A stretch of 64,000 nucleotides of DNA, from the NCBI RefSeq assembly GCF_002838765.1, contig NZ_CP025120.1, forward strand, positions 2,046,001 through 2,110,000, given 5' to 3'. Positions 1 through 64,000 of the stretch are shown here, one piece after another. The notes under the pieces are model-generated. The model ran no database searches. It was not told the origin of the DNA and saw only the letters and a program-made list of their open reading frames with translations. Each line of letters starts with the position of its first letter. Position 1 is the first letter of the stretch. The DNA is from Kangiella profundi. Its GTDB lineage: Bacteria > Pseudomonadota > Gammaproteobacteria > Enterobacterales > Kangiellaceae. The translations under genes were made by a program, and so were the position numbers.

Positions 1-581
1 TAGATGGCAAAGACTCCCGGTGCATCCTTGCGCATTTTCTTAACATCGCCAGCCAGCAAGGACTGCATGACCAAACCCTGAATGGTGCCGATAAAAAGCA
101 ATGACGCTGACTCTGTATCGAGTTCAGGATCAAAATCACCTGCTTTAACGCCTTCGTCCAGCAGCGCTTTTAACTTTACGCTATAACCTTTGATCATTAG
201 CTGGACCATTCGCTTTGGTGCACTATCGTTAGCAGCCTGCAATTCACCAAACAGCATTCGAGGAACACCCGGATGCTTACAGACGAAATCAACATGGGCC
301 ATAAACATGGCCTCTAGAGCTAGCTCGGGTGATGATTGTTTACTAATTGCCTTGTCAATACGAGCCAATAACCGCTTTGATACCCACTCCATAACTGATT
401 CCAGAATGGCTTCTTTATTGGGGAAGTGACGAAATAAGGCACCTTGCGTTACCCCCATTCGCTTAGCAATCGCTGCAGTAGTAATCTCGCTAGGGTTTTG
501 CTCTCCCGCTAACTCAACTACTGTTTCAACTGTGACTTCACGGCGCTCATCTGCCTTTAAATTTTTCGAAGAAGCTTTCAT
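1..581 (-). CDS. TetR/AcrR family transcriptional regulator (C-terminus cut by window edge)
   Basis: The reading frame opens at the ATG complementary to 579-581 and stays open to the left edge, so about 193 residues are visible and the C-terminus is missing. Residues 1-60 form a TetR helix-turn-helix: the stretch ITTAAIAKRMGVTQGALFRHFPNKEAI carries the typical GxxxGxxYxHFxxKxxL-like pattern, read here as GVTQGALFRHFPNKEAIL in two overlapping parts. The remainder is an all-helical ligand and dimer domain with no recognisable ligand signature. A perfect inverted repeat lies 20 bases upstream of the start, which suggests autoregulation. No partner gene is divergently placed, so the target is probably off the left edge. 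The family call is safe; the function is unknown. Confidence 0.85.
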   Translation of the reverse strand, partial: MKASSKNLKADERREVTVETVVELAGEQNPSEITTAAIAKRMGVTQGALFRHFPNKEAILESVMEWVSKRLLARIDKAISKQSSPELALEAMFMAHVDFVCKHPGVPRMLFGELQAANDSAPKRMVQLMIKGYSVKLKALLDEGVKAGDFDPELDTESASLLFIGTIQGLVMQSLLAGDVKKMRKDAPGVFAI

Positions 582-600
582 GTCTAAACTCCAAACCAAT

Positions 601-624
601 AAGATAGTAATCAATTACTATCTT
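601..624. promoter_or_regulatory. Probable TetR operator
   Basis: This is a perfect inverted repeat with ten-base arms AAGATAGTAA and TTACTATCTT around a four-base centre (TCAA). It sits 20 bases upstream of the tetR start codon. Palindromes of this size in this position are normally the regulator's own binding site. Seen directly; the assignment to this regulator is inferred. Confidence 0.7.
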
Positions 625-838
625 TTCTAAATTATGGGATTTCGTCAAGTTAAATTTAATCTTTTCTAATATAGAGATTTAGGTTATTGATATTTAAGGA
701 ATATGCGCCGTTGACTATTAACATTCTCTGGTATAAACAATGGCTGTGATAAGAGACGAATCAAGAAAACTTCAATTTTAAAACTATCTATTAGCCAAGA
801 AGAGCTTGTGTATTTCCACCAGGATTGTACATGCCCAA
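625..838. other. Intergenic stretch with no gene seen
   Basis: Between the tetR operator and the nsrR terminator I see no convincing reading frame or RNA gene. A weak plus-strand promoter-like pair, TTGACT at 711-716 and TATAAA at 732-737, has a 15-base spacer, which is short, and no gene follows it. Confidence 0.5.
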
Positions 839-861
839 AATAGGACAAAAACTGTCCTATT
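839..861 (-). terminator. Intrinsic terminator of nsrR
   Basis: Nine-base arms AATAGGACA and TGTCCTATT surround a five-base loop. On the minus strand the stem is followed by a short T run. It lies 26 bases beyond the nsrR stop codon. Confidence 0.6.
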
Positions 862-886
862 CTTTCCTAGATGAGTGCGAATTAAA

Positions 887-1333
887 TTATGAGACTTCCG
901 CGATTTTAAGCAAGCGGGCCAACTGAGGCTTATATTCCTGCGGTAACATATCGCCCAGTGTGTACTTGTCCAGAGTATTGAGGAAATTTTTCAATGCTTC
1001 TCCAAGCACGGCTTTCAGCCCACAGACGGGCGTGATGACACATTTGTTATCCGGGGAAAAGCATTCCACCAGACTCATATCAGGCTCCATTTCACGAACC
1101 AGTACACCAATTCGGATTTCGTTTGGCTCCATGCGAAGTCGCATACCACCATTTTTACCACGTACAGTTTCGATATAGCCTTTCTTATTTAAAGCGTGGA
1201 CCACTTTCATCAAATGGTTACTGGAGATGTTGTAACTGTCTGAAATTTCCTGAATGGTGCACAATCGGCCCTTTTCCAGCCCCAGAAATATTAGAACGCG
1301 TAATGAGTAGTCGGTATAACGGGTAATATGCAT
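887..1333 (-). CDS. nsrR: Rrf2-family nitric-oxide-sensing repressor NsrR
   Basis: NsrR is a [4Fe-4S] or [2Fe-2S] repressor that releases DNA when NO reacts with its cluster. The 148-residue length is typical. The N-terminal winged helix (about 1-70, including MHITRYTDYSLRVL and the HLMKVVHAL recognition helix) and the three cluster cysteines C91, C98 and C104 are visible, as is Asp8, a cluster ligand in characterised NsrR. The C-terminal LDKYTLGDML matches the family. The start is supported by a GGAG seven bases upstream. The gene lies 33 bases downstream of the DUF454 gene on the same strand, so both are probably co-transcribed from the region carrying NsrR-like operators, giving autoregulation. 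Confidence 0.92.
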   Translation of the reverse strand: MHITRYTDYSLRVLIFLGLEKGRLCTIQEISDSYNISSNHLMKVVHALNKKGYIETVRGKNGGMRLRMEPNEIRIGVLVREMEPDMSLVECFSPDNKCVITPVCGLKAVLGEALKNFLNTLDKYTLGDMLPQEYKPQLARLLKIAEVS

Positions 1334-1366
1334 CTATTGTCTCCGTATTCTGCCAGGACTCATGTC

Positions 1367-1771
1367 CTAAGCATTAGGTCGGCTGATTATATAGGCCATT
1401 AGCGCTGAGAAAAACACTGCTAAAAAGATTAATACCTCAGTTTTCATGTTGAGCAACCATAAAACCAGCCAGCTTGACGTTAACATAAGCCCTGCAAGGT
1501 ATTTGGCAAAGACCGGGATTGCTCCTTTATCGCGCCAGCCTTTTAAAAGTGGGCCAAACTGAGGATGCTCCAGTAGCCACAACTCCAGGCGCGGCGAACT
1601 TTTACCCGCAGCCCAGACCGCAACAATAAGGAATGGCGTTGTCGGCAGCAAAGGTAATACCACACCAACCATACCCAGTCCTGTCGCCATAATCGCCAAA
1701 GCTCTAAAGAACAGCTGACGATTAAGCAGACGTACCATTAAAGGTTTGGTCGTTGTGAAATTAAATTTCAT
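1367..1771 (-). CDS. DUF454 (YbaN-type) inner-membrane protein
   Basis: The protein has 134 residues. Three or four hydrophobic segments are visible (about 22-42, 44-56, 88-106 and 112-128). The family hallmark is the proline- and threonine-rich segment LPLLPTTPFLIVAVWAAGKSSPRLE followed by WLLEHPQFGPLLKGWRD. Its molecular role is not known. A GGAG eight bases before the ATG supports the start. Its position ahead of nsrR, and its promoter facing the nnrS operon across NsrR-like operators, suggest that it belongs to the NO or anaerobic response here. That link is inferred from context only. Confidence 0.85.
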   Translation of the reverse strand: MKFNFTTTKPLMVRLLNRQLFFRALAIMATGLGMVGVVLPLLPTTPFLIVAVWAAGKSSPRLELWLLEHPQFGPLLKGWRDKGAIPVFAKYLAGLMLTSSWLVLWLLNMKTEVLIFLAVFFSALMAYIISRPNA

Positions 1772-1818
1772 ATCCGATGCTCCCTATTAACATCCTATAT
1801 TCTTATTCTAGATCATAT

Positions 1819-1841
1819 AATACACATTTGTCATACATCTT
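1819..1841. promoter_or_regulatory. NsrR-like operator 1 (DUF454-nsrR side)
   Basis: The arms are AATACACATTT and TCATACATCTT separated by one base. Against the known NsrR pattern of two 11-base arms (AAGATGYATTT and AAATRCATCTT) I count 8 of 11 and 9 of 11 matches. It lies 48 bases upstream of the DUF454 start and is the closest of the three sites to the minus-strand genes. Confidence 0.5.
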
Positions 1842-1860
1842 TTAATAAATATCAAGCCTA

Positions 1861-1874
1861 TTGATCTAGATCAT
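1861..1874 (+). promoter_or_regulatory. FNR/DNR-type activator box upstream of nnrS
   Basis: The site reads TTGAT-CTAG-ATCAT, close to the FNR/DNR consensus TTGAT-N4-ATCAA. A good -10 hexamer, TAATAT, starts at 1896. The 21-base gap places the box near -41.5, the class II activator position. The predicted transcript start is near 1908. Confidence 0.75.
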
Positions 1875-1931
1875 GGTTTTGTTGGTATTTTTACGTAATA
1901 TGGCTGACAAGAAAGACGTCCAGACCATCTA

Positions 1932-1954
1932 AAGATGCATTTGCAATATATTTT
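1932..1954. promoter_or_regulatory. NsrR-like operator 2
   Basis: The left arm AAGATGCATTT is a perfect NsrR half-site. The right arm CAATATATTTT, after one spacer base, matches 7 of 11. The site lies just downstream of the predicted nnrS transcript start, where a bound repressor would block elongation. The ATG at 1935 is part of this operator and is therefore unlikely to be a start codon. Confidence 0.6.
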
Positions 1955-1982
1955 TTGGTTGACGTCTTATTTTTTAAATCTT

Positions 1983-2005
1983 AATATGTACTTAAAATAC
2001 ATCTT
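1983..2005. promoter_or_regulatory. NsrR-like operator 3
   Basis: The arms AATATGTACTT and AAATACATCTT are separated by one base and match the NsrR pattern at 9 of 11 and 11 of 11 positions. This is the best of the three sites. It lies 28 bases upstream of the GTG proposed as the nnrS start. Confidence 0.7.
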
Positions 2006-2033
2006 TAAGAATAATCACGATCAGGGCAAATCA

Positions 2034-3263
2034 GTGAACAAAGTTAGCGCACAGAATCTTTTCTTTCCCGCGGCCTGCATTCATGCAGCGATAACCGCGG
2101 TTTTAACTGTGCTTGCCTATCAGTTCAGTTCCGAATGGTTAATCGCATTTGTTGGGTTGGGCCATGCTCACGAAATGCTATTTGGCTTTGCTCTGGCGTT
2201 AATCGCAGGCTACACCCTCGGCCAGATTGAAGCACGCTGGTTGTGGATACTATTCGGTTTATGGTTGTTTGCCCGTATCGGTTACTGGGTGGATCCGGCG
2301 GGCGCTATTGGCCAGTGGTCAAGTCCACTATTCGCTTTGGTATTGGCCTGGAAAATCGTACCACGCTTCTTTGCCGCAAAAAAATGGCGCAACCGCATGA
2401 TTAGTCCGTTATTGATGGCAATCTGTAGCGTCCCATTAGCCTGGCTGATTTTGCGTGAGATGGGCTGGCCAGTGGCGCCAGGCCAGTTATCGCAGGCCAT
2501 GATTCTTTTATTGGTCATGTTAATGGCGTTCATCGGAGGGCGGATAATTGCTCCAGCAGTTGCCGGTGAAATGCAAAAACATGGCATTACTCAACAAGCT
2601 CGTGTTCAACCACAGCTTGAAGCTTTAATACTTCTGCTTCTACCTGCGGGCGCCATATCTGCCCTGATCCCAGGTGCCTCGCAGGTAGCAGGAGTATTAT
2701 CAATGATTGTGGCGATCGTCATTGCGATTCGTCTGATTCGTTGGCAAATCTGGCGCTGTGGCGACCGCGCTGACCTGATTGGACTGGGCATAGGTTACGG
2801 CTGGCTGGCAATTGGTACTTTCGCATTGGGCTTTGCTATTTTCTTTGAGATGGCAACCTACGTATTGCTGCACTTTATTACCGTAGGCGCCCTGGGAACA
2901 CTTTCAGCATCGGTTATCCTTAAATCCCGTTTGCATCAGTTCAAACATTTACCACAGCCCAAAATTATGATCATGAATATTCTGGGCCTACTTTTTCTAG
3001 CAACCCTATTTAGAGTTTTGGCCGGAGCCATAGTTGACTCCTCTCCTGGTCTAACAGGACCTAACTTGTTATGGCTCTCGGCCCTTTCCTGGTCAGCGGC
3101 ATATATTGCACTGACTATCTTCATGCTTTCTACACAAACCAACATTTTTACAAAAAAGCCATCACTGAAAAAAGCATCAACAGGTGCAGCTGTGCCTAAC
3201 ATCAAGAATGCGGCTTCAGTGGTTACTCAAAGCAAACGAGGTCAATGCCATGACAGCATTTGA
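2034..3263 (+). CDS. nnrS: NnrS family heme- and copper-containing membrane protein
   Basis: NnrS proteins are polytopic inner-membrane proteins that protect against NO stress. About twelve hydrophobic segments span the protein, and the N-terminal histidine-bearing GLGHAHEMLFGFALALIAGY segment is the family hallmark. The frame is open from an ATG at 1935, but that ATG lies inside an NsrR operator and the first 33 residues are unlike the family. I choose the GTG at 2034, preceded by AGGG at a fair distance and followed by the expected FFPAACIHAAI start. The last 14 bases overlap the next gene. It is first in an operon with the di-iron repair protein and norB, under an FNR/DNR-type promoter and NsrR control. 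Confidence 0.85.
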   Translation: MNKVSAQNLFFPAACIHAAITAVLTVLAYQFSSEWLIAFVGLGHAHEMLFGFALALIAGYTLGQIEARWLWILFGLWLFARIGYWVDPAGAIGQWSSPLFALVLAWKIVPRFFAAKKWRNRMISPLLMAICSVPLAWLILREMGWPVAPGQLSQAMILLLVMLMAFIGGRIIAPAVAGEMQKHGITQQARVQPQLEALILLLLPAGAISALIPGASQVAGVLSMIVAIVIAIRLIRWQIWRCGDRADLIGLGIGYGWLAIGTFALGFAIFFEMATYVLLHFITVGALGTLSASVILKSRLHQFKHLPQPKIMIMNILGLLFLATLFRVLAGAIVDSSPGLTGPNLLWLSALSWSAAYIALTIFMLSTQTNIFTKKPSLKKASTGAAVPNIKNAASVVTQSKRGQCHDSI

Positions 3264-3939
3264 TATTAACCTATTAGACAAGTCGCTCGGTGAGATTGCT
3301 CGTGACCTCCCCGGCGCAAGCAGAGTGTTCTTCAATTACGGAATGAACTTCTGCTGTAAGGGACATCAAGCCCTGGCTACCTGTATCCAGGAGAAAAACC
3401 TTGATGTAGAGAAAATTCTTACTCAATTGAATCAATTGACACCAGCCGAGTCAGCTGATTTTAGTGAAAAATTTGTACCCAACGATGAACTGATTAATCA
3501 CATTCTTGAACGTTACCATGAAGTTCATCGTGAACAATTGCCGGAGTTGATTCGTCTGGCGCAACGCGTTGAGTCGGTACATGGCAACCACCCTGAATGC
3601 CCTACCGGCCTTGCCAGTTTCTTAAGTGAGGTTGAGCAGGAAATGGAAGCGCACATGCAGAAGGAAGAACAGATTCTATTTCCTATGATTCAGCGTGGCA
3701 TGGGTGGTCTGGCGAAAAGTCCTGTCGCAGTTATGCGCATGGAGCATGATGATCATGGGGAATCACTGGCGCGTCTAGAAGAACTTGTAAACCATTTCCA
3801 GTTACCGGCAGAAGCCTGTAATACCTGGCAAGCGCTTTATATCGGCCTTGCCGCCTTCAAGGAAGATCTGATGAACCATATTCACCTCGAAAACAATATT
3901 TTATTTGAACGTATTGATAACTACCTTGGAGGACACTAA
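3250..3939 (+). CDS. ytfE: RIC-type di-iron protein (YtfE/DnrN/ScdA) for iron-sulfur cluster repair
   Basis: RIC proteins restore iron-sulfur centres damaged by NO or oxidants, using a non-heme di-iron site. The N-terminal ScdA domain contains the Cys-Cys motif NYGMNFCCKG. The hemerythrin-like domain carries histidine and glutamate ligands in segments such as RYHEVHREQL, EMEAHMQKEEQ, RMEHDDHGE and MNHIHLENN. I start the gene at the ATG at 3250 because GAGGT lies seven bases upstream and the family begins here; the frame extends 22 residues further upstream inside nnrS. It overlaps nnrS by 14 bases and ends two bases before norB, so the three genes are translationally linked. Confidence 0.92.
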   Translation: MTAFDINLLDKSLGEIARDLPGASRVFFNYGMNFCCKGHQALATCIQEKNLDVEKILTQLNQLTPAESADFSEKFVPNDELINHILERYHEVHREQLPELIRLAQRVESVHGNHPECPTGLASFLSEVEQEMEAHMQKEEQILFPMIQRGMGGLAKSPVAVMRMEHDDHGESLARLEELVNHFQLPAEACNTWQALYIGLAAFKEDLMNHIHLENNILFERIDNYLGGH

Positions 3940-3941
3940 CT

Positions 3942-6221
3942 ATGGGTAAATATCGCAAACTCTGGTTTACCCTGATAGGTATCTTAGCGGTTACCTTCAC
4001 TATCCTTGGCTATTTTGGTCGTGAAGTGTATCGCGAAGCGCCCCCTATCCCAGAGCAATTTGTCACTACTGACGGGCGCGTCTTAATGACTCATGATTCT
4101 ATTCTTGATGGTCAGACTGCCTGGCAATCAATAGGCGGCATGCAATTAGGATCGATATGGGGTCATGGTGCTTACCAAGCTCCTGACTGGACCGCTGACT
4201 GGCTACACCGCGAGTTGGAAGCCTGGTTGGAAATGGCTGCAGTCGAAGATTTCGGTGCGCCATATGCTGAACTTAGTGGTGAACAGCAACAAACGTTGCA
4301 GTATCGCTTAAAGCAGGACTACCGTACTAATACCTACGATAAAGACACTGATACAGTAACTGTTTCAGAACGTCGAGCCAAAGCTATTGCCGAGGTTGGT
4401 GCTTACTATCACAAGTTGTTCAGTGATGCCCCTGAGTACAGAGAACGTCGTAATAACTATGCGATGAAAGAAAATACTTTGCCCAAAGCAGAGCGTCGCG
4501 AAGTCATGAACCAGTTCTTCTTCTGGACCGCATGGGCTGCTGCAACAAATCGTCCTGGTAGTGAAGCAACCTACACTAACAACTGGCCACACGAACCATT
4601 GATTGATAACAAGCCAACTTCTGAAAATATTGTTTGGTCTATCATCAGTGTGATTCTGTTAATTGCCGGCGTTGGTGGTCTGGTTTGGGGTTGGGCATTC
4701 ATGCGTAAACATGATGAAGAAGAACCACCTGCTCCAGCACAGGATCCAATCACTACCTTCAAGTTAACTCCTTCGCAAAAAGCATTAGGTAAATACTTGT
4801 TCGTCGTAGTTGCTTTGTTCACCCTGCAAGTATTTATGGGTGGCCTAACAGCTCACTATACAGTTGAAGGTCAGGGTTTCTATGGTCTGGAAACTTCCAA
4901 GTGGATTCCTTACTCATTGGCTCGTACCTGGCATATTCAGGCAGCAATGTTCTGGATTGCCACTGGCTTCCTGGCTGCAGGTCTATTCCTGGTGCCTATC
5001 ATCAACGGCGGTAAAGATCCAAAATATCAGAAACTCGGTGTCAATGTACTGTTCTGGGCATTGGTAGCTGTGGTGGCTGGTACCTTCATTGGTAACTACC
5101 TTGCAATTGCACAAATCATGCCTGAAAACCTCAACTTCTGGTTAGGACATCAGGGCTATGAGTATGTTGATCTCGGCCGTCTCTGGCAGTGGGGTAAGTT
5201 CATCGGTATCGTCCTCTGGCTGTTCCTGATGTTACGTGGTATTGCTCCAGCATTGAAAAAAGCCGGTGATAAAAACCTGTTAGTTCTACTAACCGCTTCA
5301 GTGGTTGCCATTGGTTTGTTCTACGGTGCAGGCTTCTTCTACGGTGAGAGAACTCACATCTCTGTGATGGAATTCTGGCGCTGGTGGATTGTTCACCTGT
5401 GGGTAGAAGGCTTCTTTGAAGTATTCGCCACAGTATCATTGGCCTTTATCTTCCACAGCATGGGATTGGTGAACCGCTCAACTGCAACAGCAGCCAGCTT
5501 AGCATCAGCTTCATTGTTCTTGCTTGGCGGCGTACCTGGTACTTTCCACCACTTGTACTTCTCAGGCACAACAACTCCTGTGATGGCGGTGGGCGCGACC
5601 TTCTCTGCACTTGAAGTAGTACCTTTGATTGTGCTCGGTTATGAAGCGTGGGAAAACTACCGCCTGAAAAACCGCGCTGCCTGGATGGACAGAATCCGTT
5701 GGCCATTAATGTGCTTCGTCGCTGTTGCCTTCTGGAACATGTTTGGTGCCGGTGTACTTGGTTTCATGATTAACCCACCAGTATCACTATACTATGTGCA
5801 AGGTTTGAACATGACTCCAACTCACGCTCACGCAGCACTGTTCGGTGTCTACGGATTCCTGGCGATAGGGTTTGTCCTCTTGATTCTGCGCTACATCCGT
5901 CCACACATGGTGTTTGATGAGAAGTTGATGAAAACTGGTTTCTGGTGGCTCAACATAGGTCTGGTCATGATGTTATTAACCAGCTTGTTGCCAGTCGGTT
6001 TGATTCAGTTCTACGCAAGTGCCAGCGAAGGCTTCTGGTATGCACGTAGCGAAGCAGTCATGCAGAGCGACATCCTTTACACCTTACGTTGGGTTAGAAC
6101 TATCGGTGACGTGGTCTTCATCGTCGGTGCTCTAGCAGTAACCTGGCAAGTGATTAAAGGGTTGCGTGAACCAGCTGAAGGTACTCAACCAATCGGCGTA
6201 CCTGTTAAAGAAGGTGCTTAA
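3942..6221 (+). CDS. norB: Quinol-dependent nitric oxide reductase (qNOR)
   Basis: This 759-residue single-subunit enzyme reduces NO to N2O in the inner membrane with electrons from quinol. A first membrane helix (about 10-27) is followed by a large periplasmic domain with no CxxCH heme c motif. That marks it as the quinol type rather than the cytochrome-dependent NorBC type. From about residue 220 the 12-helix heme-copper-oxidase core follows, with the histidines in RTWHIQAA, EFWRWWIVHLWVEGFFE, GTFHHLYFSG and PTHAHAALFGVYG. GGAGG lies nine bases before the ATG. It is the last gene of the nnrS operon and is followed by a strong terminator. It may serve denitrification with NirS or NO detoxification. 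Confidence 0.96.
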   Translation: MGKYRKLWFTLIGILAVTFTILGYFGREVYREAPPIPEQFVTTDGRVLMTHDSILDGQTAWQSIGGMQLGSIWGHGAYQAPDWTADWLHRELEAWLEMAAVEDFGAPYAELSGEQQQTLQYRLKQDYRTNTYDKDTDTVTVSERRAKAIAEVGAYYHKLFSDAPEYRERRNNYAMKENTLPKAERREVMNQFFFWTAWAAATNRPGSEATYTNNWPHEPLIDNKPTSENIVWSIISVILLIAGVGGLVWGWAFMRKHDEEEPPAPAQDPITTFKLTPSQKALGKYLFVVVALFTLQVFMGGLTAHYTVEGQGFYGLETSKWIPYSLARTWHIQAAMFWIATGFLAAGLFLVPIINGGKDPKYQKLGVNVLFWALVAVVAGTFIGNYLAIAQIMPENLNFWLGHQGYEYVDLGRLWQWGKFIGIVLWLFLMLRGIAPALKKAGDKNLLVLLTASVVAIGLFYGAGFFYGERTHISVMEFWRWWIVHLWVEGFFEVFATVSLAFIFHSMGLVNRSTATAASLASASLFLLGGVPGTFHHLYFSGTTTPVMAVGATFSALEVVPLIVLGYEAWENYRLKNRAAWMDRIRWPLMCFVAVAFWNMFGAGVLGFMINPPVSLYYVQGLNMTPTHAHAALFGVYGFLAIGFVLLILRYIRPHMVFDEKLMKTGFWWLNIGLVMMLLTSLLPVGLIQFYASASEGFWYARSEAVMQSDILYTLRWVRTIGDVVFIVGALAVTWQVIKGLREPAEGTQPIGVPVKEGA

Positions 6222-6258
6222 TCAAAATTACAAACCATAACATTGCCCCGAAACGATT

Positions 6259-6285
6259 GAGGTGCCGAAAGGCACCTCTTTTTTT
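6259..6285 (+). terminator. Intrinsic terminator of the nnrS-ytfE-norB operon
   Basis: Eight-base arms GAGGTGCC and GGCACCTC close a GAAA tetraloop and are followed by seven T. It ends 23 bases before the stop codon of the convergent hydrolase gene. Confidence 0.92.
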
Positions 6286-6307
6286 ATTTAAGATTTAATA
6301 GAAATGG

Positions 6308-7144
6308 TTACGATAAATACTCAGCGTGAAACTTTAAGTGCTGCTCAATGAAACTGGCAATAAAGTAATAGCTGTGATCATAGCCATCATGTCTTTCGAT
6401 AGTCACCGGCGCTGACTTTTCGTGAGCAATCGCTTCCAAAGCTTCTGTTTTAAGTTGCTCCACTAAAAACTGATCCGCTTGGCCTTGTGATATCAGCATA
6501 GGAGTTTTTTGTTCGGCTTGCTGCAACAGGTAACAGCTATCGTATTGTTGCCACTCATCTTTGTCATCGCCTAAATAGGCAGTGAAGGCTTTTTGTCCCC
6601 AGGGGCAATTCATGGGATTAACGATAGGGCTAAATGCCGAAGCTGAAACAAACATTTCCGGATTACGCAAAGCAATCATCAGTGCACCATGTCCACCCAT
6701 CGAGTGTCCAGCAATCGCTTTCTTATCGCTCACTGAAAAGTTGCCTTCAATGATCTGTGGTAGTTCACGCGTAACATAATCATACATCTGATAGTGCTTT
6801 GACCACGGCTCCTGAGTGGCGTTGACATAAAAGCCCGCGCCTTTTCCCAGGTCATATCCATCATCATCAGCAACATCATCGCCACGCGGACTGGTATCTG
6901 GCGCAACGATCATCATGCCAAGTTCTGCAGCCATGCGGTGCGCCCCAGCTTTCTGCATAAAGTTTTCATCAGTGCAAGTCAGCCCTGAGAGCCAATATAA
7001 AACTGGGACCTTCTTTCCTTGCTCCATCTGCGGAGGTAAGTACACTGCAAAACGCATCTCACAATTCAATACCGATGAAGAGTGAGTAAATTGTTTATGC
7101 CAACCTTCAAAGCTTTTATTAGCTGAAATTTCATTAATACTCAT
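6308..7144 (-). CDS. fghA: S-formylglutathione hydrolase
   Basis: This cytosolic esterase-D family hydrolase releases formate from S-formylglutathione, the second step of glutathione-dependent formaldehyde oxidation. The length (278 residues) is normal. The alpha/beta-hydrolase triad is visible: Ser148 in GHSMGGHGA, Asp224 in GQADQFL and His257 in GYDHSYYF. The oxyanion-side motif LSGLTCTDENF is also present. It follows the class III alcohol dehydrogenase by ten bases on the same strand, so the two form one operon. The neighbouring NO genes suggest that the pair may also serve S-nitrosoglutathione removal through the dehydrogenase; the hydrolase itself has no known NO role. Confidence 0.95.
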   Translation of the reverse strand: MSINEISANKSFEGWHKQFTHSSSVLNCEMRFAVYLPPQMEQGKKVPVLYWLSGLTCTDENFMQKAGAHRMAAELGMMIVAPDTSPRGDDVADDDGYDLGKGAGFYVNATQEPWSKHYQMYDYVTRELPQIIEGNFSVSDKKAIAGHSMGGHGALMIALRNPEMFVSASAFSPIVNPMNCPWGQKAFTAYLGDDKDEWQQYDSCYLLQQAEQKTPMLISQGQADQFLVEQLKTEALEAIAHEKSAPVTIERHDGYDHSYYFIASFIEQHLKFHAEYLS

Positions 7145-7154
7145 AACTACTCCC

Positions 7155-8297
<1,143 letters not shown>

Positions 8298-8514
8298 TCA
8301 ATTTGATTAGCAAACCTTACAACAGTACTCAATAATTGCAATGAAAGCTGCATGCTCGGTCATAAATAATAACTATTAACTAAAAGCATAATTTACCATT
8401 GACCTGTGAAATAAATGTAAGTGATTAAGGATGATTAGCGATGGCATGGATTTTATATGAATATTTGGTTACAGTTGGATCTATTATCAGTCAGCTCAAT
8501 TCGCTAAAAGCTCT

Positions 8515-8970
8515 ATGGAAAAATACGAAGACCTTCTTGTCTCCCTGCGTAAAATCATTCGCTCCAATGATCTCTATTCCAAAGAGCTTGCTAAAAAAGC
8601 AGGTGTTACTGGCCCACAACTTCTGATCCTCAAACAAATCAGTCGCACCAAAGTCATTTCACCAAAAGAGCTGGCAGAAACACTGAACTTAAGCCAAGGC
8701 ACTATCACCAGCATTATTGACCGGATGCAGGACCGCGATCTGGTCACACGGATAAGAAGCCAAACCGACAAGCGTCGTTTTAATTTATCTCTTACGGAAA
8801 AAGGCGAAGTATTATTAGAATCAGCCCCACCACCAATGCAGGATTATTTCATCGAACGATTTAATAGATTGGAAGACTGGGAGCAAACTCAACTATTGGC
8901 CGCCTTTCAACGCGTCGCCAGCATGATGAATGCACAGGAAATTGAGCCACAGACAAATATAGAGCAATAG
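8515..8970 (+). CDS. MarR family transcriptional regulator
   Basis: The 151-residue protein has a MarR winged helix-turn-helix in the middle: GVTGPQLLILKQISR, then the recognition region LAETLNLSQGTITSIIDRMQDRDLVTRIRSQTDKRRFNLSLTEKG, whose D-KRR wing matches the family. Ligand-binding features cannot be assigned. The ATG has only a weak ribosome site, and an unrelated overlapping frame starts further upstream. It is transcribed away from the frmA operon with about 235 bases between them, so it may regulate that operon. No clear palindromic operator was found. Confidence 0.88.
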   Translation: MEKYEDLLVSLRKIIRSNDLYSKELAKKAGVTGPQLLILKQISRTKVISPKELAETLNLSQGTITSIIDRMQDRDLVTRIRSQTDKRRFNLSLTEKGEVLLESAPPPMQDYFIERFNRLEDWEQTQLLAAFQRVASMMNAQEIEPQTNIEQ

Positions 8971-8992
8971 TTGAATTGCTGATTAAAGTTTA

Positions 8993-9010
8993 TTTACTCT
9001 GACCCCATTA
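8993..9010. repeat. Possible mobile-element end fragment (TTTACTCTGACCCCATTA)
   Basis: I recall sequences of the form TAATGGGGTCAGAGT as often found at the ends of REP-associated tyrosine transposase units and similar elements in gammaproteobacteria. One such stretch lies here, just beyond the marR gene. A degenerate relative, TTATTCTGAACCAACCATT, lies near 9764-9782 on the other side of an AT-rich orphan gene. No transposase is present. The resemblance comes from memory, not a search. Confidence 0.25.
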
Positions 9011-9038
9011 GTTTCCACAATACTTTCCCAAAGAACTT

Positions 9039-9620
9039 TCATCCATCACAGCTTATATATGTCTTTTGTTCAATATAAAGACCATATTCATTTTCCCGAC
9101 CACTTAATCTCAAGCACTTACCAATATCAGAGTCGGAAATCATTCTTTTTGAAAGGAACAATGTATTACCTTTTGAAGTCTCCAGATTTTCAACTCTAAC
9201 TTTCCAAGTTGACCAGTTGAACTTATTATTATCTAGTTTATTAACTCTGACCTCAATGAAAGATTCATTATCAGCAAATAGTCTTAGTTGCCAGTGGTCG
9301 ATAGTCACGCTCATAAATCCAACAGAAAAAAGTATAACTGCAGGGCCAAAAATAATCGCCAAAACTGCTCCAATCTTTGTGTCAGCATGATTGAATATAT
9401 TTCTAAACCCTCTGACTCCATTATTTTGTTTTAAAAAAATATTTAAGTAAAGTAACGTAGCCAATATAAGTACAAGCGATAAACCAAAGTTAGACAAATG
9501 TAATCCTGGTGGCCCAAAACTATATATCGGCCAATTAAGTGTAAGTATAAGTGAAACGCACAAAGGAATGGTGCTACACATTACTACGATAAAAGAGACT
9601 CTTAAAAATTTATTTATCAA
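9039..9620 (-). CDS. Hypothetical membrane protein, AT-rich
   Basis: I do not recognise this 193-residue protein. Three hydrophobic segments are visible near residues 6-28, 44-63 and 83-105. A soluble C-terminal domain of about 85 residues follows and contains two cysteines (LGKCLRL-like and YISCDG segments). The base composition is clearly more AT-rich than the neighbours and the codon use differs, which suggests recent acquisition. It stands alone between marR and asnB. An AGGT-like ribosome site near the start is weak. The function is unknown. Confidence 0.6.
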   Translation of the reverse strand: MINKFLRVSFIVVMCSTIPLCVSLILTLNWPIYSFGPPGLHLSNFGLSLVLILATLLYLNIFLKQNNGVRGFRNIFNHADTKIGAVLAIIFGPAVILFSVGFMSVTIDHWQLRLFADNESFIEVRVNKLDNNKFNWSTWKVRVENLETSKGNTLFLSKRMISDSDIGKCLRLSGRENEYGLYIEQKTYISCDG

Positions 9621-9814
9621 ATCAATACCTCCACGGAGAAATTAGGCTTATTCTTATGACTTCTTGTTCATTTATCTCCCTCTGAATTTGAAAAAAAACA
9701 AGTTTTGGACACCCACTAACTTTTAGCAAAGATTACCAGACAATGGTTATCACCAATAGCTATTTATTCTGAACCAACCATTTCTCCTGTACTTTAATTT
9801 TTACGTTAGAAAAT

Positions 9815-9843
9815 AAAAAAGGCAGCTTAGAAGCTACCTTTTT
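9815..9843 (-). terminator. Intrinsic terminator of asnB (possibly bidirectional)
   Basis: Arms AGGCAGCTT (9820-9828) and AAGCTACCT (9831-9839) pair with one wobble. An A run lies on the left and a T run on the right, so it can work on both strands. It lies 27 bases beyond the asnB stop. Confidence 0.75.
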
Positions 9844-9869
9844 CAAATTTCACCAATTTCTTTTCGCCT

Positions 9870-11882
9870 TTAGGCAACCCAGCCTAACTCATGGGCTTTT
9901 GCAGCGGCCATTTTAGGCACATCATTTTCGATGAAGTGGTGATGCAGAAGTTGCACGCCAAGCACGTGGTTAAGGATGGCATCCATCTGTACTTTATCCT
10001 CTCGTGGTACGCTTGGATCATCATTTTTCCTGATCATATCCTGTAGCGCACCATAATCAATTAGGCCTGCTTCAGCGACTTTTTCTTCGCTGGCGAACTC
10101 TTCCATCAGTTCCATCAGGGCATTCCATTTTTTCTTATCGGTATGCGCTGGTGGTGCCATAAAAGCGAACTTCTGGCGTTTGTATAAAGTTTCTGGTAGT
10201 AGGCCTTTCATGGCTTCTTTTAGGACGTATTTCTCTACCGGGCCTTTGATTCGCATTTGTGGTGGAATATTTACCGCGTATGCCGCCAGATGATGATCAA
10301 GGAATGGTGGACGCGCTTCCATAGAGTTAGCCATATCCACACGGTCCCCGCCCCAGGTCAGAATTTGACCTTCTAACATGGTTTTAATCCAGACATATTG
10401 CGCTTTATCCAGAGGATGACGACCTTCTAACTGAGTTTCATCAAACTGTTCAGCCATCGCTGTGCCCGGATCATAATCACTGATATTGGCCTGATGATCT
10501 TTGCTCATTAATTGACGCGCGAATCCATCACAGCCCATCCAGTTTTGAATACAGGTTGGTGTAAAGCCTACTTTGGCATCAATCGCATCGGAGCGGAATG
10601 CTTCTCTCGGTAACATGGCGCCCTTGAACAGCTTGTTTGATTCGGCCAGAGTTGATTGCATTTCTTTGCGCAGATTTTCTGGCAGGTCATCCAGCCCGTA
10701 CAGGAACATGTCATTACGGAATGCAGGATAGCCAGCAAATAATTCATCACTACCCTCGCCCGTCAATACCACCTTGTAACCCTGCTCACGAACCTTCTGA
10801 CTCATCAATAGTTTTGCGACACCCAGAGTGTTGTAGATGGTTCGTTCTGTGTGCCAAATGGTTCGCTCGAAATGGTCATACAGATGTTCTGCTGAAAGCG
10901 GCAGAATAATTTGCTCTGCGCCCACCATTTCTGCCATTTCGCGGGCAATCGGTGTTTCATCATAATCGGCATCATCAAAGCCAATGGTAAAGGCTTTAAC
11001 TGGATCCTGACGCACTGACGCAGACAAGCCAATAATCGAACATGAATCGATACCGCCTGAAAGATAGGCTCCAACGGGAACGTCAGCATTGAGACGGTGT
11101 TGAACCGCTTCAAGCAAGTTCTCACGCACGCCATCGATGTATTCCTGTTCATCTTTTACATCCAGATGCGCTTCGGCTTGTGGGAAATCAATGTCCCAGT
11201 ATTTATGCTGAGAAATTTCCAGCTTTCCATTGCGACGTTGAATTTTAATCCAATGACCCGGAGGTACCTGATTAACGCCTTTAAACGCCGTTGAACCAGG
11301 AATCATCACCTGAATCAGTTGGTGGTATAGACCCTGCGAGTCAATCTCACGCTTAACTTCAGGATGTGCGAATAGCACCTTTAACTCAGAACCAAACACC
11401 ACGCCATGTTCTGTTTCTGTCCAGTACAAAGGTTTAATACCAAAACGATCACGCACCAGATACATGGTTTCTTCTTCGCGATCATAAATCGAGAAGGCAA
11501 ACTCACCGCGCAAGTTCTCAACGGTTTTTTCGATGCCATAGTGCGGATACATTTGCAGCACAATTTCAGAGTCGCTTTTGGTCTGATAACGTGCGCCCTG
11601 CGCCGTCATATCGGCACGAATACGCTGGAAGTCATAAAACTCACCGTTATGCACCATCATGTAACGCTGGTCATCACTGACAAGAGGCTGTCGCCCGCGT
11701 TCTTCATCCAGATCGATAATGGTCAGCCGCGCATGACTCAGGCCTACACCAACACCTTCTGGATTGTAATAACCGAAGTTATCAGGCCCTCGGTGATATT
11801 GAATGGCCGCCATGTTGACGAGTGTTTGTGCATCAATAGTTCGATCTTTGTCACGATGAATTACACCGGCAATACCGCACAT
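9870..11882 (-). CDS. asnB: Asparagine synthase (glutamine-hydrolysing), long AsnB form
   Basis: The enzyme transfers ammonia from glutamine to an AMP-activated carboxylate, classically aspartate. The N-terminal glutaminase domain begins with the catalytic Cys2 (MCGIAG) and contains RGPDNFG and HNGEFYDF. The synthetase domain has the PP-loop SGGIDS at residues 275-280 and the LTGEGSDELFAGYP motif. At 670 residues it is about 115 longer than E. coli AsnB (554), mostly in the C-terminal domain. AAGGAG precedes the ATG. It is the last gene of the symporter/carbamoyltransferase cluster, separated from the latter by 117 bases with a strong hairpin. In this context the amidated substrate could be something other than aspartate. 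Confidence 0.93.
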   Translation of the reverse strand: MCGIAGVIHRDKDRTIDAQTLVNMAAIQYHRGPDNFGYYNPEGVGVGLSHARLTIIDLDEERGRQPLVSDDQRYMMVHNGEFYDFQRIRADMTAQGARYQTKSDSEIVLQMYPHYGIEKTVENLRGEFAFSIYDREEETMYLVRDRFGIKPLYWTETEHGVVFGSELKVLFAHPEVKREIDSQGLYHQLIQVMIPGSTAFKGVNQVPPGHWIKIQRRNGKLEISQHKYWDIDFPQAEAHLDVKDEQEYIDGVRENLLEAVQHRLNADVPVGAYLSGGIDSCSIIGLSASVRQDPVKAFTIGFDDADYDETPIAREMAEMVGAEQIILPLSAEHLYDHFERTIWHTERTIYNTLGVAKLLMSQKVREQGYKVVLTGEGSDELFAGYPAFRNDMFLYGLDDLPENLRKEMQSTLAESNKLFKGAMLPREAFRSDAIDAKVGFTPTCIQNWMGCDGFARQLMSKDHQANISDYDPGTAMAEQFDETQLEGRHPLDKAQYVWIKTMLEGQILTWGGDRVDMANSMEARPPFLDHHLAAYAVNIPPQMRIKGPVEKYVLKEAMKGLLPETLYKRQKFAFMAPPAHTDKKKWNALMELMEEFASEEKVAEAGLIDYGALQDMIRKNDDPSVPREDKVQMDAILNHVLGVQLLHHHFIENDVPKMAAAKAHELGWVA

Positions 11883-11951
11883 ATAAAAATTCTCCTTGGA
11901 ATCTTATCTAAAAAATTTTTGAAATCAGGTTTAAACGCTTTTTCTAGTGGG

Positions 11952-11981
11952 ACAACCTCATTCTTGAGTCAATGAGGTTGT
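11952..11981. promoter_or_regulatory. Intercistronic hairpin between the carbamoyltransferase-like gene and asnB
   Basis: Perfect 11-base arms ACAACCTCATT and AATGAGGTTGT flank an eight-base loop, with a further CTAG/CTAG pairing outside an internal loop. No T run follows on either strand, so it is not a classical terminator. It may be an mRNA-processing or stabilising hairpin that sets asnB expression apart from the upstream genes. Confidence 0.5.
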
Positions 11982-11999
11982 GGCTAGAGACTATTTAAC

Positions 12000-13070
12000 C
12001 TATATAACATCCATCACCATTTCGGTTCTTTCCACCATGCAGGTTAGCAAGGCCATGCGCAGGAATACCGCACCGCGCGCCTGTGAAAAGTACCAGTTGT
12101 GAGGCGTTTCATCTAAATCAGTTGATAGCTCATCACCTCGCGCCAATGGGTGCAAAATGATGCCATCTTCTTTTAAAGGTGATTGAGCGTTTAATACAAA
12201 CTTATCACCATGCGATTCAAAGTCATCACCGACCCATGCAATCGCGTTAATATAAACCACATCCAGTTCAGGCAATTCCTTGTTTAAACGATTGGTTAAA
12301 CGTAGATTTAAACCTGCTTCTTCAAGCTGTTCTCTTTGTCCTTCTGTGAAAATATCATCATCGGTCTTGTCATGAATAATGACAACTTCTTCAAAGATTT
12401 CAGGGAACAATGAAAAGATTTTTAACAGGCTTCGAACTGTTCTCATGTAATTTGGTAAACCGACAATACCAACACGAATTTTCTGTGGGTTGTCTTTCAA
12501 CAATTCAGGACGCCATTTAAATATAGTATATAGATCCGCCATGGCCTGAGTTGGGTGCTCATCGGTTCCGTTACCGGCATTGATAATCGGAATGCGTAAA
12601 GTCGATGTCATTTCTTTTACCGAGTCTTCATTTGACTCACGTAGCACCACACAGTCGCCATAGTTGTTAAACATCTCACCAATGTCAGCCAGTGATTCGC
12701 CTTTAGCGATACCGGTAGTTGAGCGGTCAGTGATGGACATAATGTCACCACCCAAGCGATGCCAGGCACTTTCAAAAGACAAACGCGTACGCGTACTGGG
12801 CTCATAAAAAGCACTGATTAAAATCTTACCTTTTAATGGCGTATTAAAGCGCTTCGGGTTGCTTTCATATTTACTGGCCAAACGAAACAGTTGCAGAATA
12901 GTTTGGCGATCAAATTGGTCGCAGCTAATGATGTGTTGATTCGCTAACTTAACAAGCGCATCACCATCTTCTTGAATCGTTTTCAATAATGCTTTGGGGT
13001 GTGCATCACCAAAGACATCAGGTTTTGCTCTGGAAAATACCAGATCTTCATCTTTCAATTGGTCTACCAT
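12000..13070 (-). CDS. Aspartate carbamoyltransferase-like enzyme with altered amine-binding site
   Basis: The fold and the carbamoyl-phosphate site are those of PyrB: S92-T93-R94-T95 (YEPSTRTRLSFE), R144 in VVLRES, H172 and Q175 in DEHPTQ, and R210 in MRTVRSL. However, the segment that in E. coli PyrB reads TRVQKER and supplies Arg229 and Gln231 for aspartate binding is here NAIAWVG, putting Ala276 and Ala278 at those positions. HPLPR is HPLAR. It also has about 40 extra N-terminal residues (356 against about 310). The carbamoyl-phosphate chemistry is probably kept while the second substrate differs. Its ATG overlaps the stop codon of the 40-residue membrane protein upstream, so the two are coupled. 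A standard pyrB probably exists elsewhere; I cannot see it. Confidence 0.85.
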   Translation of the reverse strand: MVDQLKDEDLVFSRAKPDVFGDAHPKALLKTIQEDGDALVKLANQHIISCDQFDRQTILQLFRLASKYESNPKRFNTPLKGKILISAFYEPSTRTRLSFESAWHRLGGDIMSITDRSTTGIAKGESLADIGEMFNNYGDCVVLRESNEDSVKEMTSTLRIPIINAGNGTDEHPTQAMADLYTIFKWRPELLKDNPQKIRVGIVGLPNYMRTVRSLLKIFSLFPEIFEEVVIIHDKTDDDIFTEGQREQLEEAGLNLRLTNRLNKELPELDVVYINAIAWVGDDFESHGDKFVLNAQSPLKEDGIILHPLARGDELSTDLDETPHNWYFSQARGAVFLRMALLTCMVERTEMVMDVI

Positions 13071-13186
13071 AATTGGTCCTTTAACCAGTCTCTTACGAGT
13101 AACACTATGAGGATGATTGGCGACAGACAGGTCACTGCCATCGCCGCGAGAATTAAAAATTGGAGCGCATCAAAAGACATTAGCAT
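13064..13186 (-). CDS. 40-residue single-helix membrane protein, probable symporter accessory subunit
   Basis: This frame encodes 40 residues starting MLMSFDALQF, with one hydrophobic helix (about 9-31) followed by a charged tail RDWLKDQLW. It begins one base after the symporter's TAA, with GGAG at the end of that gene as its ribosome site. Its TAG lies inside the start of the carbamoyltransferase-like gene (ATGGTAG). Such tight coupling on both sides argues strongly that it is translated. Several sodium/solute symporters have tiny partner proteins, so an accessory subunit is the likeliest role. I do not recognise the exact family. Confidence 0.72.
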   Translation of the reverse strand: MLMSFDALQFLILAAMAVTCLSPIILIVLLVRDWLKDQLW

Positions 13187-13187
13187 G

Positions 13188-14609
13188 TTACTTCTCCATA
13201 TTTGCTAAACGGTTCCAGTCAAACTGATCGTCTTTGAGCATCAGTCCCAGCATACAAACAATAAATGACACACAGCAACTGATTAATGCACCGACGTAAA
13301 AGCCAATGCTGAAATAGCCAATCAGTCCACAAGTTGTGCCTAATGCCATGGCTGCTCCGGCAAATTTACCAGACAGTCTTTGCTGATAAAGTCCTAACAC
13401 AATCGGCCAGATAGCACTTGCCACAAATGCACCTGCCAGATTCAGAACTTCACCTAAAGTCCCTGCTCTTGGCAAACAGATGAGCCATGTTGCAAAACCC
13501 AGCATCAAAATTACGTGACGACCGACTTTTTCCAGTTTTTTATTATCGGCCTGCTTGTTGATAAATCCTTTGTAGATATCTTTGGTGATCAAGTCGCTGG
13601 TTGCAGCCAATAAAGAATCAAGGCTCGAAGCTAGCGCAGAAAAGACCACAATGAACACGAAAATTGCACCGACTGAACCTAGTAGTTTCGCTGCCACCAT
13701 TGGCCCAACCATATCCGCTTCTGCTGGATAAATGCCTAGCGCAGGAGCTGCCAAAGCAATGAAGCCTGTGACAATCGGAATAGGCAACCATAATAAACCG
13801 GCCAACAGATAAGCGCGTTTACCGATTCCTTGACGGAAAGCCAAGGCTCGAGACCACCAGACATTTGAATGGAAAATCTCACCAATACCAAAGAAGATAT
13901 TGTTAAACAAAAACATGATGGCCGCAGGGAATAATAAGTTCAGCAGTTGCGGATGTTCCTCTTTCGCTGACTCATAAACAGTATCCAGGCCAACCGTTTG
14001 GTAGCAGACATAACCAATGATCAATACACCAAATAGGATGATCAGAGTTTGCACATAGTCAGTGGCAATAACCGCTCTGAGTCCACCCAGCAAGGTGTAT
14101 CCGACACAGATGATTAATATCGCTGTCATACCGAGGTGATAGCTAAGACCACTCAAGGTGGATAGCAAAACACCACCGGCCATGCCAAGACTGACCAGCC
14201 AGCCAAGGGCATAACAAAAGGATACGATGAGAAAGATGATCCAGGCGACTTTACCGTAACGCACCCGAATGAAGTCACCACAGGTGTAGCCCTGCGGCAT
14301 CAGCTCTTTAATACGTTTCGCCATCGGCGCGAATAGGATCAAGCCCAGAGCAGCCATTGAATAACCGACCATGCCCCAGATACCAAACTGATAGGTCAAC
14401 TGTGGTGCTACTAAAGTCGTATTACTGGTGATCCAGGTGGCCATTGCCGTTGCCGAAGCAAAAGCGAAACCCACATTACGTCCGGCCAGCATGAAGTCAT
14501 CCAGGTCTTTATTTTTTCGGCCTAACCACCAACCGAAAAAGATCCAGATCACACCAAAAGCCACCAACAGGCTTGCTGCCATCGTTATTGAAATAGGATT
14601 AAAGTCCAT
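13188..14609 (-). CDS. Sodium/solute symporter family (SSS) protein, Dur3-like
   Basis: The 473-residue inner-membrane protein has about 13 hydrophobic segments and the SSS signature region. The N-terminal third, with TWITSNTTLVAPQLTYQFG, then PMAKRIKELMPQGYTCGDFIRVRYGKVAW read in two parts, resembles Dur3-type urea and ureide transporters, including the RYG motif and the sodium-site ALASSLDSLLAATSDL segment. The substrate is not proved. The gene starts three bases after the stop of the upstream 178-frame membrane protein and ends one base before the 40-residue protein, so it sits in the middle of a tightly packed operon. With a carbamoyltransferase and AsnB downstream, a nitrogen-rich substrate such as a ureido compound is plausible. 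Confidence 0.88.
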   Translation of the reverse strand: MDFNPISITMAASLLVAFGVIWIFFGWWLGRKNKDLDDFMLAGRNVGFAFASATAMATWITSNTTLVAPQLTYQFGIWGMVGYSMAALGLILFAPMAKRIKELMPQGYTCGDFIRVRYGKVAWIIFLIVSFCYALGWLVSLGMAGGVLLSTLSGLSYHLGMTAILIICVGYTLLGGLRAVIATDYVQTLIILFGVLIIGYVCYQTVGLDTVYESAKEEHPQLLNLLFPAAIMFLFNNIFFGIGEIFHSNVWWSRALAFRQGIGKRAYLLAGLLWLPIPIVTGFIALAAPALGIYPAEADMVGPMVAAKLLGSVGAIFVFIVVFSALASSLDSLLAATSDLITKDIYKGFINKQADNKKLEKVGRHVILMLGFATWLICLPRAGTLGEVLNLAGAFVASAIWPIVLGLYQQRLSGKFAGAAMALGTTCGLIGYFSIGFYVGALISCCVSFIVCMLGLMLKDDQFDWNRLANMEK

Positions 14610-14612
14610 GAG

Positions 14613-15116
14613 TTAGTCTTCTGTTGAAGTTTCTTTTGTGCGAAAGGCTCTAGAAATCATGTAACCAATGAGAATGGCGAACATCACCGCGCCAATACCA
14701 AAAACCAACCATACGCGCTCAAGGGGATGGTGCTCTACGGTAACTGTGGCTACATTACTTAAGACGTTCTGCTGTTCATCCAGCAGACGAAGGAAGTAGG
14801 TTCCATCATCGTACCCCGTCAGATGAATCTTGTTCTGATAGGTAATATCCAGACGTTGCAACTCAGGCGAAAAGCCTTCGTTGGTTGCCAATTGAAGATA
14901 TTTGGGAGCTTGGTAAGCAGAGTCAGTCAAGACTTGCTCGTCTTCACTTTGATTTGTAGTCAAACTATTCCATTCAACACTAAAGTAACCGGCGTTAGAA
15001 CTTTGCTCTTGTGGCATCAGCTCAAACTCGCAAGCACTTCCTTCGCAACCCGAAGAAATTGCTGCGCTACTGAATGTAACAATGGAAAAAATGACCGCAA
15101 TCAGGTGTAAGGCCAT
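14613..15116 (-). CDS. Secreted-domain membrane protein of the symporter operon (unknown function)
   Basis: I chose the ATG at 15116, giving 167 residues, because it begins a clean signal peptide (MALHLIAVIFSIVTFSSAA); a GTG 33 bases further upstream is also open. A periplasmic domain of about 100 residues follows, with a CEGSACEF cysteine pair near its start and a beta-rich pattern resembling a fibronectin type III or Ig-like fold (VEWNSL, YQNKIHLTGYDDGTYFLRLLD). A single transmembrane helix lies near the end, with a short cytosolic tail. It is the first gene of the operon and ends three bases before the symporter start. I do not recognise its family; it could be a substrate-recognition partner of the symporter. 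Confidence 0.68.
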   Translation of the reverse strand: MALHLIAVIFSIVTFSSAAISSGCEGSACEFELMPQEQSSNAGYFSVEWNSLTTNQSEDEQVLTDSAYQAPKYLQLATNEGFSPELQRLDITYQNKIHLTGYDDGTYFLRLLDEQQNVLSNVATVTVEHHPLERVWLVFGIGAVMFAILIGYMISRAFRTKETSTED

Positions 15117-15260
15117 AAAAGTTATGCTGTCTTTGCAAAGACAAGCCACTTTAGCAAAGCTTTGTATTCAAATCAAATTGGCTGACTAAAGATTAATCAC
15201 TTACAATAACCTACAGTAATTTGCTAGGGTATAAGCAATAATTCAAAAGGAGGATGGCTT

Positions 15261-16520
15261 ATCTATTCCGTAAATATTGAACGAATTGAAAAAGACTTAT
15301 ATGAGCTAGCCAACTTTGGTTTTAATCCAAAAGATAAAGGCATCTACCGCCAAGGTCTTACCGAGGTGGACATGCAGGCTCGTCGCTGGGTCATGCAACA
15401 GTTCGAGGCTAACGGCCTGACAACTCATATGGATGGTGTCGGCAATGTTTGTGGCCGATTAGGTGACCCCGACAAACCCGCCATTATCATTGCCTCGCAC
15501 CTCGACTCAGTACCAGCAGGTGGTATGTTTGATGGTACTCTGGGCGTTATGGCAGGCTTGGAGTGCATTCGCGTACTTAGGGAAAATAATATCGAACCCA
15601 AGCATCCCATCGAAATCATAGGCACCAGTGAAGAAGAAGGTCGCTTTGGCGGCATGCTGGGTGCCCAGGCCTTAAGTGGTAATCTCAATTTTCAATGGCT
15701 GGAGTCTGCTCGCGATCCCAAAGGTGAGTTTCTAAAAGATGCGATGCAACAGTGTGGACTGGATATTCATGATGCGCTGCATTGTCGACGCGACCCCGGC
15801 AGTATCAAGGCCTTTCTCGAGTTGCATATCGAGCAGGGACCCGTGCTCGAAAAACAACAGAAAACCATAGGCGTTGTTGACGGCATATCCGGCGTATTTA
15901 AATGGCTGGTCAAACTTAAAGGTAAAGCCGACCATGCCGGTACTGCACCGATGGATATGCGCAGTGATGCCTTTATGGGTGTCGCCGATTTTGCCCATGA
16001 GATCAGCCGCATCATTGATGAGGAAGGCACCGATAAAACCCGCCTGACCATTGGCCGTGTAGATTTAAAGCCCGGTTATGCACACACCATTCCCGGTGAA
16101 GCGCACTTTACATTGGTCGGTCGTGACATGAGTGAAGAAGTCATGCAGCAAGTTGCTAACAGCTGTGGCAAGGTGCTCTCCTCTATCGCCCGCAAGCATA
16201 AGTTACGCTTTGAGTACGAGCAGATGAGCTGGCTGGAACCAAAATATTTCAGTCCCAAACTGGTGAATTTGATAGAGGAAAAGGCAAAAGAGTTGGGCTA
16301 TAGCCATTTACGAATGCCCAGTGGCGCCGGTCATGATATCCAGTTCTTTACTGACATTACTCCAACTGGACTTATTTTTATTCCCAGCGTTGGCGGCGTC
16401 AGTCACGCACCGGATGAATGGTCGCATTGGCAGGATGTCGAGCAAGGCTCTAACTTATTGTTAGCAACTTTATTGGAGTTATGCCAGGAAACCGATGACG
16501 GAAAACTGGCACTCAGCTAA
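15261..16520 (+). CDS. M20-family Zn-dependent carbamoyl-amidohydrolase (allantoate amidohydrolase / N-carbamoyl-amino-acid hydrolase type)
   Basis: The metal-site motifs are those of AllC/HyuC enzymes: SHLDSVPAGGMFDGTLG, GTSEEEGRFGG, LELHIEQGPVLE, HAGTAPMDMR, SGAGHD and GVSHAPDEW. These enzymes split ureido groups to ammonia, CO2 and an amine. The first standard start codon in frame is the GTG at 15366, but the 35 codons before it (15261 on) encode SVNIERIEKDLYELANFGFN, as expected at the N-terminus of the family, and give the usual total of about 419 residues. A strong AAGGAGG at 15247-15253 sits seven bases before ATC at 15261. The only ATG (15254) is out of frame and ends after eight codons. 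Either a non-standard start or a one-base frameshift is needed. Confidence 0.85.
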   Translation: MYSVNIERIEKDLYELANFGFNPKDKGIYRQGLTEVDMQARRWVMQQFEANGLTTHMDGVGNVCGRLGDPDKPAIIIASHLDSVPAGGMFDGTLGVMAGLECIRVLRENNIEPKHPIEIIGTSEEEGRFGGMLGAQALSGNLNFQWLESARDPKGEFLKDAMQQCGLDIHDALHCRRDPGSIKAFLELHIEQGPVLEKQQKTIGVVDGISGVFKWLVKLKGKADHAGTAPMDMRSDAFMGVADFAHEISRIIDEEGTDKTRLTIGRVDLKPGYAHTIPGEAHFTLVGRDMSEEVMQQVANSCGKVLSSIARKHKLRFEYEQMSWLEPKYFSPKLVNLIEEKAKELGYSHLRMPSGAGHDIQFFTDITPTGLIFIPSVGGVSHAPDEWSHWQDVEQGSNLLLATLLELCQETDDGKLALS

Positions 16521-16542
16521 ACTTCTTTTGCTAACAGCCAAT

Positions 16543-16576
16543 AAAAAAGCAGTAGCCAACGACTACTGCTTTTTTT
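16543..16576. terminator. Bidirectional intrinsic terminator between the M20 gene and ibpA
   Basis: The stem pairs AGCAGTAG with CTACTGCT around CCAACGA, flanked by A6 on the left and T7 on the right. It serves the plus-strand M20 gene and can also stop ibpA transcripts from the other side. Confidence 0.88.
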
Positions 16577-16637
16577 ATGACTAACGGTTTATTGATTCTG
16601 TTTGCTGCTTACCAATACAGCAAGCGAACTGTTTTGA

Positions 16638-17129
16638 TTACGCTGCCTGTTCAGACTCCTTTTTATGCTCAAGGACTCTGTCCGACTTTTTGTCTGAACT
16701 GGCTTCTGAAGTACCAATCTCGATGGTACGAGGTTTCATGGCTTCAGGGATTTCCTGCTTCAGGTTAATGGTTAATAAACCGTTGTTCAGATCAGCTGAT
16801 ACGACTTCTACGTGATCAGCTAAATTAAATTTACGTTCAAAGGCACGATAAGCTATGCCTTGATGCAAGAACTTGCGTTCTTCTTCGGTTTTTTCTTTAC
16901 GTCCACGAACTGTTAGAACACCTTTCTCAACCTGGATGTCCAGTTCATGGCGACCGAAACCAGCAACAGCTATGGTTACGGCGTATTTATTTTCATCAAG
17001 AACTTCGATGTCATAGGGTGGGTAACCGTTAGAAGATTGTTCGCCTCGCAATGTGCTATCCAGTAAAGATGCCATACGATCGAAGCCAACACTACTACGG
17101 TACAATGGACTTAAGTCAATTCTATTCAT
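16638..17129 (-). CDS. ibpA: Small heat-shock protein IbpA/Hsp20
   Basis: IbpA-type holdases bind unfolded proteins in the cytosol during heat stress. The N-terminal MNRIDLSPLYRSSVGFDRM is nearly that of E. coli IbpA. The alpha-crystallin domain spans about 38-125, with AGFGRHELDIQVEKGVLTV and the conserved GLLTINL, and a C-terminal IEI-type motif follows. A lysine/glutamate-rich tail of about 25 residues is longer than in E. coli. I start at 17129 because GGAGG lies eight bases upstream; the frame extends eight codons further. A sigma-32 promoter and a ROSE-like thermometer lie upstream. Confidence 0.95.
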   Translation of the reverse strand: MNRIDLSPLYRSSVGFDRMASLLDSTLRGEQSSNGYPPYDIEVLDENKYAVTIAVAGFGRHELDIQVEKGVLTVRGRKEKTEEERKFLHQGIAYRAFERKFNLADHVEVVSADLNNGLLTINLKQEIPEAMKPRTIEIGTSEASSDKKSDRVLEHKKESEQAA

Positions 17130-17132
17130 AAT

Positions 17133-17157
17133 CATATCCTCCAATAGAAGCAATATA
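17133..17157 (-). promoter_or_regulatory. ROSE-like RNA thermometer hairpin covering the ibpA ribosome site
   Basis: In the minus-strand leader, TATATTGCTTC pairs with GGAGGATATG around the loop UAUU. The ROSE hallmark UUGCU is present, with its G (17151) bulged. The pairs are C17150-G17139, U17149-A17140, U17148-G17141 and C17147-G17142 above the bulge and six A-U or G-U pairs below. The whole GGAGG is sequestered. A second leader hairpin lies upstream, with CTAA/TTAG outside TCTC/GAGA and a bulged G. These features match ROSE elements of other ibpA genes. Confidence 0.8.
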
Positions 17158-17209
17158 TTGTTAATGTTTATGAGCCCTAATCTCTCAGAGACTTAGCGCT
17201 CACGATCCT

Positions 17210-17238
17210 ATTTGGGGATAGCCTTATATTATTTCAAG
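17210..17238 (-). promoter_or_regulatory. Sigma-32 heat-shock promoter of ibpA
   Basis: On the minus strand a -35 element CTTGAAA (17232-17238) and a -10 element CCCCAAAT (17210-17217) are separated by 14 bases. This matches the sigma-32 consensus CTTGAAA-N11-16-CCCCATNT closely. The predicted transcript starts about 70 bases before the ibpA ATG, which leaves room for the thermometer. Confidence 0.88.
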
Positions 17239-17260
17239 ATACCAACTAAAAATATTAGAC

Positions 17261-17288
17261 AAAAAAATAGCCACCCGAAGATGGCTAT
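17261..17288 (-). terminator. Intrinsic terminator of the S9 peptidase gene
   Basis: Arms ATAGCCA and TGGCTAT enclose a seven-base loop. An A7 run on the left is the T run on the minus strand. It lies about 20 bases beyond the peptidase stop codon. Confidence 0.8.
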
Positions 17289-17307
17289 CAAGTTTTGATG
17301 GTTAAAG

Positions 17308-19278
17308 TTACTCGCCGATATGCTCTTCGAGGAAATCTAAAATTTTCTCAAAAGACTCAACACGGTACTCAACTTTCTGGAAACCGTGGCCATCTTCACG
17401 GTAGAAAGTATCATACTCTTTACCAGCTTCCTTCAGTTTTTCTTCCAAGAACTGTGCATTATCAAATGGAACCCTTACATCGTCCTCTCCATGCACTATT
17501 AAAAGTGAAGCTTTAAGTTTATCCACATGATAAGCAGGCGAGCGCTCACGAATTTTTTCTTTAGTATTTTCACCAATAACTTGAGTAATGTAGTTATCTC
17601 TTGCTTTAGAGTTGCCTCTAAAGGAATCTGCTTTTGTCCACTGAAGATCCATTTCATAGATACCAGCTTCTGGAATTGAACACTGATACAGGTCTGGCTC
17701 CTTAACCACTGCTTGCATTGAGGCATAACCTCCATAACTTCCACCATGAATACAAATACGGTCTTTGTCGGCTAGACCTTTCTCAATCGCCCAGAGAGTT
17801 GCATCGGTTAAGTCATCTTGCATCTTACCACCCCACTCTGCATCCCCTAGATCTCTAAAATCCTTACCATAGCCGCCTGAGCCACGGAAGTTCAACTGTA
17901 GAACAAGATAGCCGCGGTTAGCTAGTAGTTGTGCTCGCCAATCATAACCCCAACTATCCTTGACCCAATAAGGTCCACCGTGCGGGTACACCACCATTGG
18001 AAGCTTTTTTGGAGCTAATCCATTTGGAATGGTAATCTGCCCATACATTTTTAAACCATCACGAGATGTCATTATAAATGGTTCAACCGAGGCCATTTGC
18101 TCTGGCTTGATATGCGGCATAGAACTTGCAATGTATTTTGCTTTATTATTTTCTCGATTAAATAGGAAAAAATCGCCAGGGTTTTTATCACTATAAACTG
18201 CAACCATGGCTAACTTATTATCATCACTATAGCCTGTCATAATAATATCTTGCCCCTGAAAGCTGGCACGCAAAGATTTATGGAATGCAACCTCTCCAGC
18301 TACTGAGTCATCACTCAAGTAAAAATATTCAGGATATCCCGGCTCGTAAGTAACACCTATTACCTCTCCTTGAGCGCCATATAAACCGCCACCTATATCT
18401 ACATCCGGATGGCGATGCAGGAACTTAATTTTTCGTGATCTTAAATCAAGTTCAAACAACCCTGTGACGCCTTCATGGTCAAGATCATGGTTGGAAACAA
18501 AGTAAAATTTATCGTTTTTCAGGTTAAAACCAATACCACCTACAACAGGAATTCCCTCATGCTTTACAGGAAGCTTTAAGGTTGTCCAGTTACCCTGCAA
18601 ATCCTTAATATGGAGTCGTGATACATCATCGGTGATATCATCTTTGTTTACAGGGTCATACTCAACAGCAACTCTTGGCACTTCATTTAGATCCACATTA
18701 ATAGAGCGGATAACTGCATCTGAGCCGCCTACTGGCTTAGGAGAGTCACTGTTATAAAATAATTGCCCAGTGTAGACATCCATTCTGTGGAGTTTCATGC
18801 CACCTTTTTCAGTCCAATGAGACTTACCAATTAAAATTTTGTCATCATCATCTTTTAAACGGCTGATGTATCTGATGCCAGAACGCTGAAAATCCCATAG
18901 TTGGACGCGTTTAGTGCCATCAATATTACCAGCGACCAGCCGATAATCTTTATCAGCACCATCCCATAATCCAGTGATATTACTAGCACGCATTAGTACG
19001 CGCTCGTTATTTACCCAAAAAAAGAAGTCTACTTGTCGTTCATCACCAACATCAAATGAAGTTAAAATTTTATTATCGGCAATATTCATTACTGCCAATT
19101 TAACTTCAGAACCATCTTCGTAGGTAAAGGCAATATGTTCACCATCCGGCGATACTTTTGCACTTTTGAACTGAGATTTTTTAGCGAAATCCTCGATGGG
19201 AATTATTTTTGAGTGGGCGGCGCCTGTTATAAAAAGTGCGGCTGCCAGAGTAATTAATAAATTAAAAAGCTGTTTCAT
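17308..19278 (-). CDS. Secreted S9-family serine peptidase (acylaminoacyl-peptidase / prolyl-oligopeptidase type)
   Basis: The 656-residue protein has a signal peptide (MKQLFNLLITLAAALFITGAAHS), a beta-propeller domain of about 370 residues with repeated strands such as KVSPDGEHIAF, and a C-terminal alpha/beta-hydrolase. The catalytic triad is Ser514 in HGGSYGGYASM, Asp600 in HGEDDVRV and His631 in EDGHGF. It probably cleaves short peptides in the periplasm. It is a single gene with its own terminator. A second S9 enzyme at 27795 and an M28 peptidase at 30416 show a strong peptide-feeding lifestyle. Confidence 0.93.
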   Translation of the reverse strand: MKQLFNLLITLAAALFITGAAHSKIIPIEDFAKKSQFKSAKVSPDGEHIAFTYEDGSEVKLAVMNIADNKILTSFDVGDERQVDFFFWVNNERVLMRASNITGLWDGADKDYRLVAGNIDGTKRVQLWDFQRSGIRYISRLKDDDDKILIGKSHWTEKGGMKLHRMDVYTGQLFYNSDSPKPVGGSDAVIRSINVDLNEVPRVAVEYDPVNKDDITDDVSRLHIKDLQGNWTTLKLPVKHEGIPVVGGIGFNLKNDKFYFVSNHDLDHEGVTGLFELDLRSRKIKFLHRHPDVDIGGGLYGAQGEVIGVTYEPGYPEYFYLSDDSVAGEVAFHKSLRASFQGQDIIMTGYSDDNKLAMVAVYSDKNPGDFFLFNRENNKAKYIASSMPHIKPEQMASVEPFIMTSRDGLKMYGQITIPNGLAPKKLPMVVYPHGGPYWVKDSWGYDWRAQLLANRGYLVLQLNFRGSGGYGKDFRDLGDAEWGGKMQDDLTDATLWAIEKGLADKDRICIHGGSYGGYASMQAVVKEPDLYQCSIPEAGIYEMDLQWTKADSFRGNSKARDNYITQVIGENTKEKIRERSPAYHVDKLKASLLIVHGEDDVRVPFDNAQFLEEKLKEAGKEYDTFYREDGHGFQKVEYRVESFEKILDFLEEHIGE

Positions 19279-19457
19279 GACGTTCCTCTAGCCATTGTTC
19301 GAATTATAAAAACCTGTCCACAATAAAGTGATTCAATGTATTTGTATAGCTTGGTTTTGTATCAAATCAAGCTGGTTTATGTCGTTTATTGATTTATAAG
19401 TAGCAGTAAGCCTAACCACTGAGAGAATCTGAGATATTTCTTTGCCAAGGTGATTTT

Positions 19458-20294
19458 TTATTTTTTCTTTTCTGCCAGTTTTTGTAACACCAAACCTACC
19501 GCAAAATTACCGAAGGTCGCTGTGATGTGGGTAGCAGATCCCATTCCAACATCACAGGCCATTCTTAAGGCTCTATCTGAATCAGGTTTGGCTTGAGTAA
19601 TACCGCCGCCTGGCAATGGATACGAGAGTTGTTCAGTAGAGTAAACACAGGGGACTTGATATTTGCGCTTGGGATTGCTGGAAAAGCCATAGTCATAGCG
19701 CAGAATGGAGCGTGTTTTAGCCAGCAATGGGTCATTGTGGGTTCGCGTCAAATCGGCAATAGTGATTTGGGTTGGATCGATTTGTCCACCAGCACCACCG
19801 ACACAAACAATACGGATCTTGTTACGCTTACAGAATCGGATCAGTGCGGCCTTGCTGCGCGCACTGTCAATAGCATCAACAACGTAATCAAATTCAGTAG
19901 AAATATAATCCCTGACATTATCAGGCTTGAGCAAATCTTCAATGATAGTGACCTTACAATCTGGGTTAATCTGTTCGATTCGTTCCTTCAATACTTCGGC
20001 CTTTCCTTGACCAATGGTGTTTTCCAGCGCCACCAGTTGGCGATTGATATTGGACTCGCTAACTTCATCTGGATCAATCATGGTGATTTTTCCAATACCT
20101 GAACGCGCCAACGACTCAACAGCCCATGACCCGACACCACCAACGCCAATGACACAGACATGAGATTGCTGAAAATTGTCCAATGCTTTCTGCCCATAAA
20201 GTCGGGCAATTCCGCCAAATCGAATATTCACAAGAAGGTTTGCTTTAAGAAAGATGTCACGATTATAGCAAGCGATGCGTCGATTAGTTAACAC
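19458..20294 (-). CDS. tcdA: tRNA threonylcarbamoyladenosine dehydratase
   Basis: TcdA converts t6A37 in tRNA to the cyclic form ct6A, using ATP. It belongs to the E1-like (ThiF) superfamily. RFGGIARLYGQKAL, the nucleotide-binding GVGGVGSWAVESLARSG, NINRQLVAL and the C-terminal SATHITATFGNFAVGLVL all match E. coli TcdA. The first 20 residues (MLTNRRIACYNRDIFLKANL) are unlike the family and an internal start is possible, but no better ATG is present before the conserved region; a GTG at residue 22 is the alternative. Confidence 0.94.
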   Translation of the reverse strand: MLTNRRIACYNRDIFLKANLLVNIRFGGIARLYGQKALDNFQQSHVCVIGVGGVGSWAVESLARSGIGKITMIDPDEVSESNINRQLVALENTIGQGKAEVLKERIEQINPDCKVTIIEDLLKPDNVRDYISTEFDYVVDAIDSARSKAALIRFCKRNKIRIVCVGGAGGQIDPTQITIADLTRTHNDPLLAKTRSILRYDYGFSSNPKRKYQVPCVYSTEQLSYPLPGGGITQAKPDSDRALRMACDVGMGSATHITATFGNFAVGLVLQKLAEKKK

Positions 20295-20377
20295 ACTGAA
20301 GGACTTAGCAGTGGGTTTTTAACAATAAAATGCTTAGAATAGCGACAACTAACAACCATAGGTTTAGAGGGTAAACT

Positions 20378-21136
20378 ATGAAATTTAATAAATTATTCCT
20401 GGCAACCACCATTTTAGCGACTTCAAGCATTGCTTCAGCTGATGTCATTGGTGTCTATGCAGGTGCACAAAAGTGGAACTATGATATCGATGGTTATGTA
20501 AGAACTGGCTCCGAAAATATCGATTTTAATGATGACTTAGGCTATGACGATAGCGACGACAATAGTTACTTTGTAGCTTTAGAGCATCCAATTCCAGTTC
20601 TGCCTAATATCAAAATCCAGCAGAACAATCTTGAGGGTCAAGGCCGTGGTACCGCCAGTCAGAACTATACGTTTGGCTCTGTTCCGTTTTTAGCAGGAAC
20701 ACCAACAGTTTCTAACTATGACTTCAGCAATACCGATTACACTCTATACTATGAAATTCTTGATAACTGGGTAAATCTCGATCTTGGTATTACGGGAAAG
20801 CAATTTGATGGTTTTGTAGACGTTGGCGTTGAGGTAACAACTGGAGGCCCAATAGTTTCAAGAGTTGATTTTAAAGGCACAGTGCCAATGCTATACGGCA
20901 AAGCACAGTTTGACTTACCATTAACTGGCTTTAATGTAGGCAGCACCATGAACATCGGCCAAACTACTGATGATAAAATCAATGACTATACTTTGTATTT
21001 TGGATATGAAGGTGAGACAGGCTTTGGTTTTGAAGTAGGTTACCGCAACTTCACGGTAGAATTTGATAACTTTGATGACTTATCAACAGACTTCACTTTC
21101 GACGGTTACTACGCCAGCTTGAATTTCCATTTCTAG
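20378..21136 (+). CDS. TIGR04219-type outer-membrane beta-barrel protein
   Basis: The 252-residue protein has a signal peptide ending ASA, then GVYAGAQKWNYDIDGYV, alternating hydrophobic and aromatic strands, and a C-terminal phenylalanine (YYASLNFHF) as expected for barrel assembly. The pattern and length match the TIGR04219 family of small outer-membrane proteins common in marine gammaproteobacteria; its function is unknown. The acidic loop DFNDDLGYDDSDDN is notable. A GAGGGT-like site precedes the ATG. It is monocistronic, with a REP-like palindrome immediately downstream. Confidence 0.8.
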   Translation: MKFNKLFLATTILATSSIASADVIGVYAGAQKWNYDIDGYVRTGSENIDFNDDLGYDDSDDNSYFVALEHPIPVLPNIKIQQNNLEGQGRGTASQNYTFGSVPFLAGTPTVSNYDFSNTDYTLYYEILDNWVNLDLGITGKQFDGFVDVGVEVTTGGPIVSRVDFKGTVPMLYGKAQFDLPLTGFNVGSTMNIGQTTDDKINDYTLYFGYEGETGFGFEVGYRNFTVEFDNFDDLSTDFTFDGYYASLNFHF

Positions 21137-21143
21137 TCTGTTT

Positions 21144-21168
21144 GGGGCGAGTGCATATTCGCCCCTAC
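21144..21168. repeat. REP-like palindrome, copy A
   Basis: Arms GGGGCGA and TCGCCCC flank GTGCATAT, followed by TAC. It lies between the convergent ends of the outer-membrane protein gene and ampG and overlaps the end of ampG slightly. It shares its layout with three other copies in the window. Confidence 0.65.
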
Positions 21169-22559
21169 TCTTCTTCATTAGACTTTAATAACTTCTCTCG
21201 ATACATCAACGCCATCACCAGGATTACGGCTGGAATCCCTAAGAAAGCAGTGTAAATAAAGAAAAGCTCATAACCCCAGCGATCGATATCTGCGCCACTG
21301 AATCCGCCAAGAATCTTACCGACCAATGTCATCAATGACGTATAGAGAGCATATTGAGTAGCGGTAAACTCTTTATTCACTAATGTCGCGAAATAGGCCA
21401 TCAAAACACCTTGAGCGAAACCTCCTGCCAAGTTGTCCGCACTAATTACGGCAATCAGTAGCTCATTACTTTTAGGCAAAGTAGCCATATGGGCAAACAG
21501 TAAATTAGTCATCATAACCAGTAATGCACCGGTATAAAGACACCTTAATATACTGACCCTATTAACGGCTATCCCGCCAATAAAAGCTCCAACAATGGTC
21601 ATTATTAAGCCATAAACTTTCGAAATCTCAGCAATCTCGGTTTTGCTGAAGCCCATATCGTCATAGAAGACATTGGTCATGACCCCCATGACTAGATCGC
21701 TTACTCGAAAAGCCATGATAAAGGCAATGATGACCAGCCCCCACCACCTGAACCGGATAATAAAATCGACAAAAGGTGAAATAATGGCTCGGATGATATG
21801 CTGAGAAACACTACTATGCTGAATGAAATCTTTCAATCGTGTGCTGGTTGCGGGAACGATATTTAGTAAACGATTAGTTACTCGGTGATCCAGCTCTGAG
21901 TGGCCAATAGCTTTTTCAACATGAGGTGGTTCCGGCGACAATAACCAGCCAATAAGCCCGATACTCATGCACAGCGCCATAATTTTATAGCTTACTTCCC
22001 AGTTGCCGCCAATTTCTGCGTCGGCAAGAATCAATGCACCAGCACCGGCGGCTATCATTGCCAGGCGGTAACCCATAATATACATGGCTGACGCTGCACC
22101 CTGCTTCTTATCATCGACACTTTCAACCCGGAAGGCATCGATTACGATATCCTGAGTTGCTGACAAGAATGCAGTAACGATTGCAAAACCGAGAATCATT
22201 GCCGTATTGACCGCTGCATCGGTAATCGCTATCGCCGACAGGCAGGCTGTGATACCGACCTGAGCCACAAACAGCCAGCTGCGTCGTTTCCCAAACAGCT
22301 TATCCAGAAATGGAATTTTTAAATTATCAACTAATGGAGCCCATAGCACTTTGATGGAATACGCCAGACCAATCCATGATGCATAGCCAATATCGCTGCG
22401 TGTGATTCCAGCATCTTTTAGTAGCAGTGAAAATGTCCCCATCACCAATAAAAAGGGTAAACCGGCAGAAAAACCGAGCAGCAGCATGCGGATAACTTCC
22501 GGATGGAAGTAAACGAAGCCTTTCACATAAGATTGAAGTTTTATTGTGTTATTTTTCAC
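21165..22559 (-). CDS. ampG: AmpG-type muropeptide permease (MFS)
   Basis: AmpG imports anhydro-muropeptides from the periplasm for cell-wall recycling. The 464-residue protein has about 12-14 membrane segments. It carries family motifs such as LGFSAGLPFLLVMGTFSLLL, GLAYSIKVLWAPLVDN, SATQDIVIDAFRVE and GFAQGVLMAYFATLVNKEFTATQYALYTSL (in two parts). The start is a GTG only 18 bases from the neighbouring divergent frame, with no clear ribosome site, so the exact N-terminus is uncertain. Confidence 0.92.
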   Translation of the reverse strand: MKNNTIKLQSYVKGFVYFHPEVIRMLLLGFSAGLPFLLVMGTFSLLLKDAGITRSDIGYASWIGLAYSIKVLWAPLVDNLKIPFLDKLFGKRRSWLFVAQVGITACLSAIAITDAAVNTAMILGFAIVTAFLSATQDIVIDAFRVESVDDKKQGAASAMYIMGYRLAMIAAGAGALILADAEIGGNWEVSYKIMALCMSIGLIGWLLSPEPPHVEKAIGHSELDHRVTNRLLNIVPATSTRLKDFIQHSSVSQHIIRAIISPFVDFIIRFRWWGLVIIAFIMAFRVSDLVMGVMTNVFYDDMGFSKTEIAEISKVYGLIMTIVGAFIGGIAVNRVSILRCLYTGALLVMMTNLLFAHMATLPKSNELLIAVISADNLAGGFAQGVLMAYFATLVNKEFTATQYALYTSLMTLVGKILGGFSGADIDRWGYELFFIYTAFLGIPAVILVMALMYREKLLKSNEEE

Positions 22560-22597
22560 TATAAGATGGTTTTTATTTGGTTAATTCACTATTTAGC

Positions 22598-23872
22598 ATG
22601 ATTTCTATTCTCGGGGCCGGCGCCATCGGCCAGCTGCTAGCTCATAAACTAACTGATGCCTCAGTCGAATGCCAGCTTATTGTCAGCGATACTGATAAAT
22701 ACTCCTCACAGAACTGGCAGTTCTGTGATCTCGACAAGAATATCAGAGTTAATCAACTTAGCAGCTCGTCCGCCAGTGAAACATCCCTTTTAGAAATTGT
22801 TTTTGTCTGCGTTAAGACGCCTCAACTAAGAGAAGCTCTGGACTCCATCAAGCATCGTTTAAGTGACCATAGCCAGCTGGTTTTGTTCCAAAATGGTATG
22901 GGTCATGAAGACATCGCCAAGCATTTTGTATCTGAGCAGAATATATTCTTTGCCAGCAATACTCATGGTGCTTATCGAGAGTCTAGTCAAAACCTGGTTT
23001 ATGCAGGTGCAGGACAAATTATTGTAGGAGCCTTAAATCAACAGTCTCCACCTAAATGGTTTAATCAATTGAGTGAGGTCAACAGCGGATTAGAATTTGA
23101 ATGGGTCAATGACATAAGGCCCATACTTTGGCGTAAGCTACTGATCAATGCCGTTATCAACCCCTTAACCGCTATCCATCGCTGTAAAAACGGTGAACTT
23201 ATAAATGAGCAATACCAGCCTCAGTTGCTTGCACTCATTGATGAAACCCGCCGGTTCGCAAAGGAAATGAAATTCGGCTTTGCAGAAGATATAAAAGCCA
23301 TCATTCTCGATGTCATAAAGCAAACTGCAAACAATTATTCTTCCATGTATCAGGATGTTGTTGCAGAAAGAACGACTGAAATTGATGCCATTAATGGCTA
23401 TTTGCTGGATCAGATGGAAAACAAACAATTCCATGCCCCGCATCACTGGGCTTTATGGAGTCAGTTTCATGTTTTGTATCCGCCTTTAAAGCACCAGGCA
23501 GAGGAAAAGTCTAAAGAGTTTGATCAGCTCACCTACCATGTCACTCAGGAGCATGGCACCGAACGGCCTTTTACTGGTCAATACAACATGCACCATGAAC
23601 AAGGAAGCTATAAGTGTGTGTGCTGTGGCTCAGTGCTATTCGATGATAAGGGTAAATTTGAGTCAGGTTGCGGTTGGCCTAGTTTCGATCGTGCTCAGAA
23701 TAATAAAGCCATCGCCTACCGAGTGGATAACAGCCATAATATGCAACGCGTTGAAATTCTCTGCGCGCAGTGCGGCTCGCACCTTGGGCATGTTTTCGAG
23801 GATGGGCCAACTGAAACAGGTCAGCGCTATTGCGTAAACTCAGTGAGCCTGGACTTTGAGCCTGCCAATTAA
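22598..23872 (+). CDS. Fusion of ketopantoate reductase (PanE-like) and methionine-R-sulfoxide reductase (MsrB)
   Basis: One uninterrupted frame encodes two enzymes. Numbered from a TTG at 22577 (the ATG at 22598 is residue 8), residues 8-303 are PanE-like: the nucleotide loop GAGAIG, NAVINPLTAIHRCKNGEL, the catalytic Lys187 in LWRKLL and Glu268 in TEIDAINGYLL. Residues 312-431 are a complete MsrB: zinc cysteines C347/C350 and C396/C399, GTERPFTG, GCGWPSFD, and the catalytic Cys419 in RYCVNS. No good internal start precedes the MsrB part. PanE makes pantoate for coenzyme A with NADPH; MsrB repairs oxidised methionine. The gene starts 38 bases from divergent ampG. Confidence 0.9.
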   Translation: MISILGAGAIGQLLAHKLTDASVECQLIVSDTDKYSSQNWQFCDLDKNIRVNQLSSSSASETSLLEIVFVCVKTPQLREALDSIKHRLSDHSQLVLFQNGMGHEDIAKHFVSEQNIFFASNTHGAYRESSQNLVYAGAGQIIVGALNQQSPPKWFNQLSEVNSGLEFEWVNDIRPILWRKLLINAVINPLTAIHRCKNGELINEQYQPQLLALIDETRRFAKEMKFGFAEDIKAIILDVIKQTANNYSSMYQDVVAERTTEIDAINGYLLDQMENKQFHAPHHWALWSQFHVLYPPLKHQAEEKSKEFDQLTYHVTQEHGTERPFTGQYNMHHEQGSYKCVCCGSVLFDDKGKFESGCGWPSFDRAQNNKAIAYRVDNSHNMQRVEILCAQCGSHLGHVFEDGPTETGQRYCVNSVSLDFEPAN

Positions 23873-23899
23873 TACTTAGACTTCATTAAAGAGAAAAGT

Positions 23900-24409
23900 A
23901 TGACACGTACCATTCAACTATTAATCTTCTGCGCCTTGACGGTTCTGGCAATCAGCGGCTGCCAGACTGCACCATCTGAATCTAATCAAAAACCAACTAT
24001 TCTGGTGGGCGATATCAGCTACACGGATGTAATAAAAACTTATCCCTATTTCCTGGCTGCTAATTCCAACCTAAAAGCATCCCCAGCTTCTATTGAGCAA
24101 CTAAAGTCAATTTCTGAGCCCACCCATCTAACGGTTTACTTTGGGGTCTGGTGTCATGACAGTATTCGAGAGGTTCCTCAGTTGATGCAGCTATTGGAAG
24201 AGATCAATAACCCCAATATCAGCTATCAGTTGATTTCTTTGGATAAGAGAAAGCAGGAACCACAGGGCAGAGCGAAAGCCAATGAAGTTCTTTACACGCC
24301 GACTATCGTGGTTTATCAAAACCAAGAAGAGTTAGGAAGAATCATAGAAAAGCCTGAGCAGGATCTGGCAAGCGATCTGGTGAAGATACTATCCACCACC
24401 AATCATTAA
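23900..24409 (+). CDS. Thioredoxin-fold lipoprotein
   Basis: The 169-residue protein has a lipobox (LAISGC, lipid on Cys21) and a thioredoxin-like domain from about residue 70. It contains VYFGVWCHDSIREVPQL, with a single active-site cysteine in WCHDS instead of CxxC, and the cis-proline strand YTPTIVVYQN. The missing second cysteine argues against a classical disulfide oxidoreductase. It follows the PanE-MsrB gene by 27 bases on the same strand and may be co-transcribed, which would link it loosely with methionine sulfoxide repair. Confidence 0.78.
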   Translation: MTRTIQLLIFCALTVLAISGCQTAPSESNQKPTILVGDISYTDVIKTYPYFLAANSNLKASPASIEQLKSISEPTHLTVYFGVWCHDSIREVPQLMQLLEEINNPNISYQLISLDKRKQEPQGRAKANEVLYTPTIVVYQNQEELGRIIEKPEQDLASDLVKILSTTNH

Positions 24410-24420
24410 ATCTCTTTATT

Positions 24421-25110
24421 TTAATTTAATCGTATCGCTTCAAAGCCTGAGCGACTTCTTAGCCAAGGCTGTATATCAGGAAATGACTTTGCCAGTCCTG
24501 CTATCAGTTGCTCGGCTTGCTGTTTAGATTTCAATTGATCAAACACTACAGTATAAAATAGCTGTCCCTTTACTTTTGTCCGAACCACACTGGCTCGATG
24601 TGACAAAGTATGATTAAGAGTATCAGCAAAAGATTGAGCCTGAGCTTGTGAGTTATAGGCCGCCAATTGAAGGACTTTAGGGTATTTCTTTTGGGATGGC
24701 TGTTCTTTTGTTATGGCGGGTTTAACAGCTTCAGAACCTGCTTCCTGTTCTAGTTCAACCTCTTGTTCAGTTTTTTTCTCAATCGTATCCTCTTCAGTAA
24801 GCAAGCCTAGCTTTGCTCCTTGCACCAATACTGGTGTATCAACTTGCTTTTGTGGATCAAGCTGTAACTCATCAGTGCCCTCAGCCTCTGGATCAGGAAT
24901 CGTTTTCCAGAATCGATAATAACTAAGCCCCAAAACCTCTTTATTCTCCGCGCAACGCCAGCTTTTCTTATCTCCTGGAGCACAATACCAGTATTGATCT
25001 TCACCATCCGACTTTACGCCTTCACCATCAGGAGTACTGGCACAGGAACTAACAAGAAGAGCAAGACTTATGGCCGAGAGGCGCAATTTTAGGGAAGTGT
25101 TCAAATTCAT
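24421..25110 (-). CDS. SPOR-domain lipoprotein
   Basis: I start at the ATG at 25110 because it leads directly into a lipoprotein signal (MNLNTSLKLRLSAISLALLVSSCAS, lipidated at SSC); the frame extends 13 codons upstream. A cysteine-containing segment (YWYCAPGDKKSWRCAEN) follows, then an acidic low-complexity linker rich in glutamate. The C-terminal 75 residues match a SPOR peptidoglycan-binding domain (KVLQLAAYNSQAQAQSFADTL, TVVFDQLKSKQQAEQLIAGL). SPOR proteins bind denuded septal glycan, so a cell-envelope role is likely. Confidence 0.78.
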   Translation of the reverse strand: MNLNTSLKLRLSAISLALLVSSCASTPDGEGVKSDGEDQYWYCAPGDKKSWRCAENKEVLGLSYYRFWKTIPDPEAEGTDELQLDPQKQVDTPVLVQGAKLGLLTEEDTIEKKTEQEVELEQEAGSEAVKPAITKEQPSQKKYPKVLQLAAYNSQAQAQSFADTLNHTLSHRASVVRTKVKGQLFYTVVFDQLKSKQQAEQLIAGLAKSFPDIQPWLRSRSGFEAIRLN

Positions 25111-25222
25111 GATGGTATGGCTTCGATCCTTGCGGTACCTTGTTTGCAAATGGAATGAGTTAAGACTAACTCAGTTAGCCACACCTGAAAAGGACTAAAA
25201 CTCTAGCGGCAACTAATGCAGA

Positions 25223-26056
25223 CTAGTTTTCGAGGGATTTTATGACTGGCTTTTTATTAAGGTACAGTTGCAAACGCACCTGATAATAATCAACCAGCTT
25301 GTCGCATTTCTCACAGTCATCATGCGAAGCCAGCTCTATAACCTTCAACTGGGTAGCGGTAGCTTTATCAAATTGTCCATTTGCTGCATAGGCGGCAGCC
25401 AGTGTATCGAGATAGCCATGACTTTCTGGATATTTCTCAATAACCTGCAAGGCAAGCGCTAGTCCCTGCTCTGGATCAAATAACTCAGTCCCCTGACTGA
25501 CTACCTTAAGCCAGGCAAGGTTATTCATTGCCTGATAACTGCCCTGCTCTACCGCCAGCTGATACCAGTAAACCGCCTCATTGAAACTTTTACGGCCTTC
25601 GATATAGCCAAAATAAAAAGTATTGCCCATCCAGTATTGAGCGACTTTGTCACCTTGCTCAGCAAAGTTTTGCATAGTCTTAAGCGCATCCTGCTTTTGC
25701 TGGAGGCTAACTGAGTCATCCTTGGTGGTTAGAAAATAAATGGCGTTATGGAATTCTGCTTTCTGGTAACCTTGACGCGCGGAACGTTTCATCCACTTAG
25801 AAGCTTCCTGACTATCAACCTCAACCCCGAGTCCGCGGTACAACATCATGGCGTAATGATATTGAGCCGATTCATCACCAGACTTAGCACCTTTCTTGCA
25901 GTACTTTGCAGCAATCTTGTAACTTTTTGCATGATAATGCTGCTCACAGCGCTTCACATCTTCAGGCGATGCGCCGCATGCTGCCAGCATTAAAGCGAAC
26001 AGTCCAAGCAAGCCAACAAGTAGGCCAAGTTGATAAGAGTTTGACAGTTTTTTCAT
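25223..26056 (-). CDS. Sel1-repeat lipoprotein
   Basis: From the ATG at 26056 the protein has a lipoprotein signal (MKKLSNSYQLGLLVGLLGLF then ALMLAAC) and several Sel1-like TPR repeats, for example SAQYHYAMMLYRGLGVEVDS, VAQYWMGNTFYFGYIEG and NEAVYWYQLAVEQGSYQAMNNLAWL. Such repeats mediate protein contacts. No ribosome site clearly separates this ATG from the one nine bases upstream. It is a single gene; the partner is unknown. Confidence 0.8.
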   Translation of the reverse strand: MKKLSNSYQLGLLVGLLGLFALMLAACGASPEDVKRCEQHYHAKSYKIAAKYCKKGAKSGDESAQYHYAMMLYRGLGVEVDSQEASKWMKRSARQGYQKAEFHNAIYFLTTKDDSVSLQQKQDALKTMQNFAEQGDKVAQYWMGNTFYFGYIEGRKSFNEAVYWYQLAVEQGSYQAMNNLAWLKVVSQGTELFDPEQGLALALQVIEKYPESHGYLDTLAAAYAANGQFDKATATQLKVIELASHDDCEKCDKLVDYYQVRLQLYLNKKPVIKSLEN

Positions 26057-26217
26057 CAGGGTCATTTACAATGCACAGCAGTTGCTCAATAGAGCAGTAT
26101 TAACAAAACGCATAACGCTAATAAGGGCTAAATCAGCACCTAACAAGCAATAGGGACTGTATTATCGTTAAACTATGCGTAAAATGCACCCTAAACACAG
26201 TAAAACAAGAGGATTTT

Positions 26218-26820
26218 ATGTCACGAAATATTACCGAACCACTTTCCCAGGAAGCCTTAGATACATTATTTTTAGAAGCCCGCACCTACAATGCCTGGCA
26301 GGACAAAGAGGTTTCCGATGAACTTCTGCATAAACTTCACGATCTGGTAAAGATGGGTCCTACGTCTGCAAACTGCTGTCCGATGCGCGTCATCTTCGTG
26401 AAAAGTGATGAGGCAAAAGAAAAGCTGAAACCATGCCTAAGCGAAGGAAATCAGGACAAAACCATGTCAGCTCCAGTCTGTGCAATTATCGGTATGGACA
26501 TGGAGTTCTACGAAAAACTGCCTAAACTGTTCCCCCACACTGATGCCAAAAGCTGGTTTGTCGGCAAAGAAAAATTCATTGAGTCCACAGCGTTCCGTAA
26601 TAGCTCACTGCAAGGTGGTTACTTCATTCTAGCTGCGCGTGCACTTGGTCTGGATTGCGGTCCAATGTCTGGCTTTAACCAGAAAATGGTGAATGAGACA
26701 TTCTTTGAAGGTACAAGTATCAAAGCCAACTTCCTGTGTAATTTAGGTTATGGCACCGAAGAAAACCTCTTCCCACGCAGCCCACGCCTGGACTTTGATG
26801 AAGCCAACAAAATTCTATAA
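26218..26820 (+). CDS. rutE: RutE-type nitroreductase-family protein (malonic semialdehyde reductase)
   Basis: This 200-residue flavin-binding cytosolic protein matches RutE/HadB-like nitroreductases: [34 protein letters not shown] and [10 protein letters not shown] are the family's FMN-site segments. In E. coli RutE reduces malonic semialdehyde in uracil degradation, but no other rut genes are present here, so it may act on other toxic aldehydes or enals. AGAGGA precedes the ATG. The next gene begins 33 bases later on the same strand. Confidence 0.87.
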
Positions 26821-26853
26821 CAATTAGAGCATTTTAAATAACAAGGAAAAGCA

Positions 26854-27741
26854 ATGGATAAGAATGACGAATTTATTCATGTAGATGAGGAGCAGACTCC
26901 ACAACCGAATAGTGGCCAGGCACAGGTGGTTTCGCCTGGCCGTGGTTACCATTGGGTTGAGCGTTCTCTTTCTGAAATTTTTGTTCCCCATTTTGGTAAA
27001 TGGTTTCTGGCAGGCCTGATCTATAGCATCGTAACCACGGTGCTGCCTATGTTGGGAGCAGCCATCGCCATGCTGGTTCTGATTTTGAATCCGATGTTTC
27101 TTGCTGGTGGATATCTGGGCGCAAACAAAGTTCAGCAAAAAGCTGGTGACGTAACGCCACAGCAATTCTTTGAGGGCTTTAGCCATGCGCGCAAATTCGG
27201 CCTGTTAATTTACTGTGGTCTGTTTGCACTTGTTGGTACAGTGATCGTGTTTTTATTCGTTAACTCCATTGGTACCGAAACTCTGCAGTCGATTAACTGG
27301 ACACTGTTACAGTCTGGCGGCAATCAGGTAGCGGTAGAAGCCGAGTTGAAAGCTTTAGCTGATATATTTGGCCCCTATATGCTTTGGATCTTTCTGGCAT
27401 TTGTTGCCATTTCACTAGCCAACTGGTTTGCACCAAATCTGATTCTTTTCGCCGAACAGAATCCACTATCCGCACTACTAAACAGCTTCATCGGCGGTAT
27501 TAAAAACATTTTACCGATGATAGTACTAGTACTGGTATTGATTGGACTGGGTATTGCTGTTGGCCTGATATCCATGATTGTTGGAGCTCTGGTATCAGCA
27601 ATATTGCCGCCTCTTGCTGCAGACTTGTTATTGAGTACATTGCTAACAGCTGTGCTTATGCCTGTCATGGTCGGTGTTGGTTATATGTCTTATCGGGAAA
27701 TTTATCTGGGTGATGTGAAGAAATCTCAAAATACCCTGTAG
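26854..27741 (+). CDS. BPSS1780-family inner-membrane protein
   Basis: The 295-residue protein has a soluble N-terminal 30 residues and about six membrane segments. The segment GRGYHWVERSLSEIFVPHFGKW followed by long helices, with NPMFLAGGYLGANKVQQKAGDVTPQQFFEGF, matches the BPSS1780 membrane family. The function is unknown. AAGGA precedes the ATG. It is probably co-transcribed with rutE and ends at a strong terminator. Confidence 0.78.
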   Translation: MDKNDEFIHVDEEQTPQPNSGQAQVVSPGRGYHWVERSLSEIFVPHFGKWFLAGLIYSIVTTVLPMLGAAIAMLVLILNPMFLAGGYLGANKVQQKAGDVTPQQFFEGFSHARKFGLLIYCGLFALVGTVIVFLFVNSIGTETLQSINWTLLQSGGNQVAVEAELKALADIFGPYMLWIFLAFVAISLANWFAPNLILFAEQNPLSALLNSFIGGIKNILPMIVLVLVLIGLGIAVGLISMIVGALVSAILPPLAADLLLSTLLTAVLMPVMVGVGYMSYREIYLGDVKKSQNTL

Positions 27742-27753
27742 TTTTTCAAGGCA

Positions 27754-27785
27754 TAAAAAAAGGCTTCCGAGTGGAAGCCTTTTTT
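27754..27785. terminator. Bidirectional intrinsic terminator
   Basis: Arms AGGCTTCC and GGAAGCCT close a GAGT loop, flanked by A7 and T6. It separates the BPSS1780-type gene from the convergent S9 peptidase gene and can serve both. Confidence 0.92.
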
Positions 27786-27794
27786 GTATCCACT

Positions 27795-30227
27795 TTATTT
27801 CAAGTGGCGTTCAAACAAGTAGTAAATACGTTTATATTCATCCAGCCAGCTTGATGGTTCTGTAAAACCATGTGGCTCGATTGGATAAATTGCAGTTTCA
27901 AAGTATTCAGTCTTTTCCAGTTCAATTAATCGTTGAACCAGACGAACTGTGTCTTTGAAGAACACATTGTCGTCAACCATGCCATGAGCAATCAGCAACG
28001 GCTTATTCAAACCTTCGGCAAACTCAATGGGTGAACTGCGCTCATAAGCAACTGGGTCAACCTCTGGGGTATTCAAGATATTAGAGGTATAGCCATGGTT
28101 ATAATGCGCCCAATCTGTCACTGGTCGTAGCGAAGCACCAGCAGCAAACTCATCGGGGGCCGTGAATAATCCCATAAAGGTCAGAAAGCCACCGTAGGAA
28201 CCGCCATAGATTCCCACTTTTCTGCGATCAACGTTTACATTACTGGCCATCCAGTTAGCGCCATCCTGCAGATCCACTACTTCCGGTGTACCCATTCGGC
28301 GATAAATGGCTGTGCGCCAGTCACGACCGTAATTGGCTGATCCGCGATAATCAATATCCAGCACCACATAACCCTGTTGAGTCAGGAAGCTGTGGAACAT
28401 AAACTCACGGAAATACAGTGACCAGCCCTGGTGTGCATTCTGCAAATAACCAGCACCATGAATGAAAATTACAGCAGGATATTGCTCCGCTCGCTCGGCA
28501 TCAAAATCTGCTGGCTTATACAAACGCGCATGAATTGGCATATCAACATCGCGCGAAGGGATTTCTACATACTCTGGCTGCGTCCAGTTGACCGACTTGA
28601 ACTCATCGGAAACGGTATCGGTTAACTGAGTTGCTTCCCCACCCTTAGCAGAAACCAAGTAAAGATCGGCGGGTCTGGTCGCCTCAGAGTGCTCAATGAT
28701 CAGCTGAGAGCCATCAGGTGATAAGGTATAGTCATTTAAGCCGCCTAAATTAGTCACGGCTTGTGATTCACCACCATCTACCGCTACTCGATAGACCTCG
28801 AAAATTCCAGGATGCTTTTTATTGGCTCGATAGTAGAAGAATTTATTGTCCGGCGATAAGTTAACTGAATCAACCACATAACGACCTTTGGTCAAAGCAT
28901 CAGCACTACGATTCAGCGTTTTGGTATAGAGGTGACTAAAGCCGGATTCTTCAGAGGTGTAATAAATCGATTTGTTGTTAATCCAGCCAAAATCATTGAA
29001 ATTCCAGTCATTGATCCAGGCTTTATCACGCATATGGTGCTGGTTTTCCAACTCTTTATCATCAAAGTCGATAGTCGCAATCCAGCGATCTTTGTTGTCA
29101 GCTGAAAACAGCATAAACAATGCATTATTCCCGTCTGGCGACCACTGAAGTCCGCGGTCTGAACCCCAGTTAAAGATGGAAACATTACGGATACCCTCAT
29201 GAGCCTCGTATTTCTTGTCCTGTCTACGCGCGGTGTCTCGCTTAATATCCGCTAGTGGATCATCTTCTATGTAAGGTAGGTCCTCGTAACTCAGCTCGAA
29301 TTGCTCACGGGTTTGCAAATCCAATAAATGTAGAGTCTCATGGCGAGGTTCATAAGTACCTACTAACGCTCGCACCTCTTGATTTTCAACATAGCCATCT
29401 TCTGTCACAAAGCGCGGCATGTTGTCAGACTTACCGGTTTTATCAGACTTGTCATAGGTACCAACAATCACATAACGACCATTGGGCGACAGACTCAGTG
29501 TGCGAATTTCTTTATCTTTGCCCAAATACCAGGGTTGTGGTGCGTCGCGCTCAGAGCTTTCGGCAATTTGTTGCTTGCGCTTTTTATCATGCTCGCGCTG
29601 CTCCTGCTGCTGACGAATGTAGTCAAAATAACGCGTTTGCTGCTCATCAAGGAAACTCTTTTCCTGTTCTTTATCAGGATTTTCTTCCAGACGAACATCC
29701 ACCAAATGGCTAATCAGGCCATCATTGAGGTTGATACTGTAAAAACTATTGCCCTGGCGATATGCAACACTTTGATTTCCAATAAAAATTGGAGTCCCTT
29801 CATTTTCAAGTGTCTTTGTCAGTTGGCGAACTTCACCGGATTCCAGATAGCGTACATAAAGATCGCCATTGAGATTGTATGCCTTTAAAAGTTTATTCTG
29901 ACTTAAAACGCCATTACTGCCATCTCGCTCAAGCAGTTCCTTATCACTCAACTTCTTGGTCTGTTTGCTGGTGAGGTCGAGCTGATACCAGGCTTTCTCT
30001 TTATTGCCTACCAATTTCTGCTGGTAGTAAATGCTCTGGCCATCTGAGTGCCAATAAGCATTCTCAGGTGCATTGCCTATCCAGTCCGGGTCCGACATAA
30101 CTTTGTTCAGGGTTAACGGCTGAGCCTGAATGGCTGCCGATGCCGCTGTCGATACCGCTGTCGATACCAATAATGCGCAACCCAGTAACGACTGTACCAG
30201 TCTCTGGGGGATTAGCTGTTTTTTCAT
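27795..30227 (-). CDS. Secreted S9-family peptidase with DPP-IV-like propeller
   Basis: The 810-residue protein has a signal peptide (to about residue 32) and a long beta-propeller with lysine-rich and glutamine-rich inserts (about 195-225). The C-terminal hydrolase domain has Ser677 in GGSYGGFLTF, Asp753 in HGMVDDNVF and His786 in IEPHGF. The layout matches dipeptidyl-peptidase or prolyl-tripeptidyl enzymes of subfamily S9B/C, which trim peptides in the periplasm. A stop-to-terminator distance of about ten bases marks it as monocistronic. It faces the M28 peptidase gene head to head. Confidence 0.93.
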   Translation of the reverse strand: MKKQLIPQRLVQSLLGCALLVSTAVSTAASAAIQAQPLTLNKVMSDPDWIGNAPENAYWHSDGQSIYYQQKLVGNKEKAWYQLDLTSKQTKKLSDKELLERDGSNGVLSQNKLLKAYNLNGDLYVRYLESGEVRQLTKTLENEGTPIFIGNQSVAYRQGNSFYSINLNDGLISHLVDVRLEENPDKEQEKSFLDEQQTRYFDYIRQQQEQREHDKKRKQQIAESSERDAPQPWYLGKDKEIRTLSLSPNGRYVIVGTYDKSDKTGKSDNMPRFVTEDGYVENQEVRALVGTYEPRHETLHLLDLQTREQFELSYEDLPYIEDDPLADIKRDTARRQDKKYEAHEGIRNVSIFNWGSDRGLQWSPDGNNALFMLFSADNKDRWIATIDFDDKELENQHHMRDKAWINDWNFNDFGWINNKSIYYTSEESGFSHLYTKTLNRSADALTKGRYVVDSVNLSPDNKFFYYRANKKHPGIFEVYRVAVDGGESQAVTNLGGLNDYTLSPDGSQLIIEHSEATRPADLYLVSAKGGEATQLTDTVSDEFKSVNWTQPEYVEIPSRDVDMPIHARLYKPADFDAERAEQYPAVIFIHGAGYLQNAHQGWSLYFREFMFHSFLTQQGYVVLDIDYRGSANYGRDWRTAIYRRMGTPEVVDLQDGANWMASNVNVDRRKVGIYGGSYGGFLTFMGLFTAPDEFAAGASLRPVTDWAHYNHGYTSNILNTPEVDPVAYERSSPIEFAEGLNKPLLIAHGMVDDNVFFKDTVRLVQRLIELEKTEYFETAIYPIEPHGFTEPSSWLDEYKRIYYLFERHLK

Positions 30228-30415
30228 GAATGGGACTCTCTACTCTACAAAACAAGTGCAACTAGCTTACCCAGCATAGCCCCCCAGTCAAGCTTTGCTG
30301 TGTAACCGAAAGTTATCCATAGCCGTTTTGTGACTTCAAGTTGAGTTAATCAGCATGCATGGGTAATATGAAACGCACTTTTAAACCTATAACAGCTCGA
30401 AAACAGGATCAGATA

Positions 30416-32149
30416 ATGAAACAATCCTTATTAGCACTTTCGATAACAGCGCTATTTCTGTCTGCTTGCGATGACAAGCAACAGGACAATGCGCAGCCTG
30501 AGAGCACTGAACAAGCACAGGTTCAGGCAGCTTCTACGAAAACCACACCTGCTCAGTCACAGGACAGCGGTAAACCACAGAACAGTTTTTTAACTGCCTA
30601 CGACAATATTGACCTCGAGCAATACAAAGCGCGTGTAAAATTCATGTCCACCGATGACTTTCAGGGTCGCAGCCCTGCAACAGAGGGTGGCCGTAAAACC
30701 GTTGAGTTTCTTGCCAGTGAATTTAAAAAGCTGGGTTTAGAGCCGGGTAATGGTGACAGCTACCTGCAACAGGTTCCGCTGACCAGTATCGAAGCCGATG
30801 CCAACATGGAACTGCAACTGGGCGATAACACTCTGAAATTCCCAGAAGATTTCGTCGCCAACAGTAGCAAACTTGAAGATACGGTAACTCTTGATAAGTC
30901 TGAGCTGGTATTCGTCGGCTTTGGTATCGTGGCTCCAGAATACAACTGGAATGACTATGAAGGCCTTGATATGGAAGGCAAAACAGCGGTTATTCTAGTC
31001 AATGACCCAGGTTTCCACACCCAGGATCCAGCGGTGTTTGAAGGCAAAGCCATGACTTACTATGGCCGCTGGACCTACAAATACGAAGAAGCTGCCCGTC
31101 AAGGAGCCGCTGGCGCCATCATTATCCATGATACAGCACCTGCGTCCTATGGCTGGAACGTAGTTTCTAACAGCTGGTCTGGCCCACAATATCATCTGGC
31201 CGAAGCTGGAAACGATCCGAAACTTGATGTTGAAATGTGGATTACTTATGACCAGGCTCAAAACCTGTTCAGTCAGGCCGGTTTAAATTTAAGCGAACTT
31301 CAGGAAGCAGCCTTAAAGCCAGATTTTAAACCGATGCCAATTGACGCCACAGCATCAGTTACCGTCCGTAACACCATTTCTAAATCTGAATCTCCAAACG
31401 TTATCGCAACCATTCCAGGCAAAACCAACCCAGACGAGCACGTAGTCTATATGGCGCACTGGGATCACCTGGGTATGAACCCACATCTTGAAGGCGACCA
31501 GATTTTCAATGGCGCCATAGATAATGCAACAGGTACCGCTGGTATCATCAGTATTGCGCAAGCATTTATGGCACTTCCTGAAAGACCGGAGCGTAGTGTG
31601 ACATTTATTGCGGTCACTGCAGAGGAGCAAGGCCTGCTTGGTTCTAAATACTACGCTGCCAATCCAACCGTACCCATGAACAAAATTGTTGGCGCTTTCA
31701 ATATCGACAGCATGAACGTAAGTGGCCGTGTTAAAGATTTAACCGTTGTCGGATTCGGCAAGTCAGAAATGGAAAACTATGTTGAACAGGCAGCTAAGCG
31801 CCAGGGCCGTGAGTTAGTACCAGAAGCCAGTCCTGAGCGTGGTGGTTACTACCGCTCCGATCACTTCAGCCTGGCCAAGCTTGGTGTACCAGCCATTTAT
31901 GCAGGTGGCGGCACTGAATATCGAGAAGATCAGGATATGGCTCTTATCGAAAAACACAATGCAAAACGTGGCGAATGCTACCATCAGGCCTGTGACGAAT
32001 ATCAGGAAGACTGGGCTTGGGAGGCTGCATTAGATGACGTCAAAGTCTTCTTTGAAGCAGGCTACCTGTTAAGCAACAGCGGTGATTACCCGAACTGGAA
32101 CGAAGGCACCGAGTTTAAAGCTATTCGTGACCAGAGCATGGAAAAGTAA
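30416..32149 (+). CDS. M28-family zinc metallopeptidase, lipoprotein
   Basis: I start at the ATG at 30416, which begins a lipoprotein signal (MKQSLLALSITALFLSAC); the frame extends 19 codons upstream without a signal. After a low-complexity linker come a PA-like insert (about 150-330) and the M28 catalytic domain. The zinc ligands are visible in MAHWDHLG, GAIDNATGTAG, AVTAEEQGLLG, FNIDSMN and YRSDHFS. Members are aminopeptidases with two zinc ions. It is probably an outer- or inner-membrane-anchored aminopeptidase that complements the two S9 enzymes. A terminator follows. Confidence 0.92.
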   Translation: MKQSLLALSITALFLSACDDKQQDNAQPESTEQAQVQAASTKTTPAQSQDSGKPQNSFLTAYDNIDLEQYKARVKFMSTDDFQGRSPATEGGRKTVEFLASEFKKLGLEPGNGDSYLQQVPLTSIEADANMELQLGDNTLKFPEDFVANSSKLEDTVTLDKSELVFVGFGIVAPEYNWNDYEGLDMEGKTAVILVNDPGFHTQDPAVFEGKAMTYYGRWTYKYEEAARQGAAGAIIIHDTAPASYGWNVVSNSWSGPQYHLAEAGNDPKLDVEMWITYDQAQNLFSQAGLNLSELQEAALKPDFKPMPIDATASVTVRNTISKSESPNVIATIPGKTNPDEHVVYMAHWDHLGMNPHLEGDQIFNGAIDNATGTAGIISIAQAFMALPERPERSVTFIAVTAEEQGLLGSKYYAANPTVPMNKIVGAFNIDSMNVSGRVKDLTVVGFGKSEMENYVEQAAKRQGRELVPEASPERGGYYRSDHFSLAKLGVPAIYAGGGTEYREDQDMALIEKHNAKRGECYHQACDEYQEDWAWEAALDDVKVFFEAGYLLSNSGDYPNWNEGTEFKAIRDQSMEK

Positions 32150-32172
32150 TACCCTTTCGTGAAAAAACTTTA

Positions 32173-32199
32173 AGCCCAGACATGCTCTGGGCTTTTTCT
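32173..32199 (+). terminator. Intrinsic terminator of the M28 peptidase gene
   Basis: Arms AGCCCAGA and TCTGGGCT enclose CATGC and are followed by T5CTT. Confidence 0.88.
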
Positions 32200-32325
32200 T
32201 TGAGTTCCGACATACCTCTAGCACTACTCCAATAAACTGGTATAGTGACTACATAAGTATAAAACCAAACAACTTTACTGAATTTAGCTTGAAGGAATAT
32301 TAGGTCTTTTGACCTTGAGAGGCTC

Positions 32326-34038
32326 ATGAAGGAGGGGCTGTTGATTCGTTTATTGTTTGTATTTTTTGTCTTGCTATTCGGTACCCTGCAACCGCAGGCA
32401 GCTACTGCTGTAGAAACAAGCTCGACCATAGACTCTTCTATGACTCGATTTGATATCGAGCAGATTCCTTTTGTATTGAAGAGCGAATGGCAGATTTGTC
32501 GTTACTCACCTCCTAAAACTAACCATTACGATTGTCGCACTAGCTCCGTTCCAGACTCGATTGAATCAGCTTTTCCTGGGCTTGATGGTTTTGTTTTTTA
32601 TCGAGTTCAATTTTGGATTACTCGCAAGCTTGAGCATCAGGCTTTAGGAATTTATATACCTCAGGTTCGCGACGCGGATAAACTCTACATCAATGGTCAT
32701 CTGATTGGAGAAACTGGGCAGTTTGCGCCAAACTTTGAGAAGGCAACTCTCTATCAACGCCGTTATCCGATTCCATCCAGCATTCTTAAGTTCGACCAAA
32801 GCAACGAACTGATTATTAAGGTCTACAACCATGCCCGTCCTGGAGGACTGGTTATGGGCGCACCGGTAATTGATAGCGTCAAAAACATATATAAGCAAAC
32901 TGCAACACAAGAATCTATGCTGATGATATTTATCGGTATGATACTGCTGATTTCTGCGGTGCAAATTTTTTATTATCTGGCTCAACCGGAGCATCGTGAA
33001 AATTTGCTGTTTGCGATTCTCTGTGTGTTTGAATCCATTTATCTGTTGACCTACTCTCAGGCCGCACTGGACTCAGGAATTAACCTTACCAGCATCTTCC
33101 GTATCAATATGCTGCTGTTTGCTATCCTCACGGTAAATTTCTTTCTGTTTGTTTCCAGTTTCTTTAAGCAAAGCATTCCTTGGATAATTAAAGGGATTCT
33201 TACCGTTATTCTGTTACTGGGGATTGTCAGCGTGACGATCCTGCCCATTGACTGGATTTACTATATTCTACACATCATCCAATTGATCAGTGTATTTATT
33301 CTGGTGCCCTATTATTTCTATATTTTTTACCGAGCAAAGCTTCAGGAGCTACCCTATGCAAGCTTGATGACCAAAGTTTTGGCTTTGTATATTTTCACGG
33401 TTCTGATCGACTTTGCCATTGACCAGCAGTGGTTGCCACTTTTTGTAACAGGTATAGCAGGACTGCTGTCACCAATATTCCTGATTACCGTTTTTATTGC
33501 CATCACCTTTATCCTGATTCATAAGCACTGGCTGTATTACCGACATGCAACTTATGATTATCTAACCAACTGCCTGCGCCGCTCTTCATTTGAGCAACGG
33601 TTAGCTGAAGAAATTCATCGTATTCATAGAACAGGCCAGTCAATCGTTGTGGCATTGATAGATATTGATAACTTTAAGCAGATAAATGATGCGCATAATC
33701 ATCTGGTGGGTGATCAGGTGTTGCAGGCTGTGGTGAATCGGACGCGTGCCTCATTACGTGACTTTGATTTGCTAGGGCGATATGGCGGTGATGAATTTAT
33801 TGTTGCCGCTGAAGTATCGGATAAAAAAGATGCTACTCAGCTACTCAAGAGAATCCATAAAAACATTACTTCTCATGCAGTCATCGATAAAAACAATAAA
33901 GCGATTGAAGTCAGCATTACAATAGGGGCTGTTGTTGCTGAAGCTTCCGACTTGGTTACCGCACTGCAAATGATTGAGGAAGCCGACGATATTCTGGTCA
34001 GCGGAAAAGTAAAACAAAAAGGCCATATCCATATCTGA
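32326..34038 (+). CDS. Membrane-bound diguanylate cyclase (7TMR-DISM plus GGDEF)
   Basis: The 570-residue protein makes cyclic di-GMP. A signal peptide (to about 28) is followed by a jelly-roll-like periplasmic domain with GIYIPQVRDADKLYINGHLIG (read in two parts), seven membrane helices (about 195-400), and a GGDEF domain with an intact GRYGGDEF active site. An RDFD inhibitory I-site lies five residues before GGDEF, so product feedback is expected. The ligand of the periplasmic domain is unknown. GAGAGG precedes the ATG. It is a single gene. Confidence 0.93.
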   Translation: MKEGLLIRLLFVFFVLLFGTLQPQAATAVETSSTIDSSMTRFDIEQIPFVLKSEWQICRYSPPKTNHYDCRTSSVPDSIESAFPGLDGFVFYRVQFWITRKLEHQALGIYIPQVRDADKLYINGHLIGETGQFAPNFEKATLYQRRYPIPSSILKFDQSNELIIKVYNHARPGGLVMGAPVIDSVKNIYKQTATQESMLMIFIGMILLISAVQIFYYLAQPEHRENLLFAILCVFESIYLLTYSQAALDSGINLTSIFRINMLLFAILTVNFFLFVSSFFKQSIPWIIKGILTVILLLGIVSVTILPIDWIYYILHIIQLISVFILVPYYFYIFYRAKLQELPYASLMTKVLALYIFTVLIDFAIDQQWLPLFVTGIAGLLSPIFLITVFIAITFILIHKHWLYYRHATYDYLTNCLRRSSFEQRLAEEIHRIHRTGQSIVVALIDIDNFKQINDAHNHLVGDQVLQAVVNRTRASLRDFDLLGRYGGDEFIVAAEVSDKKDATQLLKRIHKNITSHAVIDKNNKAIEVSITIGAVVAEASDLVTALQMIEEADDILVSGKVKQKGHIHI

Positions 34039-34115
34039 TGTTGGCCTTTGTGACAGTTTTATGTCTCTAATTTACTTGCTTAGAATGAATTCCTCTCGTT
34101 AACCCATTGACCTCG

Positions 34116-34925
34116 CTAAGTAACTTTTGCGCTGCGAACAATTCGCGCAAATAACCTTGGGAAAAACCGTTTCAGGTAAACCGCGTTCGTTTCTCTGCCA
34201 CCAATAAAGGCTTCCGCTTTTCCCTTCCGCCAGGCTTTTAAAATTTTCTCGGCGCAAACTTCAGGACTCATACCATGCTCCTGTGCATCATCCATCTTGT
34301 TCTGTTCCGAGCCATCTGCGAGCAATGCTTTATAGGTTAAATTGGTTTTGATAAAGCCCGGATAGATGGTCGTGAATTGCACGCCCTGACCATGCAGTTC
34401 AGCTCGTAAACTGTCCATATATGCTGTTACTGCATGCTTGGAAGCTGCATAGGCAGAACGTAATGGTGTCGTAAACTTTCCAACCAGTGAACTGACCGTA
34501 ATCACACCACCTTGCTTACGCTCCAATAAATGAGGCAGTAAACTTTGAGTCAGCTTTACGGTTCCAAAATAGTTAATTTCCATTAGGCGACGATGCACTT
34601 CAAGATCAGTTTCTAGCACTTTTGAGCGTTGGCTTAATCCTGCATTATTAATTAGTATGTCGATGGGGCCATATTCATTAATGATCTGAGCTACTAGCGA
34701 ATCAAAATGTTCACTGTGTGCCAAATCCAGCTCAACGCAGTGATGCCGTTCGGAGTGCTCACAATTAGCTTTGACCCTCTCCAGCTCATCCATTCGACGC
34801 GCCGACAAAATAAGTCTGGCTCCTTTCTTCGCCAACACATAAGCCAGTCCTTCGCCAATTCCAGAAGAAGCTCCCGTCACCCAGACAGTTTTGTGCTGAA
34901 ATGAGGCCTGTTCGCTACTACTCAT
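34116..34925 (-). CDS. Short-chain dehydrogenase/reductase (SDR)
   Basis: This NAD(P)-dependent oxidoreductase of about 269 residues has the classical SDR elements: TGASSGIG, NNAG, the serine in ITVSSLVG and the catalytic YAASK. The sequence resembles DHRS7-like SDRs, whose bacterial substrates are mostly unknown. I use the ATG at 34925 (MSSSEQASF); two further ATGs lie 15 and 27 bases upstream and none has a strong ribosome site. It faces the glutamate dehydrogenase gene divergently. Confidence 0.88.
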   Translation of the reverse strand: MSSSEQASFQHKTVWVTGASSGIGEGLAYVLAKKGARLILSARRMDELERVKANCEHSERHHCVELDLAHSEHFDSLVAQIINEYGPIDILINNAGLSQRSKVLETDLEVHRRLMEINYFGTVKLTQSLLPHLLERKQGGVITVSSLVGKFTTPLRSAYAASKHAVTAYMDSLRAELHGQGVQFTTIYPGFIKTNLTYKALLADGSEQNKMDDAQEHGMSPEVCAEKILKAWRKGKAEAFIGGRETNAVYLKRFFPRLFARIVRSAKVT

Positions 34926-35098
34926 CGTATTACCTATCATGATATCAAGCATTAACCATAAGCCTATTTATAACGAATAATCATAGCTCCGACCACTCCT
35001 CTTTTTTGCTAAGCTAATTTCACATCACTTTTCTGACGTGCTATAACCTCCCCACTTACGGAATTCTAAGCACGAAATTAACAAATATAGGATTTTCA

Positions 35099-36388
35099 AT
35101 GTCTGATCAGGTCTATCAGGATGCGATTACCCGTGTCCGTCGAGTCGGCGAAAGCGCCGGTGTCAATCATGAAGTTATCGAAGCCCTAATGCACCCGATG
35201 CGTACCATGGTCGCCTCACTTCCAGTGCGCATGGATGATGGCTCAACCCAGTACTTTACTGCCTACCGTTGTCGCTATAACAATGCCCTAGGGCCAACAA
35301 AGGGCGGCATCCGCTACCACCCCGACGTCAATCTACAGGAAGTTCAGGCATTGGCTTTGTGGATGACCATTAAATGTGCTGTGGTCGGCTTGCCTTATGG
35401 CGGCGGCAAAGGCGGTATTACGGTTGACCCGAAAAAACTTTCGCGTATGGAACTTGAACGTCTATCGCGCTCATACGTTCGTCAGATGGCTGACGTTATT
35501 AGCCCAGACCGTGATATCCCAGCACCGGACGTCTATACCAATGAACGAATCATGGGCTGGATGATGGACGAATACGAATACATCACCCGCAAAAAAGCAC
35601 CGGGGGTCATCACCGGTAAACCATTAAGTCTTGGTGGAAGTGTTGGTCGTGACGATGCAACTGGTCGCGGCGCCTACCTGTGTATCTTGGAACTTGAGAA
35701 AAAACATAACTGGAAGCCGGAAGAGATTACCGTAGCAGTGCAAGGTTTTGGTAATGGTGGCTATCATGCCGCTCGCCTGTTACATGAGCGCGGTTATAAG
35801 ATTGTTGCGATCAGCGATTCGCGTGGTGGCATTTTCTCAAGCAATGGCTTTGATGTGCCTAGCATCTACAAAGAAAAGCAGGCTACTAAGCAGGTTAAAG
35901 CGGTTTATTGCACACACTCGGTCTGTGAACAGGTTGAACACACAGCCATCAGCAATGAAGAATTGCTTGAGCTTGATGTTGATATCCTGATACCGGCAGC
36001 ACTGGATGGCGTTATCGGTGGACACAATGTCGAAGACATCAAGGCCAAATACATCGTTGAAGTTGCCAATGGTCCTGTTATAAGTGATGTTGACGACACA
36101 TTGCATGACAAGGGCATCCATGTCATTCCGGATGTTCTCGCCAACGCAGGCGGTGTTACAGTGTCCTATTTTGAATGGGTACAGAACCGCTCTGGATATG
36201 CCTGGGATCTTGCTACAGTGCATGAGCGACTTGAAAAAATCATGTCTGAAAGCTTTAACCGCATCTGGGACCTGGCTAAAGAAGAAGGTCGCAGCATGAG
36301 AAATGCTGCTTATACTCATGCCATGCGTAAAATTGGTGAAGCCATTGAAGCTCACGGTACTCAGGATTATTTCTCGGTTAGAGATTAA
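35099..36388 (+). CDS. gdhA: Glutamate dehydrogenase (Glu/Leu/Phe/Val family)
   Basis: The enzyme interconverts glutamate with 2-oxoglutarate and ammonia. GPTKGGIRYHPDV, the catalytic lysine in PYGGGKGGI, the nucleotide motif QGFGNGGYHAA and IPAALDGVI are all present, and the length of 429 fits the hexameric family. The coenzyme cannot be assigned safely from sequence; the motif is typical of the NAD-preferring group. A TATAGGA site precedes the ATG. In a peptide-feeding organism it would channel amino-acid nitrogen and carbon into the TCA cycle. Confidence 0.94.
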   Translation: MSDQVYQDAITRVRRVGESAGVNHEVIEALMHPMRTMVASLPVRMDDGSTQYFTAYRCRYNNALGPTKGGIRYHPDVNLQEVQALALWMTIKCAVVGLPYGGGKGGITVDPKKLSRMELERLSRSYVRQMADVISPDRDIPAPDVYTNERIMGWMMDEYEYITRKKAPGVITGKPLSLGGSVGRDDATGRGAYLCILELEKKHNWKPEEITVAVQGFGNGGYHAARLLHERGYKIVAISDSRGGIFSSNGFDVPSIYKEKQATKQVKAVYCTHSVCEQVEHTAISNEELLELDVDILIPAALDGVIGGHNVEDIKAKYIVEVANGPVISDVDDTLHDKGIHVIPDVLANAGGVTVSYFEWVQNRSGYAWDLATVHERLEKIMSESFNRIWDLAKEEGRSMRNAAYTHAMRKIGEAIEAHGTQDYFSVRD

Positions 36389-36406
36389 TAATCATTGTAT
36401 CTATAT

Positions 36407-36443
36407 AAAAATACCCTTGTCGCTCAGAGTAGTGGCAAGGGTA
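36407..36443. terminator. Terminator between gdhA and the zinc-ribbon gene
   Basis: Arms TACCCTTG (36412-36419) and CAAGGGTA (36436-36443) are extended by two inner pairs. An A5 run on the left gives a T run on the minus strand, so it best serves the zinc-ribbon gene; it may also stop gdhA transcripts. Confidence 0.65.
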
Positions 36444-36470
36444 CCTTTCTCGATTAGTCATCAATAGCGG

Positions 36471-36680
36471 TTACTGACAACAAGCGTCTCCTTGCTGAAT
36501 TGGTGGGCACTTCACGCTTCCATATGAGCAGTACACACAACAATCTCCCTTTAATGGCTTCAACAATGTTTTGCAGTTCGGACATTCATAAAACCACTGG
36601 CAAAAATTGGTTGGCATTATTTCTTCTGATTTCTCACCGCATTGAGGGCATGTAATAGTTGATTCTAAAATTAATTTCAC
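36471..36680 (-). CDS. Small cysteine-rich zinc-ribbon protein (GDCCVYCSYG family)
   Basis: The 69-residue protein carries an N-terminal CPQCGEK and a CPNCK pair forming a zinc ribbon, then the highly conserved KGDCCVYCSYGSVKCPPIQ motif and a terminal CC. In total there are 11 cysteines. Proteins with this motif are widespread beside heavy-metal regulators and transporters, but their role is unproved; no such gene is adjacent here. The start is a GTG with GGAGG six bases upstream. I recognise the motif but not a function. Confidence 0.8.
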   Translation of the reverse strand: MKLILESTITCPQCGEKSEEIMPTNFCQWFYECPNCKTLLKPLKGDCCVYCSYGSVKCPPIQQGDACCQ

Positions 36681-36763
36681 ACTAAACCTCCAAAGCTATC
36701 CAAACCTTCATTAGTAACTGATAATTAACACTACAACCTATTCCTAACAATTTAAATTAACAA

Positions 36764-36796
36764 TAAAAAAAAGCCCCAGTACAAGACCAGGGCTTT
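36764..36796 (-). terminator. Intrinsic terminator of gcvA
   Basis: Arms AAAGCCC and GGGCTTT enclose a 13-base loop, with an A run on the left that is a T run on the minus strand. It lies just beyond the gcvA stop. Confidence 0.78.
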
Positions 36797-36811
36797 GACT
36801 AACAACATGGA

Positions 36812-37717
36812 TTAGAAAATCACATCGTCATCCATATCTTCATTAACTTTTGAGAGTAACCACTCACGAAAAGCAACCACTTTAGGGCGATCATAGGAGT
36901 TCTCTGGGCAAACCAAATCGTATGAGTAGCCACTGTCGACCACAATATCGAATGGGGCAATCAGACGACCCGTTTCGATATCCATCTGTGACAGTACGCT
37001 GTGTCCCATTGCAATACCCTGACCATGACGGGCGGCCTGCAACACCATACCTGAATGACTGAATACAGGGCCATGGTCGAGATTGACGCCAGTAACATCA
37101 GCATGTTTCAACCAGGTTCGCCATTCGTCAGTAGTCGCATCATGCAACAGAGTAACATTCTTAAGATCATCAGGAGATTTAAGATTTTTCTTTGCTGGGA
37201 AATCTGGCGAGCAGACTGGTGTCAGGTGCTCTTCAAACAGCACATCGCAACAAAGGCCATCGTACTCGCCTTTACCATAGTAAATGGCGATATCGATATC
37301 TTCGCGTACAAAATCAACTTCCACATCAGAGGCTTTGATACGAACTTCGATTTCTGGGTGTAGCTCACCAAACTCAGCAAGGCGAGGAATTAACCATAAA
37401 GTAGCAAAAGTTGGGATAACACAAACGGTTAATGACCCGGTCGCACCCTGTGCTTTAACCTGCTCGGTAGCATTGACCAGCTTCTCAAAGATATCGCGAA
37501 TCTTTGGCCAATACAGTTGGCCCTCATCTGTCAGGAGCAGTTTTCTATTTCGACGAATAAATAACTGCACACCCAAAAAGTCCTCTAAGGCCTTGATTTG
37601 GTGACTGATTGCCGCCTGAGTTACGAACAACTCCTCAGCAGCTTTAGTAAAACTCAGGTGTCTTGCGGCCGCTTCAAAAGCTCTTAAACTGTTGAGCGGT
37701 GGTAAACGTCTAGACAT
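36812..37717 (-). CDS. gcvA: GcvA-type LysR-family regulator
   Basis: LysR regulators of the GcvA group control glycine cleavage, and in enterics also transcription of the small RNA GcvB. MSRRLPPLNSLRAFEAAARH is the classical GcvA N-terminus; the helix-turn-helix SFTKAAEELFVTQAAISHQI is well conserved, and an effector domain of about 200 residues follows. I start at 37717 because GGAGAGG precedes it; the frame extends five codons. No gcvTHP genes are in the window. It faces a probable small RNA across a 210-base region. LysR proteins of the GcvA type also control beta-lactamase and other genes, so the target is uncertain. Confidence 0.85.
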   Translation of the reverse strand: MSRRLPPLNSLRAFEAAARHLSFTKAAEELFVTQAAISHQIKALEDFLGVQLFIRRNRKLLLTDEGQLYWPKIRDIFEKLVNATEQVKAQGATGSLTVCVIPTFATLWLIPRLAEFGELHPEIEVRIKASDVEVDFVREDIDIAIYYGKGEYDGLCCDVLFEEHLTPVCSPDFPAKKNLKSPDDLKNVTLLHDATTDEWRTWLKHADVTGVNLDHGPVFSHSGMVLQAARHGQGIAMGHSVLSQMDIETGRLIAPFDIVVDSGYSYDLVCPENSYDRPKVVAFREWLLSKVNEDMDDDVIF

Positions 37718-37925
37718 CGCCTCTCCTTGCATTAGTTTTTTTTATACAACACATAAAAATATATCGTTTGAACCTGGTCTAACAAGTGGTTAATATTTGA
37801 CCTGTCTCAAGGAGCCACCCCAGAAAGCCTTTATTTTTAAAGGATTCTGCAAAGTCAAATATGCATCGAATGAAGCTATTTTGACAAACCTTAGTAGCTC
37901 AAGGCAAACACTTTATAAAATTTTT

Positions 37926-38143
37926 TTAATGCATATTGTAAAATTTTATGAAGACAGTTCTCGACTTAACATTGTTTAAGTCCTCAGGAGAGGAACTCCT
38001 GTAAGTTGGTAATTTGGTTTATTGGTTTCATTGACTGACTCCTTTGTTTAGCGAGCGGGCATTAATTATATACCTACCCCCATTTGGTCCTTATGTTCCG
38101 CGGATTGCTAATAAATGGCTTGCACCTTGCAAGCCTTTTTTTT
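37926..38143 (+). ncRNA. Candidate small RNA facing gcvA (GcvB-like by position)
   Basis: A textbook terminator at 38117-38143 has no protein gene upstream on its strand, so an independent RNA must end there or a leader is attenuated. TATAAA at 37914 with a weak -35 (TTAGTA, 17-base spacer) would start a transcript near 37926, about 218 bases long. The RNA would have a hairpin with CAGGAG/CTCCTG arms (37985-38001) and then a G/U-rich unpaired tract at 38001-38030. Position beside gcvA, length and G/U-rich tract resemble GcvB. Sequence homology to GcvB is not evident. The 5' end is a guess. Confidence 0.42.
38117..38143 (+). terminator. Orphan intrinsic terminator upstream of ctlX
   Basis: Eight-base arms GGCTTGCA and TGCAAGCC close a three-base loop followed by eight T. 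It lies 40 bases before the ctlX start, with no coding gene before it on the plus strand. Confidence 0.92.
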
Positions 38144-38183
38144 ATCTTGCAACTTTCCAAGCTACCCGGCAAAAAAGCCAATC

Positions 38184-39134
38184 ATGACCAACAATCAAAA
38201 CCAGACCACTCACTCTGTCATCATGGTGCCTCCCACCGACTTTGCCTATAACGAGCAAACCGGTGCCGATAATGAGTTTCAAAATAAGCCCAACCAGGCA
38301 CAAGAACACATACGCGAAGATGCATTGTGCGAATTCAATGAAATGGTAAATCGTTTACGTGACGAGCATATTGAAGTTTTATTACTTAATAAACACGCTC
38401 AGAGCCATCAGCAGTTACCTGAATTGCCGGATGCGGTATTCCCCAATAACTGGTTCTCAACCTCCAGCGACGGCACTCTTACGCTCTACCCCATGAAGAC
38501 GCCCAATCGACGCGCCGAAGTTCGTCCCGAAGAACTAACCCAACTTCTCAATCGTAACGGTTATCAGGTTCACAAAACGGAACACGTCGACAAAAATCAT
38601 CAACAGATACTGGAAGGTACTGGCTCTATAATCTTCGACCATAAAAACCAGATCGCCTATGCAGCCATTTCAGAGCGTTGCGACCTATCCCTGTTCGAAG
38701 ACTACTGCCAACAAAGAGGCTATGCCCCAATCAGTTTCAACAGCCAAAGCAGTAACGGCAAACCCTTCTATCACACTAACGTAATGATGAGTGTCGGCGA
38801 ACACTTTGTAGTGATTTGCCTGGACTCAATCAAAGATGAAAAGCAAAAGCAACAGCTGATAGATAGCTTTGCCAAGACCAAAAAGGAAGTGATTGATATA
38901 AGCTTAGAACAAACCGAGAAAAACTTCTGCGGCAATATATTGCAGCTGAATAACAACAAAGGCGACAAAATCATCGTCATGTCTGAGAGTGCTTATCAGG
39001 GCTTTTCAAAGCAACAAAAGGCTAAACTTGAAAAGCATGGCAAGTTGTTGCCCTGCTCAATTCCCACCATTGAATCTGTGGGTGGCGGTAGTGCACGCTG
39101 TATGCTTGCTGAGAATTTTCTTAAAAAAGTCTAA
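38184..39134 (+). CDS. ctlX: CtlX-type citrulline/arginine hydrolase of the guanidino-group-modifying superfamily
   Basis: CtlX proteins belong to the arginine deiminase-like fold and are linked to citrulline or arginine use. The active-site segments are visible: DAVFPNNWFS, LEGTGSIIFD, FYHTNVMMSVG and the catalytic cysteine in GGGSARCML. From the ATG at 38184 the protein has 316 residues, which fits the family; the frame continues 23 codons upstream through the terminator, so an earlier start is unlikely. The ribosome site is weak. Its stop overlaps the start of the AraC gene (TAATG), so both are coupled. The substrate is inferred from the family. Confidence 0.85.
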   Translation: MTNNQNQTTHSVIMVPPTDFAYNEQTGADNEFQNKPNQAQEHIREDALCEFNEMVNRLRDEHIEVLLLNKHAQSHQQLPELPDAVFPNNWFSTSSDGTLTLYPMKTPNRRAEVRPEELTQLLNRNGYQVHKTEHVDKNHQQILEGTGSIIFDHKNQIAYAAISERCDLSLFEDYCQQRGYAPISFNSQSSNGKPFYHTNVMMSVGEHFVVICLDSIKDEKQKQQLIDSFAKTKKEVIDISLEQTEKNFCGNILQLNNNKGDKIIVMSESAYQGFSKQQKAKLEKHGKLLPCSIPTIESVGGGSARCMLAENFLKKV

Positions 39135-40162
39135 TGGATAGCTATTCACTGGTTCCGGTCAACATTCTGCAAATTGTATTTTTTACATTAACCAGCTTTG
39201 GCGCTTTATTAGTTGCCAATCAGCGTCGGTATCAAGGCCTTTTCTGGTTATTGATAAGCACCTCCGGTTTAATGGTATTTAATCTTCTGGAAGAGACTGG
39301 AGTCAGTGAATATCTGGTTAGCCCGGTATTTTCACTAATCTGCGGGCCCTTATTTTATTGGTTTGTCAGGCAGCTGGTGTATGCAAAGACAGCACAACCT
39401 AAACATTACCTACTTCACCTGATACCTGCTGTTGTAGCACTCCCTTTTACTCATCTACCGCAACTGGTTCTGTTAGTTGGAACTCTCAGCCAGCTAGCCT
39501 ATTTCACATTAAGTGTACTACTTGTCCGCCAATATCATAGAGCCAACCAGGAGTTGCGCTCAGATGCCTACACCCTCCAACTTAAATGGCTCAGTAAGTT
39601 GCTGGTAGTAGTTATTGTGTTGAGCATTGTTGATTTAACCAGAGTGAACTTACAGCCCTATCTGCCCATCCCATTACTCAAAACCTGGTACTTTTACATG
39701 CAGCTGGCTTACTTCATTCTTTTTGGTGTGTTGATATTCAAGGCAATGCGACAGCCTGAAACTTTCCAGTCTCTCTCTGAGTTTGAGGCTATCGAAGCAA
39801 CGACATCTAAGCCAATAGAAGATAAAGGCCAGGCGGTAACTTTATTTAATCAGATTCACCAATACATTTTGCAACAACAGTCTTATTTGCAGCCTCGCCT
39901 TTCATTGAAGGACTTACATAGAGAGCTTGGCATTAACGAAAAAGAATTATCATGGGCTATCAATAACGGCAGCCAGCATAATTTTTGCGATTACATCAAT
40001 CAGTTGCGTGTTCAACACTTCAAGTCGCTTTCCCAACAAGATAGCCGCGTAAGCATTCTGCAAATGGCAATGGATTCTGGTTTTAGTTCAAAGTCTTCTT
40101 TTAATGCTGTATTTAAAAAACATAGTGGTTTAACGCCCAGCGAATACCTCAAGTCTTTATAA
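39134..40162 (+). CDS. Membrane-embedded AraC-family regulator
   Basis: The 342-residue protein has about seven N-terminal membrane helices (to about residue 210) and a C-terminal AraC DNA-binding domain of about 110 residues (RLSLKDLHRELGINEKELSWAIN, MAMDSGFSSKSSFNAVFKKHSGLTPSEYL, read in parts). Regulators with this layout sense signals at the membrane and usually control nearby genes. It overlaps the ctlX stop by one base and is followed after about 95 bases by a membrane-anchored amidohydrolase. Both neighbours are possible targets. The signal is unknown. Confidence 0.88.
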   Translation: MDSYSLVPVNILQIVFFTLTSFGALLVANQRRYQGLFWLLISTSGLMVFNLLEETGVSEYLVSPVFSLICGPLFYWFVRQLVYAKTAQPKHYLLHLIPAVVALPFTHLPQLVLLVGTLSQLAYFTLSVLLVRQYHRANQELRSDAYTLQLKWLSKLLVVVIVLSIVDLTRVNLQPYLPIPLLKTWYFYMQLAYFILFGVLIFKAMRQPETFQSLSEFEAIEATTSKPIEDKGQAVTLFNQIHQYILQQQSYLQPRLSLKDLHRELGINEKELSWAINNGSQHNFCDYINQLRVQHFKSLSQQDSRVSILQMAMDSGFSSKSSFNAVFKKHSGLTPSEYLKSL

Positions 40163-40255
40163 ATCCCAGCTTAATTAAGTCCAGAATCATCTTTCAGGAC
40201 GAATTTAACACCAGTTTCTTACAGACTCAGGGTTTTCACTACTGGAGAAAACCTC

Positions 40256-41668
40256 ATGCATCGTCTCAAGTTCATTATTAAGTCTATTGTCGTAGTGAGT
40301 ATTATTTTACTCCTGACAGTACTTGCATCCGTTCCTTATGCTCTTTACAGCCCTCAATCACCAATCGTCAATGGTATTACCGCTAATCGTATTCTGCTCA
40401 AGAACGTTAATATCCTGTCCGCTGACTTTAAAAGCATATTGCCTCATCACACTGTTGTAATAGAAGACGGTATCATCACAAAACTTCCTGAGAGCACTCC
40501 AGCTGATGATAATTTTGATCTAGTTATTGATGGGCATGGTCGCTACTTAATGTCGGGACTGACCGACGTTCATACCCATATTTATGATCGAAGCGATTTA
40601 TTACTGAATCTTGCCCATGGAGTTACTCAGGTTCGCGTCATGCATGGCCTCAAGCTGCAACTGGCCCTAAAGAAAGAAATACAATCTGGCATTACCATTG
40701 GCCCGGACATGTTGGTTGCCAGCCCAGCAATAAACCAACGCAGCCAATATGCGGCCTCCGAGTTTCATACTTTTATAGAGTCTGAATCCGAGGGACATCA
40801 ACTGGTCAAAGCATATAGCGAAGAAGGTTATGATTTAATCAAAATCTATGACGGTCTGAGTCGAGAGAACTTTACAGCTATTAGCCATGCCTCTGAAAAA
40901 TTTAATATCCCTTTTGCTGGTCACTCTCCATTCGCTGTTTCCCTTGATCAGCTTCTGGCTTCAAACATTCAAAGTATTGAACATATAGAAATGCTGTATC
41001 AGGCAGCTCTAAACTACTCCCGTGAACAAAGTGACCTGGATGCTTTAATTCTTACTTTAAAACAAAATCCAAAACCTGTTACCACAACTCTGATTGTGTA
41101 TGACGAGTTAGCGCAAGCTGCAGAGTTAAAGTCTGAATACCTTGAAAGCAAACCGATGGAATATATTCCTGATGTTATAGAGAGCATTTTTTCTCCGGGG
41201 ATTGAGCACATCATGCAGGATAAGAACCCAGAATCCTGGCGTTCAAAAGCAGATTATTTAGGTTTAATGGCTAAGCAACTTTACGCTGCCAATATCCCTA
41301 TGCTTCTCGGCTCCGATGCAGGGGCCAACTATACTATAAATGGCATTGGCGCTATCCAGGAAATGCAGCTTTTGAAGGGTTATGGGGTTCCAGCTGAGTC
41401 TATTCTTATTAGTGCCACGTTGAACCCGGCCAACGCTCTCGGACTTAGCAACAACGGACAGGTAGCCGAAGGGTACAAAGCAAACCTCATTATCACCGAC
41501 ACAGATCCCAGGACTGATTTATCAACATTCTATGAGCTCAATGGACTGATTAAAGACGGTATCTATTATGACAAGAAAGCTATTTTGCAGATGAAATTAA
41601 AAGCCAAAGAGCATATGCCCAGTTATGAATTCCTGGGATGGTATTTAATCAATTGGTGGCAAAGTTAA
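40256..41668 (+). CDS. Membrane-anchored amidohydrolase-family protein
   Basis: The 470-residue protein starts with a membrane anchor or uncleaved signal (about 8-30). The amidohydrolase domain carries the metal motif VHTHIYDRSD, a likely carbamylated-lysine or equivalent strand (YDLIKIYDG), the histidines in PFAGHSPF and SIEHIEML, and the aspartate in LLGSDAGANY. The C-terminal LVA-like strand (YKANLIITDTDP) matches periplasmic imidazolonepropionase/prolidase-like amidohydrolases. A cyclic dipeptide or peptide-like substrate on the outer face is plausible. GGAG precedes the ATG. A terminator follows. Confidence 0.85.
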   Translation: MHRLKFIIKSIVVVSIILLLTVLASVPYALYSPQSPIVNGITANRILLKNVNILSADFKSILPHHTVVIEDGIITKLPESTPADDNFDLVIDGHGRYLMSGLTDVHTHIYDRSDLLLNLAHGVTQVRVMHGLKLQLALKKEIQSGITIGPDMLVASPAINQRSQYAASEFHTFIESESEGHQLVKAYSEEGYDLIKIYDGLSRENFTAISHASEKFNIPFAGHSPFAVSLDQLLASNIQSIEHIEMLYQAALNYSREQSDLDALILTLKQNPKPVTTTLIVYDELAQAAELKSEYLESKPMEYIPDVIESIFSPGIEHIMQDKNPESWRSKADYLGLMAKQLYAANIPMLLGSDAGANYTINGIGAIQEMQLLKGYGVPAESILISATLNPANALGLSNNGQVAEGYKANLIITDTDPRTDLSTFYELNGLIKDGIYYDKKAILQMKLKAKEHMPSYEFLGWYLINWWQS

Positions 41669-41679
41669 GTTTCACGACA

Positions 41680-41709
41680 AAAAAGCCCCTCGCATGGAGG
41701 GGCTGTTTT
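41680..41709. terminator. Bidirectional intrinsic terminator
   Basis: Arms AGCCCCTC and GAGGGGCT surround a five-base loop, with A6 before and GT5 after. It separates the amidohydrolase gene from the convergent DUF819 gene. Confidence 0.9.
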
Positions 41710-41728
41710 TAGTTTCTAACTTTAAAGA

Positions 41729-43036
41729 CTAACCGCCGACTACGGCTCGCATCATAATCGCGGTGGCAATCGCACCGACAGAACCTACGGCGTAACCTAA
41801 AATTGCCAGTAGAACACCAACTGGAGCTAATGATGGGTGGAAAGCTGCGGCAACAACTGGCGCCGATGCTGCACCACCGATATTGGCTTTACTGCCTACC
41901 GCAATGAAGAAGTAAGGAGCTTTGATTAGCTTAGCGACCACAAACAAAATAATCACATGAATCATCATCCATACCAGACCAATGAAGAACACCTGATAGT
42001 GATCGAAAATCTTGGTCAAATCCATCTTCATACCAATACTGGCCACTAGAATATAAATAAACACCGTACCAATTTTGGTTGAACCGGCATGTTCAATTTG
42101 ACGCAGCTTAGTCTGCGACATGATAAGCGCTAAGACAGTACTGGCAATAATGATCCAGAAGAAGGCACTTCCGAAACCAATATTATCAAATATCTTATAG
42201 GCCGTACTTCCCTTCTCTACAGATCCAAGAATCCACTCAGGGAAATAAATACCAGCCAAATGAGCAACACCAACTACAGCAAAGGCCAGACCAAGGATCA
42301 TTTTATAATCTTCGAAGCTGGCAATACGCTCATTCTCGCGAGTATATTTTTCAACAGTAACTTTTAGCTCTTCAATACTGGAGTTATCCGCCTTCATCCA
42401 CTTATCGATGGAATCTGATTTTTTGATCATAAATAACAGGGCAACCATCCAGATTTCAGCTACCAATACGTCCATTACCGCCATGGTGCCGAACAGTGTA
42501 TCGCTAACTTCATAGAGAACCTGCATCGAAGCCTGGTTAGCACCACCACCAATCCAGCTACCGGCAACGGTTGCTAGACCGGCCCAGATTTCCTCGCCTT
42601 TTGGCACTGCCTGGTCGGTAATACCAACCCACTCAGGAGCAACAAAGGCAAATAGAAGTACTGCAAGTGGGCCACCAATGATGACGCCAACCGTGCCTGC
42701 AAAGAACATCGCTACTGCACGCCAACCAAGGCCAAAAATCTTTTTAAAATCAATGCTTAAGGTAAGTAGAAACAAGCTGGCAGGTAACAAATAGCGTGAA
42801 GCAATATGGTAAATATTGTCAGCACTGGACTTCTCAAAGAAGCCAAGCGTATTCAGTGCACCAGGGATGAAATAACACAACAATAACGCTGGGATGTGTT
42901 TGTAGAACTTATGCCAAAAGCCTTCGCCGCGACTGGCGGTATAAAAAATTAAACCTAATACAGCCATTATCAAGCCGAACGTCACTGCGTCAGACTGAAT
43001 AAGAGCTACTTTCTCAGTAGTTTCTGTTACTGCCAT
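41729..43036 (-). CDS. DUF819-family membrane protein
   Basis: The 435-residue protein has about 11 membrane segments. Conserved stretches such as SWIGGGANQASMQVLYEVS (read in parts), TKIGTVFIYILVASIGMKMDL and GSKANIGGAASAPVVAAAFHPSLAPVG match DUF819/YjcL proteins, which look like secondary transporters of the keto-acid/tripartite type; the substrate is unknown. The glycine-rich inverted halves suggest a transporter fold. It is preceded by the Mpo1-like gene 48 bases upstream on the same strand, so both may be one operon. Confidence 0.87.
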   Translation of the reverse strand: MAVTETTEKVALIQSDAVTFGLIMAVLGLIFYTASRGEGFWHKFYKHIPALLLCYFIPGALNTLGFFEKSSADNIYHIASRYLLPASLFLLTLSIDFKKIFGLGWRAVAMFFAGTVGVIIGGPLAVLLFAFVAPEWVGITDQAVPKGEEIWAGLATVAGSWIGGGANQASMQVLYEVSDTLFGTMAVMDVLVAEIWMVALLFMIKKSDSIDKWMKADNSSIEELKVTVEKYTRENERIASFEDYKMILGLAFAVVGVAHLAGIYFPEWILGSVEKGSTAYKIFDNIGFGSAFFWIIIASTVLALIMSQTKLRQIEHAGSTKIGTVFIYILVASIGMKMDLTKIFDHYQVFFIGLVWMMIHVIILFVVAKLIKAPYFFIAVGSKANIGGAASAPVVAAAFHPSLAPVGVLLAILGYAVGSVGAIATAIMMRAVVGG

Positions 43037-43084
43037 TAAAATATCCCCAAAACTTAAATTGGTTAAAATTCAATCAATTTTAAA

Positions 43085-43552
43085 TTAACGTAGCCAGCCG
43101 ATTTGGCGCAGGAAGTAATTCATTTCCCAGGCAGGGCCGACTAAAAGAAATAGTAAATCTTTAAAAAATGAAGGTTTTTTACCCTCAATATGATGCCCGA
43201 TAAACTGACCAATCCAGGCTATGATAAAGACAACCAAAGCAATTTGCCACAATGGTATCGATACCACGCTTTCCAGCCAGTAAGTGAACCATAACATCAG
43301 GATAGATACCAACAACATGCCGCTAAAAATCTTCCAGCCAAAACTGATGTAGAACAGTTGGGCCACGGCGACAAATAGAACCGCCCAATTAACAAGAGGG
43401 TGTAACTGGAGAGCCTGTGGAACGGGAATTACCCATAAGAATGCCAAAACCGTCCACATAATGGTTGGAACACAAATCCAATGCAGTAATTTGTTGGTTG
43501 GATTACGGTGACTTTCGCTGTACTCAGCAATCCACTCCTGTCCGCTACGCAT
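43085..43552 (-). CDS. Mpo1-like (DUF962/YGL010w) membrane protein
   Basis: The 155-residue protein has four hydrophobic segments and the hallmark histidines of the family: YSESHRNPTNKLLHWICVP near the N-terminus and GHHIEGKKPSFFKDLLFLLVGP near the C-terminus. Yeast Mpo1 is an iron-dependent dioxygenase for alpha-oxidation of 2-hydroxy fatty acids; the bacterial role is not established. It lies upstream of DUF819 on the same strand. Confidence 0.87.
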   Translation of the reverse strand: MRSGQEWIAEYSESHRNPTNKLLHWICVPTIMWTVLAFLWVIPVPQALQLHPLVNWAVLFVAVAQLFYISFGWKIFSGMLLVSILMLWFTYWLESVVSIPLWQIALVVFIIAWIGQFIGHHIEGKKPSFFKDLLFLLVGPAWEMNYFLRQIGWLR

Positions 43553-43732
43553 AGCCTACCCCATATATTGACCTACGAATTTGCCCGATGATAGCACAGA
43601 AAATCGACGATTAGCGCAAGCTTGACGCAAATTCTGATTCCTCAAACGCTTGAACCATGCTATTAAATTTAAAGCGACAGCTCAAAGTCGCTTACTGATG
43701 TAACAACAATCACAATTTAAGGGGAACAAATT

Positions 43733-44140
43733 ATGGGAATGGTCAGTGAATTCAAAAAATTTGCCATGAAGGGCAATGTGGTCGATATGGCAGTCGGTAT
43801 TATCATCGGCGGAGCCTTTGGCAAGATCGTGAGCTCATTTGTCAATGACGTCTTGATGCCGCCACTGGGGATATTATTAGGTGGTATGGACTTCAAGGAC
43901 CTTGCATTTACCATCAAGGAAGCTAGCGGTGATCAGGCTGCAGTCACTCTGAACTACGGTAGTTTTATTCAAACAGCTGTCGACTTTATTATCATTGCCT
44001 TCGCCATATTCATGATGATTAAGGCCATGAACCGACTGTCGAAAAAAGAAGAGGAAAAGCCAGCAGCGCCACCTAAGCCATCAGCTGAGCAGGAATTACT
44101 TACAGAAATTCGTGATTTATTGAAACAGGATCGGGTTTAG
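43733..44140 (+). CDS. mscL: Large-conductance mechanosensitive channel MscL
   Basis: MscL opens under strong membrane tension and releases solutes in hypo-osmotic shock. The 135-residue protein has the N-terminal [21 protein letters not shown] and pore helix [20 protein letters not shown], a periplasmic loop and the second helix [19 protein letters not shown]. The charged C-terminal bundle ends in [15 protein letters not shown] precedes the ATG. It is monocistronic. Confidence 0.97.
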
Positions 44141-44178
44141 GCTTTCTTTAATTGCCTAAGATAATGCTCAAATGACAG

Positions 44179-44219
44179 AGGCGGCCTCACTGATACCCAA
44201 AGGGCAGGATCGCCGCCTC
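44179..44219. repeat. Inverted repeat downstream of mscL
   Basis: Eight-base arms GAGGCGGC and GCCGCCTC are separated by 25 bases between convergent genes. No T run follows, so it is an atypical terminator at best. Confidence 0.4.
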
Positions 44220-44233
44220 TACCAAAACCTACA

Positions 44234-45097
44234 CTATCGCATTCCCTGCAAACCACCAGTATGGATCATTAACACCTTATCCCCCTGCTTCACTCTTCCC
44301 TGCTCCACAGCATCTTTTATTGCAAGTAAGCACTTACCGTTATAAACCGTATCAAACTGAACATCATTATGCTGATGGAATTCATTAACTAATAACTCAA
44401 GTTCTGAATTCGATTTAGCAAACCCCCCACAATGATGCTCGGTATCAATTCGCCAATTAGACTGCGGCTTCAGGTAAGGCTCCAACTGATCCCGCAGGTA
44501 GTCAGCGCCAGAAAAAGCCGCGACGCCAGTGACTCGGCTTTCGGGACATGCTTTGGCAACCCCCACTAAGGTTGCTCCAGAACCAGTTCCTAAAAAGATA
44601 TGGTCATAATGCTTATCCAGCTCCTGACCAATTTCTTCAACTCCTTTAATTGCAAGCTCGCTGAACCCACCTTCACTTATCCAGTAACTATTAGGAAACT
44701 GCTCAGAGAAATGATTCCACTGAAAGCTATGCCGCAACTGTGCATAATCCACTCGGTTGGTAAAGATCAGTTCCATACCCCATTGCCGGCAGTCCTCCAG
44801 AGTGGGCGTTAAACGTTGTTCTTTATGAGCACGCACAAATGCGGCAGTCCTGAAGCCCAGCTCTTTTCCTGCAAAAGCCAGAGCATGCAAATGATTTGAC
44901 CAGTTGCCGCCCATGGAGACCAGGGTTTTACAGTTTTTCGCCTGAGCATCTAATAAAAGGTATTTTAGTTTTCGCCATTTATTGCCGGAAACAATCGGGT
45001 GGATCAGGTCATCACGCTTTATATCCAGCTCAATATTCCGCTCTGCCAAGAACGACATCTGAACTTTCTGACAACTGGAAGAGTTTACTCTTATCAC
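44234..45097 (-). CDS. PLP-dependent 1-aminocyclopropane-1-carboxylate deaminase / D-cysteine desulfhydrase family
   Basis: The 287-residue protein carries the PLP lysine segment VSGNKWRKLKYLL and MGGNWSNHLHALAFAG, and the phosphate-binding loop LGTGSGATLVG, which place it with ACC deaminase and D-cysteine desulfhydrase. Short forms of this length are common in marine gammaproteobacteria, where D-cysteine or another small amino acid is more likely than ACC. No partner gene is adjacent. The start codon is not strongly supported by a ribosome site. Confidence 0.86.
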   Translation of the reverse strand: MIRVNSSSCQKVQMSFLAERNIELDIKRDDLIHPIVSGNKWRKLKYLLLDAQAKNCKTLVSMGGNWSNHLHALAFAGKELGFRTAAFVRAHKEQRLTPTLEDCRQWGMELIFTNRVDYAQLRHSFQWNHFSEQFPNSYWISEGGFSELAIKGVEEIGQELDKHYDHIFLGTGSGATLVGVAKACPESRVTGVAAFSGADYLRDQLEPYLKPQSNWRIDTEHHCGGFAKSNSELELLVNEFHQHNDVQFDTVYNGKCLLAIKDAVEQGRVKQGDKVLMIHTGGLQGMR

Positions 45098-45210
45098 ATC
45101 AATTTCCCTGTTGAGTTCCTAATGACTATAACATGCGACTCTTCATTTTTGCAGAAAGCAGGATCGGTATAACATCTAAAATTGATTTCTCACTAACTTA
45201 AACTATGAAT

Positions 45211-45236
45211 AAAAAAAGCGCCGTTAAGGCACTCTT
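45211..45236 (-). terminator. Intrinsic terminator of the small lipoprotein gene
   Basis: On the minus strand, AGTGCC and GGCGCT pair with one wobble around TTAAC and are followed by seven T. Confidence 0.7.
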
Positions 45237-45255
45237 TTCAATAACTCATTTCACG

Positions 45256-45651
45256 CTAACGGTTGGCTTCCTGCCATAATCCTAATTGGATGTCTCTTGA
45301 AAGATTAGTGATCCAATTATTGTAGTTTCGATGGATTTCACCGTTTCTATAGTGCAAATTCTGACTATCGACATACTGGATGCTATAACTGGTTGGTGAA
45401 TAACTAATATTGATTACAGCCGTATGTTGGCGCAAGTCTAGCCTTGCTTCTATTAAGCCGGTATTAACTACTCTCGGCTTCCAGCCCCTCTTGATTGCTG
45501 CACCGATAATCACATTTTCAACTTGTTCAACTGATAGAGCAGGTTGACCGGAAACACTATTGACTGGTTCATTACTTACATTATAAACGGGAGCTGTTTT
45601 ACAGGCGGCAAGCAAAAGTAAACAACTTATTATCGTTAATATTCTTTTCAT
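45256..45651 (-). CDS. Small lipoprotein of unknown function
   Basis: The 131-residue protein has a lipobox (MKRILTIISCLLLLAAC, lipidated at Cys17). A compact domain follows, with EQVENVIIGAAIKRGWKPRV and then beta strands (IEARLDLRQHTAVINISYS, YSIQYVDSQNLHY), as seen in small envelope lipoproteins of gammaproteobacteria. I do not know its role. It is monocistronic with its own terminator. Confidence 0.75.
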   Translation of the reverse strand: MKRILTIISCLLLLAACKTAPVYNVSNEPVNSVSGQPALSVEQVENVIIGAAIKRGWKPRVVNTGLIEARLDLRQHTAVINISYSPTSYSIQYVDSQNLHYRNGEIHRNYNNWITNLSRDIQLGLWQEANR

Positions 45652-45779
45652 AAATTATTCCTTATTGAAATTATAGTGGACACACTAGCCGCGCTTAGAT
45701 TACTAAATATCCCTAGTTAAGAAAAGCATCGCTGTCTTTTTGAAAAAGCTTACCTCACTCCTTTAAAACATTAAAAGCA

Positions 45780-45805
45780 AAAAAAACCGGCTCAATTGAG
45801 CCGGC
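45780..45805 (-). terminator. Intrinsic terminator of pstS
   Basis: The palindrome CCGGCTCAATTGAGCCGG (45787-45804) is preceded on the left by an A run, which is the T run on the minus strand. It lies 30 bases beyond the pstS stop. Confidence 0.85.
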
Positions 45806-45834
45806 TAAACTTATTACTACAGGGTTTGGTTTTA

Positions 45835-46791
45835 TTACTTCATCAATTTTTGAAGTTCTCTTTCAGCAATGCTGGCTGGTAATGGAATGTAGCCATCTTT
45901 AACAACCACTTCCTGACCCACTTTAGAAAGAACCATTTTCATAAACTCTAACTCAATTGGTGAAAGTGGCTTGTTAGGGTGCTTGTTAACATAGACAACT
46001 AACTGACGACCTAATGGGTATTTTCCAGAGATTGCATTCTCAGCGTTGGCTTCGTAAAACTCACCACCAGCTTTCTTTGCTAATGGTACCGCTTTTACAC
46101 TTGAAGTACGGTAGCCATAACCTGAGTAGCCAATAGCGTTTTTAGACAAGCCTACAGACTGAACCACTGACGCAGAACCAGGTTGCTCGTTTACGCTGTT
46201 TTTAAAGTCACCTTTACACAAAGCATGTTTCTTAAAGTAACCGTAAGTACCCGATACTGAGTTACGACCATAAATCTGCATATCGCCTAAATCAGCCAAG
46301 CCTAAATCAGCCCAGTTAGAAATGTCTTCGCCACCACACTTACGCGTTGAAGAGAAGATACCGTCAACTTGAGCAATGGTCATGCCTTCGATTGGGTTAT
46401 CTTTGTGTACATAAACTGCCAATGCATCAATCGCTACGGCGATAGCTGTTGGCTTGTAGCCGTGTTTCTTTTCAAAAGCTTCCAGCTCTTTATCCTTCAT
46501 TAAGCGACTCATAGGGCCGATATTTGAAGTACCTTCAGTCAATGCAGGTGGCGCTGTAGAAGAACCGGCTGCCTGAATCTGGATATTAACGTTAGGGTAT
46601 TGACGCTTGAACTCTTCAGCCCAAAGGGTCATCAAGTTAGCCAATGTGTCCGAGCCAACGCTTGAAAGGTTGCCAGAAACACCGCTGGTCTTCTCGTAAA
46701 CAGGAAGCTTTTCATCAACTTTAGCGTGCGCTACGCCAGCAGAAAATGCTGAAACTGCAGCAACTAAAGCAACTTTTTTAAATAGATTCAT
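45835..46791 (-). CDS. pstS: Phosphate ABC transporter substrate-binding protein PstS
   Basis: PstS captures phosphate in the periplasm for PstCAB. The 318-residue protein has a signal peptide (to AHA, residue 23). The phosphate-binding loops appear in [33 protein letters not shown] and [12 protein letters not shown]; it belongs to the PstS/SphX group with the PBP-like domain 2 fold. Two cysteines (KCGGEDIS and HALCKGDF) may form a disulfide. It is monocistronic and lies about 12 kb from pstCAB, so the transport system is split. Three GTCAT repeats upstream put it under PhoB. Confidence 0.95.
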
Positions 46792-46892
46792 TTCATTTCT
46801 CCAACTTAACTATATTGGGTATCAGTCGCTAAAGTTCTCCTGATACCGATTATGATTAACAGACGCCGTTAGTATGATTGTGCTTTATTAAA

Positions 46893-46926
46893 AGGATATG
46901 ACTTAAATATGACGCTTTTATGACAT
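46893..46926 (-). promoter_or_regulatory. PHO box of pstS
   Basis: On the minus strand three GTCAT units recur at exact 11-base spacing (their complements start at 46898, 46909 and 46920). The sequence begins TGTCATAAAAG, as in the PhoB consensus. It lies about 105 bases upstream of the pstS start. Confidence 0.85.
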
Positions 46927-47151
46927 CTGTTTGCTTGTGAGCCTGCAAATATGAAACCAAGTCATAACCCATTCCAAAACGGCCTCACCAACCATTGCCA
47001 GCTATCCTAAACCTGATATGTGTCAGTTTGATGAAATGGTTAAATTTCAGACAAAAATCATGATAAGTGATTGATTTAACAGTGAGGGCGTGTATATTTT
47101 GAACAGAGCTGTCAATTATGGCAGTCTTAGAGGCATGGAAATAACATCTTT
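46927..47151. other. pstS-nirS intergenic region, upstream part
   Basis: Beyond the PHO box, I see no reading frame or RNA gene before the leader reading frame at 47170. The stretch TTGAT at about 47070 lacks a partner half-site. Confidence 0.4.
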
Positions 47152-47169
47152 AGGAGTAGGAGCACATCT

Positions 47170-47226
47170 ATGTCAAGCACCCAGATTAAGCAATACAGCG
47201 AAATTGTTACAGCTTGTTTGATTTAG
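47170..47226 (+). CDS. Possible 18-residue leader peptide upstream of nirS
   Basis: An ATG at 47170 with AGGAG seven bases upstream opens MSSTQIKQYSEIVTACLI and ends in TAG at 47224-47226, inside the FNR/DNR box of nirS. The transcript of nirS is predicted to start downstream, so this would need a separate promoter. It may be chance. Confidence 0.25.
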   Translation: MSSTQIKQYSEIVTACLI

Positions 47227-47231
47227 ATCAG
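47218..47231 (+). promoter_or_regulatory. FNR/DNR-type activator box of nirS
   Basis: The site reads TTGAT-TTAG-ATCAG. A -10 hexamer TAGAAT begins at 47253, exactly 21 bases after the box, which puts the box at about -41.5. The same spacing occurs at the nnrS promoter. It is typical of a class II FNR, ANR or DNR promoter. Confidence 0.82.
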
Positions 47232-47255
47232 AAACACTCCATCGACACTCTCTAG

Positions 47256-49364
<2,109 letters not shown>

Positions 49365-49375
49365 GCGTAACCATT

Positions 49376-49429
49376 AAGCTAGCTGCTTGAAACCTGAAAG
49401 TTACCAAGGTTTTATCAGCTAGCTTTTTT
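49376..49429 (+). terminator. Terminator of nirS
   Basis: Ten-base arms AAGCTAGCTG and CAGCTAGCTT surround an inner AACCT/AGGTT hairpin and are followed by a T run. Confidence 0.78.
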
Positions 49430-49488
49430 ATGAATGACAATGGTCAACAGACCCTAAAACTCCCGCGCATCAGGGTAAGCGAGATGTT

Positions 49489-51714
49489 ATGACAAGAAGA
49501 CCGTTCAAAAGAGCTGGTTCTAAACTCTATCTAGCCACATTATTAGCCAGTACCTTTGCTCTACAACCAACCGTATTATTAGCAGCTCAATCAAACTCAA
49601 CAGACACTTCAGACCAGGTTTCTGAACAGGAAGATACTGAAGTGATAACCATCGTTGCTCATCGCCAACCAAGAAATATTTCACAAGTGGCCGGCACCGT
49701 TACCATCATGGATCAGGATTATATTGAACGAAACATTGCTCTAAATATTGATGATCTGGTGCGCTACGAGCCAGGCATTGAAGTGGACGACAGCAGTACC
49801 CGCTTTGGATATGGTGGCTTTCGAATCCGCGGTATTGGCGGTAATCGCACTGTCACTGTAGTGGATAATGTACCAATTGCCGATAACTACAGTGTTGGTA
49901 ACTTTGCCAACTCAGGGCGCGGTTTATTTGAACTAGGATTAGTCAGTCGTGTTGAAGTATTACGCGGCCCTGCGTCCACGCTGTACGGCAGTAAAGCACT
50001 TGGTGGCGTGGTTGCCATGAACTTGCTTGATGCTTCCGATATCTTGCAGGGCGACAGTCAGGGCAACTGGCTAAGAGCTGGTTATAACACCGACAGCGAC
50101 CGATATAACCTGGCGCTGGCTACCGCTTTTGAGCAAGATGATTTTTCATTACTGATCGCTGGCGCAAAACAATACGGCCATGAAGCGGATGTGGCTAATT
50201 TGCCCGCTGGTACTACAGCAGATGAGCAGAACAGATCGCAATATGCAGGCTTAATCCGCGCGGCCCTGGAAACCGATTATGGGCGTTTCAGACTATCTCT
50301 TGATGGTCTTGAGGATGAGCGTCAAACCGATATCAATGCAGTTCTTGGAACTGGGCGATTGGCCAACACTACTTCAATGATTGGCGATGATAGTCGCGAT
50401 CAAACCCGCGTCTTACTTGATTACCATTTCACCGAACTGGGATTTGTTGATCAGGGCACCTGGCGGCTTTGGCATCAGAAAAGCGAAACTGAACAGGACA
50501 CCTTTGAAGAAAGACTATTGGCTCCAACACCGGTCAGCCTGGTCAGAGAATTCAACTATGACCATAAGACTTCAGGAATCGGCGCCGATCTGGAAACTCT
50601 TATCGAAAGTGGTGAGCTGACTCAGCGCTTAGGCTATGGCTTTGAATTCAGCGATACGGATTTAACTGAACTGCGCAATGCATCGCAAACCAATCTTGAT
50701 ACGGATGAAACCACTAATATCGTGCTTGGCGAAGTGTTTCCATTACGCGATTTTCCGAAAAGCACCGTTCGTGAGCTAGGCATCTACATTCATGATGAGA
50801 TTGAGTTGTGGCAGAACGGTCTTGTCATCAGTCCCGGCTTACGTTACGAAAATTATGAACTGAAAGCGAATAATGATGCCTTATTTGACAGTCAGTTCCC
50901 CGACGCAAACAAAACCAATCTGACTAGCGATGCCTGGCTACCCAAGCTTGGCTTGTTGATGCCCTTTGGTGAGAACATGGAATGGTTTAGCCAATACGCC
51001 AGAGGACATCGTGCGCCGCCATTTGCAGATGTGAATATTGGCCTTGATATCCCCATGTTTAATATTCGTGCCATCTCTAATCCCGATCTGAAATCTGAAC
51101 GAGGTTATACTTTTGAAACGGGACTACGCTATCGTGGCTCGGACACTCAGGCAGAATTTGCCCTATTCCACAACCGTTACAGCGACTTTATCCAAAGTCG
51201 GGCATTCGTTGGCTTCGATGCTGGTACCATGATTTTCCAGTCTATTAATCGCGATAAAGTCATCATTGAAGGTAGCGAATTTAGGCTCAAACACTATTTC
51301 AGCGATACCTTGTCGACCGATGTGAAACTCGAATATATTCGTGGAGAAGATAAAAATACTGGCGAACCCATCGCGGAGGTGCGCCCGCCCATGGCTGTTG
51401 TAGAATTGAGCTATATGCCAACATCAATGAGCTGGGAAACACGCCTCGTCGCAACTGCCAGCAGATCACAGAAAGCGTTATTTGACGCACGTGATACTGA
51501 GCTTTTCTCAGCACCCGGTTACACCAGTTATGACTGGATTACTCGCTGGTTCCCAGCTGATGATCTGCAGTTGAGTTTAGGCATTTTTAACCTGACTGAT
51601 AAAACCTACTGGCGCAATAGCAATGTGGCTAACTATCCAGCTAATGACCCAACTCTGCCGCTGCTGGCAGAACCTGGTCGCAGCGTAGCCGCCAGCGTCA
51701 TTTGGAGCTTTTAG
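49489..51714 (+). CDS. TonB-dependent receptor, heme-uptake type
   Basis: The 741-residue outer-membrane protein has a signal peptide, a TonB box (TEVITIVAHRQP), a plug domain (IDDLVRYEPGIEVDDSSTRFG, VEVLRGPASTLYGSKALGGVV) and a 22-strand barrel ending in VIWSF. The segment GHRAPPFADVNIG followed by NPDLKSE corresponds to the FRAP/NPNL region of heme and hemoglobin receptors, and the FNLTDKTYWRNSNV stretch near the end is typical of HemR/PhuR. Heme uptake is therefore the likely role. No Fur box was seen. It has a terminator before it and therefore its own promoter. The neighbour nirS is a heme protein, but I infer no link. Confidence 0.85.
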   Translation: MTRRPFKRAGSKLYLATLLASTFALQPTVLLAAQSNSTDTSDQVSEQEDTEVITIVAHRQPRNISQVAGTVTIMDQDYIERNIALNIDDLVRYEPGIEVDDSSTRFGYGGFRIRGIGGNRTVTVVDNVPIADNYSVGNFANSGRGLFELGLVSRVEVLRGPASTLYGSKALGGVVAMNLLDASDILQGDSQGNWLRAGYNTDSDRYNLALATAFEQDDFSLLIAGAKQYGHEADVANLPAGTTADEQNRSQYAGLIRAALETDYGRFRLSLDGLEDERQTDINAVLGTGRLANTTSMIGDDSRDQTRVLLDYHFTELGFVDQGTWRLWHQKSETEQDTFEERLLAPTPVSLVREFNYDHKTSGIGADLETLIESGELTQRLGYGFEFSDTDLTELRNASQTNLDTDETTNIVLGEVFPLRDFPKSTVRELGIYIHDEIELWQNGLVISPGLRYENYELKANNDALFDSQFPDANKTNLTSDAWLPKLGLLMPFGENMEWFSQYARGHRAPPFADVNIGLDIPMFNIRAISNPDLKSERGYTFETGLRYRGSDTQAEFALFHNRYSDFIQSRAFVGFDAGTMIFQSINRDKVIIEGSEFRLKHYFSDTLSTDVKLEYIRGEDKNTGEPIAEVRPPMAVVELSYMPTSMSWETRLVATASRSQKALFDARDTELFSAPGYTSYDWITRWFPADDLQLSLGIFNLTDKTYWRNSNVANYPANDPTLPLLAEPGRSVAASVIWSF

Positions 51715-51733
51715 GAAACGAGTCCAGCAACTC

Positions 51734-51760
51734 GTAGGGGCGGGTCAATGTGCCCGCCTT
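51734..51760. repeat. REP-like palindrome, copy B
   Basis: GTAGG begins a stem with arms GGCGGG and CCCGCC around TCAATGTG. It lies just after the TonB-receptor stop codon. Confidence 0.6.
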
Positions 51761-51916
51761 TTATGACCTCCATCAAGATTACAACAATCAGTAATCCCTT
51801 ATTTAGCAAGGTCAAACCAGTAACCCCCTCATAAACAGGCATAATGCCTACCCATTGGCCTATTATCTGATTAACTTTAGGGCCAAACAGTAAATTCACA
51901 TCACATAAGGTGTTTC

Positions 51917-52441
51917 ATGCAACAAACTAATCACTATTCCTACGATGAGCTCATCGCCTGCGGCAATGGCCAGTTGGTAGGACCACAAGGCAATCAATTA
52001 TCGCCTTTACCTTTACCTAATATGCTGATGATGGACCGTATCACTACTATCACCAATGAAGGTGGTGAATTTGGCAAAGGCTTCATCGAAGCAGAACTCG
52101 ATATTACGCCAAAATCCTGGTTTTTTGACTGCCACTTCAAAGGCGACCCAGTAATGCCTGGTTGCCTGGGTCTTGATGCCATGTGGCAGCTCACTGGCTT
52201 CTTTCTATCCTGGTTAGGCGAACTCGGTAAAGGCCGTGCACTAGGCTCAGGTGAAATCAAATTCTTTGGCCAGGTTCTACCCGCGGCTAAAAAAGTCATG
52301 TATCGTATCGACATCAAACGTGTGATCCGACGCAAACTAAAAATGATAATTGCTGACGGTTCGGTTTCCGTAGATGGTAAGAAGATATACACTGCGGAAG
52401 ACCTGAAGGTCGGAATTTTCGACAGCGTCGAATCCTTCTAA
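51917..52441 (+). CDS. fabA: 3-hydroxydecanoyl-ACP dehydratase/isomerase FabA
   Basis: FabA dehydrates 3-hydroxydecanoyl-ACP and isomerises the product, opening unsaturated fatty-acid synthesis. The 174-residue length and the active-site segments [21 protein letters not shown] (catalytic His and Asp, read in parts) and [11 protein letters not shown] are conserved. The ribosome site AGGTG is fair. fabB follows after 37 bases, and the two are normally one operon under FabR/FadR; no clear operator was recognised. Confidence 0.97.
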
Positions 52442-52478
52442 CCCAAACAATACAGAATCTAAGTATAGTATCGTCATT

Positions 52479-53696
52479 ATGAAAAGAGTCGTTATTACAG
52501 GCATGGGTATCGTTTCATGCCTAGGAAACAATGTTGAGGAAGTTGCCGAGTCTTTAAAGCAAGGCAAGTCCGGTATCAAATTCAAAGAAATCTATAAAGA
52601 GAAAGGGTTACGCAGCCAGGTTGCCGGCAAGCCCGATATGGACATCAAAGATCATATTGATCGTAAAATTGTCCGCTTTATGGGTGACGCAGCAGGTTAC
52701 GCCTATATCTCCATGCAACAGGCTATCGAAGATGCAGGTTTAACTGAAGATCAGGTTTCCAATATCCGCACTGGCCTAATCACCGGCTCTGGCGGTGGCT
52801 CACAAGGCACTCAGGTCGAGTCAGTAGATATTGCGCTGGAACGCGGCGTAAAACGTGTTGGCCCTTACGCAGTGCCAAAAACCATGGGCAGCACTACCTC
52901 GGCCTGTCTGGCGACTCCTTTTAAAATCAAAGGCATTAACTACAGTATCACTTCAGCCTGTGCTACCAGCGCCCACTGTATCGGTAACGCTTATGAGCAA
53001 ATAGCCATGGGCAAACAGGACATCGTATTCGCAGGTGGTGGTGAAGAAGAAGATTGGCGTTTGACCCTGCTATTTGATGCCATGGGCGCCTTATCAACAA
53101 AATACAATGACTCGCCAGAAACCGCTTCGCGTCCTTACGATGCGACTCGCGATGGTTTTGTCATTTCATCTGGCGGCGGCATTCTGGTCATGGAAGAGTA
53201 TGAACACGCCAAAGCTCGTGGTGCCAAGATCTATGCTGAATTAACGGGCTATGGTGCAACCTCTGATGGCTACGACATGGTCGCACCTTCTGGCGAAGGC
53301 GCTGTTCGCTGTATGCAACAGGCACTGGCAACCGTTAAAGGTGATATCGATTACGTTAACACCCACGGCACCAGTACTCCGGTCGGCGACACAGCAGAGT
53401 TGAAAGCCATCAAAGAAGTGTTCGGTGACAAATTGCCAAAGATCAGCTCAACCAAATCACTGGCTGGTCACTCATTAGGTGCCACTGGCGTTCACGAGGC
53501 GATCTATAGTCTGATTATGATGCGCGATAATTTTATCGCCGCTTCTGCCAACATTACTGAACTTGATGAAGGCGCTGCAGGTATGCCAATTGTTCAGAAG
53601 CGCGAAGATGGTGTAGAACTCAAACGCATCCTCAGCAACAGCTTCGGTTTTGGCGGTACTAACGCCTGCCTGGTCTTTGAAAAATACGATCAGTAA
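52479..53696 (+). CDS. fabB: 3-oxoacyl-ACP synthase I FabB
   Basis: FabB elongates unsaturated acyl-ACP chains with malonyl-ACP. The 405-residue protein begins [18 protein letters not shown]; the catalytic cysteine lies in [13 protein letters not shown], the histidines in [11 protein letters not shown] and [12 protein letters not shown], and the C-terminal [14 protein letters not shown] is typical. The ribosome site is weak, consistent with coupling to fabA. A REP-like palindrome lies 15 bases downstream and may act in 3'-end formation. Confidence 0.97.
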
Positions 53697-53711
53697 ACTG
53701 CAACTCTTCCG

Positions 53712-53737
53712 GTAGGGGCACACCTATGTGTGTGCCC
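53712..53737. repeat. REP-like palindrome, copy C
   Basis: GTAGG is followed by arms GGGCACAC and GTGTGCCC around CTATGT. It lies between the ends of fabB and the convergent small basic-protein gene. Confidence 0.65.
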
Positions 53738-53756
53738 AAGCTAAATCTGTTAAATA

Positions 53757-54065
53757 TCAATCATCCTTAATCGTCGCCTCACCCATTGTTCTAAAATCTA
53801 TGACATTTCTTTCATTCGACTTGACAGAGGAACTCTCCTCCTGCTGATTCAAAAGTATCGTGACGCATCGCAACACTGTCCTCTTAGCCTTATTCCTTTC
53901 TCTGAGTTGTTGCAATTCATCTACAGGCTCAACTTCTTTTGGAGAACGTTGGAACCATCCTCTTATCCTTCTCAACAAACGGCGCCACCTTCTCTCAACA
54001 ATCAAAGGCTCATCAACCCGCTTATTATCTACTGGCAAACGCACAATGTTTTTTTGAGCTCTCAT
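53757..54065 (-). CDS. Small basic hypothetical protein downstream of phoR
   Basis: The 102-residue protein is rich in arginine and lysine in its first half (RRWRRLLRRIRGWFQRS) and has no membrane helix or known domain. GAGGAG with seven-base spacing before the ATG is one of the best ribosome sites here, which supports translation despite several overlapping frames on the other strand. It follows phoR by 155 bases on the same strand and may be the last gene of the Pho operon. A nucleic-acid or membrane-surface role is possible but unproved. I do not recognise it. Confidence 0.58.
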   Translation of the reverse strand: MRAQKNIVRLPVDNKRVDEPLIVERRWRRLLRRIRGWFQRSPKEVEPVDELQQLRERNKAKRTVLRCVTILLNQQEESSSVKSNERNVIDFRTMGEATIKDD

Positions 54066-54220
54066 TATTACTCCTCATCACCTTTCGAAGAGCTGACCCA
54101 CTTAAAATGAATATAAACAATAACAGAAAGATGCGTCGCAATCTGTCGGAATAATGACTTGTCCAGGATTCTGGATGAATTGTAGGATGACAATAGAAGA
54201 ATAGTGTTGCGCTGGTAACC

Positions 54221-55510
54221 CTACTTAGCTTTTGTAAATACGCAACTGAAGGTGCTTCCTTTGCCAAGTTCGCTTTGGATTTTAAGTTTGCCATTGTGCC
54301 CTTCGAGAACGTGTTTGACGATGGCAAGACCAAGACCTGTTCCGCCCTGTGAGCGGGTGCGCCCACTGTCCACGCGATAGAAACGCTCGGTCAGTCTTGG
54401 GATATGTTCTTCAGCGATGCCGGGGCCGTTGTCCTGGACTTCAAGGATCAAGTTATCCTTGTCTTCTTTCCAGAAGATATCGATTCTGCCTTTGGCTTGA
54501 GTATAACGAACCGCATTAAAAATCAGATTGGAGAAGGCACTGCGCAGTTGCTTCTCGCTGCCATAGAGGTTGGTATTGGTATGTGAATGGAACAGGATCT
54601 GGTGCTCTTTTTCGCCACTCAGTGAGCGTGCTTCGGCACAAATACTATCCAGCATTAAATTGATATCAACTTCCTGTTTACCATTTTCTTCTGCTTTGGC
54701 ATCAAGTTTTGACAACAACAATAAATCATCCACCAGATGCCCCATATTCAAGGCTTGTTGTCGCATCATCTGTAAGGGCTTGGCCACTGATTCAAGCTGT
54801 GGGTTGGTTTCCGGATCGAGCATTTCGAGATAACCGGTAATCACGGTGAGCGGTGTTCTAAGCTCGTGCGATACATTAGCGACAAAGTCCTGCCGTACTC
54901 TTTCCAGATGTTGCTTTTCGGTAATGTCACGAATGATGACCAGTCTTTGGTCATCGTTGTATGGTGTAATGCGAATATTAAGAATCAGGCGTTCATCGGC
55001 TGGCGAGTTAATGATAAGCGGTTTGTTATAGTCGCGGGTTTGTTCGTACTCGATGAAGCTGGGGTGACGCAACAGGTTAAACAGTCGCTGACCAATATCG
55101 GTACTGGACTTCAGTCCCAGCAAACGTTCTGCAGCTCGGTTAAACCAACGAATCTCACCCTGATTACTGATGATCAATGCGCCATCTTTCAATGCTGAGG
55201 TAGACGCTCTAAATTCTGAAATGATGCCTTTGAGCTTTTTAAGTTCTTTTCGATGCTTGCGCTGTAAAACATACAGGTGATTAAAAATCTCTCCCCAGAT
55301 ACCCGGTGCAGAAGGCGGGTAAAGTGCTCTGGATTTAACCAGCCATTTGTACAGTCGGGAAAGTTGAACGAGATTCCAGAAAAGATAGGCAAAAATAACT
55401 ACGGCGACAGAAGCAGCAGCGCGATCGAATAGCGAACCAATCAAACCAACGACCAGGATAATAAAGGCTAGTGTCCATACCTCTGTTTGCCAGTAACGAT
55501 TCGTCCACAT
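54221..55510 (-). CDS. phoR: Phosphate-regulon sensor histidine kinase PhoR
   Basis: PhoR autophosphorylates and controls PhoB when phosphate is low. The 429-residue protein has two N-terminal membrane helices (about 8-50), a PAS domain (about 95-190), the H-box FVANVSHELRTPLTVITGY with the phospho-histidine, the N-box SNLIFNAVRYT and the G-boxes DNGPGIAEEHI and GGTGLGLAIVKH. The length is normal for the family. It follows phoB by 22 bases and ends the Pho operon core. Confidence 0.96.
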   Translation of the reverse strand: MWTNRYWQTEVWTLAFIILVVGLIGSLFDRAAASVAVVIFAYLFWNLVQLSRLYKWLVKSRALYPPSAPGIWGEIFNHLYVLQRKHRKELKKLKGIISEFRASTSALKDGALIISNQGEIRWFNRAAERLLGLKSSTDIGQRLFNLLRHPSFIEYEQTRDYNKPLIINSPADERLILNIRITPYNDDQRLVIIRDITEKQHLERVRQDFVANVSHELRTPLTVITGYLEMLDPETNPQLESVAKPLQMMRQQALNMGHLVDDLLLLSKLDAKAEENGKQEVDINLMLDSICAEARSLSGEKEHQILFHSHTNTNLYGSEKQLRSAFSNLIFNAVRYTQAKGRIDIFWKEDKDNLILEVQDNGPGIAEEHIPRLTERFYRVDSGRTRSQGGTGLGLAIVKHVLEGHNGKLKIQSELGKGSTFSCVFTKAK

Positions 55511-55532
55511 CTTCTAAGCGCCTTATGTCTAA

Positions 55533-56225
55533 TTATTTTGCCGAGAAACGGTAACCTGATCCTCGCACAGTTTGCACATAGTTTTCTACATTATAATCCT
55601 GAAGTGCTTTTCTTAAGCGACGGATATGCACATCAACCGTGCGCTCTTCCACCACTACCTGTTGTCCCCATACAGAGTCTAATAACTGTCCACGAGAATA
55701 AACTCGCTCTGGATGGCTCATAAAGAAATGTAGGATTTTATATTCAGTAGGTCCCAAATGAATTTCTTCACCATTGATCAGCACGCGGTGACCAGCGGTA
55801 TCTAATTGAATATCGCCATGCGCTAGCTGTTCACTCGGGTTGTTACCTTTACCGCTGCGTCTTAAAACCGCCTGCACTCTAGCTAGCAATTCACGCGGCG
55901 AAAATGGTTTTACCACATAATCATCTGCTCCGGCTTCCAGCCCCTGCACACGGTCATCTTCTTCACCGCGGGCGGTTAGCATAATCACCGGTATATCCTG
56001 ATAGTTCTGATCTTTCTTCAGCTTTTTAGTCAGCTCAACGCCGGAAGCGCCTGGCAACATCCAGTCAACCAGCATGATGTCAGGCTTAAATCCTTCTTTA
56101 AACAGACTGAATACGCGCTCAGCGGTCGCAGCCTGCTCAACCTGATAACCAGCTTGTTGCATGCAAAAGGCGAGCATTTCGCGAATATCGCGTTCGTCTT
56201 CTAAGATTAAAACTTTTGCACTCAT
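55533..56225 (-). CDS. phoB: Phosphate-regulon response regulator PhoB
   Basis: PhoB binds PHO boxes after phosphorylation. The 230-residue protein has a receiver domain with the phospho-acceptor Asp54 (MLVDWMLPG), Thr in MLTAR and Lys in VVKPFSP. The OmpR-type winged helix has HLGPTEYKILHFFMSHPERVYSRGQLLD (in parts) and VDVHIRRLRKAL. It lies between phoU and phoR; the adjacent pstS and porin PHO boxes are its expected targets. The ATG has AAGGAA upstream. Confidence 0.97.
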   Translation of the reverse strand: MSAKVLILEDERDIREMLAFCMQQAGYQVEQAATAERVFSLFKEGFKPDIMLVDWMLPGASGVELTKKLKKDQNYQDIPVIMLTARGEEDDRVQGLEAGADDYVVKPFSPRELLARVQAVLRRSGKGNNPSEQLAHGDIQLDTAGHRVLINGEEIHLGPTEYKILHFFMSHPERVYSRGQLLDSVWGQQVVVEERTVDVHIRRLRKALQDYNVENYVQTVRGSGYRFSAK

Positions 56226-56273
56226 CTTTGTTCCTTTCCTTCAGCTATTCTTTTTTATTACCTTAAAGATTCT

Positions 56274-57005
56274 TTATTCATCTTTCGCTAGACGCTGCAT
56301 TTCATCCCAGCTTTTATGACGAACATCTTCCCCTTGCACCAGATACACCACATACTCACAGATATTGTTAGCATGGTCACCAATGCGCTCCAAGGCTCGT
56401 GCCGACCACATAAAGTCGAGAACTTCTGAAATACGACGCGGCTCTTCCATCATATAAGTAATCAACTGACGTGAAATCGCATTGTATTCTTCGTCGGCCT
56501 GATTATCCAACTTGGCCACGTTAACCGCAGACTCCACATCCATTCTTGCAAAAGCATCCAGTGCATCATGCAACATCTTTTTCACATGATTACCAAGATG
56601 TAGCAAAGCGCCATAATGCAACTTAACGTTAGCGACAGCCATTTCCTTATTGGCAATGGCTTTTGCCATACGAGCCACTTTTTCAGCCTCATCTCCCATC
56701 CGTTCCAGATCGGTAATGGTCTTTAAAATGGTCACGATGAGACGTAAGTCTCCAGCTGCTGGCTGACGCTTGGCCAATACTTTGGTGCATGCCTCGTCAA
56801 TTTTCATTTCTTTTGCATTGACCATTTTTTCATTGGCAATAACTTTATCAGCAATGTCGCTGTCGTTATTGGTAAAAGCATCCAACGCCAAAGTGATTTG
56901 CTCTTCAACGATTCCGCCCATCGCCAGCACTTCTTCGCGCAAGTTCTCAAGGTCAGCATTAAACTGCTTGGAGATGTGCGTTCCTAAATGTTCTGTATCC
57001 ATCAT
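56274..57005 (-). CDS. phoU: Phosphate signalling protein PhoU
   Basis: PhoU conveys transporter status to PhoR and dampens PhoB signalling when phosphate is plentiful. The 243-residue protein has two three-helix PhoU domains with the metal-binding acidic motifs (VEEQITLALDAF, ITDLERMGDEAEKVARM and ALERIGDHANNICEYVVYL). An ATG-ATG pair starts it, with GAGGT upstream. It is 48 bases from pstB and from phoB. Confidence 0.96.
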   Translation of the reverse strand: MMDTEHLGTHISKQFNADLENLREEVLAMGGIVEEQITLALDAFTNNDSDIADKVIANEKMVNAKEMKIDEACTKVLAKRQPAAGDLRLIVTILKTITDLERMGDEAEKVARMAKAIANKEMAVANVKLHYGALLHLGNHVKKMLHDALDAFARMDVESAVNVAKLDNQADEEYNAISRQLITYMMEEPRRISEVLDFMWSARALERIGDHANNICEYVVYLVQGEDVRHKSWDEMQRLAKDE

Positions 57006-57053
57006 AATAAACCTCGTTCACCTATCTCGATTATAGCCCAGTCCACATCACCA

Positions 57054-57914
57054 CTAACCATAACGACCGGTAATATAATCTTCGGTCTTTTTCTTCTCTG
57101 GGTTGGTGAAAATTTTATCCGTATTATCAAACTCAACCATGTCGCCCATATACATAAAAGCAGTATAGTCCGAAACACGTGCTGCCTGCTGCATGTTGTG
57201 CGTTACAATGACAATGGTGTAGTCATTCTTCAGTTCATTAATCAGCTCTTCAATTTTTAAAGTTGAAATCGGATCAAGTGCTGAAGCTGGCTCATCCAGA
57301 AGCAATACTTCGGGCTGTACTGCAATCGCCCGTGCGATACAGAGACGCTGCTGCTGACCACCGGACATACCTAATGCATTTTCATGCAAACGGTCTTTAA
57401 CCTCGTCCCAAAGTGCAGCACCTTTAAGAGCCCACTCTACCACCTCGTCTAACACACGGCGCTTGTTAATACCCTGTAAACGTAGACCATAAGCTACATT
57501 TTCATAAATCGATTTCGGGAAAGGATTCGGTTTCTGGAATACCATTCCAACCTTACGTCTTAGCTCGGCAACATCAACACCTTTGCCATAAATGTTTTCA
57601 TTATCAAGACGAATCTGACCTTCAGTACGCGCGATATCAACCAGATCGTTCATACGGTTGAAGCATCTCAATAAGGTCGATTTACCACAGCCTGAAGGAC
57701 CAATAAAAGCAGTTACCTTCTTCTCAGGAATTTGCAGATCAATATCGAACAGCGCTTGCTTTTCACCATAGAAAAGATTCAGCTTTTCAACTTCAATAGC
57801 AATTTTTTCATCCGCAACGGGGTTATACCCCTGCTGTTGAGAAGTATGTCCACCTTGCGGTGCATCTGTTTTCGATTCTTCATTCAAGTTTAGCTCTTGT
57901 GTCATCTCTGTCAC
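57054..57914 (-). CDS. pstB: Phosphate ABC transporter ATPase PstB
   Basis: PstB powers phosphate import. The Walker A motif GPSGCGKST, the signature [16 protein letters not shown], the Walker [12 protein letters not shown] and the H-loop VTHNMQQA are intact. At 286 residues it is about 30 longer than E. coli PstB, because of a polar N-terminal extension of about 30 residues ([20 protein letters not shown]). That extension could be an artefact of the start choice, but the next ATG would remove conserved sequence. It lies between pstA and phoU. Confidence 0.97.
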
Positions 57915-57952
57915 CTTTCAGTTGCTCAAAGTATTGTCATATGGCAGTTTTA

Positions 57953-59563
57953 TTACTGCTCAAGCGCCTTATACTTTTCGCGTAAATTGTTACGAATCTT
58001 AATTGCTGCCACGTTCAATAGAATAATAATTAACACTAGCAATAGTGCGGTGGCGTAAACCAACGGACGTGCCGCCTCAACGTTAGGGCTCTGGAATCCC
58101 ACATCATAAATGTGGAAACCAAGGTGCATGAACTTACGCTCAAGATGCAGGAACGGAGCATTGCCGTCCAACGGCAAAGTTGGTGCCAATTTAACAACAC
58201 CCACCAGCATCAATGGTGCTACCTCACCTGCCGCACGGGCAACCGCAAGAATTAAGCCGGTCATCATCGCAGGGCTCGCCATTGGCAATACAGTTTTCCA
58301 TAAAGTTTCAAACTTAGTTGCGCCTAAGGCCAGACTTCCTTCACGAATAGATTTTGGAATACGTGACAGCCCCTCTTCAGTTGAAACAATCACAACTGGC
58401 AGAGTCAACAATGCCAGTGTCAAAGAAGCCCAAATTAGGCCTGGCGTGCCAAACATTGGTGCAGGTTTAACTTCTGGGTAAAACAGGTCGTCAATAGAGC
58501 CACCTAGGAAGTAAACAAAGAAGCCTAAACCAAACACACCATAAACAATCGAAGGAACACCGGCCAGATTGTTAACCGCAATTCGTATGGTTCTAGTCAA
58601 TGGGCCCTGCTTTGCATATTCGCGCATGTAAACGGCGGCAATGACACCCAATGGAGTAACCACTACCGACATCAATAGCACCATCATCACTGTGCCGAAA
58701 ATTGCCGGGAAAACACCGCCTTCCGTATTCGCCTCACGGGGCTCATCAAAAATGAACTCACCTAATTTAGAAAAGTAATGACCTGTTTTCTCAAGTGCAT
58801 TCATTTTATTCGGTTGGAAAGCACGCACCATATTATTAGCTGCTACATTAATGGTACGGCCGTCAACTAATTCAAACACCGCACTATCACGTTTGATCTG
58901 ACTGTACAGTTCATCCAGTTGCTTCTGAAACTCAGCAAAATCCTTTTTACGATCCTGTCTGCGTTGCTCAATATCGGCTTTAGCTTCTGGTGTCAGGTTA
59001 CCTTCAATTTCCAGACGACGTTCTTCCAGACGCAGCTGCTCAATATCATAATTAATGCTGCCAATATCATCTTTTTCGATTTCACGGATCTGTTCGTGCA
59101 AATCTGTAGCGCGGTCAACAACTTTTGCCAGAGCGTCAAAATCACCTTCGTATACCTTGCCATCATAATTGACGGTTTTGACAAAGCCGTAAACATTTCC
59201 CCACTCATGGCGCTCAACAACAGTTACCTCTTCGTTGGTGCTGGTTGATTGCAAGTTCTTTAAATCAACCCAGCGGAAATCGATACCGTACATATCACGG
59301 TTACCAACTTTCAGAAGATATTGCTCCCGCTCAGCACCATCCTGAGTATCAATCTCATGGCTGTGTATTTCTCCAAGCACTAATTCTTGTTGACCATCAA
59401 CTTCAAAGGTAAATGTCTGCACATCAGCAGGCCAAAAGTGGATAAGCCCACGATAGGCAATAAGCAGCAATAGCCCGACCACCATCAATATTGAAATACT
59501 GATCGCGCCTGCATTGAGCCAAACCCAATGTTGTCCGCCTTGAAAGAATTTCTTACTCATCAT
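57953..59563 (-). CDS. pstA: Phosphate ABC transporter permease PstA (long form)
   Basis: The 536-residue protein carries the PstA permease core in its C-terminal half, with five or six membrane helices and the ATPase-coupling loop LALGATKFETLWKTVLPMASPAMM (in parts). Between the first helix (about 18-38) and the core lies a periplasmic insertion of about 240 residues with a coiled coil (about 145-225, RLEERRLEIEG and QKQLDELYSQI). The E. coli protein has 296 residues. Such long PstA and PstC pairs are known in marine gammaproteobacteria and pseudomonads. It is 38 bases from pstC and pstB. Confidence 0.95.
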   Translation of the reverse strand: MMSKKFFQGGQHWVWLNAGAISISILMVVGLLLLIAYRGLIHFWPADVQTFTFEVDGQQELVLGEIHSHEIDTQDGAEREQYLLKVGNRDMYGIDFRWVDLKNLQSTSTNEEVTVVERHEWGNVYGFVKTVNYDGKVYEGDFDALAKVVDRATDLHEQIREIEKDDIGSINYDIEQLRLEERRLEIEGNLTPEAKADIEQRRQDRKKDFAEFQKQLDELYSQIKRDSAVFELVDGRTINVAANNMVRAFQPNKMNALEKTGHYFSKLGEFIFDEPREANTEGGVFPAIFGTVMMVLLMSVVVTPLGVIAAVYMREYAKQGPLTRTIRIAVNNLAGVPSIVYGVFGLGFFVYFLGGSIDDLFYPEVKPAPMFGTPGLIWASLTLALLTLPVVIVSTEEGLSRIPKSIREGSLALGATKFETLWKTVLPMASPAMMTGLILAVARAAGEVAPLMLVGVVKLAPTLPLDGNAPFLHLERKFMHLGFHIYDVGFQSPNVEAARPLVYATALLLVLIIILLNVAAIKIRNNLREKYKALEQ

Positions 59564-59600
59564 TCAACTCGCTTAATATTCTCATCAATTCTTATTGGGT

Positions 59601-61841
59601 TTAGAGTGAACCGTACTTATTGCGTAAACGCTGTCGTACAATTTCCGCAATCGTGTTAAATACAAAGGTAAACAGGAAGAGTACAAATGCCGCCAGGAAC
59701 AATACTCGATAATGCGAACTGCCAACTTCCGATTCCGGCATCTCAACCGCGATGTTGGCAGATAAGGTACGGAAGCCTTCAAAAATGTTCATATCCATGA
59801 TTGGCGTATTACCCGTCGCCATCAATACGATCATGGTTTCACCAACTGCCCGACCAAGACCAATCATCAAGGCTGAGAAAATACCGGGACTGGCAGTAGG
59901 TATAACCACTCGGGTCAGGGTCTGCCATTGGCTGGCACCTAATGCCAATGAACCATTGGATAAATGCTTGGGCACACTGAAAATCGCGTCTTCAGTAATC
60001 GAGAATATAGTTGGAATCACCGCAAAACCCATCGCAATACCCACCACCAGAGAGTTACGCTGGTCATAGGTAATGCCCTGCTCGTTTAACCAAGCTGGCA
60101 TATTGCCGTTGAACATGGCTGACTCGACAGGCTCGCCTAACCAGAAGGCAAGAAAGGTTCCGAATATAATAATTGGAAATAGCAATGCTGCCTGCCAACC
60201 ATCAGGCACACGATGCTTGATCGAGCCGGGAAGTTTTGTCCAGGTAAATCCAAATAAAACAGTAACTATCGGCAGTAAGATAATTAAAAGAATGACACCC
60301 GCCAGATGTTCCTCGATCAATGGTGCTAGCCAAAGACCGGCCAGAAAGCCCAGAATCACAGTAGGCAACGCTTCCATGATTTCAACGGTCGGTTTAACCA
60401 TTGAGCGCATTTTTGGAGCCATAAAATAAGCAGTGAAAATTGCTCCGAATATGGCTAATGGCACTGCAAAAAGCATCGCGTAAATCGCTGCTTTCAAAGT
60501 ACCGAAACTAAGTGGCACTAATGAAAATTTGGATTCAAAGTCATTGGTTGAAGCCGATGACTGCCAGGTAAATGTTGGCTCTTCGTAACTTTCATACCAG
60601 ACTTCATTCCATAGAGCAGACCATGAAATTTCAGGGTGTTCATTTTCTACTAAGAAAACAGTTGCCTGACCATTTTCACCAATTCCCACCAGGCTATTGC
60701 TTCGAGAATTAATGGCCAGAGCCTGAACTTTCTGACCAAAATCAAACTCTTCCAGTTGACGCTCTGAGGTGGTATAGAAGATCCCCATCTTGCCATTAGC
60801 ATCTGATGCGATGAAACCTTTACGACGCTTTTCAATAATAATTTGTGAAATTGCGCTATCGGATAATTTAAAGTCACGAATTTTTTTAAGGTTGAAACCA
60901 TTATCACCACGAACCTGGAACCATTGGCTGATGACACCATCGCTGTCACCAATCAGTAATGAGGTTTGTCCTAAAAGAAAAGTAGCCTCAGTAACGGTTT
61001 TACCGTCCTCAAGTAGCGATTGGCTTTCATGAAACTCCCACTCATCATCAATATGGCGATAGGCAATTAAATCACCCTGCTCACTAATGATGTATAACCA
61101 GTCTGGACCTGGTGTGGTTAATACATATTTTGGCGTGAACGGAATTTCAAAGCTGTCACGAGATTCTTCTTCTAGAGTCAGTTCCTCTGTAAGAAAGTTC
61201 TGATCGATTGAATAGGTTACAGTCGTCACTTTCTGATCGGCACCAACTGATGCAATCACAATACCGTCTTCCCAACGACTACCGAACAGTCGGGTGATTG
61301 CGGTATCGGTCAACTCAAAACTGTCTTCACCAAAAGGATATTGCAGTTGCGGCTCAATGTGGCGCTCATTATTCGGATAGCTGATTTTGTACTTATGAGA
61401 AAATAACTGAAAACTGCCATCCGCAAATCCTGCGGCCATTAATCCTTTAAGATCCAGCTCTGCAAAAGCTGTCGGCTCTGCATCATGCGAAAAGCGGGCT
61501 TTATTGATGATACGGCCATCTTCCACGCCAAAAAAGCCTAAATCGCCACTTTTACTGATAGAAAACGCAATTTCGCCATATTCTTCTACCGCCATATACT
61601 GCGGCTGCGTCTGTTGCCAGCTATAATCCTGCACTAATTCGACGCTCGCTGGTTTAAAAATAGGAAAAACCACCCAAAACAGGTAAAAACAGATAAGCCC
61701 AACCGCACCAATGACGGAAAGCCCGCCCAGGCCAATGCTGTAACGAGCTATTAAGTCATTGATTTTTCTGCGCTTATGTTTACCACTTTGGGTTTGTTGG
61801 TCCAAAAGTTTGCGCGTGGTTTCTTTAACTGATGTATTCAT
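59601..61841 (-). CDS. pstC: Phosphate ABC transporter permease PstC (long form)
   Basis: The 746-residue protein starts with a cytosolic tail and one helix (about 35-57). A periplasmic domain of about 370 residues with repeated beta strands resembling a WD40-like propeller follows. The C-terminal permease core of six helices contains the coupling loop LALGASQWQTLTRVVIPTAS and GLGRAVGETM. E. coli PstC has 319 residues, so the surplus is the propeller domain. It is the first gene of pstCAB-phoU-phoB-phoR and faces the phosphate porin, sharing a 248-base promoter region. Confidence 0.95.
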   Translation of the reverse strand: MNTSVKETTRKLLDQQTQSGKHKRRKINDLIARYSIGLGGLSVIGAVGLICFYLFWVVFPIFKPASVELVQDYSWQQTQPQYMAVEEYGEIAFSISKSGDLGFFGVEDGRIINKARFSHDAEPTAFAELDLKGLMAAGFADGSFQLFSHKYKISYPNNERHIEPQLQYPFGEDSFELTDTAITRLFGSRWEDGIVIASVGADQKVTTVTYSIDQNFLTEELTLEEESRDSFEIPFTPKYVLTTPGPDWLYIISEQGDLIAYRHIDDEWEFHESQSLLEDGKTVTEATFLLGQTSLLIGDSDGVISQWFQVRGDNGFNLKKIRDFKLSDSAISQIIIEKRRKGFIASDANGKMGIFYTTSERQLEEFDFGQKVQALAINSRSNSLVGIGENGQATVFLVENEHPEISWSALWNEVWYESYEEPTFTWQSSASTNDFESKFSLVPLSFGTLKAAIYAMLFAVPLAIFGAIFTAYFMAPKMRSMVKPTVEIMEALPTVILGFLAGLWLAPLIEEHLAGVILLIILLPIVTVLFGFTWTKLPGSIKHRVPDGWQAALLFPIIIFGTFLAFWLGEPVESAMFNGNMPAWLNEQGITYDQRNSLVVGIAMGFAVIPTIFSITEDAIFSVPKHLSNGSLALGASQWQTLTRVVIPTASPGIFSALMIGLGRAVGETMIVLMATGNTPIMDMNIFEGFRTLSANIAVEMPESEVGSSHYRVLFLAAFVLFLFTFVFNTIAEIVRQRLRNKYGSL

Positions 61842-62015
61842 GACTAAGTAACCATTTATTGATGCAGGTTAGTATAGGGATGAATTGTTACAGTAATATT
61901 AAAGTTCGGAGTAGGCAGAGACGGTAATGTGACAGTGGAATGTCATTATTATGATGAACTGATGGATTGTAAAAAGTTTCATGACAATGACCAGTTTCAC
62001 AAACCCTTCGCTTTT

Positions 62016-62049
62016 CTGTCATAGAAATGTCACAAAATCTCCGTAGAAT
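62016..62049 (+). promoter_or_regulatory. PHO box and promoter of the phosphate porin
   Basis: CTGTCATAGAA followed by ATGTCACA (62016-62034) gives two TGTCA units 11 bases apart, matching the PhoB consensus. A -10 hexamer TAGAAT follows at 62044-62049. That fits a PhoB-activated promoter in which the box replaces the -35. Confidence 0.85.
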
Positions 62050-62089
62050 TGCCAGCGTCGATTAATTAAACCCCTTATTGGAGAAGACA

Positions 62090-63223
62090 ATGAAATTAAA
62101 ACTAATCGCTGTAGCTGTTGCTACTGTAATCTCTGCACCGGCATTTGCCGAAGGCGAAGCTTCTGCCAAAGCTGGTAGTGGTTTTAAAGTTGAAACTAAT
62201 GATGTAACTCTATCTGTTGGTGGTCGTTTGCAATATGACATCGACATGTTCGATGGCGAAGCATTCTCTGGCGCTGATGAGTCAGGTTCTGATTCTGAAT
62301 TACGTCGTGCACGTATCTTTGTATCCGGCAAGATTGGCAAAGACTGGTCTGGTAAAGTTCAAGGTAACTTCAAAGACGACGGCACAACAAACCTTGAAGA
62401 TGCTTATATCAAATATTCAGGTTGGGATGGTGTTGATCTAACTTTAGGTAAACACAAAGAGCCTTTTGGTCTAGAAGAAAATACTTCTTCAAAAGATATT
62501 ACAGCTATCGAGCGTACCATGATTACCAACGCTTTGGCTCCAGGTAAAAACTATGGTGTTTCTTTAGGTGGCGGCAGCAACGACTTTACTTGGAAATTTG
62601 GTGTATATGATCACGGTGATGAAGGCGGCAATATTGCTACTGGCTTCTCTGGTCGTGTAACTACTGCTCCAATCGCAACTAAAGATGAAGTTTTGCACTT
62701 AGGTTTCGGTTATACGCAAAGCCGTTTAGCAGGCGACACATACGGTGAAGCTGACCAGCGTCTAGAAATCCACTTGGCTGATGAGAAAGTAGGTTCAGGT
62801 TCAATCACTGGACAAAGCATCAACGCTTACAACTTAGAAGTTGCTTACTCAACAGGTCCATTCCACGCGCAAGCTGAATACTTCGATGGTGAGATCGACG
62901 GTGGTAATTTCGCAGCGGATACAGACCTCGAAGGTTACTACGCTCAGGTAGGTTACATCATTACTGGCGAATCTCGCCCATACAGCAAAGGTGTATTCAA
63001 ACGCGTTAAGCCAAAAGGTGATGCAGGCGCATGGGAAGTATTTGGCCGTTTCAGCAGCTATGAGCCAGGCACTGACGAAGCCGAAGCATTCACTATTGGT
63101 CTTAACTACTATGCAAATGCAGCAGTTCGCATCGGCTTGAACTATGTTTCAGGTGACATGACTGAAGGCGGCGTAGACAAAGACGGTGACGCTTTAGCAG
63201 TACGTATCCAGTACGTATTCTAA
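62090..63223 (+). CDS. oprP: OprO/OprP-type phosphate-selective porin
   Basis: The 377-residue outer-membrane protein has a signal peptide (to AFA), then a first strand GSGFKVETNDVTLSVGGRLQYDID (in parts), LRRARIFVSGKIGKDWSGKVQ and EDAYIKYSGWDGVDLTLGKHKEPFGLEENTSSKDI (in parts), which match OprO/OprP porins, and it ends in aromatic VRIQYVF. The loop lysines that bind phosphate cannot be assigned with certainty. I start at 62090 because GGAGAAG precedes it; the frame extends four codons. It is PHO-boxed, faces pstC and ends at a terminator. Confidence 0.9.
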   Translation: MKLKLIAVAVATVISAPAFAEGEASAKAGSGFKVETNDVTLSVGGRLQYDIDMFDGEAFSGADESGSDSELRRARIFVSGKIGKDWSGKVQGNFKDDGTTNLEDAYIKYSGWDGVDLTLGKHKEPFGLEENTSSKDITAIERTMITNALAPGKNYGVSLGGGSNDFTWKFGVYDHGDEGGNIATGFSGRVTTAPIATKDEVLHLGFGYTQSRLAGDTYGEADQRLEIHLADEKVGSGSITGQSINAYNLEVAYSTGPFHAQAEYFDGEIDGGNFAADTDLEGYYAQVGYIITGESRPYSKGVFKRVKPKGDAGAWEVFGRFSSYEPGTDEAEAFTIGLNYYANAAVRIGLNYVSGDMTEGGVDKDGDALAVRIQYVF

Positions 63224-63251
63224 GACTAACCACTTAAGTTAGTTAGAGTTT

Positions 63252-63276
63252 AAAGGGCGCTCAAGCGCCCTTTTTG
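63252..63276 (+). terminator. Intrinsic terminator of the porin gene
   Basis: Arms AAAGGGCGCT and AGCGCCCTTT close a two-base loop region and are followed by further T. Confidence 0.9.
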
Positions 63277-63303
63277 TTGTCTTACTACTCTCTAGTACGA
63301 CTT

Positions 63304-63331
63304 GTAGGGACAACTCATGAGTTGTCCCTAC
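63304..63331. repeat. REP-like palindrome, copy D
   Basis: This is a perfect 28-base palindrome with arms GTAGGGACAACTCA and TGAGTTGTCCCTAC. It lies between the porin terminator and the MscS gene and has the same GTAGGG start as copies B and C. Confidence 0.7.
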
Positions 63332-63414
63332 TCAAACTTCTGAATAACTCTCGCACTCCTTGCATCACACCTGTAAACAATTATGATAAGAAGAAATTAC
63401 AAGGAGCAAATACC

Positions 63415-64000
63415 ATGTCTGACTTTCTCGGCTTTGATTGGACCAGCCTTTTTTGGCCAATTGCAGTACTCGTCATCGGCTTTTTTGCCTACCAACTCCT
63501 ACAGAAGTTCTTTTCACTAAGTAAAAATAAAAACACCAATGTGGTGTTGCAAAGACAGTTAACGAATATTGTCTTTATGCTGTTGCTTATTATCATTTTT
63601 GTTCTGGTCTTACCCATCAAGGATAGTTTAAAGAATCAGATTATTGGTCTAATCGGAATCGTACTGTCAGCTTCTATTGCCTTAAGCTCAGCAACATTTC
63701 TGGGCAATATCATGGCTGGGATCTGGTTACGCTCGGTAAGAAACTTCAGACTCGGTGATTTTATTGAAGTCAAAGGCATGTTTGGACGTGTCTCTGGACG
63801 TGGTCTATTACACACCGAACTGCAAGATCGGGAACGTGATCTGATCACCCTGCCCAACCTGTTTCTTGCTACCAATCCCGTCACCGTGATGCACAGTGAC
63901 GGCACCATCATTTCAACAGAAGTGTCCCTCGGTTACGACATGGATCATAAAGTTATAGAACCACTGCTTCTGCTGGCCGCAGAGCAAGCTGAGCTGGAAA
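63415..64000 (+). CDS. MscS-family mechanosensitive channel (C-terminus cut by window edge)
   Basis: The frame opens at an ATG with AAGGAG eight bases upstream and stays open to the right edge, giving 195 residues. Three membrane segments (about 13-31, 54-71 and 77-100) are followed by the MscS pore and beta domain: SSATFLGNIMAGIWLRS, FRLGDFIEVKGMFGRVSGRGLL and the NLFLATNPV segment. Small MscS-type channels protect against osmotic shock. The C-terminal domain is not visible. Confidence 0.88.
   Translation, partial: MSDFLGFDWTSLFWPIAVLVIGFFAYQLLQKFFSLSKNKNTNVVLQRQLTNIVFMLLLIIIFVLVLPIKDSLKNQIIGLIGIVLSASIALSSATFLGNIMAGIWLRSVRNFRLGDFIEVKGMFGRVSGRGLLHTELQDRERDLITLPNLFLATNPVTVMHSDGTIISTEVSLGYDMDHKVIEPLLLLAAEQAELE

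Follow-up and report, generated by a model that had tools for sequence, protein, structure and literature searches.

Carbamoylglutamine amide (CGA), described in 1991 (as cited in the available part of PMC1224877), has been reported from Ectothiorhodospira marismortui, where it is called a minor solute, and was still named a single-organism solute in 2013 (available part of PMC3857566). Among the possible solutes listed by a 2020 survey of phototroph osmoadaptation genes is CGA, for which the part available names no genes (PMC7824335); the available parts of PMC5818414 and PMC5231179 hold nothing on CGA. In the literature searched, as far as its texts were available and with the original 1991 description lying outside the search, no genes are assigned to CGA, and no report was found that ties a carbamoyltransferase plus an AsnB-type amidotransferase to a compatible solute, salinity or an osmolyte. 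For ectoine, CosR and EctR1 repress ectABC at low salinity (available part of PMC7876524). Residue roles in aspartate transcarbamylase (ATCase) are taken from PMC4581275 and PMC7878868: the RxQxER motif (R229, Q231) anchors the beta-carboxyl of aspartate, and HxLP, with a cis Leu-Pro, is the motif of all known transcarbamylases, some variations being allowed (both PMC4581275).

In the window, the whole 64,000-nucleotide stretch of Kangiella profundi DNA analysed here, five minus-strand ORFs and a divergent M20 ORF lie where the initial annotation had placed them, and the general idea it drew from them, a carbamoyl-compound pathway with a maker, a breaker and a transporter, is borne out by the gene set. 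The purpose it attached to that pathway, the import of a ureide from the environment and its turnover, is not: the invariant core is the synthetic pair, and the hydrolase and transporter are less constant. The observation stands, and the interpretation is supported as to the type of pathway. Given an invariant synthetic pair, a less constant hydrolase and transporter, and an EctR/CosR-type regulator, compatible-solute synthesis with import and recycling fits better, and we think it likely that these genes are a compatible-solute operon in which the carbamoyltransferase (CTase) and AsnB synthesise, the symporter imports, and the M20 enzyme recycles. The solute made, imported and broken down is probably a nitrogen-rich salt protectant, CGA. 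In the scheme that we infer, from substrate identity and the order of the steps to osmotic function and regulation, the CTase would use carbamoyl phosphate to carbamoylate an amino acid, L-glutamine being the most likely one, on its alpha-amino group; amidation of the 1-carboxylate by the AsnB-like enzyme, with glutamine supplying the nitrogen, would come next; the solute would be taken up or recaptured by the SSF symporter together with the 40-aa and periplasmic proteins as its partners; the M20 carbamoylase would dismantle it when salt falls; and a MarR of EctR/CosR type may keep the operon repressed when salt is low.

The CTase (12000..13070, minus strand; Pfam OTCace_N/OTCace) was aligned with its counterparts from all 107 loci used (n=108) and compared with 16 PyrB sequences, the genome's own and the 15 best matches from other genomes, which were assigned as PyrB in this analysis and of which 2-3 of 16 are gapped at the examined sites and one has C at K84. 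In a tree for which 65 of the 124 sequences were entered and 62 of the 65 rows used, three PyrB rows being left out, the CTase is a clade separate from PyrB. All the carbamoyl-phosphate-binding positions examined (S52, T53, R54, T55, R105, H134 and Q137) are kept in 108/108 CTases, as are the anchors of the aspartate alpha-carboxyl, R167 and K84. The beta-carboxyl anchors R229 and Q231 are missing from every one of the 108, which carry A/S/T and A/S/V/T instead, whereas the PyrB rows with letters at these sites have R in 14/14 and Q in 13/13. The HxLP proline (P268) is Ala throughout (108/108), with L-A-R at L267-P268-R269 in all 108 and HPLAR in the window. With the carbamoyl-phosphate site and the alpha-carboxyl anchors kept and the beta anchors lost, the CTase should therefore take a free alpha-amino acid other than aspartate. 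The proposed substrate, most likely L-glutamine, would be carbamoylated on its alpha-amino group.

The initial annotation had left room for this enzyme to be the only PyrB of its genome; a separate true PyrB, with RxQ and HPLPR motifs, lies elsewhere, and with the beta-carboxyl anchors lost in 108/108, identity with PyrB is ruled out. The score against NCBIfam TIGR00670 (ATCase) is 199.1 bits, below the cut-off of 236.95. The ornithine type is rejected on TIGR00658 (105 bits, below its cut-off of 281) and on the 240s loop, where 40 CTases give the consensus YINAIAWVGDxFE without the ornithine-type DxxxSMG; the putrescine type on TIGR04384 (77.7 bits, below 500); the diaminopropionate type on the absence of its HDLP motif, the window having HPLAR; and ureidoglycine transcarbamylase (UGTCase) on its H(T/S)LP motif, which the CTase lacks. 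Only ATCases and OTCases appear among the matches listed by VIA-align (50 rows).

The AsnB-like glutamine-dependent amidotransferase (9870..11882, minus strand; Pfam Asn_synthase and GATase) lies 117 bp beyond the CTase. Its Cys2 glutaminase nucleophile and SGG(I/V)DS loop are kept in 104/104 relatives, and we propose that it amidates the 1-carboxylate of an N-carbamoyl amino acid. Linkage of the pair is observed across phyla: the gene adjoins the CTase in 80/80 named loci, which were the 80 top-ranking ones among 228 confirmed and thus biased to close relatives, so that the gene order whose loss the initial annotation would have taken against itself is conserved. Among 369 gammaproteobacterial genomes, the CTase clade and the AsnB clade are found in the same 23, and the next AsnB match in that comparison is only 38% identical. 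Of 8000 candidates scored, 1452 are CTase relatives at E<=1e-90; in the genus Kangiella itself the distribution is patchy (12/20 genomes). Antisense ORF artefacts arose at high-GC loci, whose layouts were therefore read again with tblastn.

These observations bear on the notion that the two genes are housekeeping paralogues and chance neighbours, the CTase being an additional aspartate carbamoyltransferase and the AsnB the cell's asparagine synthetase. The AsnB scores 444 bits against TIGR01536 (asparagine synthase), above the cut-off of 267, and it is the only full AsnB in its genome; K. sediminilitoris is described as being without AsnA, with asparagine synthase suggested instead (available part of PMC6000758), and another Kangiella genome (G010) carries the operon and gives no match to AsnA. 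However, the K. profundi genome has both a true PyrB and an AsnA, which makes an AsnB acting on aspartate unnecessary, and the notion has to contend with the 80/80 linkage across phyla (best 80 of 228) and with an aspartate motif lost in 108/108. We regard it as very improbable, the separate PyrB, the AsnA and the motif loss being the grounds for rejecting a PyrB/AsnB pair. A specialised-metabolite pathway, making a ureido natural product and not a bulk solute, seems the least likely of the alternatives, even with a hydroxyamidotransferase as the best solved relative of the AsnB and with diaminopropionate transcarbamylases that serve antibiotics (PMC4581275). No NRPS or PKS was noticed in the window's ORF translations, a carbamoylase and an importer adjoin the maker genes, and EctR-type regulators are found in several lineages. 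Moreover, most of the named CTase carriers belong to marine or halophilic genera.

Upstream of the CTase the genes are tightly packed, with gaps of -7 bp (40-aa ORF/CTase), 1 bp (SSF/40-aa ORF) and 3 bp (membrane protein/SSF). The SSF symporter (13188..14609, minus strand; Pfam SSF), for which solute uptake or re-uptake is proposed, was aptly called Dur3-like, its nearest solved relative being the urea symporter DUR3 (9j7c, E 6.5e-33). It is present in 79/80 named loci (best 80 of 228) and in 0 of 9 Ectothiorhodospira-genus loci examined. The conserved 40-aa membrane protein (13064..13186, minus strand), which shares 7 bp with the start of the CTase gene and is proposed as a small symporter partner, is real, as annotated: relatives have hydrophobic ORFs of similar size and placement, in 78/94 loci with an adjacent SSF versus 1/13 without. 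The next membrane protein (14613..15149, minus strand) reads as a signal-like N-terminus, a periplasmic domain and a C-terminal TM helix. Its ORF family is in 81/98 loci, its alignment (n=22) has a conserved G and the motifs SGxxDGxYYxR and VxVxH, and no Pfam family matches at 1e-3; we propose that it may be an accessory or sensor part of the transporter.

The divergent M20 N-carbamoyl-amino-acid amidohydrolase (15261..16520, plus strand; Pfam Peptidase_M20), the proposed recycling enzyme, has its start corrected to an apparent non-AUG AUC at 15261, 35 codons before the first listed GTG at 15366. It scores 497 bits against NCBIfam NF006771 (cut-off 399); the second NCBIfam match, ErtE (N-carbamyl-L-glutamate amidohydrolase), is under its cut-off, and the nearest solved relative is the N-carbamoyl-L-amino acid hydrolase 3n5f. 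The key H, D and E of the motifs SHxD, DGxLG, EEG, HxEQG, SGAxHD and SHxxxE are invariant in 63/63. At a 40% identity threshold, M20 is in 38/80 named loci (best 80 of 228). In many other bacteria it is accompanied by an isochorismatase-type amidase, a second hydrolase that has N-carbamoylsarcosine amidohydrolase and biuret hydrolase among its solved relatives and is absent from the K. profundi genome. The match in number between synthetic modifications and hydrolases, two of each, was counted for the compatible-solute reading. The same genes could be read as a catabolic ureide pathway, with DUR3-like uptake of urea, allantoate or N-carbamoyl compounds, turnover by M20 and the CTase running backwards as in UGTCase. 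The kinship of the SSF to DUR3, the membership of M20 in the allantoate amidohydrolase/carbamoylase family and the status of UGTCase as an ATCase-branch enzyme annotated as a pseudo-ATCase (PMC4581275) all suit such a pathway. It is nevertheless quite unlikely: H(T/S)LP is replaced by a sequence with L-A-R in 108/108 (HPLAR in the window), an invariant AsnB would be consuming ATP and glutamine in a pathway with an optional hydrolase, and no allantoinase or carbamate kinase was noticed in the window's ORF translations.

With regard to regulation, a MarR-family regulator of EctR/CosR type (8515..8970, plus strand) lies outside the range covered by the initial annotation. It is 36-48% identical, over 140-144 aa, to the 11 MarR ORFs detected across 20 ectC stretches (each ~8 kb), versus at most 33% (70 aa), or 32% over 104 aa, for the other clear MarR of the genome. 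Several lineages have a MarR of EctR/CosR type near the operon, only 21/107 loci have any MarR within 1 kb of it, and the Ectothiorhodospira-type MarRs share only ~25-33% identity with that of the window. The window's MarR probably matters to the operon; the link is uncertain, since the gene is convergent with the operon, is divergent from a formaldehyde dehydrogenase gene, and is not within the examined loci of four other Kangiella (L006, L007, L008, L011). Directly upstream of the operon, an imperfect palindrome, TTTGANTACAAA (15161..15172, minus strand), is a candidate promoter/operator element: 7 of its 14 copies in the 2.0 Mb of DNA searched are directly upstream of a CTase-AsnB operon. 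It occurs in none of the 20 ectoine loci, and therefore does not tie the operon to EctR. The best perfect dyad upstream of 76 operons, CAAAG-CTTTG, is in 7/76 versus <=2 in 10 shuffles, its carriers probably being close relatives. A hairpin with a 14-pair stem 3' of AsnB (9845-9814, minus strand) is terminator-like as a pattern match only, the region having 10 such hairpins against 7.1 in shuffles; promoter-like sites are not above chance (10 against 11.4), so no promoter is claimed. Rfam gives no hit across 9000-17200 at E values up to 0.1.

In the purple bacteria, a genome assigned to E. mobilis, the reported CGA-producer species, carries CTase and AsnB in the order MarR-M20-isochorismatase-CTase-AsnB; on this assignment, the producer would have the gene set at species level. 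All 10 genomes examined of that genus match both enzymes (in one, G414, the partial CTase match covers only residues 104-354), as do the good-quality genomes of the family (CTase 38/38, AsnB 38/38). CTase carriers include E. magna and Thiorhodospira sibirica; in a genome assigned to the latter, CTase and AsnB are ~706 kb apart. In the available part of PMC7824335, T. sibirica is described as lacking annotated genes for osmotic stress, and E. magna as being without biosynthetic capabilities for the surveyed solutes. As for ectoine, the K. profundi genome has no ectC, and Kangiella strains are described as lacking the ectoine operon (available part of PMC6000758); CTase carriers are not clearly ectoine-poor, with ectC in 2/23 against 52/369 overall (~3 expected).

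What the enzymes' residues predict is the two modifications, to the exclusion of an aspartate-binding motif, with the side chain left unfixed. The pair may thus make another N-carbamoyl amino-acid amide (e.g., of asparagine, glutamate or alanine), possibly a never-described solute, and its 1452 CTase relatives make it far more widespread than one reported CGA producer. We hold this to be unlikely, CGA being the only such solute met in the literature searched (seen in part) and the genes being present in a genome assigned to the reported producer species. On balance, we lean towards a nitrogen-rich osmolyte system, previously unrecognised and widespread among marine and halophilic bacteria, comprising a new transcarbamylase subfamily (no RxQ, HPLA and not HxLP), a dedicated AsnB-type amidotransferase, CGA or a close relative as compatible solute, a salvage transporter and a carbamoylase of its own and, for several lineages, a regulator of EctR type; such a system may supply the main solute where ectoine genes are absent, as in Kangiella.

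The locus supplies candidate genes for CGA and reduces the question to two proteins. If this reading is true, CGA-type solutes would be common in marine gammaproteobacteria, the marine pool of dissolved organic nitrogen would gain a nitrogen-rich compound, and many "aspartate carbamoyltransferase" names would need correcting. Moreover, a transcarbamylase for a glutamine-like substrate that lacks the HxLP proline would bear on the wish for an enzyme making the drug N-carbamylglutamate (PMC4581275).

Among known systems, PyrB has RxQxER and HPLP, whereas the CTase lacks RxQxER, has HPLA and ~40 extra N-terminal residues and forms a separate clade. The CTase shares with UGTCase the ATCase branch and mis-annotation as ATCase, but lacks its H(T/S)LP and has partner genes that look biosynthetic. 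DUR3 urea symporters have 704-773 aa; the window's SSF has 473 aa and two small membrane partners. Ectoine operons with EctR/CosR have the same MarR type (36-48% identity) and the same compatible-solute logic, with another solute and other enzymes. Synthesis of N-acetylglutaminylglutamine amide (NAGGN), a neutral glutamine-based osmolyte, closes the carboxyl with an AsnB-type amidotransferase (the TIGR03104 role); the window's AsnB matches TIGR03104 at 323 bits, under the cut-off of 570.1, but the amino end is acetyl in NAGGN and carbamoyl in the proposed solute, and no dipeptide synthetase was noticed beside AsnB. CGA is described as a compound; the CTase and AsnB would supply exactly the two glutamine modifications of CGA.

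The K. profundi genome that supplied the window is a single contig of 2.65 Mb, and the ORF listing recovers every reading frame of the initial annotation, both the minus-strand set and the divergent M20 gene. In transcription order, the minus-strand genes encode a membrane protein (15149-14613), an SSF symporter (14609-13188; Pfam SSF), a 40-aa protein (13186-13064), a carbamoyltransferase (CTase, 13070-12000; Pfam OTCace_N/OTCace), and an AsnB-like protein (11882-9870; Pfam Asn_synthase and GATase), 3′ of which a terminator-like hairpin pattern lies at 9845-9814; the M20 hydrolase (15261-16520; Pfam Peptidase_M20) is on the plus strand. In the named-genome scan, the closest named relatives of the CTase are from Kangiella, with K. 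aquimarina at 98%. The genome has 2 OTCace_N genes, the operon CTase and another at 354 kb that, with the motifs TRIQEER and HPLPR, reads like a true PyrB; given this separate gene, the identification of the operon CTase as PyrB was rejected. The operon AsnB is the only full-length AsnB-type protein in the genome, and the notion that it is the housekeeping asparagine synthetase was likewise rejected, since AsnA is also present.

The named-genome scan yielded 228 operon loci, and the layout counts that follow rest on the best 80 of these. AsnB directly follows CTase in all 80, the symporter is found in 79, the membrane protein in 63, and M20, at 40% identity or more, in 38; by tblastn, the 40-aa protein turns up in 42. 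Carriers include Kangiella, Aliikangiella, Pleionea, Idiomarinaceae, Alteromonas, and Pseudoalteromonas, and also one Shewanella, Nitrosomonas halophila, Kordiimonas, and a Cyanobium. Of the 369 gammaproteobacterial genomes in the class sample, 23, our own counted, have a member of the CTase clade (E<=1e-80), and these 23 are also the ones with the AsnB clade (at least 59% identity); the next-best AsnB match is at 38%. Within the genus Kangiella the distribution is patchy, with the unit in 12 of 20 genomes, again counting our own. In a direct ORF scan, a hydrophobic ORF of about the size of the 40-aa protein was found at 78 of the 94 loci where a symporter gene is adjacent but at only 1 of the 13 where none is, and so the 40-aa protein goes with the transporter. 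The symporter appears to have 2 conserved small membrane partners, the 40-aa protein (13064-13186) and the periplasm-facing single-pass protein (14613-15149), which we think is unusual for an SSF transporter.

The carbamoyl-compound pathway proposed in the initial annotation is, in our judgment, right, in that a carbamoyltransferase, an M20 enzyme resembling N-carbamoyl hydrolases, and a DUR3-related symporter occur together. Since a carbamoyltransferase would act on an alpha-amino group and an AsnB-type amidotransferase on a carboxylate, the product would be an N-carbamoyl amino-acid amide. The closest solved structure to M20 is an N-carbamoyl-L-amino acid hydrolase, and its second NCBIfam match, below the cut-off, is ErtE, an N-carbamyl-L-glutamate amidohydrolase model. 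Moreover, an isochorismatase-family cysteine hydrolase (at least 50% identity) is found in 27 of 107 loci (L221, L139, L140, and 24 others), with Asp, Lys, and Cys retained in all 27; it lies inside the gene set at 26 of its 27 loci and at the remaining one, L075. Among its relatives of solved structure are N-carbamoylsarcosine amidohydrolase, biuret hydrolase, and RutB. With both M20 and this enzyme occurring in the gene set, the 2 synthetic steps would be mirrored by 2 hydrolases; in our own genome, the isochorismatase-family enzyme gave no match at 1e-15. The best solved kin of the symporter is DUR3, and it is plausible as the carrier of a ureido-type solute. The pathway probably runs in the direction of compatible-solute synthesis, with carbamoylglutamine amide (CGA), a solute reported from E. 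marismortui, as the leading candidate. CGA has the formula C6H12N4O3, for which [M+H]+ computes to 189.098, and would be formed by way of N-carbamoyl-glutamine. The literature found on the compound, in a search with most subscription papers outside its reach, names no genes for CGA.

The M20 start region (15247-15263, plus strand) has an apparent AUC start. Apparent non-AUG starts also occur in L003, L004, L007, L008, L011, L017, L018, and L022, with AUU in L004 and L018, and across these loci the start follows a Shine-Dalgarno-like sequence by 6-8 nt. From a nearby in-frame upstream stop to codon +32 they have no ATG, GTG, or TTG, and the N-terminal residues are conserved despite the lack of a standard start. 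In many other loci an ATG is nearby. A conserved non-AUG start on a breakdown enzyme could be a form of translational damping. Just upstream of the operon, on the minus strand at 15161-15172, is TTTGANTACAAA, which has 14 copies in the 2.0 Mb of DNA from the loci examined. In Kangiella, Aliikangiella, Pleionea, and a MAG, 7 copies immediately precede the operon (the window, L003, L004, L010, L011, L012, and L014); the remainder are inside the membrane-protein gene (3) or inside MarR genes of Idiomarinaceae (4).

The window also encodes an EctR-type MarR regulator (8515-8970, plus strand). Regulators of its type number 11 in 20 ectC stretches of ~8 kb, and to these it is 36-48% identical; the genome's other clear MarR is no more than 33% identical to them over 70 aa and 32% over 104 aa. 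A MarR of either type is present at 41 of 107 operon loci (28 window-like, 13 of a second type), and within 1 kb of the operon at 21 of 107. From these comparisons, the case for a MarR-operon link appears good across lineages; within the window itself it is weak, and two observations count against it: this MarR was not found inside the examined loci of 4 other Kangiella, and its gene here is divergent from formaldehyde-dehydrogenase genes (6308-8294, minus strand; S-formylglutathione hydrolase and class III alcohol dehydrogenase). The regulator may therefore control formaldehyde detoxification in Kangiella, instead or as well. Elsewhere in the window, translations of 3184-6221 (plus strand) and 887-1333 (minus strand) were read by eye as a NorB-type nitric oxide reductase, a protein like RIC/YtfE, and a regulator like Rrf2/NsrR; together these would form a response set to nitric oxide. 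As for ectoine itself, no ectoine operon was found in our genome, and the available text of one study describes Kangiella strains without it (PMC6000758). In the class sample, ectC is found in 2 of the 23 carriers (G167 and G375) versus 52 of 369 genomes above the cut-off overall, a shortage that is not significant. Among known regulators, EctR1 and CosR are 51% identical and, in the text available, are repressors of ectABC at low salinity, with betaine genes also under CosR control (PMC7876524).

Two of the 22 other class-sample carriers, G146 and G360, have photosynthetic reaction-centre genes. The G360 CTase shares 96% identity with its counterpart in an Ectothiorhodospira sp. MAG; for E. 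lacustris, E. magna, and Thiorhodospira sibirica the values are 83%, 82%, and 76%, respectively. In its family, CTase and AsnB are each found in 41 of 47 genomes and in all 38 of good quality, and each set of 41 includes one genome, an incomplete one, that the other lacks. All 10 Ectothiorhodospira genomes examined have CTase and AsnB matches (in G414, the CTase match spans residues 104-354 only), and in 9 of 9 loci examined from the genus, M20, the isochorismatase-type hydrolase, CTase, and AsnB are grouped. The cluster of the genome identified as E. mobilis, the reported CGA producer species, reads MarR, M20, isochorismatase-type hydrolase, CTase, AsnB, with no symporter gene; the genome identified as T. 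sibirica has both CTase and AsnB on one contig, ~706 kb apart. CTase is present in both T. sibirica and E. magna. The available text of PMC7824335 describes T. sibirica as without annotated genes for osmotic stress and E. magna as without biosynthetic capabilities for betaine and ectoine, and names CGA among the possible solutes of purple sulfur bacteria.
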